This document shows, piece after piece, positions 1 through 64,000 of a stretch of DNA of 64,000 nucleotides. Each line of letters starts with the position of its first letter. Position 1 is the first letter of the stretch. The position numbers were made by a program, and so were the translations under genes. Source of the stretch: Rhyzopertha dominica. Lineage: Eukaryota > Arthropoda > Insecta > Coleoptera > Bostrichidae. The stretch spans positions 4,278,002 through 4,342,001 of the forward strand of contig QCXZ01000138.1 of assembly GCA_025024175.1 (NCBI GenBank). Reading direction: 5' to 3'. The notes beneath the pieces were generated by a model that was not told the origin of the DNA, did no database searches, and saw only the letters and a program-made list of their open reading frames with translations.

Positions 1-360
1 CTTTGAGGTAAAGTTTGCATATTTTATATTTTTGACACAGCTACACTATTTGTAAAAGTTCTCCTTTTTCTTTATTTATGTCACTAATACTGACGATGGC
101 TGAAAAGAGCTTTACCATTAAAAGAATGTAGTAGATTCGACTTTAAGTGTATTTTCTTAAAGAATAATTAATTAAGAACTGAAAGGTTTGAAACAGTACT
201 TTAAGTTGATTATTAAATTTTGTGAAATAACTAAGTACTTTTGTTTCATATAATATAATAAGAAGTCAGAGTCATTAATTAACAGTTCTCGTATAATTTT
301 TTAAATTGGACTGATTCACAACTATAGACCTATCTAAATTTCACACAGAATTGAACAAAT

Positions 361-1097
361 TTTAATAAAACATTCGAAAATTAATAATGGGTTTGGCCTC
401 CATTCTTCTTCAGCTAAAAAATTCTGGAATTCATGCTTCCAGCCAAATTATATAATATTCTTGGTTCCAAATTGGCCCAAATCTCTTCTAACGAATTTTT
501 GAGTTTTCAATTGGGTTCATGTCAGGTAAACAAGAGGGTTACACTATCAATTCAACATTTAGGTTGGCAAACGAAGCCATCAACTTTCTACTGACATGAA
601 TCCTCTCGTTATCTTGTTGGAAAATGAATTCTCGTTCGTAAGTGTTATTAAAGAAGACATTAAATTTGGTTCAAGAACTTGAATGTACTCTCGACTGTTC
701 ATTCATGTTGATGCGTAAGCCAATATTNAAACGCCTGCTTTTGTAAAGGCACCCTATACCATTAACTTACCACCTCCAAAGTTTCCCCAGATAGGTACTT
801 GGGTTCTCTCTTCAAATTTCGTCATTTTGAAACAGCAAGTTCGCACTCTAGGGCAATTCTTTTTCGACTTTTTAAAGTGTTATTCGCTGTAGCAATAATT
901 CTTCTTGCAGCTCTGGGCGAAATTTCTTTCTTAGGGCCACCTTTCTTGTTTGCGCCACACTGTTCAGGGTTTTGCAAATAATTGGCGACAACTTCATAAG
1001 ACCGGTTAATTCTTTGAGCAATTATTCGGCCACTAAAGCCTTCATCTTAAAAGATTTTATTTTTTTCCATGTCACTCAGATACCTTCCACGAGGCAT
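361..1097 (-). pseudogene. Tc3-like DNA transposase relic (Tc1/mariner superfamily)
   Basis: Read on the minus strand from an ATG at 1095-1097, the translation begins MPRGRYLSDMEK and continues through a helix-turn-helix-like part (NRSYEVVANYLQNPEQCG) and a basic stretch, as in the N-terminal DNA-binding half of Tc3-type transposases. Further on are a GNFGGG segment, FQQDN..IHVS (second catalytic Asp) and PDMNPIEN (third acidic position). The part expected to hold the first catalytic Asp is missing through an internal deletion near 780-800, and there are several stops and frame changes. No terminal inverted repeats were found. The family is clear, but the element is long dead. Confidence 0.8.
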
Positions 1098-1371
1098 TTT
1101 TAACACAATTGTTGCAACAACAAAAACAACAACAATTAACAACAGTTAATATTTAATAACAAAATATAAACATGTTTTTGACGTTCGATCACATCCATCT
1201 ATAAGTTTATTTAAGTGGTGGTATAATTATGCACCACGCAAATTTTAGAATGTGTTTAATTAAATTATGAAAATTATTAATAAATTACCTTAAATAGACC
1301 AGTTCCTATTATTTTTATTTCTTTTATCCTTCTTGTAAATTACATTAAATTACGTTTGCATTTGGTCAAGA

Positions 1372-1440
1372 AATATATATAGTTATAGTATATATAATAG
1401 TATATATAATATATATAGTTATGTTATATATAGTTATACT
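1372..1440. repeat. AT-rich simple repeat (ATATA / GTTATA)
   Basis: Low-complexity run built from ATATATA and AGTTATA units. It separates the Tc3 relic from the next block. Confidence 0.8.
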
Positions 1441-1745
1441 CCCCAGTGTATTATTATTCCAGTATTAATCTTTTTTGCTGCGTGGATTAGCTGACTTTTT
1501 ACAGTTAGCAATTTGTTGTCTTTCCTGCCTACATCTAACATCCGATTTAGTAACAGTTCGTTTACTTGTTCAACATTTTGCGTTGTCTTCAACATAGATA
1601 GCTTAGTTACTTTTATTGGTTTTCTGAATTTCTCTGCACACATAATATTACTATTTGATTATACTTCATTTTATCTGCACAAAGTTTTAGGGCCTTAATA
1701 TGACGACGTCTAAGAAGCCCTGTTACCACCCACTGACTAGCAAAT
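1434..1745 (-). other. Unrecognised coding-like fragment
   Basis: The minus strand holds a 69-codon open stretch (1434-1643) rich in Lys, Asn and Leu. Upstream codons in another frame also look coding-like (RRRHIKALKLCADKMKYN). I do not recognise the family. A transposable-element relic is the likeliest explanation. No splice-site or phase link to the LRRC27-like gene, which ends at 2065, could be shown. Confidence 0.2.
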
Positions 1746-1940
1746 ACTTGGTCTAAATTCGAGAACTTATTGTATTTTTTTTTCTAAAATGATTACGAAA
1801 TTTATTCAATAATACGAGCTTACCGTATAACGCAACAAATAAAAAGTTATAAACCACACTAAATAAAATAAGAACTACATGTGGTTGTATGAAAAACCCT
1901 TACTCTCATACCACAACAATTATTTTGAAAGTCTGAATCC

Positions 1941-2060
1941 GTATTTCGACAGCTATGCTATCTTCAGTAGTAAAAGTAAGAACTGAAGATGGCAGCTTAG
2001 CTGTCGAAATCTGTTTTTAGACTTTTTAAATCGTGGCAAGGCTTTTTCATATCCGTACAG
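1941..2060. repeat. Head-to-head pair of Penelope-type ends with hammerhead-like cores
   Basis: Two related sequences face each other as an inverted repeat (1941-1968 and 1982-2010). The plus-strand arm reads CTGAAGA (1983-1989), one T, GGCAGC-TTA-GCTGTC (a 6-bp hairpin allowing one G-U pair) and then GAAA (2006-2009). That is the order CUGANGA, stem II, GAAA of a hammerhead ribozyme core with one extra base. The minus-strand arm is a diverged version. Both arms are followed outward by similar tails, and the same tail occurs at 14,167-14,215. Assignment to Penelope-like 3' ends is inferred from the motif style, not from linked coding sequence. Confidence 0.5.
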
Positions 2061-2064
2061 TTTA

Positions 2065-2389
2065 TTAAGCGATTTTACTCACCATTTGAATCTGTCGGCC
2101 AGCATTATCGATTTCGGTCCTTGGAGATTGCTTGTCCTCTGCTTTCAGCTCAAGAGCCTTCAACTGGCTGGCAAATTCGTTCAGCATCTGCTGTATGTCG
2201 ACCTTCTTGGCAGGTTCCTTTTTGAATTTAACCATTCTGTCTACATTACCGACCATTTCTTCCCTTGAAAGCATCGTATCGTAGTTTGGATCGGTATCGT
2301 AAGGCGCCTCCACAATGCATTCCATGGTCGACGACCTTGGTCGTTCCATCTTCTTGCTGAGCCTCCAACCGTTTAGAGCTTTCAAATTC
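2065..2389 (-). CDS. LRRC27: LRRC27-like protein, exon 4 (last recognised coding exon)
   Basis: The acceptor CAG is at 2390-2392. The incoming phase joins exon 3 as ...QQEK|NLKALNGWRLSKK. The exon encodes a charged, helix-prone C-terminal part (about aa 274-381) with SKKMERPRS and KKVDIQQMLNEFASQLKAL, likely coiled coil. Human LRRC27 has a comparable basic coiled-coil region after its LRRs. The frame ends at TAA (2065-2067), which overlaps an AATAAA on the minus strand (plus coordinates 2061-2066). A possible donor, ATG|GTGAGT at 2082/2083, lies five codons before the stop, so a further exon cannot be excluded. With this stop all four exons join to 1,146 coding bases, exactly 382 codons including the stop. 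Confidence 0.62.
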
Positions 2390-2450
2390 CTGAAATCGTG
2401 GTTCATATTTTATTGAACGTGATTAGAAGAAACGAAATCAGCATATTTAC

Positions 2451-2730
2451 TTTTCCTGTTGTAGGATTTTTTCTTGATCCGACAGTAATTCCTTTAACTT
2501 TGTCACCCAGGCGTCTTTTAGTTCTTGTGCTTCGATTCTTTTGTCGTTGTCTCCTGGGTTTATTTTACTTACTGCCACGTACTTTTGGCTATTGGCATGC
2601 GAGCGTAGAGATATTTTTGAGGCACCTTTTAATATTTTGTGGCATTTTCTTGTCGGTCTTTCTGATTTAATACTGGCAGTTTCGTCTTTCATGTTTGATA
2701 AACTTTTTACACTTATAGATGGCATCATAC
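2451..2730 (-). CDS. LRRC27: LRRC27-like protein, exon 3
   Basis: The acceptor CAG is at 2731-2733, and GT (2729-2730) completes a Gly codon begun in exon 2, so the phase fits. The exon encodes about 93 residues of Ser/Lys-rich linker followed by AWVTKLKELLSDQEKILQQ, predicted helical or coiled coil. It ends at a GTAAAT donor (plus 2445-2450), leaving two bases that complete Lys with exon 4. The helical stretch resembles the Arg/Glu/Gln-rich helix of LRRC27. The role is not established; LRR plus coiled-coil architecture implies protein-protein interaction. Confidence 0.65.
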
Positions 2731-2739
2731 CTGATTAAA

Positions 2740-3702
2740 ATGAGTAAAAGTTTATTATAAAAGGCTTGTAATCAGCTGGCGATATTTTTTAAATGGTTCT
2801 TTTATTAACTCATTTTAAGTCATCAACAAGTCTGTTACAAGTTATAGTTTTTTACTGTTTAGAATGTGATTGATTTACTTAGAATTTGTGGTTAACTTTT
2901 TTGTCCCAATCAATTCTATGTACTAACCTAAATGCTAAATATTATCCTTTATTTATCTATTGCTTTATTTTTTTTATAATACTCGCCCTTAGGATTTGTT
3001 GGATGTTTTTTGTTTATGATAAAAGGTTTCGTACAAAGAAACAACTTAAATCGAATAATATTTTCCTTTTTGTTTCTACTAAAGTCGCGCGGTTTTGAAA
3101 GAATGTAATTTGTTTTGATAATTTTTGTTCTTGGGTGTGATCACATGAACACAATTATCAGTTTTTAAAATTAAATCTGCTGATGTGATTATCGTCGTTT
3201 TCTGGATGTCACGTTGTAAAAGTAAAGTAAAGTAAAGTAATAATGTTCTCAAGATAAACCCTGGAACACGTAAATTTTATTTTTTACATAGCCAAACTAT
3301 GATGTGAAATTTTCATTTATGACATCGTCTATTGTTGACCAGTCATCATGATTTTTTTAATGGCAATATTACTTTTTTACTTGCTTTCTATAGAACTCTT
3401 CATTACTAACATGATTATTAGTCCTGACTTCACATTTTTGAGCATAGTGTAAAAATAATTGAAGTTTTCTTAGTATTAATGATGCGTTTTTATACTAGTG
3501 TAAATGCTATTTAAAAAGATGTTACGTAAGGTAAAAAATAGTAAAAAATATGGTCGTCATATAAAAAACTCGTGATAACGCCACTGTTCAACAACTGGAT
3601 TGTAGATGCTATGTTTGTGTATTGGTCTAAAATAGTTAATAGAAACGATAAAACTGCCGTTGCCAGCGCAAATCTGACTTTATCACAACACTGTATATCT
3701 AC
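2740..3702 (-). other. Intron 2 of the LRRC27-like gene
   Basis: AT-rich intron with no recognisable coding sequence. It contains a short AGTAA tandem repeat at 3217-3240. Confidence 0.6.
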
Positions 3703-3966
3703 CTTTTCGAAGAGCTGCGGATGCTTGGGAAGATTTCCTTAGTAATTCCCTAACTGACATTGTTTTCCGAGCTTTCTTCTGTTGAGGCTTGTTTTCCGCT
3801 TCTTCCTCGTTCGATTTTTTCGACGGTTCTTCTGCTGGATTTGACTGCAGATATAGGGCTCTGAGATATTTGCATACTTCTGGTATGCCCTTCTCAATTA
3901 TGCTAGCCGGTGGGGATCTTATCGGATTTCCGGAAATTTGTAGCACTTGTAAGCATGGAAGCATGC
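3703..3966 (-). CDS. LRRC27: LRRC27-like protein, exon 2 (full-length copy, '2b')
   Basis: The acceptor TTTTTCAG precedes position 3966, and the first two bases complete a Gly codon from exon 1 (ELPVGLG|MLPCLQVL). It encodes the last LRR and its capping segment: GNPIRSPPASIIEKG, then a KYLRALYLQSNP helix, matching the NPI/PP...KG...FLR cap of LRRC27. A Glu/Lys-rich linker and SVRELLRKSS follow. A donor GTAGAT (plus 3697-3702) leaves phase 1, as exon 3 needs. If unspliced, the frame stops at 3683. A diverged duplicate of the first about 150 bases lies upstream in the gene at 6007-6167. Confidence 0.68.
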
Positions 3967-4299
3967 CTGAAAAATATTAGAGCAAATTTAAGAAAGTTAT
4001 AGAGCGTATGATAAATAAAATGAGACAAAATGTAATTTTTACTGTCGTAATATGATAAAATGCGTTGCATTTGTAAATGTTTCTAAGCTTTATTAGTAAA
4101 TATGATATGTAGGATACAAAATAACCTAAATAAAATGTTTTTCTCACGAGATAAGTAAGTTTATTTTACAAGCATAATGTTCACGGTTTCTGCTTACATC
4201 ACTAATGTGCTGGGTTTTGGTCCAGATGGTTTGTTGCTAAAACGACGCCTTCTTCATCTGCCTTAACGGCGGATAAACTTTTTGCGCGTAAATTTGTGT

Positions 4300-5160
4300 A
4301 ATATCATTGCCACTCAATGCGAATTATAAGGATTGGAATGGAAAGGTTTGCAGGGTGCATTCAGCCAGTGAATGCTGTCCTTAGATCTTTTTTTTTAAGT
4401 GTCAATTATGTTTTATCTGTCCTGTTTAGATTGTTCTTTCGTAATAGTGTCCACGCTTCTTTGGGTGTATTCTTCTATGTGTGTGTATGCGTTCATTTCC
4501 TAGAGCTCTTTCTTTCCACGATTCATTACGACCGTTGTGGGTGGGTTTGTTTCCATGTCTTTTTGGTGTCTGCACAGTGTTATTGCGTTGTCGGAGTGGT
4601 TTCTTACTCCTTCTTTTTCTTGTTCTCCTTCCCTGATTTGTATTTTGGTCGTGGTTCTTGAATAGTTTCTTACAAGGTCCTTCTGACTTTGCATATGTTT
4701 TGTCTAATGCGATTTGCAGCTTTTCTTCTTATTTCTCTTACAGGGTGTTTGTGTTACCGTTGGTAATGTTCTCAACGTATATTTGGTAGTTTTCGTCTTG
4801 CTGGATTTCCTGTATACACTTGTCTAGATACAAGAAACTACTTCACTGTAACGAAAAGAACGTAGCACTAGAAGACAACTTAAAATGTTAGAATTTAAAG
4901 TAATTGTTTGATTGCTATTGCTGTTTCATGGTGGAATCGACGCTTTGAGTGATTTCGTATATGCCTATCCATTTGCTTGCTGGATCTCTAAATGAGTTAT
5001 ATTACTCTACACTCTATGTGCTTCGAAGGCGGTTGCCGTTTCCCGAGCTTTTTTGTATTACATTTGTGTGATTTCTTGTATACTNTTTTTTTAGACGCAC
5101 GGAACTACTACGACACCAACAACAGCAACAATAAAGAACCTAACACTAGAAAACTTTATG
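4300..5160 (-). repeat. Degenerate retroelement ORF1-like repeat (related to 37.3-38.6 kb)
   Basis: The minus strand encodes a broken hydrophilic protein; RNHSDNAITLCRHQKDMETN (4531-4590 region) aligns with RNHCDSAIVLSRYQEAMEIN at about 37.97-38.05 kb. Two copies of a leader-like segment (near 4799-4860 and 5075-5135) recur at 37,668-37,740 and 38,165-38,235. I interpret this as the 5'/ORF1 portion of a LINE family inserted in intron 2 of the LRRC27-like gene, between exon copies 2a and 2b. No reverse transcriptase is attached, so the family assignment is tentative. Confidence 0.45.
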
Positions 5161-6006
5161 AAGAGATCTAAGATTTAATAGCAATTAATAGGGTGTCGTC
5201 GATCGTGATCTAACCACAAACCATACTAATTTTTGGGCTTATATGTATACGTTGCCAGCACATTCAGTTTTCCTTATACAACTATCTTATTGTCGTCTTT
5301 CGTTGATTCGTTTTTTTTGTTTCTCTGGAAGAACGTCTAAAAAGGCAAAAGTCGTTTTTATTATTTTACTGGTTAATTGTTCGTTCTACTTGTTACTATT
5401 ACGGTATGAGTTTGATTTTCTAAGCTTCCTGAGTGCTTTGTGAGTTTTATGGAGGTGTATTATCGCTCTTGAAACAGGTTAGTATAGTTGCACTTGACCT
5501 ATTTTTGGTAATGTCGGTTTCCCTCTTGAACAGGTCTAGGTTTTCTCGACTTTATACCTGTTAAGGATATGTTATTTACCACACGACAACGCGCGAGGCA
5601 AAATTTTCTAGGATTATGCTACATTTATTCTAAAGGAAAAGATATATTTGATTTTGGAAAGTGGCTATTGTTCGTGAGATAAATTATATGCCTGTTAATA
5701 TATTATATTACAATTATACTAACGTACATGACTTATAGTAAGACCGTTGTGTCTACGACTTAACCGCTTATCAAAACACCGGCCAATGTTGCGTCTCTCC
5801 TTCTAATTCCCTTACTGGCCACCCCAGCACACGACACACGGCATTTAAGTAACGTGTGCCGATTGCAAACAAATATTAGGTAGTCAGTAAATAGCGTTCA
5901 AAAACACGTCCTCTAAATACTGGACAGCATAAAATTAATTAAGTATTAAGTAATAGTAGTACAGTATAGCATGTCAAAGTGATGTATTTGGTCTTCATAG
6001 TACAAG

Positions 6007-6167
6007 TCAAGTACATGAAGGGGATGGTTCGTCTGCAGGATTGGACTGCAGATAAACGGTTCTAAGATATTTGCGCACTTCTTGTAAGCCTTTCTTAATT
6101 ATGCTAGCTGGCGGGGACCTTATTGGATTTCCGGTAATTTCTAACACACGTAGGCCTGGAAGCAAGC
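6007..6167 (-). CDS. LRRC27: LRRC27-like gene: duplicated, diverged copy of exon 2 ('2a')
   Basis: A second version of the LRR exon lies between exon 1 and exon 2b. It has its own acceptor (CAG at plus 6168-6170) in the same phase (Gly completed, then LLPGLRVLEITGNPIRSP). The frame is open through KGLQEVRKYLRTVYLQSNPA and stops at 6007-6009. By hand count over 48 codons shared with exon 2b there are about 13 synonymous and 12 replacement differences and no indels, a pattern of constraint rather than decay. Homology ends after EPS, so only the 5' part of the exon was duplicated. Used after exon 1 it would give a 145-aa LRR-only protein. It is either an alternative terminal exon or a slowly decaying duplicate. 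Confidence 0.5.
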
Positions 6168-6225
6168 CTGAAAATAACGGTGGTGAATTGACTATATCTA
6201 TTTCAAGGTTATATGAATCGAATTA

Positions 6226-7557
6226 CGAGGCATGTTTTTTAAGTAAGTACCGTTTTGGAATTAAAAAAAGACGTGCAAAGATATCGCAATAATTTTATCT
6301 TACATGAAAGCCTGTACCTTAATCTACTTTTCTACATAATTTCCGTGAATATTGAGGCACTTGTCATAACGTGACACCAGTTTTTGAATACCCTCCTCAT
6401 AAAATTCTGCCGCCTGACTTGTTAACCACTGTATCACAAATGTTTAGACTTCTTTATCGTCTTGAAGACGCTGACCACCCAGGTGTTTCTTCAAGTGCAG
6501 GAACAAATGGTAGTCGCTGGGCGCCAGATCAGGGCTGTATGGAGGATGATCTAGAGTTTCCCATTTAAAAGATTTGATGAGATCTTTGGTCCGATTAGCC
6601 ACATGTGGACGGGCATTGTCATGCAGCAAAACGATTCCCTTACTCAACTCGCCACGTCTTTTGTTCTGGATTGCACGACGCAGATTGTTCAACGTCTTAC
6701 AATAAGACGCTGCATTGATTGTCTCATTACGAGGCAGAAACTCCACTAGCAATACTCCTTTTCTGTCCCAAGAAACTGTGCACATGATTTTCCGGGCAGA
6801 AATTGTTTGCTTGAACTTCACTTTTTTGGGTGATGATGATGAATGATGATTCCATGGATTGTTGTTTCGATTCTGGTGTGACGTAGGCCACCCATGTTTC
6901 GCCACCAGTAACAATTTGGTCTAAAAAATCTTCACCTTCATTGTGGCACCGCTCAAGGAAACTCAATGCACTGCCTAAACGTTGGGTTTTGTGCAAATCC
7001 GTCAACATTTTCGGAACCCAACATGAACACAATTTCCGGTAATTCAAGTTCTCGGTCACAATGCGATACAAAACACTACGAGAATAATGAGGAAAGCAGT
7101 CGCACAATGATGAAATTGTAAAGCGTCTGTTTTCTCTCACCTTTTCGTTCACTTTCTGCACCAAATCTTCATTAACGACCGAAGGACGCCCATTCCGTTT
7201 TTCATCATGCACATTTGTGCGGCCATCTTTAAATGCTCTCACCCATTTCCTTACCATTCCATCACTCATAATGTTTTGTCAGTAAACTTCACAGATCTCA
7301 CGATGAATATCGATCGGTTTTACGCCTTTAGCACTAAGAAATCGTATAACAGCCCGTACTTCACAATCGGCGGGACTCACGATTGTCGGAGGCATCTTAA
7401 ACACTCAGTAAACAACGTATACAATGAAGAATCAAACTGTAATGGCGTCAGTGCGTAGACGAGAGATGTAGGTAACCAGCGCGCATGCGCGGAACGCCGA
7501 CCGTAGCGCTGCGGCGGCGGAATCGCAAAACGGTACTTACTTAAAAAACATGCCTCG
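6226..7557 (-). mobile_element. mariner-family DNA transposon (1,332 bp) in intron 1 of the LRRC27-like gene
   Basis: Matching terminal inverted repeats of about 32 bp start CGAGGCATGTTTTTTAAGTA at 6226 and end as its reverse complement at 7557. A TA dinucleotide flanks each end (6224-6225, 7558-7559), the mariner target-site duplication. Length, TIR size and coding content are all typical of mariner. The element lies antisense-free, in the same orientation as the host gene. A fragment with a related terminus is at 45,936. Confidence 0.9.
6324..7395 (-). pseudogene. mariner transposase, inactivated
   Basis: From ATG at 7393-7395 the reading gives MPPTIVSPADCEVRAVIRFL, a mariner helix-turn-helix start. 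After it come MVRKWVRAFKDGR, the TGGETWV motif with the first catalytic region, HDNARPHVA (second Asp) and YSPDLAPSDYHLF (third Asp), the DD34D signature. The frame is broken by a TGA near 7278, a frameshift around 6840-6850 in a run of GATGAT units, and a TAA near 6444, before ending at 6324. It is recently dead: motifs and TIRs remain almost intact. Confidence 0.88.
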
Positions 7558-7690
7558 TATATTCAAACTTTGTGCCAATTTGGAATATCCATCACGAATT
7601 ATTTCCAACTTGCCTTTTACAAACTCATCTTAAATGCCAAAGTTCTTCAACCTACGAGAAAATCGATCACACCCAAACACCAGCACTTAC

Positions 7691-7967
7691 CCAGACCGAC
7701 AGGAAGCTCTTCAATCTCGTTGTTAGACAGCAGGAGATTCTCCAGATTCAGATGATAAGCAATGCTGTTCGGTAAATATTGCAACTTATTGTTCCTCAGG
7801 TCCAGCCATGTCAGGTGCGGCAGCTTGTGGAAGAACTCTTCGGGAAGAAATTCTATCATGTTGCTGTCGAGATACAGCATTTTCAAATTGGTCATCTCCA
7901 AGATGTCGTCGGGCAAATATCTTAGTTTAGAGTTGGATCGGTCGCAGATTATATCGAGTTTAGACAT
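7691..7967 (-). CDS. LRRC27: LRRC27-like protein, exon 1 (start codon and LRRs)
   Basis: The ATG at 7965-7967 follows AAATCAAA and gives MSKLDIICDRSNSKLRYLPD. Leucine-rich repeats follow: MTNLKMLYLDSNMIEFLP, LPHLTWLDLRNNKLQYLP and LNLENLLLSNNEIEELP. The NLTWLDLR-type repeat followed by ..LPVGLG and the cap in exon 2 is the LRR layout of LRRC27. The exon ends CTG G|GTAAGTG (donor plus 7684-7690), phase 1, compatible with both downstream exon-2 copies. No signal peptide is visible, so the product should be cytoplasmic. The gene has lost nothing obvious; the GC content is above that of its surroundings. Confidence 0.72.
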
Positions 7968-7989
7968 TTTGATTTGGGTTGCGTGAAAT

Positions 7990-8456
7990 GAAAATGACTG
8001 AAGCCGGAAGGGTTTGACTGGTTTCTGGTGGCAGTGTGATTGCCCTGGTTACGGCGGTCACGGCCAACGCTTTGTTTGATCGATGTTGCTCTCTGGTGCT
8101 TTGAANTCCGAAATAATGACACATACGTAAAAACCTTNTAGGGTGGACGTTAATTTACTGCAGTTTGAGGGTATGCAATTGCAAATTGTGATCTAGGGAT
8201 GAAATTTGGCACGAGTGTTGTACATTATAATACCTTCGATTTAAGATATGGAGCAACAAGGGAGCAGGGCTATACCTATGCAAATTGCAAAAAAACCGCA
8301 TTTTTGACGATTTAAACTGTGTTTTTGACCTATGGCATTTTTTTTAAATTGTAGTTGTTACATCTACCCAATACTGGAAAAAACTTAAAAATACTGTGTT
8401 GCCTAAACTTCACGGGGCAAAAATTGCACCTTTTTGATGATACCGACAAAGCAACT
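7990..8456. other. 5' flank of LRRC27-like gene; no further gene seen
   Basis: Between the start of the LRRC27-like gene and the next element there is only AT-rich sequence. The first about 120 bases are GC-richer and would contain the 5' UTR or promoter, but no core promoter element is convincing. Confidence 0.4.
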
Positions 8457-10257
8457 ATACACAGATAAAACTGTTTGGTTGGATTTATAAAATCAATTTG
8501 TTTGACTTACATTTCTTTAGGCCCAACAAATTTATCTTCAAACAAACAAATTTTATTTGTAAGAAGAATATTAGATTGTTTATAACTATATTACCATTTA
8601 TTTGACATCGAACAGAACTTGCGAGTTCAAGTAGCCTAATAATTATTTGAACTAATAAAATATTATTTTCACTGTCAAACAATTTATTCCAATGAGTTAA
8701 AATTTCAAATATTTAAATTAAATGCTTTGAAGAATTATATCAACAAAAGTAAATGCTTGTTTCTAATAAATATATCTTTCGTTAAATCAGTGTTTCTTTT
8801 TGTTATTCAACTATTTAAATGTTCAACTCAAACACACCTGTTGTTACAGCAAACAACATGTATTTAAACAGAATAAATGATGCTTTAATGCAACAATCTG
8901 TTTTTGGATACAAAGAAATAATTGTTTGAATTTGCGCGTGCCACTAGCAAAGTGGAAGTTTGAGGTTTCGCTTCTTTAGCCATGGTTGGACACTGGACAG
9001 AATGTATCAAGGTAAATCGGGAAAAGCCGCCGTTATTTGTTTCTTATTATTGTCAGTTTATTTAATTAAATTGTGAAACAAAAGAGCAAGATGGTCACAG
9101 ATTTTAAAAGTAAGTATGAAGCCTAAATAAAGTATTTGCTTAGTGTGATGTGAAAAATAAGGCATTCAAACAAGCACATGATCGTTAACGCAAGCTCTGT
9201 TACAAAATGACCATCTATGATTCTTAAAGATGTTAATTACGGCGTTGTTTCTCTACATTTTGAAGTAGGTATATGTTAGTAAAGTCTGCTCAATGAAGTG
9301 CCCTATTTATACCAAACTACTATTACAAGTAATGCGTTATTTATTCAGTATATATGTAATACCAAAACGGAACACATTTATTACGCTATAGAAACCAGTA
9401 GATTTCTGATTGTCCTTTAAATTAAAATAAATATCATACTTTCCGTCTGCATTATATTCGTACATATATGTAGCAAAATTTACCCTGTCAATAGACTTGT
9501 CTAGGTTAGGCTGATTTAAATCAGATGTTTTTTACTAAACCAATTACAGTTTGGCGGAAATGATTAGAGTGACATATTGCATTTTTAATTACAAGAAACA
9601 ATTCTTATACGCTCTATAAAAAACAGGAAGCCACAGGAATACACTTGCATAAAATACACAGACATATCGAAGTGGGTTAATCAAAATTTATTTCTCTAAC
9701 TTAAAAATAATATATTCATATGTTTAAAGGGCTTGTTTGAATGCAATATTCATACAATCTAATTAAAAAATATATATTTCATTAAAATTCACATGCAGTT
9801 TGCTGCAATAACAGAGATAATGAATTGAGCATATGAATTCTTTCAATCAAACAATTGTTTGATTCCAGGAAATAGCTGTTTCATTGGACTAAATCAGTGA
9901 TATCTTTACTGCAAAGAAATATTTATTTCGTATGCAGAGAATCACTTACCTCTTCTCTGATTCCAAATAAATACTTGTTTCAGTCAAATTTAATCATATG
10001 TTTATTCCAAACATCTTCATGGTTTAGTGAAACAAATACTTTGTTCTACAAAGGAAATGATTATTCTTGATCCAATAGTTTCAAAAGTTAATTTAAAGCT
10101 TTGTATATATTATGTTAAATAAATGTTATTTTAGCCGATTCCAGAATTTTGAGGGTTTGAAACAAACAAATCATGTACTTCGCCATATACAAACAGATAA
10201 TTTGTTTGGCGTAAATATATTTTTTTTTCTTCCAAACAAATTGTTCTCTCTGTGTAT
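8457..10257. mobile_element. Candidate DNA transposon (about 1.8 kb) with clustered TTGTTTGA motif
   Basis: The ends are imperfect inverted repeats: ATACACAGATAAAAC at 8457 and, on the reverse strand from 10,257, ATACACAGAGAGAAC, each followed by TTTGTTTGG-like sequence. Inside, the octamer TTGTTTGA occurs at least eight times on either strand (8498, 8538, 8675, 8922, 9166, 9733, 9847 and 9855). There is no transposase ORF. A short ATG segment at about 9091 runs into GTAAGT and could be a relic first exon. It is probably a non-autonomous element whose repeats bind a transposase. The superfamily is not identified and a TSD is unclear. Confidence 0.45.
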
Positions 10258-12325
10258 GCATGCACCTGGAGTCATATGCAGATGCAACAGACTAAAAATG
10301 TCACTTTAGGATGTAAGCAATATATTATTAGCTTAACAAGTAATAAGAAAGCTTATCGTATACTGATATTAAGGATTAGAACACCGAAATGGAGTACATT
10401 AAACATTAATTTGTGAACAGAATATGATTTATAGATTTTTTTAGAAATAGAATATACTAAACGTTCTTTTCAAAATATAACGTAATGCAATTTTAAGTAG
10501 AGACTGCAAAACGTGTACACTTCAACTGGTGCATTCGACGTATACTGCTATGAGTTTGTAGAGTAGGTCTTCTCATAATTTTAATGTTTTCTATATTGAT
10601 AATAATTGTTGTTGACAGAATTTCGAAAAGTTTTATTATATTATGTTTTGAAAACAATGTTTAATATACGTCGTTTCTAAATAATGCATAAATTAATATT
10701 ATTATGCAACCCAAAATGGGTATCTTGCTTATATTCTTCATAGTATTTTAAAAAGGAACAAAAAAAGTAATGATATATAGGGCACTCTATTTAAAGTCAC
10801 AAGAATTACAAAGGTTAATAAAGCGTATTCTTGTTCTAAGCCCAGAAAAACTAAAACTGTAGCATATTTTTAAGCCAGAAAGTCCATAGAACCGAAATAG
10901 GAAATCAAAATTTTCCAACTATAAATATTTGTTGTATGGTTTCCTTAAAATTTTAATAAATTTAGTTTGAGATACCCTATATGAATGCACTTTTATTATA
11001 TTCGTTATTTTAGGTGCAAACACACACGATGGCTTGTGATTTACTGTGTTAAATCTGGTGCTTCAACTGTAATGTGTTTATATTTTGCATTTGATACATG
11101 CAGTAAGTTTATATCGTCCACTTTTTATTAAGTTTCTTCACAAAGACAAGAAACAAGAAAACCCCTATCCCAGAAACCATCTGCTAAATAAGGATCTCAC
11201 GCCTCTAAATAACCCTCTTATCGCAGTAGTGAAGTCAAAAATATAATATAAACAAATTCTTTTCCCACACCATACAACTCTGAAATTATCTATATTTAAG
11301 TACGATATGTTTAAATGTTTTTACTATTTTAATTTAGTCATACTTGTTAAGCCACCGAAAAAAGCCGCTTGGCGGTTGAAATGCTTGCATTTGGCTTTGC
11401 CAAAAAAAAGTAGGATCATAAACAACTGTTTTACTCTTATTACAAGAGTGTTTGTTGATAAGCCAGTTTTCTGTTTTAAATGTTTTCGACTAGGGTTTTC
11501 TAATTCCTAGAGGAACCACTACTAGAGTGTAGGTACGTTTCTAATGACAAAATGCGTACAAGTGATTTCGTCTCGATTCGAATCAATATTTTCAATTTGC
11601 ATCGATACTATTGATTCGGTTTGGTACCTATAGAAGTAACGTAATAACATCGGATTGTAGTAAGAACAGAATGAGGTGACAAAATCTTTTACTTTTTCGT
11701 TAGTTCTAAATTTTATAATGAGACAATTCGTTAAGATTTGTTAAAATGCTATGCCTTATTCACCCATATCTAGGGTTCTTCAAAGGTCAAATTTAGGATG
11801 AGCGTTGTTACTAATATGTCTTAATATAATAACTTGCCAATATTATTTTTTTATCAATGATCTTAAATTTTATTCCATTGTTTCATTTGTTTACCACTAT
11901 TAATAGACCCTTCGATATAGATAATACAAAAATAACATCAAACGTACTAGTTGCTTTTCGGGAAATAGAATGAATGATCCGCTTTTATGCATTGCATATT
12001 GGATTGATGTGCTTTTATCGGGTAACGTTAGCCTGCAGTAAATGTGGCACGCTTAAAACAGCGTACTGATACTGTTGTTAGCAGATTTTATTAGCACGGA
12101 AGTGTTCATTAAAATGAAACTGCATGAAAGTGAGATAACATCCGGGCCTGCCGCAAGCGAGTGTCCATTATCTCTTTCACAATGTACGAAGCGTGCATGG
12201 TTGTGTTATTCCAGAATAATAGATTATCGACGACAGGGTTTTATTTAAAGCTAAAATTAGCTTGGTTCTGCTGTTCCACGTATCCTGCAGTACCTATGCA
12301 GTTTAGACGATTTTAAGTTGTTTCA
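10258..12325. other. Intergenic, no feature recognised
   Basis: AT-rich sequence with only short chance ORFs on both strands. A slightly GC-richer patch at 12,140-12,240 has no identifiable content. Confidence 0.5.
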
Positions 12326-12329
12326 TACT

Positions 12330-13560
12330 TTTGATTTTGTTACTTTGTCGAACTCATTCCGCAGTTTTGAAGATTTATAATTCACACCTGGAGGATCTTA
12401 CAAAGTTGCTAATATTCTTCTTCTCCATTCCCTTCTCGCAGGCTACTCTGTCTGTTACACATTTTCAGATTTTGTTACGTAAAGTCCTATCCAAAGCTTT
12501 TTCAATATCAGTGAATGCAAAATATGTTATTTTATTTTGGATTTACACGTTCTCTATAATTTGTTTCGATGCTTCCTTTTTCATTCTATGTTTCTCAAGC
12601 TTCTTTCAATTTTCTTTTGTATATTTTACTGACTACTCTTAGTAATATGACTTTATTGTAACTTTTACATTAGACGCAGTTACCAATCACCATTATTATA
12701 CGTGGGGAATATTACATCCATTATTGACCTTTGACAGGTTCCTGAAGTGCAGGTATAAGTGTTCATTTTTTTCTCTTATGTCGAGCTGACTTACCCTACA
12801 TGAACTTCTTGATGGTTTCTCTTAGTTCTACCTTAGTTATTTGATCTTCTAGTTTTCTACTGCTTCTTCTTGGCGGGATGCAACTGCACTTCTCCTGTAA
12901 GTTACTGGAGTGTTTTCTCGTTGCTCATTACTTCATGCTTCCAATAAATCTTGAAAGTATGGCCTTCATCTATCATCTTCTAATTTTTCAAGATTTTTCA
13001 GTACTCTAAAGCTTGCTGTCACTGTATTTCTTAATATTTCTCCGCATTATTTCTAGCTCTGTCATTGTCATTTCTGTATTAATTTTCTAGCAGTTTAGCG
13101 TTTGTGTTTGTAGAATTGTCTCTCTCTTTTTTGGATTGGTGTGAACTTTCTAAATATTTCAATCCATCCATACACTATTTGCATTTTATTTTTGTATTTT
13201 CTTGTCTTTTTATTTGTTCTTTAAGTGTTCTTCTTTAATCTACATCCATTGCTTATTCAGCGTATGTTTCTTGCCTTTTGTTTCCAAATATTCTGGTGTG
13301 CTGCTCAGTCACTTTGAAATACTAAAGTACGTACCTTTTCATTCCTCTCTATTTACCTTTAGGTTCTAGTCATCCAAAATCACCAATATTCTAATGGAAA
13401 CATGCTTTATTTTTAATAGAATTTTATTTAATGCAATAGTTAGTACTCCAGTTCTATAAAATATATACGAGTACAATTCAGGTGTTACTTCTTTTTCATT
13501 TACACTCCTGGTGTTTCAAATATTCATTCTCCATGTCTTTTGCTACTTTTGTTTCTTGCT
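12330..13560 (-). pseudogene. Degenerate LINE reverse-transcriptase relic
   Basis: On the minus strand, near 12,490-12,540, the conceptual translation gives FAFTDIEKALDRTLRNKI, the conserved palm-motif A region of LINE reverse transcriptases. Upstream pieces such as VELRETIKKFM resemble the segment before the fingers. Numerous stops and indels interrupt every frame. The style resembles the RTE-like LINE at 23.2-26.6 kb, but this copy is far older. Confidence 0.5.
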
Positions 13561-14119
13561 CTGGTTATCGTTTTTTCTGCTATCAATAACATTTCTCTTT
13601 CTTCGTTTATTAAATGTTATGCGTGAATTGTATTGTACAGTCTTGTTACACTCTTGGGAATGGCTACTATTAATAGTGAAATAAAAGCGCAATCAACACA
13701 TCTTCTTTTTAAGAGTTATTTCAGCATCTTTAGAAGCATTCTCTTTAACATTTGCAATCCCATTTCATAAATAACTTAATAAACGTGTTAGAGTCATCCT
13801 CAGTTTTGCGAATCTTTCAAATAATTCGTAATGAGATCATAAATAATTGGGACGACACTTGAAATGAAATTAAATACTCAACAATTTGTTATTGTATTCT
13901 AAACCTTTAATTTAGAACACTCCTTTTGCTTATATCCGTTGTGATTTTGTGATCATGTTATTACGGTAATGGTATACTGCTATGGTTCATAAAGCAGAAC
14001 TTTTTATGAACATATACAGGTTGCCCATTTAGTAGTCCGATCTTCAATTGAAGCTTTATTGTTGTATTTCAAAGAAAACTGTTTCGCCCTTGTGATTTCC
14101 GCCGGTTAATTTACCCAGA

Positions 14120-14215
14120 CATTCAAGAAATCCTTCACTTTACTGATGATTGGCAGCCTAGCTGCCGAAATACGTATTTGCGCTCTCTAAATCATTGTGG
14201 TTAGAGTTTTTTCAT
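14120..14215 (+). repeat. Penelope-type end with hammerhead-like core
   Basis: Plus strand: CTGATGA (14,143-14,149), two bases, GGCAGC-CTA-GCTGCC (perfect 6-bp hairpin, 14,152-14,166), GAAA (14,167-14,170), then an ATACGTAT palindrome. The order matches a hammerhead core except for two extra bases before stem II. No stem I pairing was found. The tail after it matches those at 1.9-2.06 kb, so it is one dispersed repeat family. Confidence 0.5.
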
Positions 14216-14399
14216 TATAGTTTGATTACGAAGGTACGGAAAGATAAATACGGCACTACATTATGCGATGGAATATGCACTATAGCAAGAGTACTTTTTT
14301 ATTGTGGATTATATCTTTACGCTTTTTTGAGGAATAATATCTCCGTCTTAATGATGTATTCTATTCAGTAGTGTCTCATATTTGTCAATGCGCCGTTTC

Positions 14400-14870
14400 G
14401 TACCCCCATAAATTATATTTCCCCTTATAATCTCCTGAATAACCGCTCCTCCTAGCAGAACTTATGCCACATTATGTAAGCTCATTGTAAAGTCACATTC
14501 TTGCAAGGCATTCTGCTCCCCAAGATAATGGCTGCGGTCAGTCTTGGTCAGAAGGCATAAATTTCTTCAATGCCACCCTCACCGCGATAAAACAGAATTG
14601 TAAAAGGGAGAATGGTCGCCTAGTTCGCATGCCAGAATTATGGACTGCGGTTAAAAGAAATCAATAGATGGTATGATAATAGAGAAGTGAATAAAAACCG
14701 CATAAATCCGTGGCGAAGCCCGAATGTCGGTTTTAAGTCCAATAGTTGCCGCGGAAGGAGATATATTTCGTTGCCCCGGACATCTAAGTGTATTGCAGAC
14801 ATAGAGCCGGATGTTCGGTCGCACCATTTGCTGAAACGAAGGTTTCATTGCTTAAAATAAAGCGCAATTG
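14400..14870. promoter_or_regulatory. GC-richer non-repetitive island, candidate cis-regulatory element
   Basis: About 470 bp stand out from AT-rich surroundings by higher GC, absence of repeats and absence of coding potential. It includes AACCGCA and ATAAATC strings of the kind bound by Runt- and Caudal/Hox-type factors. This is inference from composition only. Confidence 0.25.
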
Positions 14871-15000
14871 ATTTTATTTCTACGTAGATTGTTTGAAAAT
14901 AGGTGAATTTCATTATCCTTATAAAATTTTAGTTAGATTTGAATACATTCTTTAATCTTTGATACGAGTAAAATAGAAAGTTCTTTCAGTTCTGCATGTA

Positions 15001-15677
15001 CAGGGTGTCCCATTTTTGTTGTAATTGTAGGGTATTTCGGTAACTATTACTGCTAGAGGGTTGCGGTTTCGACATTACTGTAGTTTAGCTGTACCATCGC
15101 CATTTTTGTATCGTCTTTTGTTTTAAAGCCATAGCCAAGTTTTGGAAAATGTAACATTTCTCCAGCTATCAATTTCTCGGTTGGGTATGTAGATACAAAA
15201 AAAAACTGTAAAGACATTTTTATAGATATTTTTATTTTGAATCCAGTGGTGTACCCCGTAATCTTTTAGGAGGTCGAATTTTTGAGATATAACACAAATT
15301 TACATTTTTTTAATGGAAACCATAGTTGCCTTTGATATGGTTGAGAAGGTCTATTTTTTCTGATTAAAAATGTATACATTGTTAGGTTTATTTTTACTAA
15401 TTTTGGAATTACTCAAATTTTTTAAAGTAATTTAATCATATTTTACGTTTACATGCAGGAATAAGAAAACACACGAAATAATTTCAATCCTTTAAAAATA
15501 ATATATGCATATTTGAATACATACATAAGACTTCTAAGAGCGCTCATGTATTTTTTATCGATAATCTAGGCCATGTAACTAATGAAAATACCTATGCATT
15601 ATTTATCATCAAGTATTTACAAGTATTTACATCCATTTTGACGAAACCTACAATTACAACAAAAATGGGTCACCCTG
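15001..15677. mobile_element. Non-autonomous TIR element (677 bp, TA target site)
   Basis: The left end reads CAGGGTGTCCCATTTTTGTT and the right end is its inverse with one difference (CAGGGTGACCC). The TIR extends for about 32 bp and TA flanks both ends (14,999-15,000; 15,678-15,679). There is no coding capacity. This is a MITE-like derivative, probably of a Tc1/mariner-superfamily element because of the TA target. Confidence 0.8.
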
Positions 15678-15899
15678 TACAGTAAAAATTTCAAACACTG
15701 TGATTATTGCAGGTTCCTAATTGTGTTTATAAACAAGGAAGCATGTACCGCAGACATTTATTTGTGGATTAGTGTTGTTTCTCATGCACACCAATGTTTT
15801 CTCTTTCGTTTTCCATAATACTCGTTAATTCTTAGCGTTTTTACATTATACTGAGGAATTCTCACGCAACAGACGTCTTTTCTTTGGAGCAAATGGAAT

Positions 15900-17235
15900 C
15901 AGCCCAATGCTGACCAGTGGTTTTACAATTGTAATTTGTATCTTTTCGCAATTTGTATTGATATCCTTGTCATTCTTCATCGGTAGCCTATCATCAATCC
16001 AAACACCGACAAAAATGTTATGATTAATTTGATGTTTCGGTTATTGTAATCTTTGTCAAAGATAACCTTTCAAACATGCCTATGACACATATTCAAATAA
16101 GTAAATTTTTAGCAGCAAATAAACAAATCAGCAATGAAGCAAGATAGCACAGAAACAACATGCAAGTCCGATAAAATTTAAGTTGATCAATAAATAAAGA
16201 AACAACCTCTAGATATACTCATCTGTATGACGGTGAACTCTTTCAACGTTCAAATTATCAAATCATAACACTTTTTGGAAAGTCGCTCTCTATTATCGTA
16301 CTAATTTCGTACCAAAGTTATTATAATTCATAGAAATCTCTATAGTTTCTTTCATTAAAAGCTTATATAATATTTCTTCTGTGTGAAACTGTTTTGTCAG
16401 AATGAATCATGTGTATATTTAGTTATGAATGTTCAGCTACGGAAGATTTATCTATATGTTGCACGTATCTGTTCTTTCAATCGGTTCCCTATTTTTTTGT
16501 GATTGTTTCTGTAAGAACAAGTAATTCTATGAACACCATTGATTTCTAAATGTACTATATGTTTCGTAGAACACAAAAGTTATTATACATATGTGATATC
16601 GACAACTAGAATATCTTGTTTTCTAAGTATCTTCTTTAGTTTTTCCTAAAGGATTTGTACATTAGGCAAAGACTACTTTAATGTACTTTGTAGAGATTGA
16701 GAATTTACTTGATTTGGATCAGCACTGTTAAAGACTGATCAGAATGTTTCTATTACTATAACCATAACTTATTAGCGCTGATTTAAGATGATAATTTCCT
16801 GCTGTAGCGGTGTCTCATGTGAAATGCATTGAGTGCCCTTATAAGGCTTATTTCTTTTGTGTGAGAGATATGGAATATGTAGAAGGGTGGTTAAAGATGG
16901 CATGTAAATACTGTATGTGTATGTTGGTTTTCTGTATGTCTTATATCCCTTTTCTTATAAACTTGGATATCCAAGTAATTCCAAATTTCATGCCAGCATT
17001 TTGACTATTCAAATGATTTAGAAGCCTATTTAACTGTAGCATACCTTTGATGTCAAATAACAAAGTATTATCTGTATACTTATTAAGCTATTAATTACTA
17101 CTTCTTCAAAGTTTTCCCTAAAGGAATTGATCCCTTTTGCAATCTGAGTTTTGTTCTTAAAATTGATACTCTTCCACAAGAAATAAGTAGCTTTTAAACA
17201 GTGGTCAGACAATTTGGCTATTTATTACCTGGATA
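15900..17235 (-). pseudogene. Penelope-like element relic (reverse transcriptase, GIY-YIG and 3' UTR)
   Basis: The region is collinear with the better preserved Penelope-like element at 48,960-50,465. Shared blocks include the 3' segment with its hairpin (16,025-16,065 versus 48,971-49,010), the endonuclease part (16,440-16,560) and the reverse-transcriptase part (16,860-17,235). All frames are broken by stops and indels. The long duplication at 55.47 kb begins inside this relic (at 17,065). Confidence 0.75.
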
Positions 17236-17721
17236 CCTAGATGTGACATTCACTAAATTTCAATTTAATAATATTAATCGTTAAGTATTGATGATTTGAT
17301 TAGCGACAATTTCCGAAAAATTATTAGTTTCGTAATGTGAACGTTGTAAGCGTTCCCGCCATATAGTTCTGTTGTTCCGTACACTTAGTGACGTCTTTTT
17401 TATCTATCAGTATAGATTTTATCAGTTTGCAACATTGTTTCTATGACGTCTTGCTTCCTTATCGATTTGTTCAGATATCCTTTAAACGTTGTCTTTGGCA
17501 AATATTAGAGGAGTAATTAAAAATAAGATTAATAATTTTTGCCAATGTTTGGATTGAAGACAGCATTGCTGCTGAAAAAGTAATTTTTTATTTCCACTGA
17601 ATTCTAAAACATGACAAGGAAGAAAAAGCTCAGCTTGTGAAACGTTAGTAGAACGCCAGGTGTAAGAGCAAATCGCTTAATATATCTACTAATTAAATTG
17701 ATAATAATGGTCGTATTATGT

Positions 17722-18090
17722 ATTTTATTTAAGTTTATTAGGATATTTCGACCTAGATTATATAATTTATTCATATTTACTATCATATAATCCACATAAA
17801 GATCCTGTGGTTGAATAAATTAATCGTATGTAAAAAATATCACAGTTTGTTTAGAAAAATTTTGCTTTGTCAACTTTCAATTGATGTCAAATAATAAATT
17901 AATGTTCTAGTTCGTATATAATAATTCAAAATATGTAAGTATTGTTAATAGTTTTGTATTTGCATACATGTTTAGAGTCGATAACATTTGTAGTTCCCTG
18001 AAGAATACTTGAGTAAATCAGTTGAAAGCTTGGAAGTATAGAGTTATAATCTAGGTCGAAATATCCTAATAAACTTAAATAAAATATTTA
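17722..18090. repeat. Inverted repeat of about 45 bp with 275-bp spacer
   Basis: A segment starting TATTTTATTTAAGTTTATTA at about 17,720 is repeated in perfect inverse orientation at about 18,042-18,088, including the core TTTCGACCTAGATTATA. The spacer has no ORF. It could be a MITE or two facing element ends. It is conserved in copy 2 (about 56,120-56,490). Confidence 0.7.
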
Positions 18091-19043
18091 CTAATTATAT
18101 TGCTTAATATTTGTTAATTATAGCATTATGGCGTTGATGGTTCAAGTGGCTAAAGCTGAAGGACCATTTAATTAATGATGGCCAGTTGAATGATTTTAGA
18201 CGGAAAAGAAGTGCAATTGGACTTCCGGTGTTTCCATTTACTCTGTTTAACTATATAATTATACTCGAAATTTTAAAGTGAAACTGTTTTAGTTTGTACT
18301 CAATTTGTCTCATTCTATTTAAATTCTGAGGATTAAACTTTTTTTCCATCTCTTCGCTGATAGATCAATCCCTTGGGAGGAATCACGTCCCAACATTTTT
18401 ATTCGGCAACACACCCCAAATCCTTAAATCACGGTAACTGTAGAGAATGAGTGCTGCGTTTACTCTTATCACGAATAAATCCTTGAGGGGTTCGCGACTG
18501 TATTACCGGTCTACTTAGTTACATTTTCTCTTCCCACCAATGTTGCGGCTTCTTTCTATCTTTGTATTTTGAGCGTTTGAAACTATATCACGTAATTCTC
18601 TGTCTTTAAATCTGGTTTATGTCGTATACAGGATCGTTGGGATTACTGCTCCTTTTACGAGTGAAACTTTATTATTCAACGACACTAAATGCGAAACTTT
18701 CATAGACGNGACTACAGAAAATGACTGGAATCGAGACAGGGAAAATAAAATTTAACGAATAACTTTTGCGAATATCCATCCTTCTTGCAAATCATATAAT
18801 ATGTAGAAGAAGCAATTTAACAGGGTTTGAAATGAGATAAGAACAATAATTAACGAGATAATTTACTGTTAATAAAATAATAAAGAAAGCAGGTTTGATA
18901 ACTTCTTTAGCTTCACAACTAAATTGACAAATAAAACAATTGCCTTGATTGTAATAGAGAGCTGTATGATAGCTGTTTATTTTAGATAAAAAAATTGTTA
19001 GTTGTACCCACGAAACATATATTAATGTATAGCCTTCCAATTT

Positions 19044-20781
19044 ATATAAGGTCGCCACAAAGTATGGATATTTCAGGTTCTGTATGACCGATTTTTCTGA
19101 AATTGGGCATGGGCCTATGGGTAATTAAAATCCATTTTCAACTCCGTGTTAGCATCGAAAAGGATATTTTTCCCCATTTCAAAAACATATCATAAAGTGT
19201 AAATATAAAAGTTGAGACTGACAAAGAACGAAAAGAATGAAAATAATTACCTTTATCGCTAAATTGGACAAAAAAGCCAGATATTACCAGTTTTTCTTGA
19301 CTGGTGATAATTTTCGTCCAGTTTGATCAATTTATTGCGAATCGAGTACCCAAAAAGTAAAAAAGAAAAACATGATTCCGTGAAAATGCAGTATTTTTTT
19401 TAAATTTATTCAAATTAATGCCTTAAAGCCTTGGATAAAAGTTTTCTAATGTTCTTTGTAACATATTTGGAGGTAAGTTCTGAACTTCTGCCCTGATTCG
19501 TCTTTTTAAATCTTCTGTATTATGTGGCCGATGAGCATTAACACAATTTATCAGATACCCCCACAGGAAAAAATCAAACGGCGTCAGATCAGGAGAACGT
19601 GCTGGGCTTTCTATCGCTCCGCGCCTACCAATGCATCTGTCTGGAAATACCGCATTCAAATATCCACGAACGTTGACTGCAAAATGGGGCGGTGCACCAT
19701 CTTGCTGAAAGCATATATGTTCAAAAGGACGCGCAGCATTTTCATGATTAGGGAACAGGCGAATAAGTTCTGGTGTAATGTGTTCGCGCAAANTCTGTAA
19801 ATGCTTGACCGCATTCAAATTTCCATCGATGGAAAATGGCCCAATAATGTGCTCACCGATAATACCACACCAGATATTCACTTTCTGCGTGTGTTGTGTG
19901 TGGACTTGTTCCATCCAATGTGGATTTGTGTCCGACCAATATCTGCAATTATGTCTATTTACATTATCATTGAGGCAAAAAGTCGCTTCATCAGAAAACA
20001 TAATCCAATTTAAAATGTTTCTATCTTCATCTATGTTCATAGCAGTTTCTCAAAATTCTATCCTACGATCGAAATCATCTTCATTCGGTTCCTGTAATAA
20101 GTGATTTTTTTATGGATGAAACTTCTCTTTTTTCAAAATTTACTGAACAGATCTGCTAATATGGTAAGTGAAAGCACGTTGTTGTACGAAACACTTGGGA
20201 TTCTCTTGCACATCTAAAAGGACATTCAAGCTACTTTCCTCACTCGTAGCAACCTTTGGACGTCCTGGTTTTTGACGATTTTTGGCACTGGCGGTTTCGT
20301 CAAAACGTTGTAATGTTTTAATAACTGTTGATTGGTTCACGATCTTCCTGAATTGCATTGTAGAGTGCAAGTACTTCAGAATAACTTCGCCTTCCATCTC
20401 CATAACCAATCATCATCAAAATTTCGATGCGACCGTCGGTTAACTGAGGCATTGCGATTGCAAATAACAAAGTGAATGAAAATTATCACCAGTCAAGGAA
20501 AAATGGTAGTGCCTGGCTTTTTTGTGCATTTTAGTGATAAAGAAAATTGTTTTCACTCTTCAAGCAATAAATTGTACATTACATTACATACATTTTTGAA
20601 ATCAGGAATTTAAAAAATGCAACTTGCGCTCGTATCTCGGAAACGGGAGCTGACACTGAGTTGAAAAAGTTCCAGAAAACGTCTTTTAATTACCCATAGG
20701 CCCATGCACAATTTCAGAAAAATCGGGCGATCAGAATCTGAAATATCCTGCTGGTTCCATATATTGTAGCGATCTTGTATA
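19044..20781 (-). mobile_element. IS630/Tc1-superfamily DNA transposon with long TIRs, copy 1
   Basis: The ends share long imperfect inverted repeats. The left end at about 19,044 starts AAGGTCGCCACAAAGTATGG, and the right end at about 20,781 is a related inverse. Homology of the two termini continues inward for about 350 bp with indels, including a shared GACTGGTGATAATTTTC block. The terminal TIR core (GGTCGCYACAA) is shared with the shorter element at 27,184-27,977. The transposase lies on the minus strand between the TIRs. Confidence 0.8.
19423..20452 (-). pseudogene. Transposase of IS630/Tc1 superfamily (DUF4817-like N-terminus), broken
   Basis: Start at 20,450-20,452: MPQLTDGRIEILMMIGYGDG, the helix-turn-helix type seen in insect proteins with DUF4817. 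Then come GRPKVATSEESSLNVLLDVQ and the DDE domain: IMFSDEATFCLNDNVNRHNC (first Asp), FQQDGAPPHF (second Asp) and SPDLTPFDFFLWGYL (third acidic residue). The C-terminus ends at TAA 19,423. A frameshift follows the N-terminal 35 residues, and stops near 20,137, 20,106 and 20,050 break the middle. The DDE half is one long open frame apart from an ambiguous base at 19,793. Not functional as it stands. Confidence 0.82.
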
Positions 20782-21290
20782 AATCCTGAATTATCAGCAT
20801 CATATGGTTATTTATTTCCTTTTTTTCTCTCGATGTTTATTTAATTATGCTTGGGCCGAATACAGTTCTTCAGAGGTGGGGGAATGTTTAAGCTATAATT
20901 TGAATTTTCAATGCTAAGGATGGATAAGCATTGGCATCTATTCAAATTAAGCGATAAGAGCAACAGAAGGTAAAAACAGTCACAAAAGACCACCAGTGTG
21001 TGTGAAGCTGATTAATAGCAAATTTACACGATCATCTAGTTTTAACTGTGATGTCAATCAAAAGGGGGTTCTTCATTCTCATCTCCTTATACTTCGCAAC
21101 CCCCTAAAGAGACGAAGAAGTAAGAAAAACTGGGTAAGCGTGTTTTCCTGTTTTTATTACAATCACACGGTCTGGTGCAAGTTAAGATTGTTTTATCAAT
21201 TATGTACGTTTGGGTTATATTTTGATTTGTTTTAAGTTTATTTACATTATATAATTTAGGAAACTTCGCAATTGAATTATTTGAAATTAT
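20782..21290. other. Unique-looking spacer, no gene recognised
   Basis: AT-rich with a short GC-richer patch at 21,060-21,150. Small ORFs are present but show no domain. Identical in copy 2. Confidence 0.4.
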
Positions 21291-21850
21291 GAGTGAACTG
21301 CGGCGTCAGTAATTGAACTCTGAAGACTGAAAACTGCCTGTTCCATCCAATCGTGTGGAAAAGTGGCCAAGAAAGCGCCTGATTACTCTCCCTTTGCTTA
21401 CACCGAAAGCACTCCGTTAAAGCAAATAGGCCCCATCCGACTAGCCCCCGGCTCTTCCCGGGATTGCCATTTTTTATTTACTGCTCTGTGCAGCAAAGTG
21501 CCACTCCATCAATAAAAATAAACGAAGATAATTGCATTGTCCGATCGGATTTTAAACCTGTCGTACCGACGGAGGGCAATAAAAAATAGAATGGATGGCC
21601 AATGCGGACCAGGGAAAAGTTTTGCGCAAATCTCACAAAGGTTCGCGTGGGAACGCCGCTGCTGAATGACTTTTTTTACGATCCGGTGACTTACAGGTGT
21701 TCGCCTACCTGTAAAAGGCAATTGTGCCACTGATTCGGGGGCGTGCATGCCCAAATACGGACCCGACGGAACTTTTCTGGTATAATGGGTCAGTTTATAA
21801 TGCATGGCTATAATAGGATAAAGGGGGTGTCGCGCTGGATTGGCACAATG
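21290..21850. promoter_or_regulatory. GC-rich non-repetitive island, candidate regulatory element (copy 1)
   Basis: About 550 bp with many CpGs, no transposon homology and no convincing reading frame; the 98-codon minus-strand ORF here is broken in copy 2 by small indels. It could be conserved non-coding DNA. Copy 2 lies at 59,695-60,255. Confidence 0.28.
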
Positions 21851-22139
21851 ATGTTTTATTGACGCTGCCGGAAAAAATATTAATTCCTTTGCATGCTTTT
21901 AATAATGGATCGATATGGGACTGGACAGATATGTCAAAACCTTTGTATAAAAATGTTATTGTGCTTGACTGTACTGTGGTGTAGGTGTCTTTTTTTGTCT
22001 GCGATATTGTCTCGGTTATTTCTTTATATAATAATAGTAAATCATTTGTTTTTGATGCTACTTCCAAACTTTTATTTTTGGCAAAGCCAAATACCAGCAT
22101 TTCAACTGTATGACTAAATTAAAATACTAAAGACAAATA

Positions 22140-22900
22140 GACATATTGTAAAAGAAAAACTCCAACTGCAGAAAACTCCAATCAGATCTCTATTGTCTTA
22201 AGTCAGTCTTTAACACCTTCATCAACACTATGGATGGACGCAAAACCACCAGGCCATGCTGTACGGGGGCATCTGTTGACCATATGTCCAATTGTTTGGA
22301 GGGGATCTTCACATTCACAAGAAGGGTTGATAGATGAATCCCATTTATTAAGAAAAAAACTTGCATTTCCCATGACCAGTGCGAAGGCGATTCAGAGTGA
22401 CCCAAGACCTTCTTGGGAGGTCAGTTCCTGCTACATTTTCCGTAGGATCGTCTATAAGCTGCTGATTGAATATATCATGTTTCTTAAGTTGCCAAACAGA
22501 ACACCATCCATCTTCAATGGTATAAGGATCACGAAGGAAATATTCTGTTCACAGAGGTTTTCTAGAAGTTAGCCCAGTTGTAGGTAGCTCTTGCAGATCT
22601 CGGAAANTCAGAAACTCATTAGGAGCTGATTGATATTTTTGCCAAGCTTTATATGTAGCAAACTGTCTGCGAATCTCAGGAGGAACAATGTTTGAAAGAA
22701 TCGGAAGCCAAGGTTATGCAGTTGACTTAATTGTTCCAGTGATTAGTTGCATTGCAGTATTTAACTGAGTGTCAATTTTTCCTGTGTGATGACTGTTTTT
22801 CCAAACAGGACAGCAGTACTCAGCAGTGCTATAAAGCAAGGCAGTTGCAGAAGTACGGAGTACATACATAGATAAAGTATTTTCACCTGACTTTGAGTGA
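22140..22900 (-). pseudogene. LINE C-terminal fragment with zinc-knuckle motif (copy 1)
   Basis: The minus strand in shifting frames gives YCCPVWKNSHHTGKIDTQLN, then PEIRRQFATYKAWQKYQS, then WVTLNRLRTGHGKC and a C-E-C...H...C segment (CECEDPLQTIGHMVNRCP). This order, post-RT thumb then RTGHG, then a CxC..H..C knuckle, is the C-terminus of many insect non-LTR retrotransposons. It is 5'-truncated and frameshifted. The same fragment is at 60,543-61,310. Confidence 0.65.
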
Positions 22901-23200
22901 TCAAGCTATATAGAAGTCACTTAGGCATTTTTTCGGAAAGTGATTTTTCAACAATAAAAATTCTAAATTGCTTCTGAAGAGCGGGGGATAAGTGCGAACA
23001 TGAGGGTAAAGAGTGATAAAGGCCTGCGCAGTATAGAAGTTTCACGGTTTCCCAAGGAAAACCATAGAAAACTTCAAACGCAAATTTATCTCAAAAACGG
23101 TATGTGTGGAGCGAAACGGACGAAAGTTTGGAAGCAGGATCAATAAACAAGTGTTTAACTATTATTATTTAATAACTTCCAAAGAACTCTACTACTCATT

Positions 23201-23212
23201 ATTTCTTTATAT
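23201..23212. repeat. Target-site duplication of RTE-like LINE (proximal copy)
   Basis: ATTTCTTTATAT, repeated exactly at 26,562-26,573 on the other side of the LINE. It is present once, uninterrupted, at 61,604-61,615 in duplication copy 2. Confidence 0.92.
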
Positions 23213-23270
23213 ATATTATAATCAGTCCCTATCTACCGTAAAGTGTAAGGGTACTTATTGTCTTTTTATT

Positions 23271-24751
23271 TCAGCCACTAACAAACTTAGCCCACTGTTT
23301 CCGGTCGATGGTCATTCGCCGTGCTTCTTTCCATGTCTTGTCTTTTTCTTGCAGTATCTTCTGCACCGTGCTGTCCCATGTTTGCCTAGGTCTTCCTCGC
23401 TGTCTCCTTGGTGTCACTTTAGCTTCCCAGATGCACTTTACCTGTGCTTCATCCCCCATCCTGCACAGATGACCAAACCACTTCAGCTGATTCTTCTCTA
23501 TTTCTTTCAACACTGAGTCCACTTTAAGTTCATCTTGTATATCCTGATTCCTTACTCTATCCATCCTTGTAATCCCCATCACTCTTCGCAGGTATTTCAT
23601 TTCCGTGGCTTGTATCGAGCTCTTCATGCTAGTAGTGAGCACCCATGATTCACTTCCATACAAAAGAATAGGTCTGAAAATTGATTTATACACAGACATC
23701 TTTGTTTTCCTTGTTATTTCTTTTTTATTGATAAATGTTGTTCTTATAGCATGGTACAACTTCATTTGCTGCTGTTATTCTGTTTGTGACTTCTGTGTTG
23801 TACATTCCGCTTCTGTCTATTGCTACCCCCAGATATTTAAAACTTTCCACCATCTCTATTGTTGTTCCATCTATTTGTATGTGGTCATATTTTGCCTCTC
23901 TTCCAATATGCATCATCTTCGTTTTCTTGACATTCATTTTCATGTTGAATTTATTTATTATCTCTGCCCACCATTTCAGATTTGTGTTCATATCTTCCTC
24001 ACTACCGGCACATATTATAACATCATCCGCAAACGCCACACTCCGTGATTGTAACTTGCCGCATGTTTCTATATCCCACTTGTAATCTCTTTGCTTTCGT
24101 TCTATACATTTTTAATATTTCGTCCATGATAATGTTAAACAATGTGGGACTCAAACACCTCCTTGCTTCAGTCCTTCGTGTGTGACAAACTCCTCAGATT
24201 GGCTATTTCTGGTTCTTACATAATTTCTGGTGTTAACGTACGTGCTTTTTATGGCTTTTATTAATTTTGAATCTACTCCTCGGTTTTTCATGCTTTCCCA
24301 TATTTGTTGTCTTTGTACACGGTCGAAAGCTTTTTCCAAGTCTATGAAGCAGAAGAATGCATCCCGGTTTTTGTATTTTAATTTTTTCTGTAATTTGCTT
24401 TAACGTAAAAATGTGATCTTGTACGCTATGTCCTCGTCTAAAACCACTTTGCGATTCAATAAGTTCTCCTTGTATTTTATTGCTCAGTCTTTTTTCCAAT
24501 ATTCTTTCGTAAATCTTAGCTACCGTGCACATTAATGTAATTCCTCTGTAATTCTCACATTTCATTTTGTCTCCAGCCTTATGCACGGGCATTATTATTC
24601 CCAATTCCCAATCTTTTGGTATTCTATCTTGTTTCCATATTTCATTTATCAATTGCAGTAACATCTTCCTCCCTACAGGACCCATTAATTTAACCATTTC
24701 TGCTGAAATTTGATCATGCCCTGGAGCTTTTCCATTCTTCATTTTACGCAC
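23271..24751 (-). pseudogene. Reverse transcriptase and C-terminal region of the RTE-like LINE
   Basis: Conserved blocks in order: MKNGKAPGHDQISAEMVK, PVHKAGDKMKCENYRGITL, SQSGFRRGHSVQDHIF, EKAFDRVQRQQIW, THEGLKQGG, FADDVIICAG (the catalytic Asp pair) and VESFKYLGVAIDRSG. The C-terminus follows with YGSESWVLTTSMKSSIQ, LKWFGHLCRM and RKQWAKFVSG. At least four frame changes separate these blocks (near 24,345, 24,140, 24,045 and 23,760). Residues of the active site are retained. It reads as one protein of roughly 500 aa with small indels, not as separate genes. Confidence 0.88.
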
Positions 24752-25479
24752 TGCTTCCTGTAGTTCCTCTTTCTGTGATTTTTCCCCTCCGTATTTCCAT
24801 CATTGTTTTCTGTTTGTCCAGTCTGATGCTCTTCTTCCTCCTCTTCGATAATGTTTGTCGTACTTGTCCCCAGTAGTTCTTGGAAGTATTCTCTCCATCT
24901 CTGCATAATTTTACAATTTTTCTGTCAGTAACTTTCCATTTACATCCTTCATTTGCATAAGTTCTGCATCTCTTCCTACTCTCAGGCTCTTCAACACTTT
25001 ATAAAACAGCTTTTTGGTGTTCTTTGTGGTTTCTTTCCATTCTATTGCCAAACTCCTCCCAACTTTTCATTTTAGATTGTTTAACTATTTTTTTGACTGT
25101 TGTCCTTTGTTCCTTATATTCCCTGTATGTAACGTCATCCTTCTTACTTAAATATGCTAACCACTTGCTTTTTTTTATTTTAACCTGTTCTTTTATTTCT
25201 TTGTTCCACCATCTTGTTTGCTTTCTATTTTTGTTTATGCTGTTTGTTCCGCATGCTAACTTTGTTGCTGTTAGCAATATGTTTTGAATGTCTCCCATGT
25301 TTGTTCTATGTTTTGATATTGTACTGTTTGTACTGCCTCTGCTATTAGTTCTTCTTCTATTTGTTTATACTTGTTTGTCGTTTCTTTTTCACGCAGTTTG
25401 TACGTTTTGACTGTTATATGTTGTGGGTTTGTTATGTTGTCTCTTCTTGTCTGTTCTTTTTCCCTATTCATTACTGCTA

Positions 25480-26259
25480 CTAACGCGTAGTGATCACTAT
25501 TATTTCTAATCCTCTTTTTACTCTCACATCTCTGACGTCTCTTCTGTTCTTCTTTTCTACTAAAATGTAATCTATGATCGACTTTTCTTGTCTAGTGGGA
25601 GCTACACGTGTATATTTATGTTTTTCCTTATGTTGGTAGAAAGTGTTAGTTATTATCATATTATTTAGTATACAAAATTCAATCATTTTCTTCCCATTAT
25701 TGCTTCTTGTTTCTTCACCATGTATCCCTAATACGCTTGCTGTGGTTTTATCTTTTATACCTACTCTACTATTGAAATCTCCCGCAATTATAACTTTTCC
25801 TTTCGCATTTTCCAGTGTTAATGTTAGTTCCTCCCAAAATTTATTTCTAGTTTCTACTCTATCATCCTCATTGGGTGCGTATATTGTTATTATGTTGGTA
25901 TTTTCCTTAATTCCCATATTAATTTGTACTATAAGTATTCTATCTGTAATTGCTTCCCACATAGTTATTTTGCCTTTCCATTTTTTATTTATTATGCATC
26001 CAACTCCAGATTTAGCTCTTTCCCCTTGTTGTACTCCACTAAAAACAAGTATGTGTCCATTACCTAGTTCCATCATACCCTTTCCCTTCCTTTTGGTTTC
26101 TGTTATTGATAAGATCTGAAGATTGGCATTTTCAAATTCATCCACAAGTTCTTGCTCTTTTCCTTGCAGGCCTCTTACATTCCACGTTCCCATTTTCCAT
26201 GTATCTGTTGTCCGTTTTCTCTTTTCCTGTTCCAGCGTTGTCGTCTTAGGTTTGATCAT
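25480..26259 (-). pseudogene. Apurinic-type endonuclease domain of the RTE-like LINE
   Basis: A 259-codon frame contains KMGTWNVRGLQGKEQEL, LSITETKRKG, GVGCIINKKW, ITIYAPNEDD, VIIAGDFNSRVG and KSIIDYILV, the ordered active-site blocks of the exonuclease/endonuclease/phosphatase fold that nicks target DNA for LINE insertion. The preceding 26,277-26,540 stretch (DNDLTKEELKVQAKLREIA) resembles the C-terminal part of ORF1-like proteins found ahead of such endonucleases. A frameshift after 25,480 disconnects it from the reverse transcriptase. Confidence 0.85.
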
Positions 26260-26573
26260 ATCAGGTTTGCATATTATTAGTTTTTTGNCACTCTTACTAT
26301 TTTATTTTCCGTCCTGTCCCACTTCCATAAAACATCATCAATAAATATTTTGCCATATTTGACTGCTGTTTTCCGTCCTTTCTGATTTTCTTCGTATGCA
26401 ATTTCTCTCAATTTAGCTTGTACTTTAAGTTCTTCTTTAGTAAGATCGTTATCAATGAAAATTTTTGTTCTCCTAAGTTTATTCTTGTTTTTCATCAAAT
26501 CCATCTTGTCTTCCCAAGTTTCTATCTTTGCTACTATCATTTTTGCATTTATAGTTTGGACATTTCTTTATAT

Positions 26574-27183
26574 GTTGATTTAATTGCAAATCTACGATAT
26601 GTCCAACGATAAAGTTTTTGTTTCTGCGCCAAAACTGCCCAAAAAAACTTTTTTTTGCTTGTCTTGAAACCAGCAAGTCTGTGTTTAGAACTTTATTATT
26701 TTGACACAATGGAAAAACGTTTATATTCCTCTTGATTGTGGACTTAGTAATGATTAATTTTAACTTTAAAGTTTTTATCATATATTTTTGACAATTCTAT
26801 AACAGTTNGCTGTTGTAAACGTTTATAATATGTTGACTTTGGAGAAGGGAATTTATTTGATTCAATCTTGTGATATGGGTGAGCTAAGTTACTGAGTGTT
26901 TACTTTCTCGTGAACTAATAAAAAGCTTTTAACAAGTGCATCTTTAAAAATTTTAAGAAACAGATGAATACGATGAAGAAGACATTGCTACCCTTTTGGG
27001 GTTGGAATCTGTGCAGAATTAATCACACATTGAAAAAATGTTGAAATAAAGGGAATTCAGCCATACAAACAGAAATTTAATCATTAAAATAGAAGTTACT
27101 CCTTTGAGGTATTATTGGAAGACAATCCAGTTACAGGAGAATAAAACAAAATTTGATATAATACAGAACATCCTTAGAATACA
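26574..27183. other. Unrecognised sequence shared with copy 2
   Basis: Shared with 61,616-62,227. Short coding-like stretches exist (for example DEYDEEDIATLLGLESVQN near 26,965) but the two copies differ by frame-changing indels, so no protein is maintained. It may be the inner part of an unidentified element ending at 27,184. Confidence 0.35.
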
Positions 27184-27977
27184 GGGTCGCTACAAAGTAC
27201 TATACAGCACTAACAGCTGGCAGTTAGAGGTGGTAGGAGAATGCAAATTGGCCAGAATTCGATGTAATACTATGCAGGATAACCCAAATAATAATCACAT
27301 ATACACCGCAAAAATTTGCCAACAGGTATAATATTAATAATGTTAACTGAAATATGACTAAGACCCATAAGCCTATATATCATGTTTTAAGTAGTATGTA
27401 AACACAATAAGGTACTTTTTACTTCGTGGCAGTATATATTATCATTTGAACGTTACACATTGCACATTAAAAAAAACCAATGCTGCATTACTGCCAGGAA
27501 GTAAATGGGGAACATTTTGAGCATCTTCTGTAATATAAATCTGAAAAAATACAGCATTCACGGAATCATGTTTTTCTTTTTTACTTTTTGGGTACCTACC
27601 CGATTCGCAATAAACTGATCAAACTGGACGAAAATTATCACCAGCCAAGGGAAAATGGTAATACCTAGCTTTTTTTGCCCATTTTAGCGATAAAGAAAAT
27701 TATTTTCATTCTTTTTGTTCTTTGTCAGGCTCAATTCATTGTAGTTACATTTTTATCAACTCAGAAGCAATAAATTGTACAAGTGTAATACATCCTTTTC
27801 AATGATGTGTCTTTTGGCCTCCCTCTTCCCTTGCGCCCATATATTCGAAACAAGATCTGACACGGAGTTGAAAAACTCCAGAAAATGCATTTTAGTTATC
27901 TACAGGTCCATGTACAATTTAAGAAAAATCGGTCTAACAGAAGCTGATTCTGCTGGTTCCTTACTTTGTAGGGACCC
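27184..27977. mobile_element. Short non-autonomous relative of the IS630-type transposon (copy 1)
   Basis: The ends match as inverted repeats: GGGTCGCTACAAAGTA at 27,184 and the inverse of GGGTCCCTACAAAGTA ending at 27,977. From about 27,540 to the right end the sequence is a diverged inverse of the left terminus of the element at 19,044 (shared AAACATGATTCCGTGAA and GGTGATAATTTTCGTCC blocks). No transposase remains. It is an internal-deletion derivative mobilised in trans. The copy at 62,228-63,056 keeps about 20 bp that are missing here near 27,791. Confidence 0.68.
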
Positions 27978-28329
27978 GGTATACAAGACATGATAAGAAG
28001 TACAGAATATTAATGTTATTGAATGCTAAGAACATACTAAAGTACTCATTTTAATTTACTATTCAAATACACAAATATTGTTTAGAAAATTGGCACAAGT
28101 CAGCAGCTAAAATAAATTAAATTAATTATGTTAATTTGAGTTAAATTTACAAAATTGTGATTATAATAATAATTATAAGAAAGAACTTATTTTATTGGAA
28201 TGATTATTAATATAAGCATCACAATAAATGTTAAAAATTAATTATTATGAAAGTTTGATTTTATTTAGTCATATACCTATACAAACGTTATATAGTTTAC
28301 GAATTTCTCTTTCCTCTATTTTATTCCTG

Positions 28330-28860
28330 ACATGTATTAGCCCGATTTACAAACCTAGGTTGTTAGTTTACCCGAACCAAGGACCCCACCAAAATTCATC
28401 CCGACCCCCCTCTCGACCCAAACCGATCGGAAAGCATTATATCTATCAATGCCCATTTATTAGTCCACCACCCAGGATCAACATTTCGCCCTTTGGAGCG
28501 ATGTAAGATAACCGCAGACAGATAGCGATCGTTCGATTCAGGCCGCAACCATTTTCTTCGAATGCGCTTTCATTCACGGATCCCTTTGTCATCCGAATGG
28601 ATGCGTTACACTTCTGAAAGGCACGCGAGTAATATATTGCGAAATAATGTGAGAACCTGGACGTGTGTGTGTGTGTGGTCTCGTTCAGATAGGCCACGTA
28701 TTCGTTTTCATTAGCATGCGCCGGGTGTTCGCAAACGGACCTAATTCCAAAGAGATAATTAATTTGGACAAATTAGGCCGGTCTTTGTAGGGAACACACG
28801 TATCCGTTTTACCTTTGCGTATATGGTAGCTGCTGCTGCCATGTGATAGGAAAAACATGC
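28330..28860. promoter_or_regulatory. GC-richer island, candidate regulatory element (copy 1)
   Basis: Non-repetitive, CpG-containing stretch with GATAACCGCAGA and a GATAATTAATTTGG homeodomain-type AT core, plus a short GT repeat at 28,664-28,677. The antisense 83-codon ORF has no recognisable domain. It is nearly unchanged in copy 2 (63,420-63,930). Confidence 0.27.
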
Positions 28861-29149
28861 TAAATGGGAATGTGCATGTACTGCAGATTAGAATTGGTGA
28901 AACTTATTACTTTGCAAAAATGCCTTTGTGTAAAGTTAAGTAATCAGTTAGTAGTTCCTTTCAGAATACTCTTTCCTTTTTATGGCAGGCTGTATGGTAT
29001 CTAAAAGCTATCAGTATATAATGATAGCATACAAGACCACATTGTTATGGATTTGACCAGCATTTCAGTACTGAAGATCCAACAATTTTATTGAAAAAAA
29101 TTGCAAGATTGGCTTCAGTATAAGTAGTTTTGTAACCTGACGGTTAGCG

Positions 29150-30375
29150 CTATCAGAAAGAAAAAGACTGCATACTTAAACCAAGTTTACTTCCAGTAAA
29201 CATTTCTGGAAAGCGAGGTGGGAAGTCCTGTGACATATCATCATACTCTGCTAATGAAATAAATGATTACTTTATGTCGGTATTTTCCCCATCCAATAAC
29301 TGTTCCAATGAAGTAAAACAATTTGATAGAAAACTTTTTAATGAAAATACTAAATTTTATATTACATTAATTGAAAATAATTTGGGGGTGCCACAAGGAA
29401 GTGTTCTCGGACCAATGGTGTTCAATATATATATATATATATATAAACGATGTACGTGATGTATTGCACAATGCATCTATTAATTTGTTTGCTGACGATA
29501 CATGGGTTTTTATGTCAGGTCGGGATCATCGTGAGTTAACAGACATTCTGAACATGGAACTATTTACACTGCATAAGTGGTTGTGTGCAAATCGGCTGAA
29601 ACTAAATTATTCTAAATCTAAGTGTATGGTCTTGGGATTTAAACATAACTGTAAAAAATATTATCAACAGCAATATGGTATTTATATTAGTAACGTAAAA
29701 TTAGAATTTGTAGGACAGCTTAAATATCTTGGAGTGATGTTAGATCCCCAGTTATCTTTCGGATGTTTTGTTGACGAAATATGTAAAAAAATTGGGAAGA
29801 AAATAGGATTCTTGTCTCGCATTTCTGCAAATTTGTCACTGTACAGTAGAAATTTAGTGTATAAAACTATAGTTTATCCTCACTTTGTGTACTGCATGTC
29901 CTTACTAATTGCATGCAAAAAAGAAGATATAAAGCGGCTGCAAATATTACAAAATAGGACTGCAAGGGTGATACTGTCTGTAAGTAGATATACTTCGGTG
30001 GATTATATGTTGCAAAGCCTTAAGTGGTTAAACATTCAACAGCAAATAGAGACCGCGAATGTTATAATAATTTTTAAATTAAGTAAGGGTATGTTGCCCG
30101 ACTACTTACAAAGACAATTAAACACTAGAGGTGATGTACACTCTCATAGCGTTCGAAATAAGCTGCATTACAACATAGAATTTTCAAGGAACACGCATGA
30201 GCAGAAACAACTATTTAGTGATGGTTTACGATTGTACAATAGTCTTCCGGGATATATGAAAGAAAAATTAACTGTACGTTCCTTTTCTTCAAGTGTTAAA
30301 CAAATGTATTTGACAAAAAGTGTACTTACTGTATAGATAATGTACAATTACTATTAGTTTTTTTACTGTATTAGC
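29150..30375 (+). pseudogene. Jockey-like LINE reverse transcriptase, internally deleted
   Basis: Plus strand: an upstream remnant (DYFMSVFSPSNN) joins, after a deletion of most of the fingers, to GVPQGSVLGPMVF. Then come the IYIND block, LFADDTWVFMSG (catalytic Asp pair), WLCANRLKLNYSKSKCMVLG, FVGQLKYLGVMLDPQLSFG, and the thumb and C-terminus (KRLQILQNRTARVILSVSR ... LYNSLPGYMKEKLTVRSF). The stop is near 30,336. An (AT)n run at 29,425-29,445 has expanded inside the IYIND codons and shifts the frame. It ends in a TAC-rich tail near 30,400. Otherwise about 300 codons are open, so it is a young fragment. Confidence 0.85.
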
Positions 30376-30391
30376 AGGTTTTGCTAAATAA

Positions 30392-30680
30392 ATGCATACT
30401 ACATACTACTACTACCATTTATCAAAGCCTAATAGCTTCCGAACCTCCCTATACACGCGGTCTTTTACTTATAATGCGATAAAATATTATAATGAACACT
30501 ATGATTTGTTTACTAACATATGCTCTGTAGAAAGTTTAAAAAAAACAAATGATGTATTGGTTAAGTCATTAGCTTGTAATTATAGTCAAAGCATGGCACT
30601 ATAGTTGTCTATGTTTTTGGTTTGGTTATTTCTTATTATTATATATATTATAAATAATGTACATTAAAAAGCAGTATCGA
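30392..30680 (+). pseudogene. C-terminal end of a second LINE copy
   Basis: Open for 70 codons with TRSFTYNAIKYYNEHYDLFT, similar in style to the extreme C-terminus of jockey-like reverse transcriptases, followed by an AT-rich tail. It directly abuts the TAC tail of the preceding LINE, so one may have inserted into the other. Confidence 0.4.
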
Positions 30681-31019
30681 TAGAATGAGTGACATACACA
30701 ATTTGTCAAAAATCGACAAAGGGCTCGTCAATTACAACAAGGAATTAAAGAATGCAATAATATGCAGCGGGTTACACTAAAAATAACAGAGTAGATAAAC
30801 TGAACACTTTATTCATACTACATTATTTTTATTTAACAGAGCATTTGAACGTAAAAAACTTTTGTATAAAATATTCTTCCAATAACAGATTATTCTAGCC
30901 ATATCTTTCTGCATTAATAATCGCAAAGGACCCAAAATAAATACGAGTATATACAAACATACTTAAGTNGTTTTCGGCTTCTGATAAANCCGCCACCTCT
31001 ACAAACATCGTGACTTTAT

Positions 31020-31330
31020 ACGAAANCAAGCNGCGATTAGAACCATCACCCGTCGGAGGGCACAAGTCCCGATTTTAATTTCCGTTGGGATCGGGGCCGC
31101 CCAACCGAAATGACGACGTGTGAAGCTCCCGGAACATTTGCATGTCTGCCCGCAGACTTATTGCAACGGGGTGGTGTACCCCGCACGCCGTGGGGGTTCC
31201 GCACCCCCCGAAGTTTGTTCACTTTCGGTGACAAGATATTTAGCAGGCGCTGCGGGGAACAAGGATCATCCTTTTGTGCGGTGGCCGCGNTGTAAAACTA
31301 CCGATAGAGTGCGTTACGCAAGTTGATGAC
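31020..31330. promoter_or_regulatory. CpG-rich island, candidate regulatory element
   Basis: About 300 bp of clearly higher GC content between AT-rich flanks, not repeated elsewhere in the window. It holds an ATTTGCAT octamer (POU-type site) near 31,136 and several CpG-rich palindromic stretches. Short ORFs on both strands show no domain. Ambiguous bases (31,026, 31,032 and 31,290) limit reading. Confidence 0.28.
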
Positions 31331-32347
31331 TATGCTGTTCTAGACAGGGAGGGAGGAAATCGGAACAGCAGGGATATCTGTATAGGACGCAAAATTGATA
31401 AGTACCTACTTATCAGCCCACCATATTAAGCATCACTATAGTTTCATTTTTAATAATTGTCTGACAAAATATATTTTATTCATAATCACTTTATAATTGA
31501 AGTTTTATCCACACCTAAGAACCGTATAAAGTACCACTTTATGCACTAGTGGAATAATGAAAATACTTTATCCCACTAGTGAGATAAAGAAAAATACAAT
31601 CTTAAATCAATCACATTTCGTTATATCTGTTATCAAATTTTACTTTTTTTGCCATTAACATTAAGTTTGTAGCTGTCATCGGTTACAGAAAGCATGCCTG
31701 TCGAAGTTCTTGAATTTNCCTTGCAATATCCAGCTTATTAAAAATGGAACCCTCGATATAGCTTTCTGCTGTAGCGGAGTTTCTCCACCAACAATGTCGT
31801 TTAATTATTGTGAAGTCAGCACCTTTATTAGCTAGTAAAGTTGTTGAGGTCCGCCTCAATACAATGGCCGCCATAAGCTTTGGACCTAAGGACATATATT
31901 TTCTACATGTCTACACAGTATTGATAGAGAATCCTTCTTCTATTATTGTGAATTTTCGTGAAATCCCTGACTTGGTATCTGGTATCGAAACAAGTTGATA
32001 TGCGCCCCTGTCATCTACATTACTGATTTTTAAATTCGTTAATTCACAGCAACGACAGGCACTAGACACTCCCATTATTAGTGCAACCTAAAATATTTCA
32101 AAATCGATTATCTATAACATCTAGAAAGTTATGAGATGTTACTTTGATCATCAAATATTCTTTATCGCAAGCCCTTCGCAAAAATTCTTCCACATGTCCT
32201 TTTCCAATACTGCAGCTTTCTTCGCTTTATATCCTATCGACACACTCTTCAGGTAGGCAGTGAGCTTACTATATTTTCCAATGTCTATGTTTCTATAAAC
32301 CTTTATGCAGCCTTCAACATTGAATACTTCAACCACATGGATGAAAT

Positions 32348-32359
32348 TGCATACTTCCT
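32348..32359. repeat. 12-bp target-site duplication (left)
   Basis: TGCATACTTCCT, repeated exactly at 32,907-32,918. It brackets the palindrome-plus-ribozyme insertion and splits the recombinase pseudogene. Confidence 0.85.
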
Positions 32360-32746
32360 AAGTAAGAATTTAGAATGGCAATGCCATCTGTCAGCATTAC
32401 ACTGACATGGTGACAAAGCCACCTAGCTGCCTTAACGGGTACTACTTCCTAAAGGAAGTGACCTGTAGCCTGACAAATTGGCATGCAACTGCATACTTCA
32501 ATTTGACAGCAGGCCACAACGGCACTTTTTGTTAGCGAGCAAGAACCGACATACATTAAAATGCATGTCTATGCAAAAAGTGCCGTGGGGGCCTGATGTC
32601 AAATTGAAGTATGCAGTTGCATGCCAATTTGTCAGGCTACAGGTCACTTCCTTTAGGAAGTAGCACCCGTTAAGGCGGTTAGGTGGCTTTGTCATCATGT
32701 CAGTGTAATGCTGACAGATGGCATTGCCATCCTAAATTCTTACTTA
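32360..32746. repeat. Palindrome: 172-bp arms with 42-bp loop
   Basis: The left arm 32,360-32,531 and right arm 32,574-32,746 are inverse copies with few differences. The loop (32,532-32,573) contains an inverted stretch identical to the 3' end of the hammerhead element that follows (ATTAAAATGCATGTCTATGC). No coding potential. It could form a long hairpin in DNA or RNA. Confidence 0.9.
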
Positions 32747-32758
32747 TGTACATCATAC

Positions 32759-32904
32759 CATTGCTTTGGTATATAAGCAAAACCAGTTCTATGCCGTGCT
32801 GTCTACACTAGACCTAAACTGCACTGATGAGCTGTAATGACAGCGGAATAGATTTATCTGCAGTTGGTTGAGTACGTAGACAGCACAGCATAGACATGCA
32901 TTTT
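32759..32904 (+). mobile_element. Hammerhead-ribozyme retroposon, copy 1 (146 bp, core mutated)
   Basis: Aligns end to end with the 145-bp element at 52,499-52,643. An 18-bp inverted repeat (32,789-32,806 with 32,876-32,893, one mismatch) encloses a hammerhead-like core. Here the unit is fused to the palindrome, and both lie inside one 12-bp duplication. Confidence 0.82.
32817..32865 (+). ncRNA. Hammerhead ribozyme, type I, probably inactive
   Basis: Stem I AACTGCA / TGCAGTT (32,817-32,823 with 32,859-32,865), CTGATGA (32,824-32,830), stem II GCTGT-AATG-ACAGC, then GGAA instead of the required GAAA. Stem III is ATA-GATT-TAT, with C at 32,858 as the cleavage base. The change affects the conserved A13 position, so loss of cleavage is expected. 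Confidence 0.78.
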
Positions 32905-33119
32905 AATGCATACTTCCTTTTTAAATTTAAGAAATACGATAACAGTTCTTCCTCATTTATGATAGATACACCCCGTTTTTAATTCCATTCGTTAAATTCG
33001 GAAAATACTTTTTCAGAATATTCCTTGGACTTCGCAGGCAGTAATTGTAGAGTTACTTCTGCAGCTTCCTTCAGGATTATCCCAGGAATACTTCCTTGCA
33101 TTTCTCACCAACTTAACAA

Positions 33120-34440
33120 ATTTTTGCAGTCGATAAACAGTCAAAAATAAATTGAAACAATTCAACACCTCCCTGTAACTGTCTCAAGTTAAACAGAGAT
33201 AAAACTCAAAAAATAACCTTTTCGTTTAGCACCGATTATATAAAAGGGGACAACGTAAAACTTCTAGGATTAATAGTTGATGATGGGTTAAAATGGAATC
33301 ATCACATTGTTGATATGTGCAGAAAAACCTCCAGCCTACTACTACTATTACTCCGACAACTTAAAAAGTTACTTAATTTCAACAATTTAGTTACTACTTA
33401 TTATTCACTAATTCACAGTCCTCTCACCTATGGTATCCTTCTTTGGGGAAATGCATCTCAGTCAATAAGGGTGTTCAATCTTCAGAAAAAAGCAGTTAGG
33501 ATTTTGACCGGATTATCACAACGCTAAAGTTGTGGACCTTGGTTCGCATTATGCCCTTACCTCCTATGTATATTTATTCAACTTTAATTGAAATACTTCA
33601 ATTAAATAACCCTCAAACCCACGGTGAATTACATGATTACAACACCAGAGGAGCAAATCTTTTAATAACTACAAGGTACAATTTTGTGTCCTCGGACAAG
33701 AATTGCCTGAATTTGAGGATCTATAACAAGCTCAAAACTACTACAAAGCTCATTCAGCGCAACCGAGTCAAGTCAGCTGTATTTTTTTATACCATCAGTG
33801 AATCATTAAGAAATTCTAAAATGTTGAACACCAAATGTTTACGCCGATACCATTTATTGTGTTTGACACATAAGGTCCTAGTAGAGAAGCAACCTAAATA
33901 CATTTTCTGTAATTTTCGCTCCTTGCATCGCCCCAGTTTAGGTCGTTCAACTAGACATGGGCATGTTTTGTGTGTGCCCCGCCACTCCACTTCCCTGTTT
34001 CAACGTAGTTTTATGTACAATTCGTGCACTCAGTATAATGCCCTTCCCATTTACTTCAAAGATTTAAATCTAATTAACTTCAAGAAAAGACTGAAGGAAT
34101 ATCTGATGTCCTAACCTTTGTATTAGGAATGTTATTCTTGCTTCTTTTTGTTACTATATATCAGACTGCCTTGGACTAAGTTTATCTTAATTAATTTATG
34201 GTTTCTTTTAATAATGTATGGGTTTATAAAAATTATTTCCTTTTTTGTAATTTGGATCTTGGGTAACGAAATTTATTTTGTGAGCGTAGTCATGATGCGT
34301 CATGTAAATATGTGCTTGGAAACTGCAGGTTAGGTTGAAAAGCAGCTTATAGCTGAACCTCGCCTGTACAAAAGCGTGTAATTGTAATTTATTTTTAAAT
34401 TAAATAAAAGACATTTATTATTATTATTATTAATTTTTAG
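33120..34440 (+). pseudogene. Jockey-like LINE, 3' third of reverse transcriptase plus 3' UTR
   Basis: The plus strand in two frames (frameshift at about 33,528) gives NVKLLGLIVDDGLKWNHHI, YYSLIHSPLTYGILLWGNAS, VFNLQKKAVRILTGLS, then YNTRGANLLITTRYN and a long C-terminal stretch ending YNALPIYFKDLNLINFKKRL at a stop near 34,114. The catalytic FADD part is missing, so this is 5'-truncated. The 3' UTR runs to a (TTA)n tail at 34,410-34,434, the usual LINE terminus. Confidence 0.82.
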
Positions 34441-34454
34441 AATCAAAATATTTA

Positions 34455-34655
34455 TATAATTTAGGAACAGCGGTCTTTGTTGTAAGGTCTTAATATGTAT
34501 ATTGATGTAAAGCTTTATTTTGTTAAAGTTGTAAATTTTGTCTTATTTACAGTTAAGTGTTAATGTACTGGCATGCAACAAACAATTATCCTTTTGTAAT
34601 GTTGTGAATAAAGACTATCTATCTATCTACAGTACTGTATTGTATTGTATTGTAA
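34455..34655 (+). repeat. 3' end of another LINE with (CTAT)n and (TGTAT)n tails
   Basis: GTGAATAAAGACTATCTATC followed by tandem tetramers, then TGTAT pentamers, resembles a LINE 3' terminus with a simple-repeat tail. No coding part is attached. Confidence 0.5.
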
Positions 34656-34909
34656 TGTCCACAGTATATGCAAAAATTATTTAGCTACCTATAGTTAAAG
34701 TTTATTTTTTTAGCTACTTATTAATTGCCATCAATCAAACAATCATCAGTGCATTTCACATAATAGAATAGTCTTCACAAGTAAAGATAAATTGGCGCAC
34801 GTACTATCCACAATATATTTTCAAAATCGAGTGCATGAGAAAATTGATATTATGAGATGCAGCAAAATAAAGCAGTTTGTATATAATGAAGTATAAAAAA
34901 ATCCCCACG

Positions 34910-35310
34910 TGGTTTATGAGAACCAGAGGAAATAGTTTGATGTAACTCTCGTCGGAATATTGCGTGTGCTGCAAAACGCTTCTCGCCGGACTGGCTGAAA
35001 ATTAGCTTGATGAAACGCAGTTTTGTTCTATTTTCTTCCGTTGATGAATTCGAATTAATTTACGGTATCCTGCATTTACGAGGACCGCTTTTGATTCTAC
35101 AAAGAGCGGTATTCCAGTTGCAATACTTCCATGCATTTCATTAAACATTTAAATGTTTGCGAATGATTAAAGTATTGTAGAATGTAGACCAGAAACGTCG
35201 CAGCAACAACGTGTAAACTGGAACAGAAAAGGTCATGAAGGATCGCTAATGCATAAAGCATGTTTTTCTACCCACGCCGGGCCTCCCCTAATGTAAAACT
35301 TGGCACTGAT
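34910..35310. promoter_or_regulatory. GC-richer non-repetitive island
   Basis: Slightly GC-enriched, non-repeated, with a CGAATTAATTTACGG homeodomain-type core near 35,049. No coding signal. Only compositional evidence. Confidence 0.2.
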
Positions 35311-36700
35311 TATTTGCTGAAAGTATTTGCCCCTAATGGAAGTAGGCTTCCTTTTGTAAAATTTGGGATAATTAAGAAAACACTAAGATCTCGAACATCT
35401 TTGTGCAAATACTTCTGCGAAAAATCGTAACTGAACAATCCGAAAATTCGCAGCGTGCAGGGAACAAAAGGAATTGGGATGGTGGAAATGCGAAAACATT
35501 TTCTTGGCTTAGTTCCCATCAGTCAGAATTTTATGTGCAGTTTGGTGCTTGTTTACACAAAATATTTGCTTACTCAATATTTTGTAGGTAATTGTGTCTT
35601 TTTTTTAATATATTTTCTGCCAAATATATTTCTCATCTCATTTCCCGTAATGGAAAACTATAACTTGTCCGAGGAGATGTCATGGAGATAACTAATAGCC
35701 ATTAGTTGTCGCCACTTTAGACTTGATTGTCCTGCAATTAAAAATGCACTAATTTTGTTAATTATAAATTTGCCGTAAATTATTCTATCCATTTTTTTTA
35801 AGATTGTTTTATATTGTTAAGGCTTACAAATCCATTTCGAAATGTGGAAAGGTACTTGAATTAGCCTTCTTCAGCAGCGTTTCGAATATTGCGAAAAATA
35901 GTTGGACTACGTGAGTTCCACACGCAGTTCAAAAATCTGTAAGAAATCCAAGCGATCGCAAATTATTTATATCAAACCATTTATTACCGTATGATCTAGA
36001 ACCCATGTTTCACAAGTCAGTTTACCGATTATAAGCACTACCTGCAATAATTTGCAAACCATTCAACGTTATGAGTTTTATTAATTAAGCAACAAATCAG
36101 TTTAGTCTGTTCAAGTATTAATTACCTGTAGAGGGTAATTTTATAGAAAATGTGTGGCCAAAAGGTTTATTTAGATGAAATATCGCATACGTATTTTCTC
36201 TTTTCTTGGTTATTCAAAATTTGAAGGAAAAGATGAGCTTACTATTGTTATGTTACAAGCCAGTACGAATTATCGCGTATTTAAGCTTACGCATCTTATG
36301 TAATTTTAAGCTAACAAAAAACATTTATATTTGTCTTTCATAATCTATATTTCAAGTGTAAACAATTGAAGAAAGTTAGTTAGTGTGTTAAGCTATCGAC
36401 ATATATAAACACGTTGCATTTCAGTTCAATTTGAATAAATGTTTATTCACCTGACGATAAAGTTAATCGACAGCCGATGTATTCTACTGATAGACTAGTA
36501 CCTATGTCATTATACACATTTTATTATATAACTTTTGGCGCCCTTCATGATTCCATTTTTTTGTGTTAGGCTTGTGTTGTTTTTTAACCCTAGTACAATT
36601 TCCGGCGTTCTTGATGACGGTCACAAATGATAATCCAACCAGATCACTTCCCTACCTGTCTCCTCTTCTTTCGCAACATTTAAGTAGCTTACCAATTCCC
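35311..36700. other. Intergenic, no gene recognised
   Basis: AT-rich. On the minus strand around 35,860-35,905 there is CGAAACGCTGCTGAAGAAGG, the wording seen in Penelope-type ends, but without a foldable hammerhead. Otherwise only chance ORFs. Confidence 0.4.
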
Positions 36701-36731
36701 ATTTCCTTTGCATAGTCCAGATGTCCATTGG

Positions 36732-36822
36732 TCACATCTTGATGACAAATATAGCAAAAGCAATACATTGTTTTGCACACATCTTGATGACAAAAATAGC
36801 AAAAGCAATACATTGTTTTGCA
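36732..36822 (+). repeat. Two-copy tandem repeat, about 49-bp unit
   Basis: A unit starting CACATCTTGATGACAAA and ending ACATTGTTTTGCA occurs twice head to tail with one substitution. Confidence 0.85.
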
Positions 36823-37089
36823 TTACCTGTAAAGAGTCAGGCCAACAGAATTGTATTCGGGAAGTATTCGTCATTATAATGTGTTCAAATACTGTAAATA
36901 TAAAGATAGATTTATGAGTAAACTCTAAATCGCACTATAAAATGTGCTAGTAATTTTCAAGAACTTTGTGGTTAGTTTTACCGAATTACTAACTTAAATA
37001 ATAAAAAAAAATAATAAAAATATTAATTACACTTGTTATTGAAAATTTCAAAACTTATACAATTTTTTTGCAAATGAGANAAGGTAATA

Positions 37090-37112
37090 CTGATTGATTG
37101 ATTGATTGATTA
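37090..37112 (+). repeat. (GATT)n microsatellite
   Basis: About five GATT units in a row following an ambiguous base. Confidence 0.85.
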
Positions 37113-37299
37113 AACCAGCGTACGGTCAGCATTGGTTGGAGGGGTACATGATTGCTAGTAGTGCGACTGCCTAGCGCATGTTAAGGGAATATAAGGACTG
37201 AATGGGAAGGTTATATAGGTAACATTAATTTTCTTTGAATGTTTTCTAGGTGCTCTTGATATCATTGGTCCATTTTAGAGTCGNTTGATTAATTTCTTG

Positions 37300-38640
37300 T
37301 ACCTTGTGATTTCTGTTCTAGCCATTATTTTTTTCTCTGGTTTCTGAATTATCCTTTCTATAGTTGTTTTTCGTGTAAAGCACAGTCTTTCTCTTTTCGT
37401 TGGTCTCCGCTTAGCTCCCAAGTATTCCGTGTGCTTTGCCTCTTTCCTTTAGACGTTTCCCTAGTATTTGATGTGTTTGATGTCGGTTTGGCTCGGCTGC
37501 ATTGTTCTTCTTGTTGGTTGTCGTTTAAGAGTGCTGAGATTCTGTGGGCATTTTCCATTGAGGTTTACGTTGTTCGTAGTTTTTGAACAGTTTTTTCCAA
37601 GCTACTTCTGAGCTTCGGAGGTAGTTTTCGTCTTCCAGGATTTTATGTACCACTATTGTGTAATTTCTTGTATACACTTAACTATATACATGGAACATCA
37701 CTATAGCGACCGTGACAATGATACTAGCAACGCAAACATAAGTTCATAATTCTAGGACACAAAATGAATTAAACTCTTACAATTTTATGTAGTTGTTCGA
37801 TTTCTGCATCTTGTTTAGGTTTCTCTTCCATGATGATGCTGACGTTTCCTAGTGTGATTTCATCTGTTTGTCCGATCGCTTGCTGGAGCTCTAGATGGGG
37901 TGATGATGTAGCGAATTATTCTTGAATGTGTGCATTTTTTATGTATTATAGATTAGATTATTTACGGTCGTGGGTTTATTTCCATGGCTTCCTGGTATCT
38001 AGACAAAACTATCGCACTATCGCAGTGGTTCCTTTTACTCTTTCTTTCTGGTATTGCCTGTAGGAGTTGCTCTTTTTTTGTTTCAAGTCGTGTATGAGCG
38101 CTGGCATTCTTCTGAGTTGTATTTTGATCGTATACCTTGTACAGTTTCTTCCAAGCTACTGCTTAACTTCTTGCATACACTTGACTAGATACACGGAACT
38201 ACTTCACTGTAAGGACGACAGCAATAACAACNACAACACGAGCACAAGTATTCAACACTAATAAAACACATTATTAACGAAACGTTTACGTGTGAACTGT
38301 GATTTTCTCATTTATTATGTCTGCTGTAGCGTTTATTATTTCTTTTCCTCCACATAATCATTCTCTTTCTAGGTCATTTAGGAGTAACAAGATTCCTTCT
38401 CGTTGTCCTGCTTCTTGAAATTTCGACTGTAGTTCCTTTACAATTTCTTCTAAGCTGATTCGAATCTTTGGATGTTTTGTCCGATATAACTTACAGTTGT
38501 AGCTCTCTTGTATGTTTACGATGTACTTGTTGTGTGATGTTCTCCCCATGTATTTGCTTTGTTTGTGTTGCTTTGTTTTTACTATTTGCATCAGTTTCAA
38601 TTGTTACTTTAGCAGTAATCATTCTATGTATTAGTATTAT
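37300..38640 (-). repeat. Degenerate retroelement ORF1-like repeat array
   Basis: The minus strand carries broken, charged coiled-coil-like protein pieces: MENAHRISALLNDNQQEEQC (37,500-37,558), RNHCDSAIVLSRYQEAMEIN (about 37,975-38,045) and LQSKFQEAGQREGILLLLND (38,358-38,450). A leader-like segment with TTCTTGTATACACTTAACTA or near variants recurs at about 37,668 and 38,165, and twice near 4.8-5.1 kb. This looks like two or three overlapping copies of a LINE 5'/ORF1 region. No reverse transcriptase is linked. Confidence 0.42.
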
Positions 38641-38671
38641 TACTATCACATCTGAAAAAACGCCTAAATAG

Positions 38672-39535
38672 GCGAGATTTGCATATATACGTTATATTAT
38701 GAATTTGTAATAATATATATTTGTGAAAATGCTAATCATACATTCATTCTTTTGTCATCATCACTCGGTTATGCAAAATTGTATAGTTGTTTTTTTTTTA
38801 TGTACCTGCACATGTACCACTGAAGTTTGAAAGTTTTTTGGCTGTATATAGAATTTATTCCAAAGCACAGAAATGAGCAGTTTAGTTACGGTATTTGTAA
38901 GTAATTCAAGAAAGTATACCAGGGTGTCCTCACGCTATTATGTTCAAAATTCGCGTTACTTCAAGATAACGCCCCCGCCTACATTTGAATTTAGCACTGT
39001 CAAACTACTATTTATTCATAAAGTTCAAAAACGTTTCAAAAATAACAGATTTTTGGAAAATATGTCAAATGTATGTATTTTAATGGTTTAGAATTACGTT
39101 ATCAACGTTCCGCTAGTTTTATAAGTTTTAAAGGAGATTGCCCTGAATAAATGAACTGTTGTTTTAAAATATCGTGGCATTTTATATGGTAGGCTAAACA
39201 CGTATTAATATGCCTTCGTATTTACCTTGATTAAGAGTCACCCTAGTCTAACTTTAGTACATCAAAGGTGTATCTTCTGCTGTCGTCTTTGTGCAGATAT
39301 GCCCTCTGTGCTATAGTATCAACTGTATCCAATTTCCGTAGACTGTAGTTCAAAGCCACTGCTGATATTTCACTAAGATCGTCTTGGTTTGATGTTAAAT
39401 CCTTACAAAATTGATTTGAATTAGTGGCATAAATCAGTACAACGTTACAATTACATATCATTTCAATAGTTTTCATGCTGCCAGCTGACTACAATGTAGA
39501 AATAGTTCTATTGTTTTCGAAAATAATGAAGCCAT
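38672..39535. other. Intergenic, no gene recognised
   Basis: AT-rich, with a poly-T run at 38,790. The 77-codon minus-strand ORF at 39,243-39,476 has balanced composition but no domain I know; an exon or element relic is possible. Confidence 0.35.
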
Positions 39536-39539
39536 TACG

Positions 39540-39960
39540 TTTTTTTAAAGGGCGACGCCATTATCTCGATTAAGCTAAAAAATCTATAATCCCACCCCTC
39601 CTACCGTCGTAATCTCCATCCACAAGAAAATTTTTACTGCCCTTTCATTTCCTAAATCAGTCCCCGAACAATATTCGTCCCAACCGGCCATCAGCGAATT
39701 GGGGGTTTGTAATCGTGTTATGGAGATTAGAGGCTTCCGAGGGAGAGACTGAGTCATAATCTGGCGTATGCATCAAACAACCCTGTGAGGGAAGGCGGTC
39801 CGCGCCGCAACCCTCCGAAATAAATCAAACGAATGGGTAGCCATTTTTTAAAGGAGCAGAACTAAGTGCACTTTACAGCGAGGCCTTTGAGTATTTGTTT
39901 GGCATAANGACGGCGAGATATCTGCTTTAGACNGTGGATATTGCGGCTGGCATAAACCAA
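39540..39960. promoter_or_regulatory. Candidate enhancer with clustered TAATC/GATTA sites
   Basis: Six TAATC or GATTA pentamers lie within 194 bp (39,568, 39,587, 39,610, 39,710, 39,725 and 39,757), including TAATCCC, the preferred site of K50 homeodomain proteins (Otx/Otd, Bicoid, Pitx, Gsc). The segment is GC-richer than its flanks and not repeated. It shares AATTGGGGGTTT followed by a TAATC site with the island at 54,201. No coding frame. Confidence 0.38.
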
Positions 39961-40359
39961 AGCTCTTAAGTGGTCATGGAAACATCTGAAAGCCAAGAAG
40001 TACGAGATCTTTAGTCCTTACAAATTTTAAAGACTTAGGGAATGACGTTTGAGTTTATTTGCAGCAGTGGCGCAGCAAGCGAACACAGGGTCCTTTTGCA
40101 AACTCCAAAAACTTCCTTATTATTTACTAAATGACTTCTCCCGAGAAGCTACTGTCTCAATGAAATGTAGTGGAAATCTATTACAAAATATGTTAGAATA
40201 TTTTTGCGATTTTGTATATCTCTTAAAATATTGAAGCTTCCTCCGTATTAACAAATGTATTTGGTGCCATAAATTTACAATATTCTGAACTACTTGAAAT
40301 AATTTTGCATTTTTGTATGCCTCATAAATCATACGTCGTGTTAAATTTGTGTGATCATG

Positions 40360-41485
40360 GATGTCATCTTACGTTCAGGGTAGAACACAAATAGTGTATA
40401 TAAATGGAGAAAAGTCATTGCCTTACTGGGCTACATCGGGTGTGCCTCAGGGCTCGATTCTGGAACCTTTGCTTTTTTAATATATATAAACGACATTTAT
40501 TCCTGCTTAAAACTTTGTAATCATCTGCTTTATGCTGATGATCTTAAAATATTTGCTGCAATAAACAGTGTTATCGATTGTATTTTGTTCCAGGCTGATT
40601 TAAATACTTTTTATCTTTATCTTTACATCTGAATCTTAATAAATGCTGTTGTATAGTATTTACCAGAAACTTAAAAACTTCCTCATATGATTATAATTTC
40701 AATGGCACTGTTCTCAGAGTTGCTCATAATGTCAAAGATTTAGGCATAACGTTTGATCATAAAATGTTATTTAATGTGCATATAGACAATATAGTCGCCC
40801 AATCCCTTAAAATGCTAGGTTTTTAATTAAGAGTAACCAAAAATTTTAAATCCGTTGATGTCATATAAACCTTATACTACAGTAAAATTAATTTTGCGTC
40901 GGTTATGCGGAATTCTCAATACTATTATTACATAACACGATTAGAGTTCGTTCAAAAAGATTTTTAAAATATGTATCTAAATTTCAAAGTTATTGGCACT
41001 TACGAGATTGAAAATACACACGNTATAGCAAGAAAATATGGAGTTTTGCCCCTCGATCGCCGAAGATTGCTTGCAGATTTACTGTTTTTTTTTGCACAGA
41101 CTAGTGAATGGCGTTATTCACCACCCTGCTTTCGCTTGCCTCTCTCAATATACCTTCTAGTTGTCCTAATGTGCCATTGTTCCGCGAAACATTTTTTAGA
41201 ACAAACTCTGGTCAGAATGCACCAATTGCACGTATGATCAGAACATACAATTCCTTTGCATCTGATTAACAAAAACATAAATTACATTTCGTTTAAACGT
41301 TTCAAGTTTTACTTCAGATTTAAATTATTATTCATTTGCATGTAGCTAATTTCTCTGCATATCGAATTTAACCTTTTTTGTAGTTTCATTGTTTTATACT
41401 GTATTTTTGGAAATACTGTACAACAATGTATGATTTGTTTCAGGTTCGCCTATAAATACCCCCTCTATAAAATAAATAAATAAAT
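40360..41485 (+). pseudogene. Jockey-like LINE reverse transcriptase, 5'-truncated and frameshifted
   Basis: Plus strand: SLPYWATSGVPQGSILEPLL, a frameshifted IYIND block, the YADDLKIFAAINSV catalytic motif (about 40,530), KDLGITFDHKMLFNVHI, FVQKRFLKYVSKFQ and a C-terminal piece with RMIRTYNSFASD. Many indels disrupt it. The 3' end is an (AAAT)n tail at about 41,468-41,484. It is older than the 29-kb copy. Confidence 0.75.
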
Positions 41486-41489
41486 CATC

Positions 41490-42285
41490 TTTGAAAACCT
41501 GTCCTGATTTCCATTTACGGCTATTTTTCTCACAGTTGTAAAATTTTGCTCATTCTGCTGGTTTTGCGATGGCCCCACTTTCTCCCTCTGCATTTCTGAT
41601 GTATTCATTCATTCATGGTGATACATAATTACGATTTCGTTTAAATAGATTTGACTCCCCGCATACATAATTTTCAACGTTATTGTCAAAAGCATCTTCC
41701 GTCATTTAGAGTTTGCATCTGTTTATTTGTTTATATTTACAGCAGACTGATTTTACTGTTAGTAGATACATGTAGCGTTGTTAAGTGAGTTCTGCACTAC
41801 GCAGACAGTGCAGAAAGTGGTTCGTACTTTTCTTCACGATACTTTTGAAGACAAGAATAACGCGAAGCGACGTCAAATCATAGTGTAGCAAGAAAACGTT
41901 CAGCTCAATGATATGTGTGAAGTATTAATTTTTTATACAATGGGAGTTGTCCTGAACTAGTTGACGAAATAATTTATTTTTCCGTTACTCATTTACCTTG
42001 AATAGACAAATAAGAATTCTTTAACGTTCCACTTTTAGAAACTCTAGAATCTTATTAAGATTCGTTTTTCTTTTGTTCACGAGGACTGAGAGAGACTGCT
42101 TCAACAAGAAGTAGTATGTGTCTCATCACAATTAGTCGATAACAAGGAGAAGATAAATGGTAGACACACTGCAAAGATTACTATAGCTTTGAAAGAAACG
42201 CTATCGAACAGGAAGCTGTTTCAACTTAACCTGCCCACCTTTTCATCCCAAACATATCGATTGCGACTTCTCCTTTAACCGTATC
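41490..42285. other. Intergenic, no gene recognised
   Basis: Mixed composition with no domain or repeat that I can identify. Confidence 0.4.
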
Positions 42286-42289
42286 TATT

Positions 42290-42660
42290 CTACGTGCGTC
42301 ATCGAGGGCATTTCACCTTTTTGTGAAAAGAGACGTTATCCCAAACAGTTCTTGTAACAGACGAAGCCATTCCGTACAATCGTCCTCGAATGTAATACCG
42401 CCAACAATGCTGCAGTTACATTCGTCCCAAAGGCACACTGACTGAGGTAAATGCCTCCTGCGGTGAGGATCAGCGGATGTTTTGACAATTCTGCTCCGCG
42501 CTGCGGAAGTCTGAGTTCAATTATTGTCAACACCCGGACCTCCAACCGGGACTTAATGCCTTTGGGACAATTCTTACGCTGTCGGTCAGTTACGTGATTT
42601 AACGTAATCATTATGCGAGCGGAGAGAGTGGACCAGGGAAAAGTCGATTAGGGGCGTTAT
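42290..42660. promoter_or_regulatory. GC-richer non-repetitive island
   Basis: About 370 bp of unusual composition with TTAACGTAATCATTA near its right end. A 91-codon minus ORF has no recognisable domain. Compositional evidence only. Confidence 0.22.
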
Positions 42661-42922
42661 ACATTATGCCGGAATAAATAAGTATTCTTGGTCTAACAGC
42701 TTTCTAGTAGACATATATTTAGTAATTATCCATTACTTGTTTATTCGTATACTAGAGAGCCAAAGAAATAGTTATAAAATGGGCTATCCAAAACAAGCGT
42801 TTTCGGAATTCTGTTTTAGCTGAACATTGTATGAGTACAAGTCATTATTTTAATTTTAATAATGTCAAAATTGTTCGGGACCTAATTTAATTAAAAGATT
42901 GTTTTTGGAAATGGGTTTTGTA

Positions 42923-43648
42923 ATATACTGCCCAAAAGTAATTAAATAACAGGCAATTAACAGTATTTTCCCTTGCGCTGCTTCTGGCTTTCCAATACTC
43001 TTAATTACTTCTTTCTTCTTATTTCTGTCTTGAATCGGCGTCTTGATTTGCTTCTGCAACTTCTACACCTCTGTTACTCCTCCAATCTCCAACAATGCAA
43101 CAATTGCCACAGCAATCTCGTACAAATCCGCAAGCGATTTATTCCCATTTTCTTCGCACAAACGATCCAAAATTGCACTGCTTTCAAGGCCCGTAACGAA
43201 TTTATCTCTCACTCTTTCAGATAATGACGTTCCAAATTTGAAAGGTGCTGCCAGTTGCTTCACTTTGACGTACCATTCGCTGATTCTTTTCTCTGTCTGT
43301 TTCAAGTTATTGAATGCAATTCGCTTTCGGAAACACTCACATGCTGCTTGTACTGCCTTTCCAACAGCTTTATGAGTTCCATGTACTTTTTTGTTGAGGC
43401 AAAACCGGATCATATATATTTTTGATAACTTTTGTAAACGTCTTCGTCTGTTCATCCCCGTTCTTCCGACACCATATTCGCTTCAAAATACTGTTCTAAT
43501 CTTTCAGCAACAATCTCTCAGTCATCACCTGCTTAAAAATTGACCGATGACAAAATAAATGTAAATTCCTTCCTTGGTTATTATTTTCCTAGTCGCCAAT
43601 TTTTATATACTGCCCAAACGTAATTAAATAACAGGCAATTAACAGTAT
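42923..43648 (-). mobile_element. Ty3/gypsy LTR-retrotransposon fragment (LTR end, PBS-like site, gag)
   Basis: A 44-bp direct repeat (42,923-42,966 and 43,605-43,648, one mismatch, ends ATACTG...CAGTAT) flanks the fragment. Just inside the 43.6-kb copy, the minus strand reads TTGGCGACTAGGAAAATAA, resembling a gypsy primer-binding site. Next comes a gag-like frame (43,063-43,455): CFRKRIAFNNLKQTEKRISE, then WYVKVKQLAAPFKFG and RVRDKFVTGLESSAILDRL, the retrotransposon gag pattern. Protease, RT and integrase are missing. I read the 44-mers as the ends of two LTRs joined by a large internal deletion. Confidence 0.6.
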
Positions 43649-43649
43649 A

Positions 43650-45930
43650 TTATATTGCAAAACTGATTCATACAATTCAAATCTTAATGACAAAGACAAT
43701 CAGGATAAATACAAGATAATATTTAGATAGTTGTTTTACCCTGGCTTACTAGAATATATTACAGTTTTTAATTAATAAAGAAACCCACACCACTAATAAG
43801 AGAGCAGATATAGCAAAATTGTAACAAATCTATACTTATCTTATTCATGCCAGTAAATAATCGTAAATATTTATCTGACAGCCTTGCGTTGTTGTTGTAT
43901 GTTGGTGGATTGTCAGTTATTTATCTTTCATCTCATCTTTTTGTCTATTTTATTATTCATCGGATGTTTCTGAAAGTATTGGAGCATACTAATATACATT
44001 TTAACCTCATCTTAATGTAAGTTTGAGATATGTTCTTACAATGTATCCTTGCTAGTTGTATATTTTGTATGTTCTAACGAATAAATAATGATTGGCGAAA
44101 TATGTAGACATATATATTGAAGGGGCTATTATTTTTTAAAGGTGAATGTTAAGAACGTAGATGAAAGTGGTTGAATCAGTGTAAAATTTGACGACAATTA
44201 CCCACCTTTTTCCAAAACATCTTGTATACAAAATATACAAAATTTAAGAGAAATTCAATTGAAATGAGATTTAAATGAACTACATCAAGACTTAATAAAA
44301 ACGTGTGACTTACCTTTATTCGGACGCTGATACCAAACTTAAACCTAGGCACAATAAAAGCATTTACTTTACTCAACTTTACTCTATATATCGCGAGCTG
44401 TACTATAAATTACCTTTTTTCCGGTATCTGAGAGGATGGAAGGCAGACTGAAGATTCTTATCCTTCAAAAAAAATACTTTAATTGGTGGAGTTTCTGAAC
44501 TGAAACCTGATTGGTCAAAACTACTCCCACTTGCTATTTTCTACGCGCGGTACTGGTTATATTCTCGTTAATAATTGCCCAATTATCGGATCATCAAATT
44601 CTAAATCAAAGCTAACCAAAGCTAAACAATTATAATAAGCCCATCTAGTAAAGTAAAGATACCACGCAATATGGCAACAATTTCGACTGCTATCTATAAT
44701 AATATTCTTCATTCCAATACCTAACATGTCAAGAAAACTCCAGGTAAAACTTCAATCGTTGCCAAATCGTAACTACATCCGTACTTCATATCCTAAGGAA
44801 ATTGGGCAAACGAATCAATCATTTCTAACAAACTATGGCCGAATCTAACATAAACTGAAAGATTTCGCGCGCTAATCATCGTAATTTTTAGGACGTGTAC
44901 ATTAATCACAAAAGAGTCACAAACTGCAACGGCTGTATCCTTGTAGGAACAGGATCAACTTTCTCCATCTGGTTGAAATAAAATATCCCGACCGAAGAAT
45001 TAACAAAATTTATCCTTTTGCTGCAAACAAAAAAAATGCACTAAAGCCAACCATTTTGCTACATTCAGTACCTAACCTATGTTACTGAAGCTGATATTTT
45101 TGTGCGGAAAAAAGAGATGTAATGAGAAATAACGTTGTCCTATTATTTTTATATAATTTTAAGATCGTTTTCCGCTTAAATGTTTAGGTCGTGCGAAAAG
45201 TAGTATATACACTTTTGGAGACAAGCTCGTGACTTCCTTTGGGTAAAATGTACTATTTATATTGTAATTTAAGAGGAACCCTGCAGAAATAATAAGGATA
45301 ACATAATTAAATACAAATGTATTTCTGCCACTTTAAAATCAGTCTTACAAATTTAGTCTTTTGAAAAATATCGTCTATATTCATGTATCTACAAGCAGAG
45401 TATATTATACAATATATTACAAAAATATGGTACAATATGCTACAATCTAGTATTAGTAATTATATNTTCAGACAACTCCAATAGATTATTATTATTACTG
45501 TTAGATTCGAATACGATAATTATTTTGTGGTCCTACGAGGTGGGACGCCGGAACAATGTAACAAGTAACAGAATGAGTTTCCCAACAGATTCAATGTTAA
45601 TGTAAATGATATTTCCAAAGCTTAAAATAAAAAGCGTCGAGTACTGTACTCAGTAGAGTGGTCTGGGCTTCGCAGAAGCGGCCTTGCAGCGATCTAGCCT
45701 CTACGGCTCCATGATGGCACATAAACATTAAATACTATAATATAATTTGCAATTTTAGATGTCTGACTGCTTTTCTTCCATAATGGACGAGCCAGAACTT
45801 GTTCCTTGTTCCAGCGCCCCACCCTGTATTATAAAACTTGTGGTCAGGGATATGTAGTTAGATCACAGATATTAAAAGCTTTGGAATACACTTTTTCGCA
45901 AGAAGGTTTCAATGTAGTTCGAATATTTAT
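43650..45930. other. Intergenic, no gene recognised
   Basis: AT-rich, without coding sequence or clear repeat. A short GC-richer patch at 45,655-45,720 does not fold as a tRNA by eye. Confidence 0.4.
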
Positions 45931-45935
45931 AAATA

Positions 45936-46130
45936 CGAGGGCATTTTTTTTAAATCTCCGATTGGTTGCAAAAGCAAGTCCCATTTACATATAAACTAAA
46001 TATTTTACTTATTTCTCTACAAAATTGCTAAAGCCATTAAGGAATTTGTCATGTCGTGACATCAGCTTTTGCGCGGCACCCTTTCGGTCAAGTACATTTT
46101 CTCGATCATTTCATTGGTGACTTTAGAATA
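45936..46130 (-). repeat. mariner-type end fragment
   Basis: TACGAGGGCATTTTTTTTAA at about 45,935 resembles the TIR of the mariner at 6226. About 90 bases inward, the sequence corresponds to the 3' end of its transposase (TTGTCATGTCGTGACATCAG against TTGTCATAACGTGACACCAG). The other end is missing. Confidence 0.55.
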
Positions 46131-46139
46131 TTGGTGGAA

Positions 46140-47140
46140 TGTTAGCGTGTAGACAAGTAGAACTAGTTCTTGTTATGCGGAAAAACGCTGTTTCGTTCCT
46201 ATTGTGTCCAGAAACAATAAACAGGCTTCATTCGATAAGTTCTGTTATTTTCAAAGAACACTGCAGTGGCGACAAGGGCAAAAGCAGTACAGCTAACAAT
46301 GACTAGTAATCATGAAGGTGGTCAAACGTTTGCGATTGACTCTGGTGCTTTTGCTTAATGACGTCTTGTGCTGTGTTAAATTTAGAAATCTATGTGTTAT
46401 CCAGTCGAATTTTTGTATTTTCCCGTGTTTTTCGTTGATTGCCTGTCATTATTTGTATAATTTCTTACAAAAATGGCGGTAGATGTATTTAACAACAATG
46501 TTGAAAATGACGTACCCGAAGACTTCCTCTCCTGGAAGCAAATAGTTTTACAGCGCTCCGTAAATATCAGGAAAAGTTAAGTAGACTATGAGTATGTTCT
46601 ACCTATACATGTCCTTATACGTGTATCAAATATTTTTGTAACGTAATGACTGGTTAAGAATTTAAGAGACTTTGAAATTTTGACCAAATGGTGGGCATGC
46701 AGTACTTCAAAGCAGATTCCGAATCAATAAAATTATAGATTAAAAATAATTTCCATTCTAGTTCCTAATCCACTTCCACGCCCATTATAAAACTTAGCAA
46801 GGATATTCTGTACAACATTAGCTATTTTCAGAAAACAAATTAATAAATCGAATTGGTATAACTTTGTCAAATTCAAGGTAAAAAAAAATTTATAATGAAA
46901 TTTTTTTCGCGTTTCCAAAATACAATTAAATGAAATAATAGAACCAGTGATTTAATTATTTTAATCTATAATTTTATGACTTGGTAATCTGATTTGATTT
47001 TTGGTACATATATCAAGGACATGTTTAGGTAGAACATTATAGTTACTTAAGAGGGCATCTAAAAGCTGACACGCTTCAATTGCTTTGGCGATTTTTTTAG
47101 AAAAATGATTTATACGACACAACTTTGACTATCAAAGTAG
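46140..47140. other. Possible LTR/PBS relic and short coding-like start; mostly unassigned
   Basis: AATAAACAGGC (46,220) followed by TGGCGACAAGGGCAAAAG (46,266) resembles the end of an LTR and a gypsy-type primer-binding site. At 46,473 an ATG in good context opens MAVDVFNNNVENDVPEDFLS and runs 36 codons. Neither can be confirmed as a gene. The remainder is AT-rich. Confidence 0.2.
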
Positions 47141-47145
47141 TTTTT

Positions 47146-48174
47146 TATACAGGATGTTGCAGATTAGTAGGTCATCCCGTTAACCGTATATTCTTGAGGC
47201 CAAAATATGACGATTTTGTTATTGGTAAATTTCTGAAAAACTCTTCATTTAAAAAATACACGGTCTCCAAAGTTAAAATTTAAAAATCGTTTTTATACGA
47301 TATAATCAGCAGTTTTGGAGGTAACGAGTTGAAATTTGGTAGGAGTTTGTAGTATTTACATCTAAGTGTATCCTTGTGAACATTACTGAAAACAAATGAA
47401 TATCGGGGGGTTTGTAACCTTCTAACCCCCCCCCCAACTTTTTTTGACGTACGCCCATGGGATCACCGCATTTTTTTCGGGTACAAAGCTTCATTGTCAG
47501 TTTTTTGGTCTCTTGTAATTTTTAAACAAAATTCTTGGATTCGGAGATAAACGCAGTTTTGTGAAACTTTCCACCTTGTCTATTCTATTAGTAATAATGA
47601 TTTTCCTCTCGTTGTAAATGGTTAATATTATTGATATGATATTTTCCACTGTAGCATTTAAAACCAAATTATTGCCATATTGGAGCTCAAATTATGTATT
47701 TTTAATCATTTTTGTCGTCTTTATTACTAATAAGGAAAGTGAAAGTTTCACAAAACAGCGTTTATTTCTGAATCTACGAATTTTGTGTAAAAATTACGAG
47801 AGACCAAAAAAGTGGCAATGATATTTTGTATTAGAAAAAAATCCCGCTGGTCTCATGGGCGTACGTCAAAAAAAGTTGGGGGGATAGAAAGTTACAAACC
47901 CCCGATATTCATTTGCTTTTACAGTAATGTTAACAATAATTTAGGGGTACATTTAAATGTAAATACTACAAACTCTTACTAAATTTCAATTCGATACCTC
48001 CTAAACAGTGGATTATATCGTAAAAAAAACGATTTCTAAATTTCAACTATGACACCCCGTATTTTTTAAATGAAGCATTTTTCAGAAATTCACCAATAAC
48101 AAAATCGTTATATTTTGACCTCAAGAATCTAGGGTTAACGGGATGACCTACTAATTTGCAACACCGTGTATAAA
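47146..48174. mobile_element. Foldback element (about 1.03 kb, arms about 440 bp)
   Basis: From 47,146 the sequence is repeated in inverse order up to 48,174. Both arms begin TATACA..G.TGTTGCA and share TTAGTAGGTCATCCCGTTAA, TTTTTTGACGTACGCCCATG and other blocks with scattered differences. A central loop of about 120-150 bp (around 47,590-47,720) separates the arms. No transposase. It ends 160 bp from the zinc-finger exon stop codon, in that gene's 3' flank. Confidence 0.85.
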
Positions 48175-48333
48175 GGAATCATATTTTTATAACCCATCGG
48201 AGGTTGAGGCAATCACCCATGCTCTAGAATCTGGATGTTTTAGTATTATCATATGAAAGTAGTCCATAAGTCAAAAAAACGCCAGATCGGTTTCATAAGC
48301 CGATGCACCGATTCCCATCCTCCCTGAATTTCT

Positions 48334-48605
48334 CTAGTAGCCGAACATGGGCACGTAGGGGTAGGTCGCCGCCGCCGTAGTCCAAGTATCGAACGGCAGC
48401 ATCACCGGAACGGCGTACATCCCCCGCGGTTGGAAATGCGTCCTCGAGTGCTTCTTCAAGTGGTCCTTCCGGCCGAAGCGCTTGCCGCAGTGCGAGCACG
48501 GGAAAGGCCTCAGGCCGCTGTGGATGCGCTTGTGGCGGGTCAGCTCCTCGTTGCGTGTGAACGTCTTCCCGCAGTCCTTCTCGTCGCACTTGAACGGACG
48601 CTCGC
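48334..48605 (-). CDS. C2H2 zinc-finger transcription factor, last exon
   Basis: The acceptor CCTTTTCAG precedes 48,605 and the exon enters in phase 1 as (G)ERPFKCDEKDCGKTF. It encodes two C2H2 fingers joined by a canonical-like linker: C-x4-C...H-x3-H with FTRNEELTRHKRIHSG, then RPFPCSHCGKRFGRKDHLKK. A short Tyr/Pro/Met-rich tail ends PYVPMFGY at TAG 48,334. The GC content is far above the flanks, as for a conserved gene. Finger helices RNEELTRH and RKDHLKKH should contact DNA. Family resemblance is to EGR/GLIS-like insect regulators such as sugarbabe or huckebein, but I cannot fix the orthologue. Upstream exons were not found between here and the gap. Confidence 0.8.
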
Positions 48606-48959
48606 CTGAAAAGGAAGACCTGTGGTTAGTAGTGGGAAATTTTTGAAACAATAATGATAATAATAACGCATGTGCCTTATTCCTTTATCCGAAGAGTTAA
48701 AAAGGACATAGCAAGGTTATAAAATTCCCGAAGGCAAGTCATTTGTTATATATGGATGACCTAAAACTTTTTGCTCAAAATGAAAACAGCTTAATAGTCT
48801 TGTTACAAAAGGTAAAACTATATGGCGAAGATATCTGAATGCAGTTTGGTATGGACAAATACTTTGGCAATACTTTGGAGACGAGGGTGAATGCTTTCAG
48901 CGTCCATAATGTAATATATTTTCTGAAAGATCGCTGTCTCTTGAAAACACTGACAAAAA

Positions 48960-50465
48960 AATTATAAGTCTGACGTTTCGATTAGACCTGTAATCTTTGT
49001 CAAAGACAAAGAACCTCAAAATTTGCCTGACACAAGTTCAAACAAAATTTTGAAAGTCAATAAACAAATCACCAAGGAAGCGAGACGTCATAGAAACAAC
49101 ATGCCAACCTGATAGAAAAGAACCTAACGACGAAAAAGGAACTACCTACCACTAGATATACACGAACTACTTCATAAAAGATAACTACAAAATAGCTTTC
49201 CAAATGTCACCTAACTCATAATTTCCACAATCCCTATTAAAATGATTAGTATTTCTACAAATTTCTAAAGCTTCTTTTATTAGACGTTTGTGATAATATT
49301 TTTCTCTATGTAAAATTTTTGTTTTATCAAAGTTAATCATGTGTTTAGTCAAATATGAGTGTTTAGCTACGGAAGATTTATCTAAACTGTTTGCAACCTA
49401 GTAGCACGTATGTGTTCTTTCAAACGCGTACCTACTCTTCTTTTAGTTTGACCTATGTAACACTTGCCGCAAGAACAAGTAATTTTGTAAACACCTTCAC
49501 TCTCTAAATGTACTTTGTCTTTAGTAGGATTTAAAATTTTATCTAAAGTATTATATGTACTATCAACAACTAAAATATTGTGTTTTCTAAGCATCCTCTT
49601 TAATTTTTCCGAATGGTCTTGTACATAAGGCAAACTCAACTTGAATTTACTTTGACCCGGCTGAGAATTTACTTGATTTGGATGGGCACTTTTATTAAAA
49701 ACTGACCAAATATTCTTATTGCTATAACCATTTCTCACTAGTGCTAATTTAAGATGATATATTTCTTTTTGTAAAGAACTTTCGNCTGAGATCCCATGTG
49801 CTCTAACAAATAACGTCCTTATAAGACTATTTCTTTTGAGAGGGAGGGTGGTGAGATGTGGCATGTAAATATCTGTCTGTGTGTGTTGGTTTTCTGTAAA
49901 CTTTGTGTCCTAACTGCCCAGTGTTTGTTCTGTGAATTTGGACATCCAAGAAAGGTAAACTACCATTGCTTTCTAATTCCATAGTAAATTTTATGTCGGG
50001 ATTTTGACCGTTCAAATGATTTACAAATCTACCCAACTCTTCTATACCGTGGGGCCAAATAACAAAAGTGTCGTATACATACCTATACCAACATTTTGGC
50101 TTAAACTGAAAACTGTTTATCGCTACCTGTTCAAAATTTTCCATAAATAAATTGGCTACTACAGGATTTAGAGGTGAACCCATTGCACAACCTGATTTTT
50201 GTTCATAAAAATTATCGTTCCACAAGAAATAAGTAGATTTTAAACAATTTTCATATAATCTGGCTATCGTGGCACCTAGGGGATCGCTATTAAGCTTGGA
50301 TTTGATCTATCGGCTTCAGGGATGGGCACTAAAACTAACTAAAATATCACCTTCTGAAATATTTAATTAAGTCTGAATAATTTTTGATGAAACTACTGGT
50401 TTTTCCTACATAAGGTTTTAAATAGTTAGCACAGAATCTTGCTAACTTTTGATAAGACCATTAGT
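48960..50465 (-). pseudogene. Penelope-like element: reverse transcriptase, GIY-YIG endonuclease, 3' hammerhead-like UTR
   Basis: The minus strand, from about 50,465, gives KLARFCANYLKPYVGKTSSF, then LYENCLKSTYFLWNDNFYEQ, GCAMGSPLNPVVANLFMENF, a YRYVYDTFVIWP motif (the usual catalytic Asp-Asp here reads YVYDTFV) and SLPFLDVQIHRTN. After a frameshift near 49,840, the linker leads to GVYKITCSCGKCYIGQTKRR, a GIY-YIG nuclease as found only in Penelope-type retroelements. The stop is at 49,382. The 3' UTR includes a hairpin followed by GAAACGTC on the minus strand (48,971-48,980), matching hammerhead remnants of this class. It is 5'-truncated and inactive. Confidence 0.88.
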
Positions 50466-50519
50466 TATTTTAGAAATTTTTGATGTAGGATCTCGGGATA
50501 ATTTTTGATATGTTTCCTC

Positions 50520-51790
50520 TTCGAATAACTCCCTAACTCTCTCTCATCACAAGGGCATGTATAAGTACTTAGGAGTGGACGAATTTGAAGGAGTTGACAA
50601 GAAGATGATGAAAGATAAAATACTACGAGAGTATTACTGACGAGTGAGGAGAATTTTGGCAGCAGAATTATCCAGTATAAACGAATTAAGGAAGATCGGA
50701 ACTCTAGCAGTGCCAGTTGTAGAATATAGCAGTGGAATAATAGATTGGACAAGCAAGGAATTGAAAAGATATAGACCGAAAGACATGAAAGATATTAATT
50801 CAAAACAAAATTCTGCATCCAAGAGCAGATATTGATCGATTGTTTGTGGCAACGCACGAAGATGGCAGAGGTTTTTCGCCAGGTTGAAACAGCTCACAAT
50901 ATAGCCATTATAAGCATAAACCAGTATTTAGAATTAAACAGAAACTTACCTATTGAAGAAGCTATAGTTACGTTAGAAAAGGAAAAGGGAATTGGTAAAA
51001 CTGTATCACACCAGGCCATGAAAATAAGAAACCACTTGCAGATTGATGAACAACCCATTAAGAATAGACAAGAAAGGTAAAATGCAAGTTAGAGAAAAAT
51101 TAATTGAAAAACTCAAAAATTAGTAAATAAATAAACCATTTCATGGAAATTTCTATAGATGTATAGACAAACCTGCAATAAGTAGAATATATTCGTTTCT
51201 ATGGTTAAACTGCAGTCGCACAAAAGGAGAAACAGAAGTGCTTATAATCGGAGCACAAAAGCACTGCACACAAAATACTACGATAAGGATATCTTGAAGA
51301 AGCACACGGATGAATTATGTAGACTATGTAAGCAGTAGAGGGAAACAACAGATCACATAATTTCAGGCTGTAGTATACTAGCAAATCGAGAATATATACA
51401 ACGTGTTGATAAAATTTAAAAATACATTCACTATGAAACGTTCTTACACGTTGGCGTAGTGACAGACAAATGGTACAAAAATGAAACAAAAGTAGTCATA
51501 AATGTTCACAACACTACATTAATATATACTGAACAAGTCCAAACAGATAGGACAGAGACAACAAATACAAGAAATGTTTAATAATAGAAGAATCCGAAAA
51601 ATTGTTGAAGTAGAAAGACTTATCAATATGTGTAGAATGTGGCACACGAAGACTAGCATTATTCCAATAATTGTAGGTGGACTAGGTACATGTTCGAAGC
51701 AGTTTGACTCCTGTTTTATATTTTTAACATGACAACAGTACATATTTACCTATATAAAATACAGAAATAAAATAAAATACAAAAAAATAT
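50520..51790 (+). pseudogene. LINE 3' half (post-catalytic RT and C-terminal domain)
   Basis: The plus strand in three frames gives KYLGVDEFEGVDKKMMKDKI, AELSSINELRKIGTLAVPVV, EYSSGIIDWTSKELKR, then FRQVETAHNIAIISINQYLE and, after further frameshifts, ELCRLCK..RETTDHIISGC (CxxC...H...C zinc motif) and GVVTDKWYKNETKVVINVHN. This order belongs to a non-LTR family distinct from the jockey-like copies above. The catalytic part is absent. It ends in an AAATA-rich tail at about 51,765-51,790. Confidence 0.72.
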
Positions 51791-51799
51791 CACAAGTAT

Positions 51800-52480
51800 A
51801 ACATCATACAGGGTGTATCTGAAATGTCTTTATACAAGCTTACCATATATCCCTTGGACAAAAATAAACCGATTTAACGANACTTCTCTTTGTCCAAANG
51901 TTAATACTAGCAAAGATACAGGGTATTGCAGTTTAGATTTTGTTTTTGATACTTTCCAATATCATTTTTTGGGTCAAGGTATGCAGATCTTTTGAGGAAT
52001 TGACTGATTGTGGCGCCATCTATTTTTTTTTCAGCAGTTTTAAATCGGACCACCCGGCATATCGTTTTCGGACAAATACGTCTACTTTTCTAACATTTTG
52101 CAATAAAAAAGCAAATGTCGCTATCATTAACTGTTTTCAAGATATTAGCACTGTAAAGCATGTTAATTATGCATCGTTTCAATAATATAATAAAAAAATT
52201 GTTTAGCTTGGTTATGTTTAATTTTCTGTTCATAAATAGTCTTGCGAAGTCTGTAGTGTACCTATGTTTCCTTGCAAAATAAGCCAACTTAAGTAAAATT
52301 TTATTACATATTTTTGAAACAGTTTCAGAGCTACTTCATCTGAGGAATTCACCGAAAGGAGTGTCTATTAAAAAATATATAAGTTCGGTTTGATAATTTT
52401 TTGACATGACCCAGTATACTAATTTTGAAAATGACATTGAAATCTACGTAAACAAGTGCTTAGGAATATTTAAAAAATTC
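51800..52480. other. Probable MITE fragments, unassigned
   Basis: ACAGGGTGTATCTGAAATG at 51,809 looks like the end of a TIR element, and GTGGCGCCATCT at 52,010 recurs in many insect repeats. No matching opposite end was found. Ambiguous bases at 51,881 and 51,899. Confidence 0.3.
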
Positions 52481-52498
52481 TAACAGGCAAAAATGAAC

Positions 52499-52643
52499 CA
52501 TTGCTTTGGTATATAAGCAAAACCAGTTCTATGCCGTGTTGTCTACATTAGACCTAAACTGCACTGATGAGCTGTAATGACAGCGAAATAGTACTATCTG
52601 CAGTTGGTTGAGGTGTAGACAGCACAGCATAGACATGCATTTT
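52499..52643 (+). mobile_element. Hammerhead-ribozyme retroposon, copy 2 (145 bp, 10-bp TSD)
   Basis: The unit begins CATTGCTTTGGTATATAAGC and ends GACATGCATTTT. It is flanked by an exact 10-bp duplication AAAAATGAAC (52,489-52,498 and 52,644-52,653). An 18-bp inverted repeat (52,529-52,546 with 52,615-52,632; one mismatch and one G-U pair in RNA) extends stem I of the enclosed ribozyme. There is no ORF. The size, ribozyme and TSD fit a retrozyme-like retroposon mobilised in trans. The Penelope-like elements in the window are the obvious candidate helpers because their family is known to carry hammerheads. GGTATATAAG near the start resembles a TATA box. Confidence 0.85.
52557..52605 (+). ncRNA. 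Hammerhead ribozyme, type I, all core positions intact
   Basis: Stem I AACTGCA (52,557-52,563) pairs perfectly with TGCAGTT (52,599-52,605). CTGATGA (52,564-52,570) is the conserved turn. Stem II is GCTGT-AATG-ACAGC (52,571-52,584). GAA (52,585-52,587) follows. Stem III is ATA-GTAC-TAT (52,588-52,597), and C52,598 is the cleavage base, with the cut predicted between 52,598 and 52,599. Every invariant hammerhead nucleotide is present. A 3-bp stem III is typical of metazoan hammerheads in Penelope-like elements and retrozymes, which cleave best as dimers or with a long stem I, as here. Confidence 0.9.
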
Positions 52644-52659
52644 AAAAATGAACATATTC

Positions 52660-54078
52660 CAAATTTTCAGGTTTTCGAAAAAATACTACTATAGATATCG
52701 GATTGCAGTTTTCACTAATGAGCTTCTCATAAAACTGATGATCTGACACCGACCTCAATTTTTGCGTATCTCCACCACCTTTAAAAGTGCCTAATTTAGC
52801 CTACCACCATTGTGACGTGATCCGGCTTTATCTAAAATCTTATAGGAAAATGTTTGAGATAAAAGCTGTACCATCCAAGGAATATCTCATAAAGCAATAT
52901 AGCATATTTATAAAGGACGTGCAGTTTTCGAGTGTTAAACCAAATTATTCTTTTGTGGAACTGACAACTTTTTATATCGCATATTAATTACACATTAAAT
53001 TCTATGCAAAAATTATTAAGGCTTATATGGGTGATACGCATAAGTGACTAAGTTATCGTATACTCACTCAATTGACGACTTTACTTGAAATCTTGGGGAA
53101 AAAGTTATAGAACCTAAGGAGTACTCGATAAAGTGATACAGCTATAGATAATAGTACTAACGATTCGGAAGCTTACGATTTTTGAATAAGTTAGGTACAA
53201 TCTGACATANTTTCCAGTTTTTCTTTCAAGTTAGNTTTATAAAATACAAATACCAGCCACTGAGCTTATCGTCAGAAGNACACAAAATTACCTTACAACA
53301 AGAACACGTGTCGTAATACAACAATTAGGAAGTCTATGTGCTAGCACATATTTATTTAAAAATTGAAAACTGATCTATATTTCTCACAATGGATTTTTTA
53401 AATATAATTAATTTTCTTTAATAAAATATACTTGAAGTTAAATCCACTTTATAAGCACAAATTCAACTTGTTAAATAGTACTTAATTATAAAAAAATGAG
53501 CACCTAACCTATTCGGTGTTGTAGCTGCTTAGACAGAAAAGAGCAAAAATGTAAAACTTATATACTTCTAAGTTCCCGTCATCTATCGGTGACACTTGAA
53601 AACTATATCCATCCTCTTTCTAAACATGGCCATTTCGTAGCATAACAGATAGCAAATATCCGTATAGATGCAGCATATTAATATAGGGTGTTTAGTTGGT
53701 CAATACCGAACAAAATTGCTAGGATAGAAGTATTACTCATCTATTCACTGGTTTATTCGGATCTTAACAATAAATCTATAAAATAAAAGTTTTAAGGAAT
53801 GTCCGACTTCTAGTGTTAAGTGTAAAATATGTAATTTATACAAGCTGGCACCAGTCAACGTACTNCGTACATCACGTTACTATCTTTGAGAATACACAAA
53901 ATTTTAATATTTCCTGTAAACCTTAAAATATTATATATGAAAGTTTCATTAGTCATTACTTTTACTTACAGTAAAAAAGGATTAAAATAATGCGAAATCT
54001 TGACGTTCCTTGGTTTCCCCGAAGAACGATTTTGTTACTATTTGTGGAATATTCCTTGTTACAGTAAAGTGAAGAGAT
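52660..54078. other. Intergenic, no gene recognised
   Basis: AT-rich with several ambiguous bases. At 53,429-53,450 the stretch CTTGAAGTTAAATCCACTTT repeats the terminus of the MITE at 54.6 kb, so a fragment of that family is present. Confidence 0.4.
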
Positions 54079-54079
54079 A

Positions 54080-54280
54080 TTATATTCATCGCTAAAGGGA
54101 CCAAGCGAACTGTGCAAGATTGTTTACCTAGGAGAAGGGTAACTGATGGAGGCGCGGCGGTAATCGAATCGAAGAACGGATTAATGGTAATTTCTCGTGT
54201 TAATTGGGGGTTTCCCGGTTAATCCGTCTGATAAATGGTGCGGTATGGTGGAAGTGATTCGTTTGTTACTAAGTGGTTCC
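54080..54280. promoter_or_regulatory. Candidate enhancer with K50 homeodomain-type sites
   Basis: A short GC-richer island with TAATCG (54,161), GGATTA (54,178) and TTAATCC (54,219-54,225) within about 65 bp, plus TTAATTGGGGGTTT in common with the 39.7-kb island. Non-repetitive, non-coding. Confidence 0.33.
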
Positions 54281-54604
54281 AATACCTGCACTTTCATCAT
54301 AAAGGAAAATCCCTCTACGCTGAAATTGCGTGGGACTAAATTTTAGGTTCATTTATTACAGTCAGTGTTTTGTAAGACTATGGCCTGCCCTCGCTTTCAG
54401 CCTGTTCTGATAACTGCTGCAGAATGTTATTTGGTTGTAGATAATTCCTTTGTTATCGCATTTATTCGTTTATTTGATATGAATAAACGAATGTATTTGG
54501 TTTGCTTCGTATTTAAATATCGAACAGAAGGATTCCAAATTTTGACAGCATAATAAAAAGTAAAACGGCATTCCATATTAAACTATTAATTAAATAGGGT
54601 CATT

Positions 54605-55190
54605 CGCTAGAAAATATCCTTGAAGTTAAATCCACATTATTAAATTAATTTTAAAGCGCTTTTAGTTAACAAATAGCCACCGTCAGTACCAGCAACATAA
54701 ACAACAAAGAAAAAAGGGAAACTTTTACAAATATTACTACCTTGTCAAAAATTTGGAAGTAAGTAAACTTGACTTCAAACCAAAAAGCAACCTACATGTC
54801 ATCAACACAATATTTTAAATCAAATAAATAATTCAGAACTGGAGAATTGAAATTACAACGATCATTTACAATTGTAAAATATTGTTCGCTATTTGTTTTA
54901 TAAATTTACAAATAAATTTGATTTTGACGATTTATTGCACTAATTTAATGAATTTAAATTGTCTAACGTGGCCGGGTGCTTACTTAACAATAAATGGTTA
55001 GATAATGAATAATTTGTTGTTACAATATTTGTTCCTTTAAAAAGATTTTGAGGACAAGTTTGTTGGTTCTAAATATTCGCCAATGTCATATTTATTGTTA
55101 TTTATGTTGCTGGTACTGACGATGAGTATATGTTACCCCAGAGCGTTTTACTATTAATTAAATAAAGTGGATTTAACTTCAAAGGTAGTT
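54605..55190. mobile_element. MITE with about 95-bp imperfect TIRs
   Basis: The left end carries TTGAAGTTAAATCCAC and, about 60 bp inside, CGTCAGTACCAGCAACATAA. Both recur in inverse orientation at 55,099-55,185. The centre is AT-rich and non-coding. Related fragments: 53,429 and probably the window start (TACTGACGATGG at about 88). Confidence 0.68.
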
Positions 55191-55371
55191 TTTAAAGAAG
55201 ATTTAATTAATTTTTCAAAATAGTAAACAATTTTTTAATTAAATGAACCAGAAAATTAATTTTGCTAGATGTAATACGCGTGTTATCAGTGAAAAAATCC
55301 AAGAGATAGCATAACTGCTAGATAAAAGGGTAAAAGCATCTAAGTGCATTAAGTGTTTAACATTAATCCAG

Positions 55372-55471
55372 NNNNNNNNNNNNNNNNNNNNNNNNNNNNN
55401 NNNNNNNNNNNNNNNNNNNNNNNNNNNNNNNNNNNNNNNNNNNNNNNNNNNNNNNNNNNNNNNNNNNNNNN
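55372..55471. other. Assembly gap (100 N)
   Basis: Exactly 100 unknown bases, the conventional size for a gap of unknown length. The sequence to its right is duplication copy 2. Confidence 0.98.
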
Positions 55472-57443
55472 GTATTATCTGTATACTTATTAAGCCTATT
55501 AATTACTACTTCTTCAAAGTTTCCCTAAAGAATTGATCCCTTTTGCAATCTGAGTTTTGTTCTTAAAATTGATACTCTTCCACAAGAAATAAGTAGCTTT
55601 TAAACAGTGGTCAGACAATTTGGCTATTTATTACCTGGATACCTAGATGTGACATTCACTAAATTTCAATTTAATAATATTAATCGTTAAGTATTGATGA
55701 TTTGATTAGCGACAATTTTCGAAAAATTATTAGTTTCGTAATGTGAACGTTGTGAGCGTTCCCGCTATATATTCTGTTGTTCCGTACACTTAGTGACGTC
55801 TTTTTTATCTATAATATTTTATCAGTTTGCAACATTGTTTCTATGACGTCTTGCTTCCTTATCGATTTGTTCAGATATCCTTTAAACGTTGTCTTTGGCA
55901 AATATTAGAGGAGTAATTAAAAATAAGATTAATAATTTTTGCCAATGTTTGGATTGAAGACAGCATTGCTGCTGAAAAAGTAATTTTTTATTTCCACTGA
56001 ATTCTAAAACATGACAAGGAAGAAAAAGCTCAGCTTGTGAAACGTTAGTAGAACGCCAGGTGTAAGAGCAAATCGCTTAATATATCTACTAATTAAATTG
56101 ATAATAATGGTCGTATTATGTATTTTATTTAAGTTTATTAGGATATTTCGACCTAGATTATATAATTTATTCATATTTACTATCATATAATCCACATAAA
56201 GATCCTGTGGTTGAATAAATTAATCGTATGTAAAAAATATCACAGTTTGTTTAGAAAAATTTTGCTTTGTCAACTTTCAATTGATGTCAAATAATAAATT
56301 AATGTTCTAGTTCGTATATAATAATTCAAAATATGTAAGTATTGTTAATAGTTTTGTATTTGCATACATGTTTAGAGTCGATAACATTTGTAGTTCCCTG
56401 AAGAATACTTGAGTAAATCAGTTGAAAGCTTGGAAGTATAGAGTTATAATCTAGGTCGAAATATCCTAATAAACTTAAATAAAATATTTACTAATTATAT
56501 TGCTTAATATTTGTTAATTATAGCATTATGGCGTTGATGGTTCAAGTGGCTAAAGCTGAAGGACCATTTAATTAATGATGGCCAGTTGAATGATTTTAGA
56601 CGGAAAAGAAGTGCAATTGGACTTCCGGTGTTTCCATTTACTCTGTTTAACTATATAATTATACTCGAAATTTTAAAGTGAAACTGTTTTAGTTGTACTC
56701 AATTTGTCTCATTCTATTTAAATTCTGAGGATTAAACTTTTTTTCCATCTCTTCGCTGATAGATCAATCCCTTGGGAGGAATCACGTCCCAACATTTTTA
56801 TTCGGCAACACACCCCAAATCCTTAAATCACGGTAACTGTAGAGAATGAGTGCTGCGTTTACTCTTATCACGAATAAATCCTTGAGGGGTTCGCGACTGT
56901 ATTACCGGTCTACTTAGTTACATTTTCTCTTCCCACCAATGTTGCGGCTTCTTTCTATCTTTGTATTTTGAGCGTTTGAAACTATATCACGTAATTCTCT
57001 GTCTTTAAATCTGGTTTATGTCGTATACAGGATCGTTGGGATTACTGCTCCTTTTACGAGTGAAACTTTATTATTCAACGACACTAAATGCGAAACTTTC
57101 ATAGACGTGACTACAGAAAATGACTGGAATCGAGACAGGGAAAATAAAATTTAACGAATAACTTTTGCGAATATCCATCCTTCTTGCAAATCATATAATA
57201 TGTAGAAGAAGCAATTTAACAGGGTTTGAAATGAGATAAGAACAATAATTAACGAGATAATTTACTGTTAATAAAATAATAAAGAAAGCAGGTTTGATAA
57301 CTTCTTTAGCTTCACAACTAAATTGACAAATAAAACAATTGCCTTGATTGTAATAGAGAGGCTGTATGATAGCTGTTTATTTTAGATAAAAAAATTGTTA
57401 GTTGTACCCACGAAACATATATTAATGTATAGCCTTCCAATTT

Positions 57444-59181
57444 ATATAAGGTCGCCACAAAGTATGGATATTTCAGGTTCTGTATGACCGATTTTTCTGA
57501 AATTGGGCATGGGCCTATGGGTAATTAAATCCATTTTCAACTCCGTGTTAGCATCGAAAAGGATATTTTTCCCCATTTCAAAAACATATCATAAAGTGTA
57601 AATATAAAAGTTGAGACTGACAAAGAACGAAAAGAATGAAAATAATTACCTTTATCGCTAAATTGGACAAAAAAGCCAGATATTACCGAGTTTTTCTTGA
57701 CTGGTGATAATTTTCGTCCAGTTTGATCAATTTATTGGCGAATCGAGTACCCAAAAAGTAAAAAAAGAAAAACATGATTCCGTGAAAATGCAGTATTTTT
57801 TTTAAATTTATTCAATTAAATGCCTTAAAGCCTTGGATAAAAGTTTTCTAATGTTCTTTGTAACATATTTGGAGTAAGTTCTGAACTTCTGCCCTGATCG
57901 TCTTTTTAAATCTTCTGTATTATGTGGCCGATGGAGCATTAACACAATTATCAGATACCCCACAGGAAAAAATCAAACGGCGTCAGATCAGGAGAACGTG
58001 CTGGGCTTTCTATCGCTCCGCGCCTACCAATGCATCTGTCTGGAAATACCGCATTCAAATATCCACGACGTTGACTGCAAAATGGGGCGGGTGCACCATC
58101 TTGCTGAAAGCATATATGTTCAAAAGGACGCGCAGCATTTTCATGATTAGGGAACAGGCGAATAAGTTCTGGTGTAATGTGTTCGCGCAAAATCTGTAAA
58201 TGCCTTGACCGCATTCAAATTTCCATCGATGGAAAATGGCCCAATAATGTGCTCACCGATAATACCACACCAGATATTCACTTTCTGCGTGTGTTGTGTG
58301 TGGACTTGTTCCATCCAATGTGGATTTGTGTCCGACCAATATCTGCAATTATGTCTATTTACATTATCATTGAGGCAAAAAGTCGCTTCATCAGAAAACA
58401 TAATCCAATTTAAAATGTTTCTATCTTCATCTATGTTCATAGCAGTTTCTCAAAATTCTATCCTACGATCGAAATCATCTTCATTCGGTTCCTGTAATAA
58501 GTGATTTTTTTATGGATGAAACTTCTCTTTTTTCAAAATTTACTGAACAGATCTGCTAATATGGTAAGTGAAAGCACGTTGTTGTACGAAACACTTGGGA
58601 TTCTCTTGCACATCTAAAAGGACATTCAAGCTACTTTCCTCACTCGTAGCAACCTTTGGACGTCCTGGTTTTTGACGATTTTTGGCACTGGCGGTTTCGT
58701 CAAAACGTTGTAATGTTTTAATAACTGTTGATTGGTTCACGATCTTCCTGAATTGCATTGTAGAGTGCAAGTACTTCAGAATAACTTCGCCTTCCATCTC
58801 CATAACCAATCATCATCAAAATTTCGATGCGACCGTCGGTTAACTGAGGCATTGCGATTGCAAATAACAAAGTGAATGAAAATTATCACCAGTCAAGGAA
58901 AAATGGTAGTGCCTGGCTTTTTTGTGCATTTTAGTGATAAAGAAAATTGTTTTCACTCTTCAAGCAATAAATTGTACATTACATTACATACATTTTTGAA
59001 ATCAGGAATTTAAAAAATGCAACTTGCGCTCGTATCTCGGAAACGGGAGCTGACACTGAGTTGAAAAAGTTCCAGAAAACGTCTTTTAATTACCCATAGG
59101 CCCATGCACAATTTCAGAAAAATCGGGCGATCAGAATCTGAAATATCCTGCTGGTTCCATATATTGTAGCGATCTTGTATA
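57444..59181 (-). mobile_element. IS630/Tc1-superfamily transposon with long TIRs, copy 2
   Basis: Same element as at 19,044-20,781, including the same flanking bases, so it was duplicated with its surroundings rather than transposed. Confidence 0.8.
57825..58852 (-). pseudogene. IS630-type transposase, broken (copy 2)
   Basis: Shares the stops in the N-terminal half with copy 1, and adds small indels in the DDE half (for example around 58,088 and 58,203) that split IMFSDEATF..., FQQDGAP and SPDLTPFDFFLWG into different frames. Copy 1 keeps these in one frame. Confidence 0.8.
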
Positions 59182-59694
59182 AATCCTGAATTATCAGGCA
59201 TCATATGGTTATTTATTTCCTTTTTTTCTCTCGATGTTTATTTAATTATGCTTGGGCCGAATACAGTTCTTCAGAGGTGGGGGAATGTTTAAGCTATAAT
59301 TTGAATTTTCAATGCTAAGGATGGATAAGCATTGGCATCTATTCAAATTAAGCGATAAGAGCAACAGAAGGTAAAAAACAGTCACAAAAGACCACCAGTG
59401 TGTGTGAAGCTGATTAATAGCAAATTTACACGATCATCTAGTTTTAACTGTGATGTCAATCAAAAGGGGGTTCTTCATTCTCATCTCCTTATACTTCGCA
59501 ACCCCCTAAAGAGACGAAGAAGTAAGAAAAACTGGGTAAGCGTGTTTTCCTGTTTTATTACAATCACACGGTCTGGTGCAAGTTAAGATTGTTTTATCAA
59601 TTATGTACGTTTGGGTTATATTTTGATTTGTTTTAAGTTTATTTACATTATATAATTTAGGAAACTTCGCAATTGAATTATTTGAAATTATGAG

Positions 59695-60255
59695 TGAACT
59701 GCGGCGTCAGTAATTGAACTCTGAAGACTGAAAACTGCCTGTTCCATCCAATCGTGTGGAAAAGTGGCCAAGAAAGCGCCTGATTACTCTCCCTTTGCTT
59801 ACACCGAAAGCACTCCGTTAAAGCAAATAGGCCCCATCCGACTAGCCCCCGGCTCTTCCCGGGATTGCCATTTTTTATTTACTGCTCTGTGCAGCAAAGT
59901 GCCACTCCATCAATAAAAATAAACGAAGATAATTGCATTGTCCGATCGGATTTTAAACCTNTCGTACCGACGGAGGGCAATAAAAAATAGAATGGATGGC
60001 CAATGCGGACCAGGGAAAAGTTTTGCGCAAAATCTCACAAAGGTTCGCGTGGGAACGCCGCTGCTGAATGACTTTTTTTACGATCCGGTGACTTACAGGT
60101 GTCGGCCTACCTGTAAAAAGGCAATTGTGCCACTGATTCGGGGGCGTGCATGCCAAATACGGACCCGACGGAACTTTTCTGGTATAATGGGTCAGTTTAT
60201 AATGCATGGCTATAATAGGATAAAGGGGGTGTCGCGCTGGATTGGCACAATGATG
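59695..60255. promoter_or_regulatory. GC-rich island, copy 2 of 21,290-21,850
   Basis: Almost identical to copy 1. Single-base indels relative to copy 1 destroy its longest ORF, supporting a non-coding reading. Confidence 0.28.
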
Positions 60256-60542
60256 TTTTATTGACGCTGCCGGAAAAAATATTAATTCCTTTGCATGCTT
60301 TTAATAATGGATCGATATGGGACTGGACAGATATGTCAAAACCTTTGTATAAAAATGTTATTGTGCTTGACTGTACTGTGGTGTAGGTGTCTTTTTTTTG
60401 TCTGCGATATTGTCTCGGTTATTTCTTTATATAATAATAGTAAATCATTTGTTTTTGATGCTACTTCCAAACTTTTATTTTTGGCAAAGCCAAATACCAG
60501 CATTTCAACTGTATGACTAAATTAAAATACTAAAGACAAATA

Positions 60543-61310
60543 GACATATTGTAAAAGAAAAACTCCAACTGCAGAAAACTCCAATCAGATCTCTATTGTC
60601 TTAAGTCAGTCTTTAACACCTTCATCAACACTATGGATGGACGCAAAACCACCAGGCCATGCTGTACGGGGGCATCTGTTGACCATATGTCCAATTGTTT
60701 GGAGGGGATCTTCACATTCACAAGAAGGGTTGATAGATGAATCCCATTTATTAAGAAAAAAACTTGCATTTCCCATGACCAGTGCGAAGGCGATTCAGAG
60801 TGACCCAAGACCTTCTTGGGAGGTCAGTTCCTGCTACCTTTTCCGTAGGATCGTCTATAAGCTGCTGATTGAATATATCATGTTTCTTAAGTTGCCAAAC
60901 AGAACACCATCCATCTTCAATGGTATAAGGATCACGAAGGAAATATTCTGTTCACAGAGGTTTTCTAGAAGTTAGCCCAGTTGTAGGTAGCTCTTGCAGA
61001 TCTCGGAAAATCAGAAACTCATTAGGAGCTGATTGATATTTTTGCCAAGCTTTATATGTAGCAAACTGTCTGCGAATCTCAGGAGGAACAATGTTTGAAA
61101 GAATCGGAAGCCAAGGTTATGCAGTTGACTTAATTGTTCCAGTGATTAGTTGCATTGCAGTATTTAACTGAGTGTCAATTTTTCCTGTGTGATGACTGTT
61201 TTTCCAAACAGGACAGCAGTACTCAGCAGTGCTATAAAGCAAGGCAGTTGCAGAAGTACGGAGTACATACATAGATAAAGTATTTTCGCCTGACTTTGAG
61301 TGATCAAGCT
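60543..61310 (-). pseudogene. LINE C-terminal fragment with zinc knuckle (copy 2)
   Basis: Duplicate of 22,140-22,900 with the same truncation and frame breaks; the RTGHG and CxC..H..C segments are retained. Confidence 0.65.
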
Positions 61311-61603
61311 ATATAGAAGTCACTTAGGCATTTTTTCGGAAAGTGATTTTTCAACAATAAAAATTCTAAATTGCTTCTGAAGAGCGGGGGATAAGTGCGA
61401 ACATGAGGGTAAAGAGTGATAAAGGCCTGCGCAGTATAGAAGTTTCACGGTTTCCCAAGGAAAACCATAGAAAACTTCAAACGCAAATTTATCTCAAAAA
61501 CGGTATGTGTGGAGCGAAACGGACGAAAGTTTGGAAGCAGGATCAATAAACAAGTGTTTAACTATTATTATTTAATAACTTCCAAAGAACTCTACTACTC
61601 ATT

Positions 61604-61615
61604 ATTTCTTTATAT
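61604..61615. other. Empty RTE insertion site
   Basis: ATTTCTTTATAT occurs once here, continuous with flanks that in copy 1 are separated by the 3.35-kb LINE and its duplicated 12-mer. Confidence 0.95.
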
Positions 61616-62227
61616 GTTGATTTAATTGCAAATCTACGATATGTCCAACGATAAAGTTTTTGTTTCTGCGCCAAAACTGCCCAAAAAAACATTTTTTGCT
61701 TGCCTTGAAACCAGCAAGTCTGTGTTTAGAACTTTATTATTTTGACACAATGGAAAAAACGTTTATATTCCTCTTGACTGTGGACTTAGTAATGATTAAT
61801 TTTAACTTTAAAGTTTTTATCATATATTTTTGACAATTCTATAACAGTTTGCTGTTGTAAACGTTTATAAAATGTTGATTTTGGAGCAGGGAATTTATTT
61901 GATTCAATCTTGTGATATGGGTGAGCTAAGTTACTGAGTGTTTAACTTTCTCGCGAACTAATAAAAAGCTTTTAACAAGTGCATCTTTAAAAATTTTAAG
62001 AAACAGATGAATACCATGAAGAAGACATTGAGCTACCCTTTTGGGGTTGGAATCTGTGCAGAATTAATCACACACTGAAAAAATGTTGAAAAAAAGGGAA
62101 TTCAGCCATACAAACAGAAATTTAATTATTAAAATAGAAGTTACTCCTTTGAGGTATTATTGGAAGACAATCCAGTTACAGGAGAAAAAACAAAATTTGA
62201 TTTAATACAGAACATCCTTAGAATACA

Positions 62228-63056
62228 GGGTCGCTACAAAGTACTGTACAGCACTAACAGCTGGCAGTTAGAGGTAGTGGTAGGAGAATGCAAATTTGCC
62301 AGAATTCGATGTAATACTATGCAGGATAACCCAAATAATAATCACTTATACACCGCAAAATTTTGCCAACAGGTATAATATTAATAATGATATTAATAAT
62401 TAATAAAATATGACTAAGACCCCTAAGCCTATATATCATGTTTTAAGTAGTATGTAAACACAATAAGGTACTTTTTACTTCGTGGCAGTATATATTATCA
62501 TTTGAACGTTACACATTGCACATTAAAAAAAATCAATGCTGCATTACTGCCAGGAAGTAAATGGAGAACATTTTGAGCACCTTCTGTAATATAAATCTGA
62601 AAAAAATACAGCATCCACGGAAGCATGTTTTTCTTTTTTACTTTTTGGGTACCCACCCACCCGTTTCGCAATAAATTGGTCAAACTAGACGAAAATTATC
62701 ACCAGCCAAGGAAAATGGTAATACCTGGCTTTTTTGCCCATTTTAGCGATAAAGAAAATTATTTTCATTCTTTTGTTCTTTGTCAGGCTCAATTCATTAT
62801 AGTTACATTTTTATCAACTCAGAAGCAATAAATTGTACAAGTGTAATACATTTTTGAAGTCAGGAAAAATATCCTTTTCAATGATGTGCCTTTTAGCCCC
62901 TCTCTTCCCCTGCGCCCATATATTGGAAACAAGATCTGACACGGAGTTGAAAAACTCNAGAAAATGCATTTTAGTTATCTACAGGTCCATGTACAATTTA
63001 AGAAAAATCGGTCGAACAAAAGCTGATTCTGCTGGTTCCATACTTTGTAGCGACCC
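62228..63056. mobile_element. Short non-autonomous IS630-type relative (copy 2)
   Basis: Duplicate of 27,184-27,977. The ends GGGTCGCTACAAAGTA (left) and its inverse (right) are here identical, better preserved than in copy 1. Confidence 0.68.
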
Positions 63057-63419
63057 GNTATACAAAACATGATAAGAATTACAGAATATTAATGTTATTG
63101 AATGCTAAGAACATACTAAAGTACTCATTTTAATTTAATATTCAAATACACAAATATTGTTTAGAAAATTGGCAAAAGTCAGCAGCTAAAATAAGTTAAA
63201 ATTAATTATGTTAATTTGAGTTAAATTTACAAAATTGTGATTATAATATTAATTATAAGAAAGAACTTATTTTATTGGAATGATTATTAATATAAGCATC
63301 ACAATAAATGTTAAAAATTAATTATTATGAAAGTTTGATTTTATTTAGTCATATACCTATACAAACGTTATATAGTTTACGAAATTCTCTTTTCCTCTAT
63401 TTTATTCCTGACATGTATT

Positions 63420-63930
63420 AGCCCGATTTACAAACCTAGGTTGTTAGTTTACCCGAACCAAGGACCCCACCAAAATTCATCCCGACCCCCCTCTCGACCC
63501 AAACCGATCGGAAAGCATTATATCTATCAATGCCCATTTATTAGTCCACCACCCAGGATCAGCATTTCGCCCTTTGGAGCGATGTAAGATAACCGCAGAC
63601 AGATAGCGATCGTTCGATTCAGGCCGCAACCATTTTCTTCAAATGCGCTTTCATTCACGGATCCCTTTGTCATCCGAATGGATGCGTTACACTTCTGAAA
63701 GGCACGCGAGTAATATATTGCGAAATAATGTGAGAACCTGGACGTGTGTGTGTGTGTGGTCTCGTTCAGATAGGCCACGTATTCGTTTTCATTAGCATGC
63801 GCCGGGTGTTCGCAAACGGACCTAATTCCAAAGAGATAATTAATTTGGACAAATTAGGCCGGTCTTTGTAGGGAACACACGTATCCGTTTTACCTTTGCG
63901 CATATGGTAGCTGCTGCTGCCATGTGATAG
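63420..63930. promoter_or_regulatory. GC-richer island, copy 2 of 28,330-28,860
   Basis: Nearly identical to copy 1, including the GT repeat. Non-coding candidate regulatory DNA. Confidence 0.27.
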
Positions 63931-64000
63931 GAAAAACATGCTAAATGGGAATGTGCATGTACTGCAGATTAGAATTGGTGAAACTTATTACTTTGCAAAA

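Follow-up and report, generated by a model that had tools for sequence, protein, structure and literature searches.

A hammerhead retrozyme of Rhyzopertha dominica whose insertions resemble those of Penelope-like elements

Retrozymes with type-I hammerhead ribozymes, similar in size to the element analyzed here, are reported from animals including insects (PMC7229834, PMC7761336, PMC4918200). As described by Cervera and de la Pena (2020, PMC7229834), the metazoan non-LTR retrozymes combine a type-I hammerhead with a monomer of 170-400 nt, a GC content under 45%, tandem copies, long target-site duplications and co-resident Penelope elements; a further description puts the fraction of paired bases in metazoan retrozymes at about 70% (PMC4918200). 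Shared hammerheads, tandem copies and co-occurrence have led to Penelope being named as a strong candidate mobilizer (PMC7229834). According to the accounts of Penelope itself, a Penelope enzyme extends both strands in vitro, initiating at two sites inside the RNA (PMC11167929), and insertions with an inverted pLTR, a tail and duplications of 8-10 bp are known (PMC3846280). The minimal hammerheads of Penelope elements are described as lacking helix III (PMC7761336).

We analyzed a 64,000-nt stretch of the R. dominica genome (hereafter, the window) that contains two insertions, copy 1 and copy 2, of an element that, judging by its sequence, is a new animal retrozyme of the metazoan non-LTR kind. 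With the retrozymes described in PMC7229834, it shares the type-I hammerhead, here with an intact core, a monomer within the 150-450 bp range of the class that occurs in tandem, low GC content, long duplications and the presence of Penelope elements in the same genome. The direct arm of copy 2 (333 nt) has a GC content of 43.2%, compared with the 45-50% under which the class falls, and a fold z-score of -8.5; one genomic unit, U, folded as a circle, is 71.6% paired, in line with the high self-pairing of the class. The element has no coding capacity: no ORF longer than 79 aa overlaps two units of the array L032, and an ORF for RT and GIY-YIG endonuclease, a feature of the Penelope-like class, is absent. 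Rfam microRNA and snoRNA matches on the same array were below gathering thresholds, lay mostly at the palindrome center and were rejected. The element differs from the described metazoan retrozymes in that its sequence is species-specific and in its head-to-head arrays with two fixed ends, which we did not find described in the part of PMC7229834 available to us.

Table 1. Features of the two retrozyme copies and the Penelope-like element in the window, and classes of mapped insertions (q, position on unit U)
Feature	Coordinates	Strand	Sequence or members	Remark
Left target-site duplication, copy 1	52489-52498	+	AAAAATGAAC	
Partial retrozyme, copy 1	52499-52643	+		q204-352 of the 352-bp monomer
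Type-I hammerhead core, copy 1	52558-52604	+		Predicted cleavage 52598/52599; covariance match, descriptor scan, element-by-element reading
Stem I, 5' strand	52558-52563		ACTGCA	
Hammerhead core box	52564-52570		CTGATGA	
Stem II, 5 bp	52571-52575/52580-52584			
Hammerhead core box	52585-52587		GAA	
Stem III, 3 bp	52588-52597		GTAC loop	C52598 before the cleavage point
Stem I, 3' strand	52599-52604			
Right target-site duplication, copy 1	52644-52653	+		Junction is site A (TTTTAA)
Left target-site duplication, copy 2	32348-32359	+	TGCATACTTCCT	
Inverted arm, copy 2	32360-32573	-		Outer end at site B (q196); passes through the A junction of the adjoining unit
Direct arm, copy 2	32574-32906	+		Ends at site A (q352)
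Hammerhead, copy 2	32818-32864	+		Core GAA changed to GGA
Right target-site duplication, copy 2	32907-32918	+		
Degraded Penelope-like element	48945-50306	-		RT; GIY-YIG by homologues; abundant family proposed as mobilizer
A/B two-armed, first sample			L003, L005, L007, L020, L030, L031, L032, L033, L035, L037, L038, L041, L042, L044, L045, L046, copy 2	
Single-direction from A, first sample (7)			L004, L034, L036, L039, L040, L043, copy 1	
Single-direction from B, first sample (1)			L029	
Arms sharing a rare variant			L003, L007, L031, L033, L046, copy 2, L069, L071, L076, L079	

In copy 1, every hammerhead element claimed in the initial annotation was located, in order, and the core is intact. 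The designation "consensus-perfect" holds for this core. No Rfam match was obtained across the whole window at gathering thresholds, and a search of 400 bases with lax thresholds matched Hammerhead_HH9 (RF02275) end to end, with an alignment over the full length of the model, but at 28.8 bits (E 2.6e-5), under the gathering score of 52. The proposed "minimal stem-III type" has to be abandoned because helix III is present and the HH9 match extends over 77 positions; in contrast to the minimal Penelope hammerheads, the retrozyme hammerhead has a 3-bp stem III with a GUAC loop. HH9 is a conserved intronic motif of vertebrates. A descriptor scan detected a single hammerhead site in the window, compared with none in 60 Markov simulations thereof, and the fold z-score is -5.98, none of 200 shuffles being equally stable. 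The computed minimum fold has an energy of -50.2 kcal/mol versus -46.5 kcal/mol for the hammerhead-competent fold, which is accordingly not the minimum. The full hammerhead match was present in 49 of the 52 instances with at most 8 mismatches in the window and the first genomic sample (see below), a set chosen by similarity. A second CTGATGA...GAAA match, at 14143, was rejected by eye, having no stem I and two surplus bases ahead of stem II, and exact patterns searched in viral contigs and genome contigs gave no match.

The perfect 10-bp repeat AAAAATGAAC that had been taken to delimit copy 1 is present on both sides of it; of 300,000 random pairs drawn from the same window, 69 gave a match of 10 bp at boundaries of this kind. 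Relaxed BLAST pushed copy 1 about 22 nt leftward at low identity, and the duplication was kept as the boundary. The region of homology, 52497-52645, is identical to one genomic unit at 149 of 149 positions. Near the start of this short form lies GGTATATAAGC (52508-52518, q215-225), which is TATA-box-like by sequence resemblance alone. A search of the genome itself (479 Mb, 138 contigs) with the hammerhead as the query produced 1097 first-look candidates, and 40 of these, when scored, gave 43 matches of 98-100% identity. The copies form tandem and head-to-head arrays with a period of 352 bp and up to about seven units on one strand. The predicted further copies with target-site duplications, and tandem copies, thus exist, and the original interpretation as a non-autonomous, ribozyme-bearing retroposon holds. 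The proposed size of the unit had to be revised: the monomer is 352 bp long, and the 145-bp form represents part of it, a product that recurs in the genome. A circle of 145 nt finds no support, and one of about 352 nt is predicted.

Copy 2 is a 547-bp insertion (32360-32906) between perfect 12-bp duplications; its 3' boundary can be placed only to within 5 nt (TGCAT). It is older than copy 1, to which positions 32757-32906 are 94% identical, and its hammerhead, with the GGA core, is probably inactive. The inverted and direct arms are identical at 164 of 172 positions. The inner end of the inverted arm reads through the element's own 3' end, then 24 nt, and then the arm start, an order that implies a repeated or circular template; copy 2 alone had suggested, ahead of the result of the genome search, that the monomer was circular or in tandem and about 356 nt long. 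The palindrome next to copy 2 was considered as a MITE and rejected since its loop contains the inverse of the element's 3' end and the 12-bp duplication spans both.

Elsewhere, the window includes a segmental duplication (17065-28919 and 55472-64000) with parts that are 99.3% and 95.7% identical. The first copy contains an extra LINE on the minus strand (approximately 23215-26561) with EN and RT frames and a 12-bp duplication, ATTTCTTTATAT, and the second copy has the empty LINE site at approximately 61604-61615. There is also a 1-kb imperfect palindrome (47144-48174) with arms that are 78.8% identical.

Insertions were mapped using U as the ruler, on which site A is q352 and the hammerhead cleavage site is q305/306. 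The first sample comprised 25 insertions (23 loci and the two in the window), the loci being ranked by similarity to copy 1, so that the sample is young and rich in the A side. In 17 of the 25, two arms lie head to head: the first has its end at A (q351-352), and its partner, on the opposite strand, ends at a second site, B (q191-205) (Table 1; the inverted piece of L038, 14 nt long, was identified by eye, and L045 has one extra piece). No A/A or B/B insertion was found among the 25. In 20 of the 25, a script detected target-site duplications of 9 bp or more, compared with 4 bp in plant retrozymes, and such duplications were added by eye for L031 and L038; L034 and L040 have shorter ones (8 and 7 bp, respectively), and no trustworthy duplication was found at L043.

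For the second sample, the query was the other part of the unit, which gave 646 candidates, 40 of which were scored, with 42 matches including copy 2. Among the 41 other matches, 34 end at query positions 171-179, near B, and the best 20 of these 34, a set chosen for its end at B, were mapped. Fourteen are inverted, ending at B (q195-204) on one side and at A (q349-352) on the other, counting L069, in which the A end lies beyond the fetched stretch, and L071 and L074, which have extra pieces; five run in a single direction from B (L073, L075, L078, L080, L081), and L067, inverted with ends at q223 and q351, is an exception. Duplications of at least 10 bp accompany 15 of the 20. Tandems of 145 bp were absent from the loci mapped in both samples. 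A start at q202-206 recurs in solo units (copy 1, L004, L039, L043) and as an arm end (L037, L044, L067, L069, L077, L078), and L078 starts at B (q196), makes one full turn and stops at q203.

Several further details were noted in the mapped loci. In L031, about 1.25 kb of unrelated sequence (1408-2658) splits the leftmost unit and parts the A end from the array; the two parts of the unit overlap by 8 nt (positions 322-329), which resembles the duplication of a later insertion. L035 carries an additional, older B/A head-to-head insertion (261-627, 84-89% identity) that is outside the counts. Arms of L063 (at 1494) and L079 (at 889) stop at q305 and q306, the predicted cleavage site; these stops may represent run-off at cut RNA, with chance possible for two cases. 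Inner arm ends recur at q106-107 (L037, L042, L044, L071), q235 (L066, L079, L082) and q202-208, and are perhaps structure-dependent RT stops.

To characterize the template, arms were compared in 25 of the 32 two-armed insertions (leaving out L030, L038, L044, L045, L070, L074 and L082), with a rare variant defined as one occurring in at most 3 insertions. At least one rare variant is common to both arms in 10 of the 25 (Table 1). In L031, all 11 pieces carry every one of the three variants that they cover, in both arms, one piece having an extra change, and in L033, five variants are present in every covering piece of both arms. The arms of L020 share no variants, with five on one arm only; those of L072 also share none, with 1 and 10 arm-specific variants; and those of L068 share four, with 36 and 5 arm-specific, in part possibly an alignment effect. 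The remaining compared insertions have short overlaps or no informative variants. A single template for both arms is thus well supported where the arrays are clean and may not apply to all insertions. In L031, one arm covers nearly seven turns of the unit. Wherever a first-sample insertion has an A end (24 of 24), its A arm extends back past q305/306, a site that the query spans; such arms could not have been copied from a linear monomer after hammerhead cleavage. A circle would be the simplest template; homogeneous arrays could come instead from a multi-unit linear RNA. In the predicted circle, site B falls within the most open 1-2% of 10-nt windows, and windows at site A, the loop UUUUA, are only in the top 20% for openness.

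From these traces in the genome, we infer that the RNA is cleaved and circular and which enzyme acts on it, and propose the following cycle. Multi-unit transcripts would be cut by the hammerheads into 352-nt monomers that would close into circles. A Penelope-like protein would bind the circle and cut the two strands of the target at positions about 9-15 bp from each other. Reverse transcription would be primed by one strand at the loop of site A and by the other at site B, where the predicted circle is most open. Each reverse transcription would go round the circle, covering as little as part of a turn or as much as about seven, and both cDNAs would then be joined head to head. The 145-bp form would be an A-primed cDNA halted at site B, which in copy 1 would have been inserted alone.

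The association with Penelope made in the initial annotation finds support in the degraded Penelope-like element in the window and in the head-to-head footprint common to the resident Penelope copies. The family of this element yielded 8630 candidates in the genome; among the 150 that were scored, some copies have open frames of 785-814 codons, the opposite-strand neighbors lying within 6 kb of each other form eight pairs, all of them head to head, and there is one same-strand pair. In each of the four insertions chosen as head-to-head pairs (L059-L062), the duplication measures 14-15 bp, and the two ends lie at two different sites, about 30 bp from each other. Both frames of L061 match RVT_1, GIY-YIG (PF01541) is present in three of the four matches homologous to the window Penelope ORF, and no recognizable hammerhead was found in the four loci, L061 included. 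The retrozyme carries a footprint of the Penelope type, with head-to-head arms, two different end sites and duplications (17 of 25); as in the descriptions of Poseidon PAc (PMC11167929) and the Adineta Pen families (PMC3846280), its inverted arms are head to head, with two RT-start sites (candidate ones in the retrozyme), one longer arm (the "tail") and 8-15 bp duplications. It differs from Penelope in the lack of an RT/EN gene, the 352-bp monomer having no long ORF, and in the spacing of the end sites, 152 or 200 nt as opposed to about 30 bp. The case for Penelope is built on topology because no sequence similarity between the retrozyme and the resident Penelope elements was found beyond chance; site B and Penelope site 1 show a weak likeness (9/14, top 2.6% of positions) in one of four comparisons.

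If a LINE mobilized the retrozyme, the inverted arms would be ordinary 5' inversions, produced when an RNA, either circular or multi-unit, underwent twin priming. LINEs are known to prime in this way, and the window LINE, with its EN and RT frames, made a 12-bp duplication similar to those of the retrozyme, a point against the footprint being specific to Penelope. However, when LINEs undergo twin priming, the second sites are scattered and most copies are unaffected, whereas the retrozyme has a fixed second site (q191-205) and shows inversion in 17 of 25 copies; the last 60 nt of the retrozyme are, furthermore, unlike the window LINE. We therefore regard this route as unlikely.

The other two alternatives concern the nature of the element itself. 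The 145-bp form could be a stand-alone SINE-like retroposon with its own small circle, as the recurrence of the q202-206 start among solo units and arm ends might suggest, but its 3' end is common to the 352-bp tandem arrays, with an identical sequence (149/149), its 5' edge adjoins site B, and there are no 145-bp tandems among the mapped loci; such an independent retroposon is highly improbable. There is equally little to recommend the view that the copies are solo pLTR fragments of a Penelope-like element rather than a separate retrozyme: Penelope pLTRs may bear hammerheads and form inverted pairs, going by PMC3846280 and PMC11167929, yet a 352-bp period leaves no space for an RT frame, and the retrozyme is unlike the resident Penelope insertions, which themselves have no recognizable hammerhead.

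Taken as a whole, the data make it probable that this is a non-LTR retrozyme mobilized by the Penelope machinery through two-site priming on a circular template, an explanation that we would hold with greater confidence if not for the arm-variant exceptions (L020, L072 and L068). A more specific scenario, in which the circle has two RT starts, one per target strand, Penelope copies it twice in a rolling-circle fashion, and retrozymes live off Penelope as circular parasites by imitating its two-site priming, seems to us evenly balanced between right and wrong, its odds being lowered by L020 and L072, in which no variant is common to both arms. An insertion footprint in common with the resident Penelope elements bears on how animal retrozymes move: it suggests that the two strands of the target each prime synthesis on a template that is circular or repeats itself, with A and B as the candidate RT-start positions for the retrozyme.
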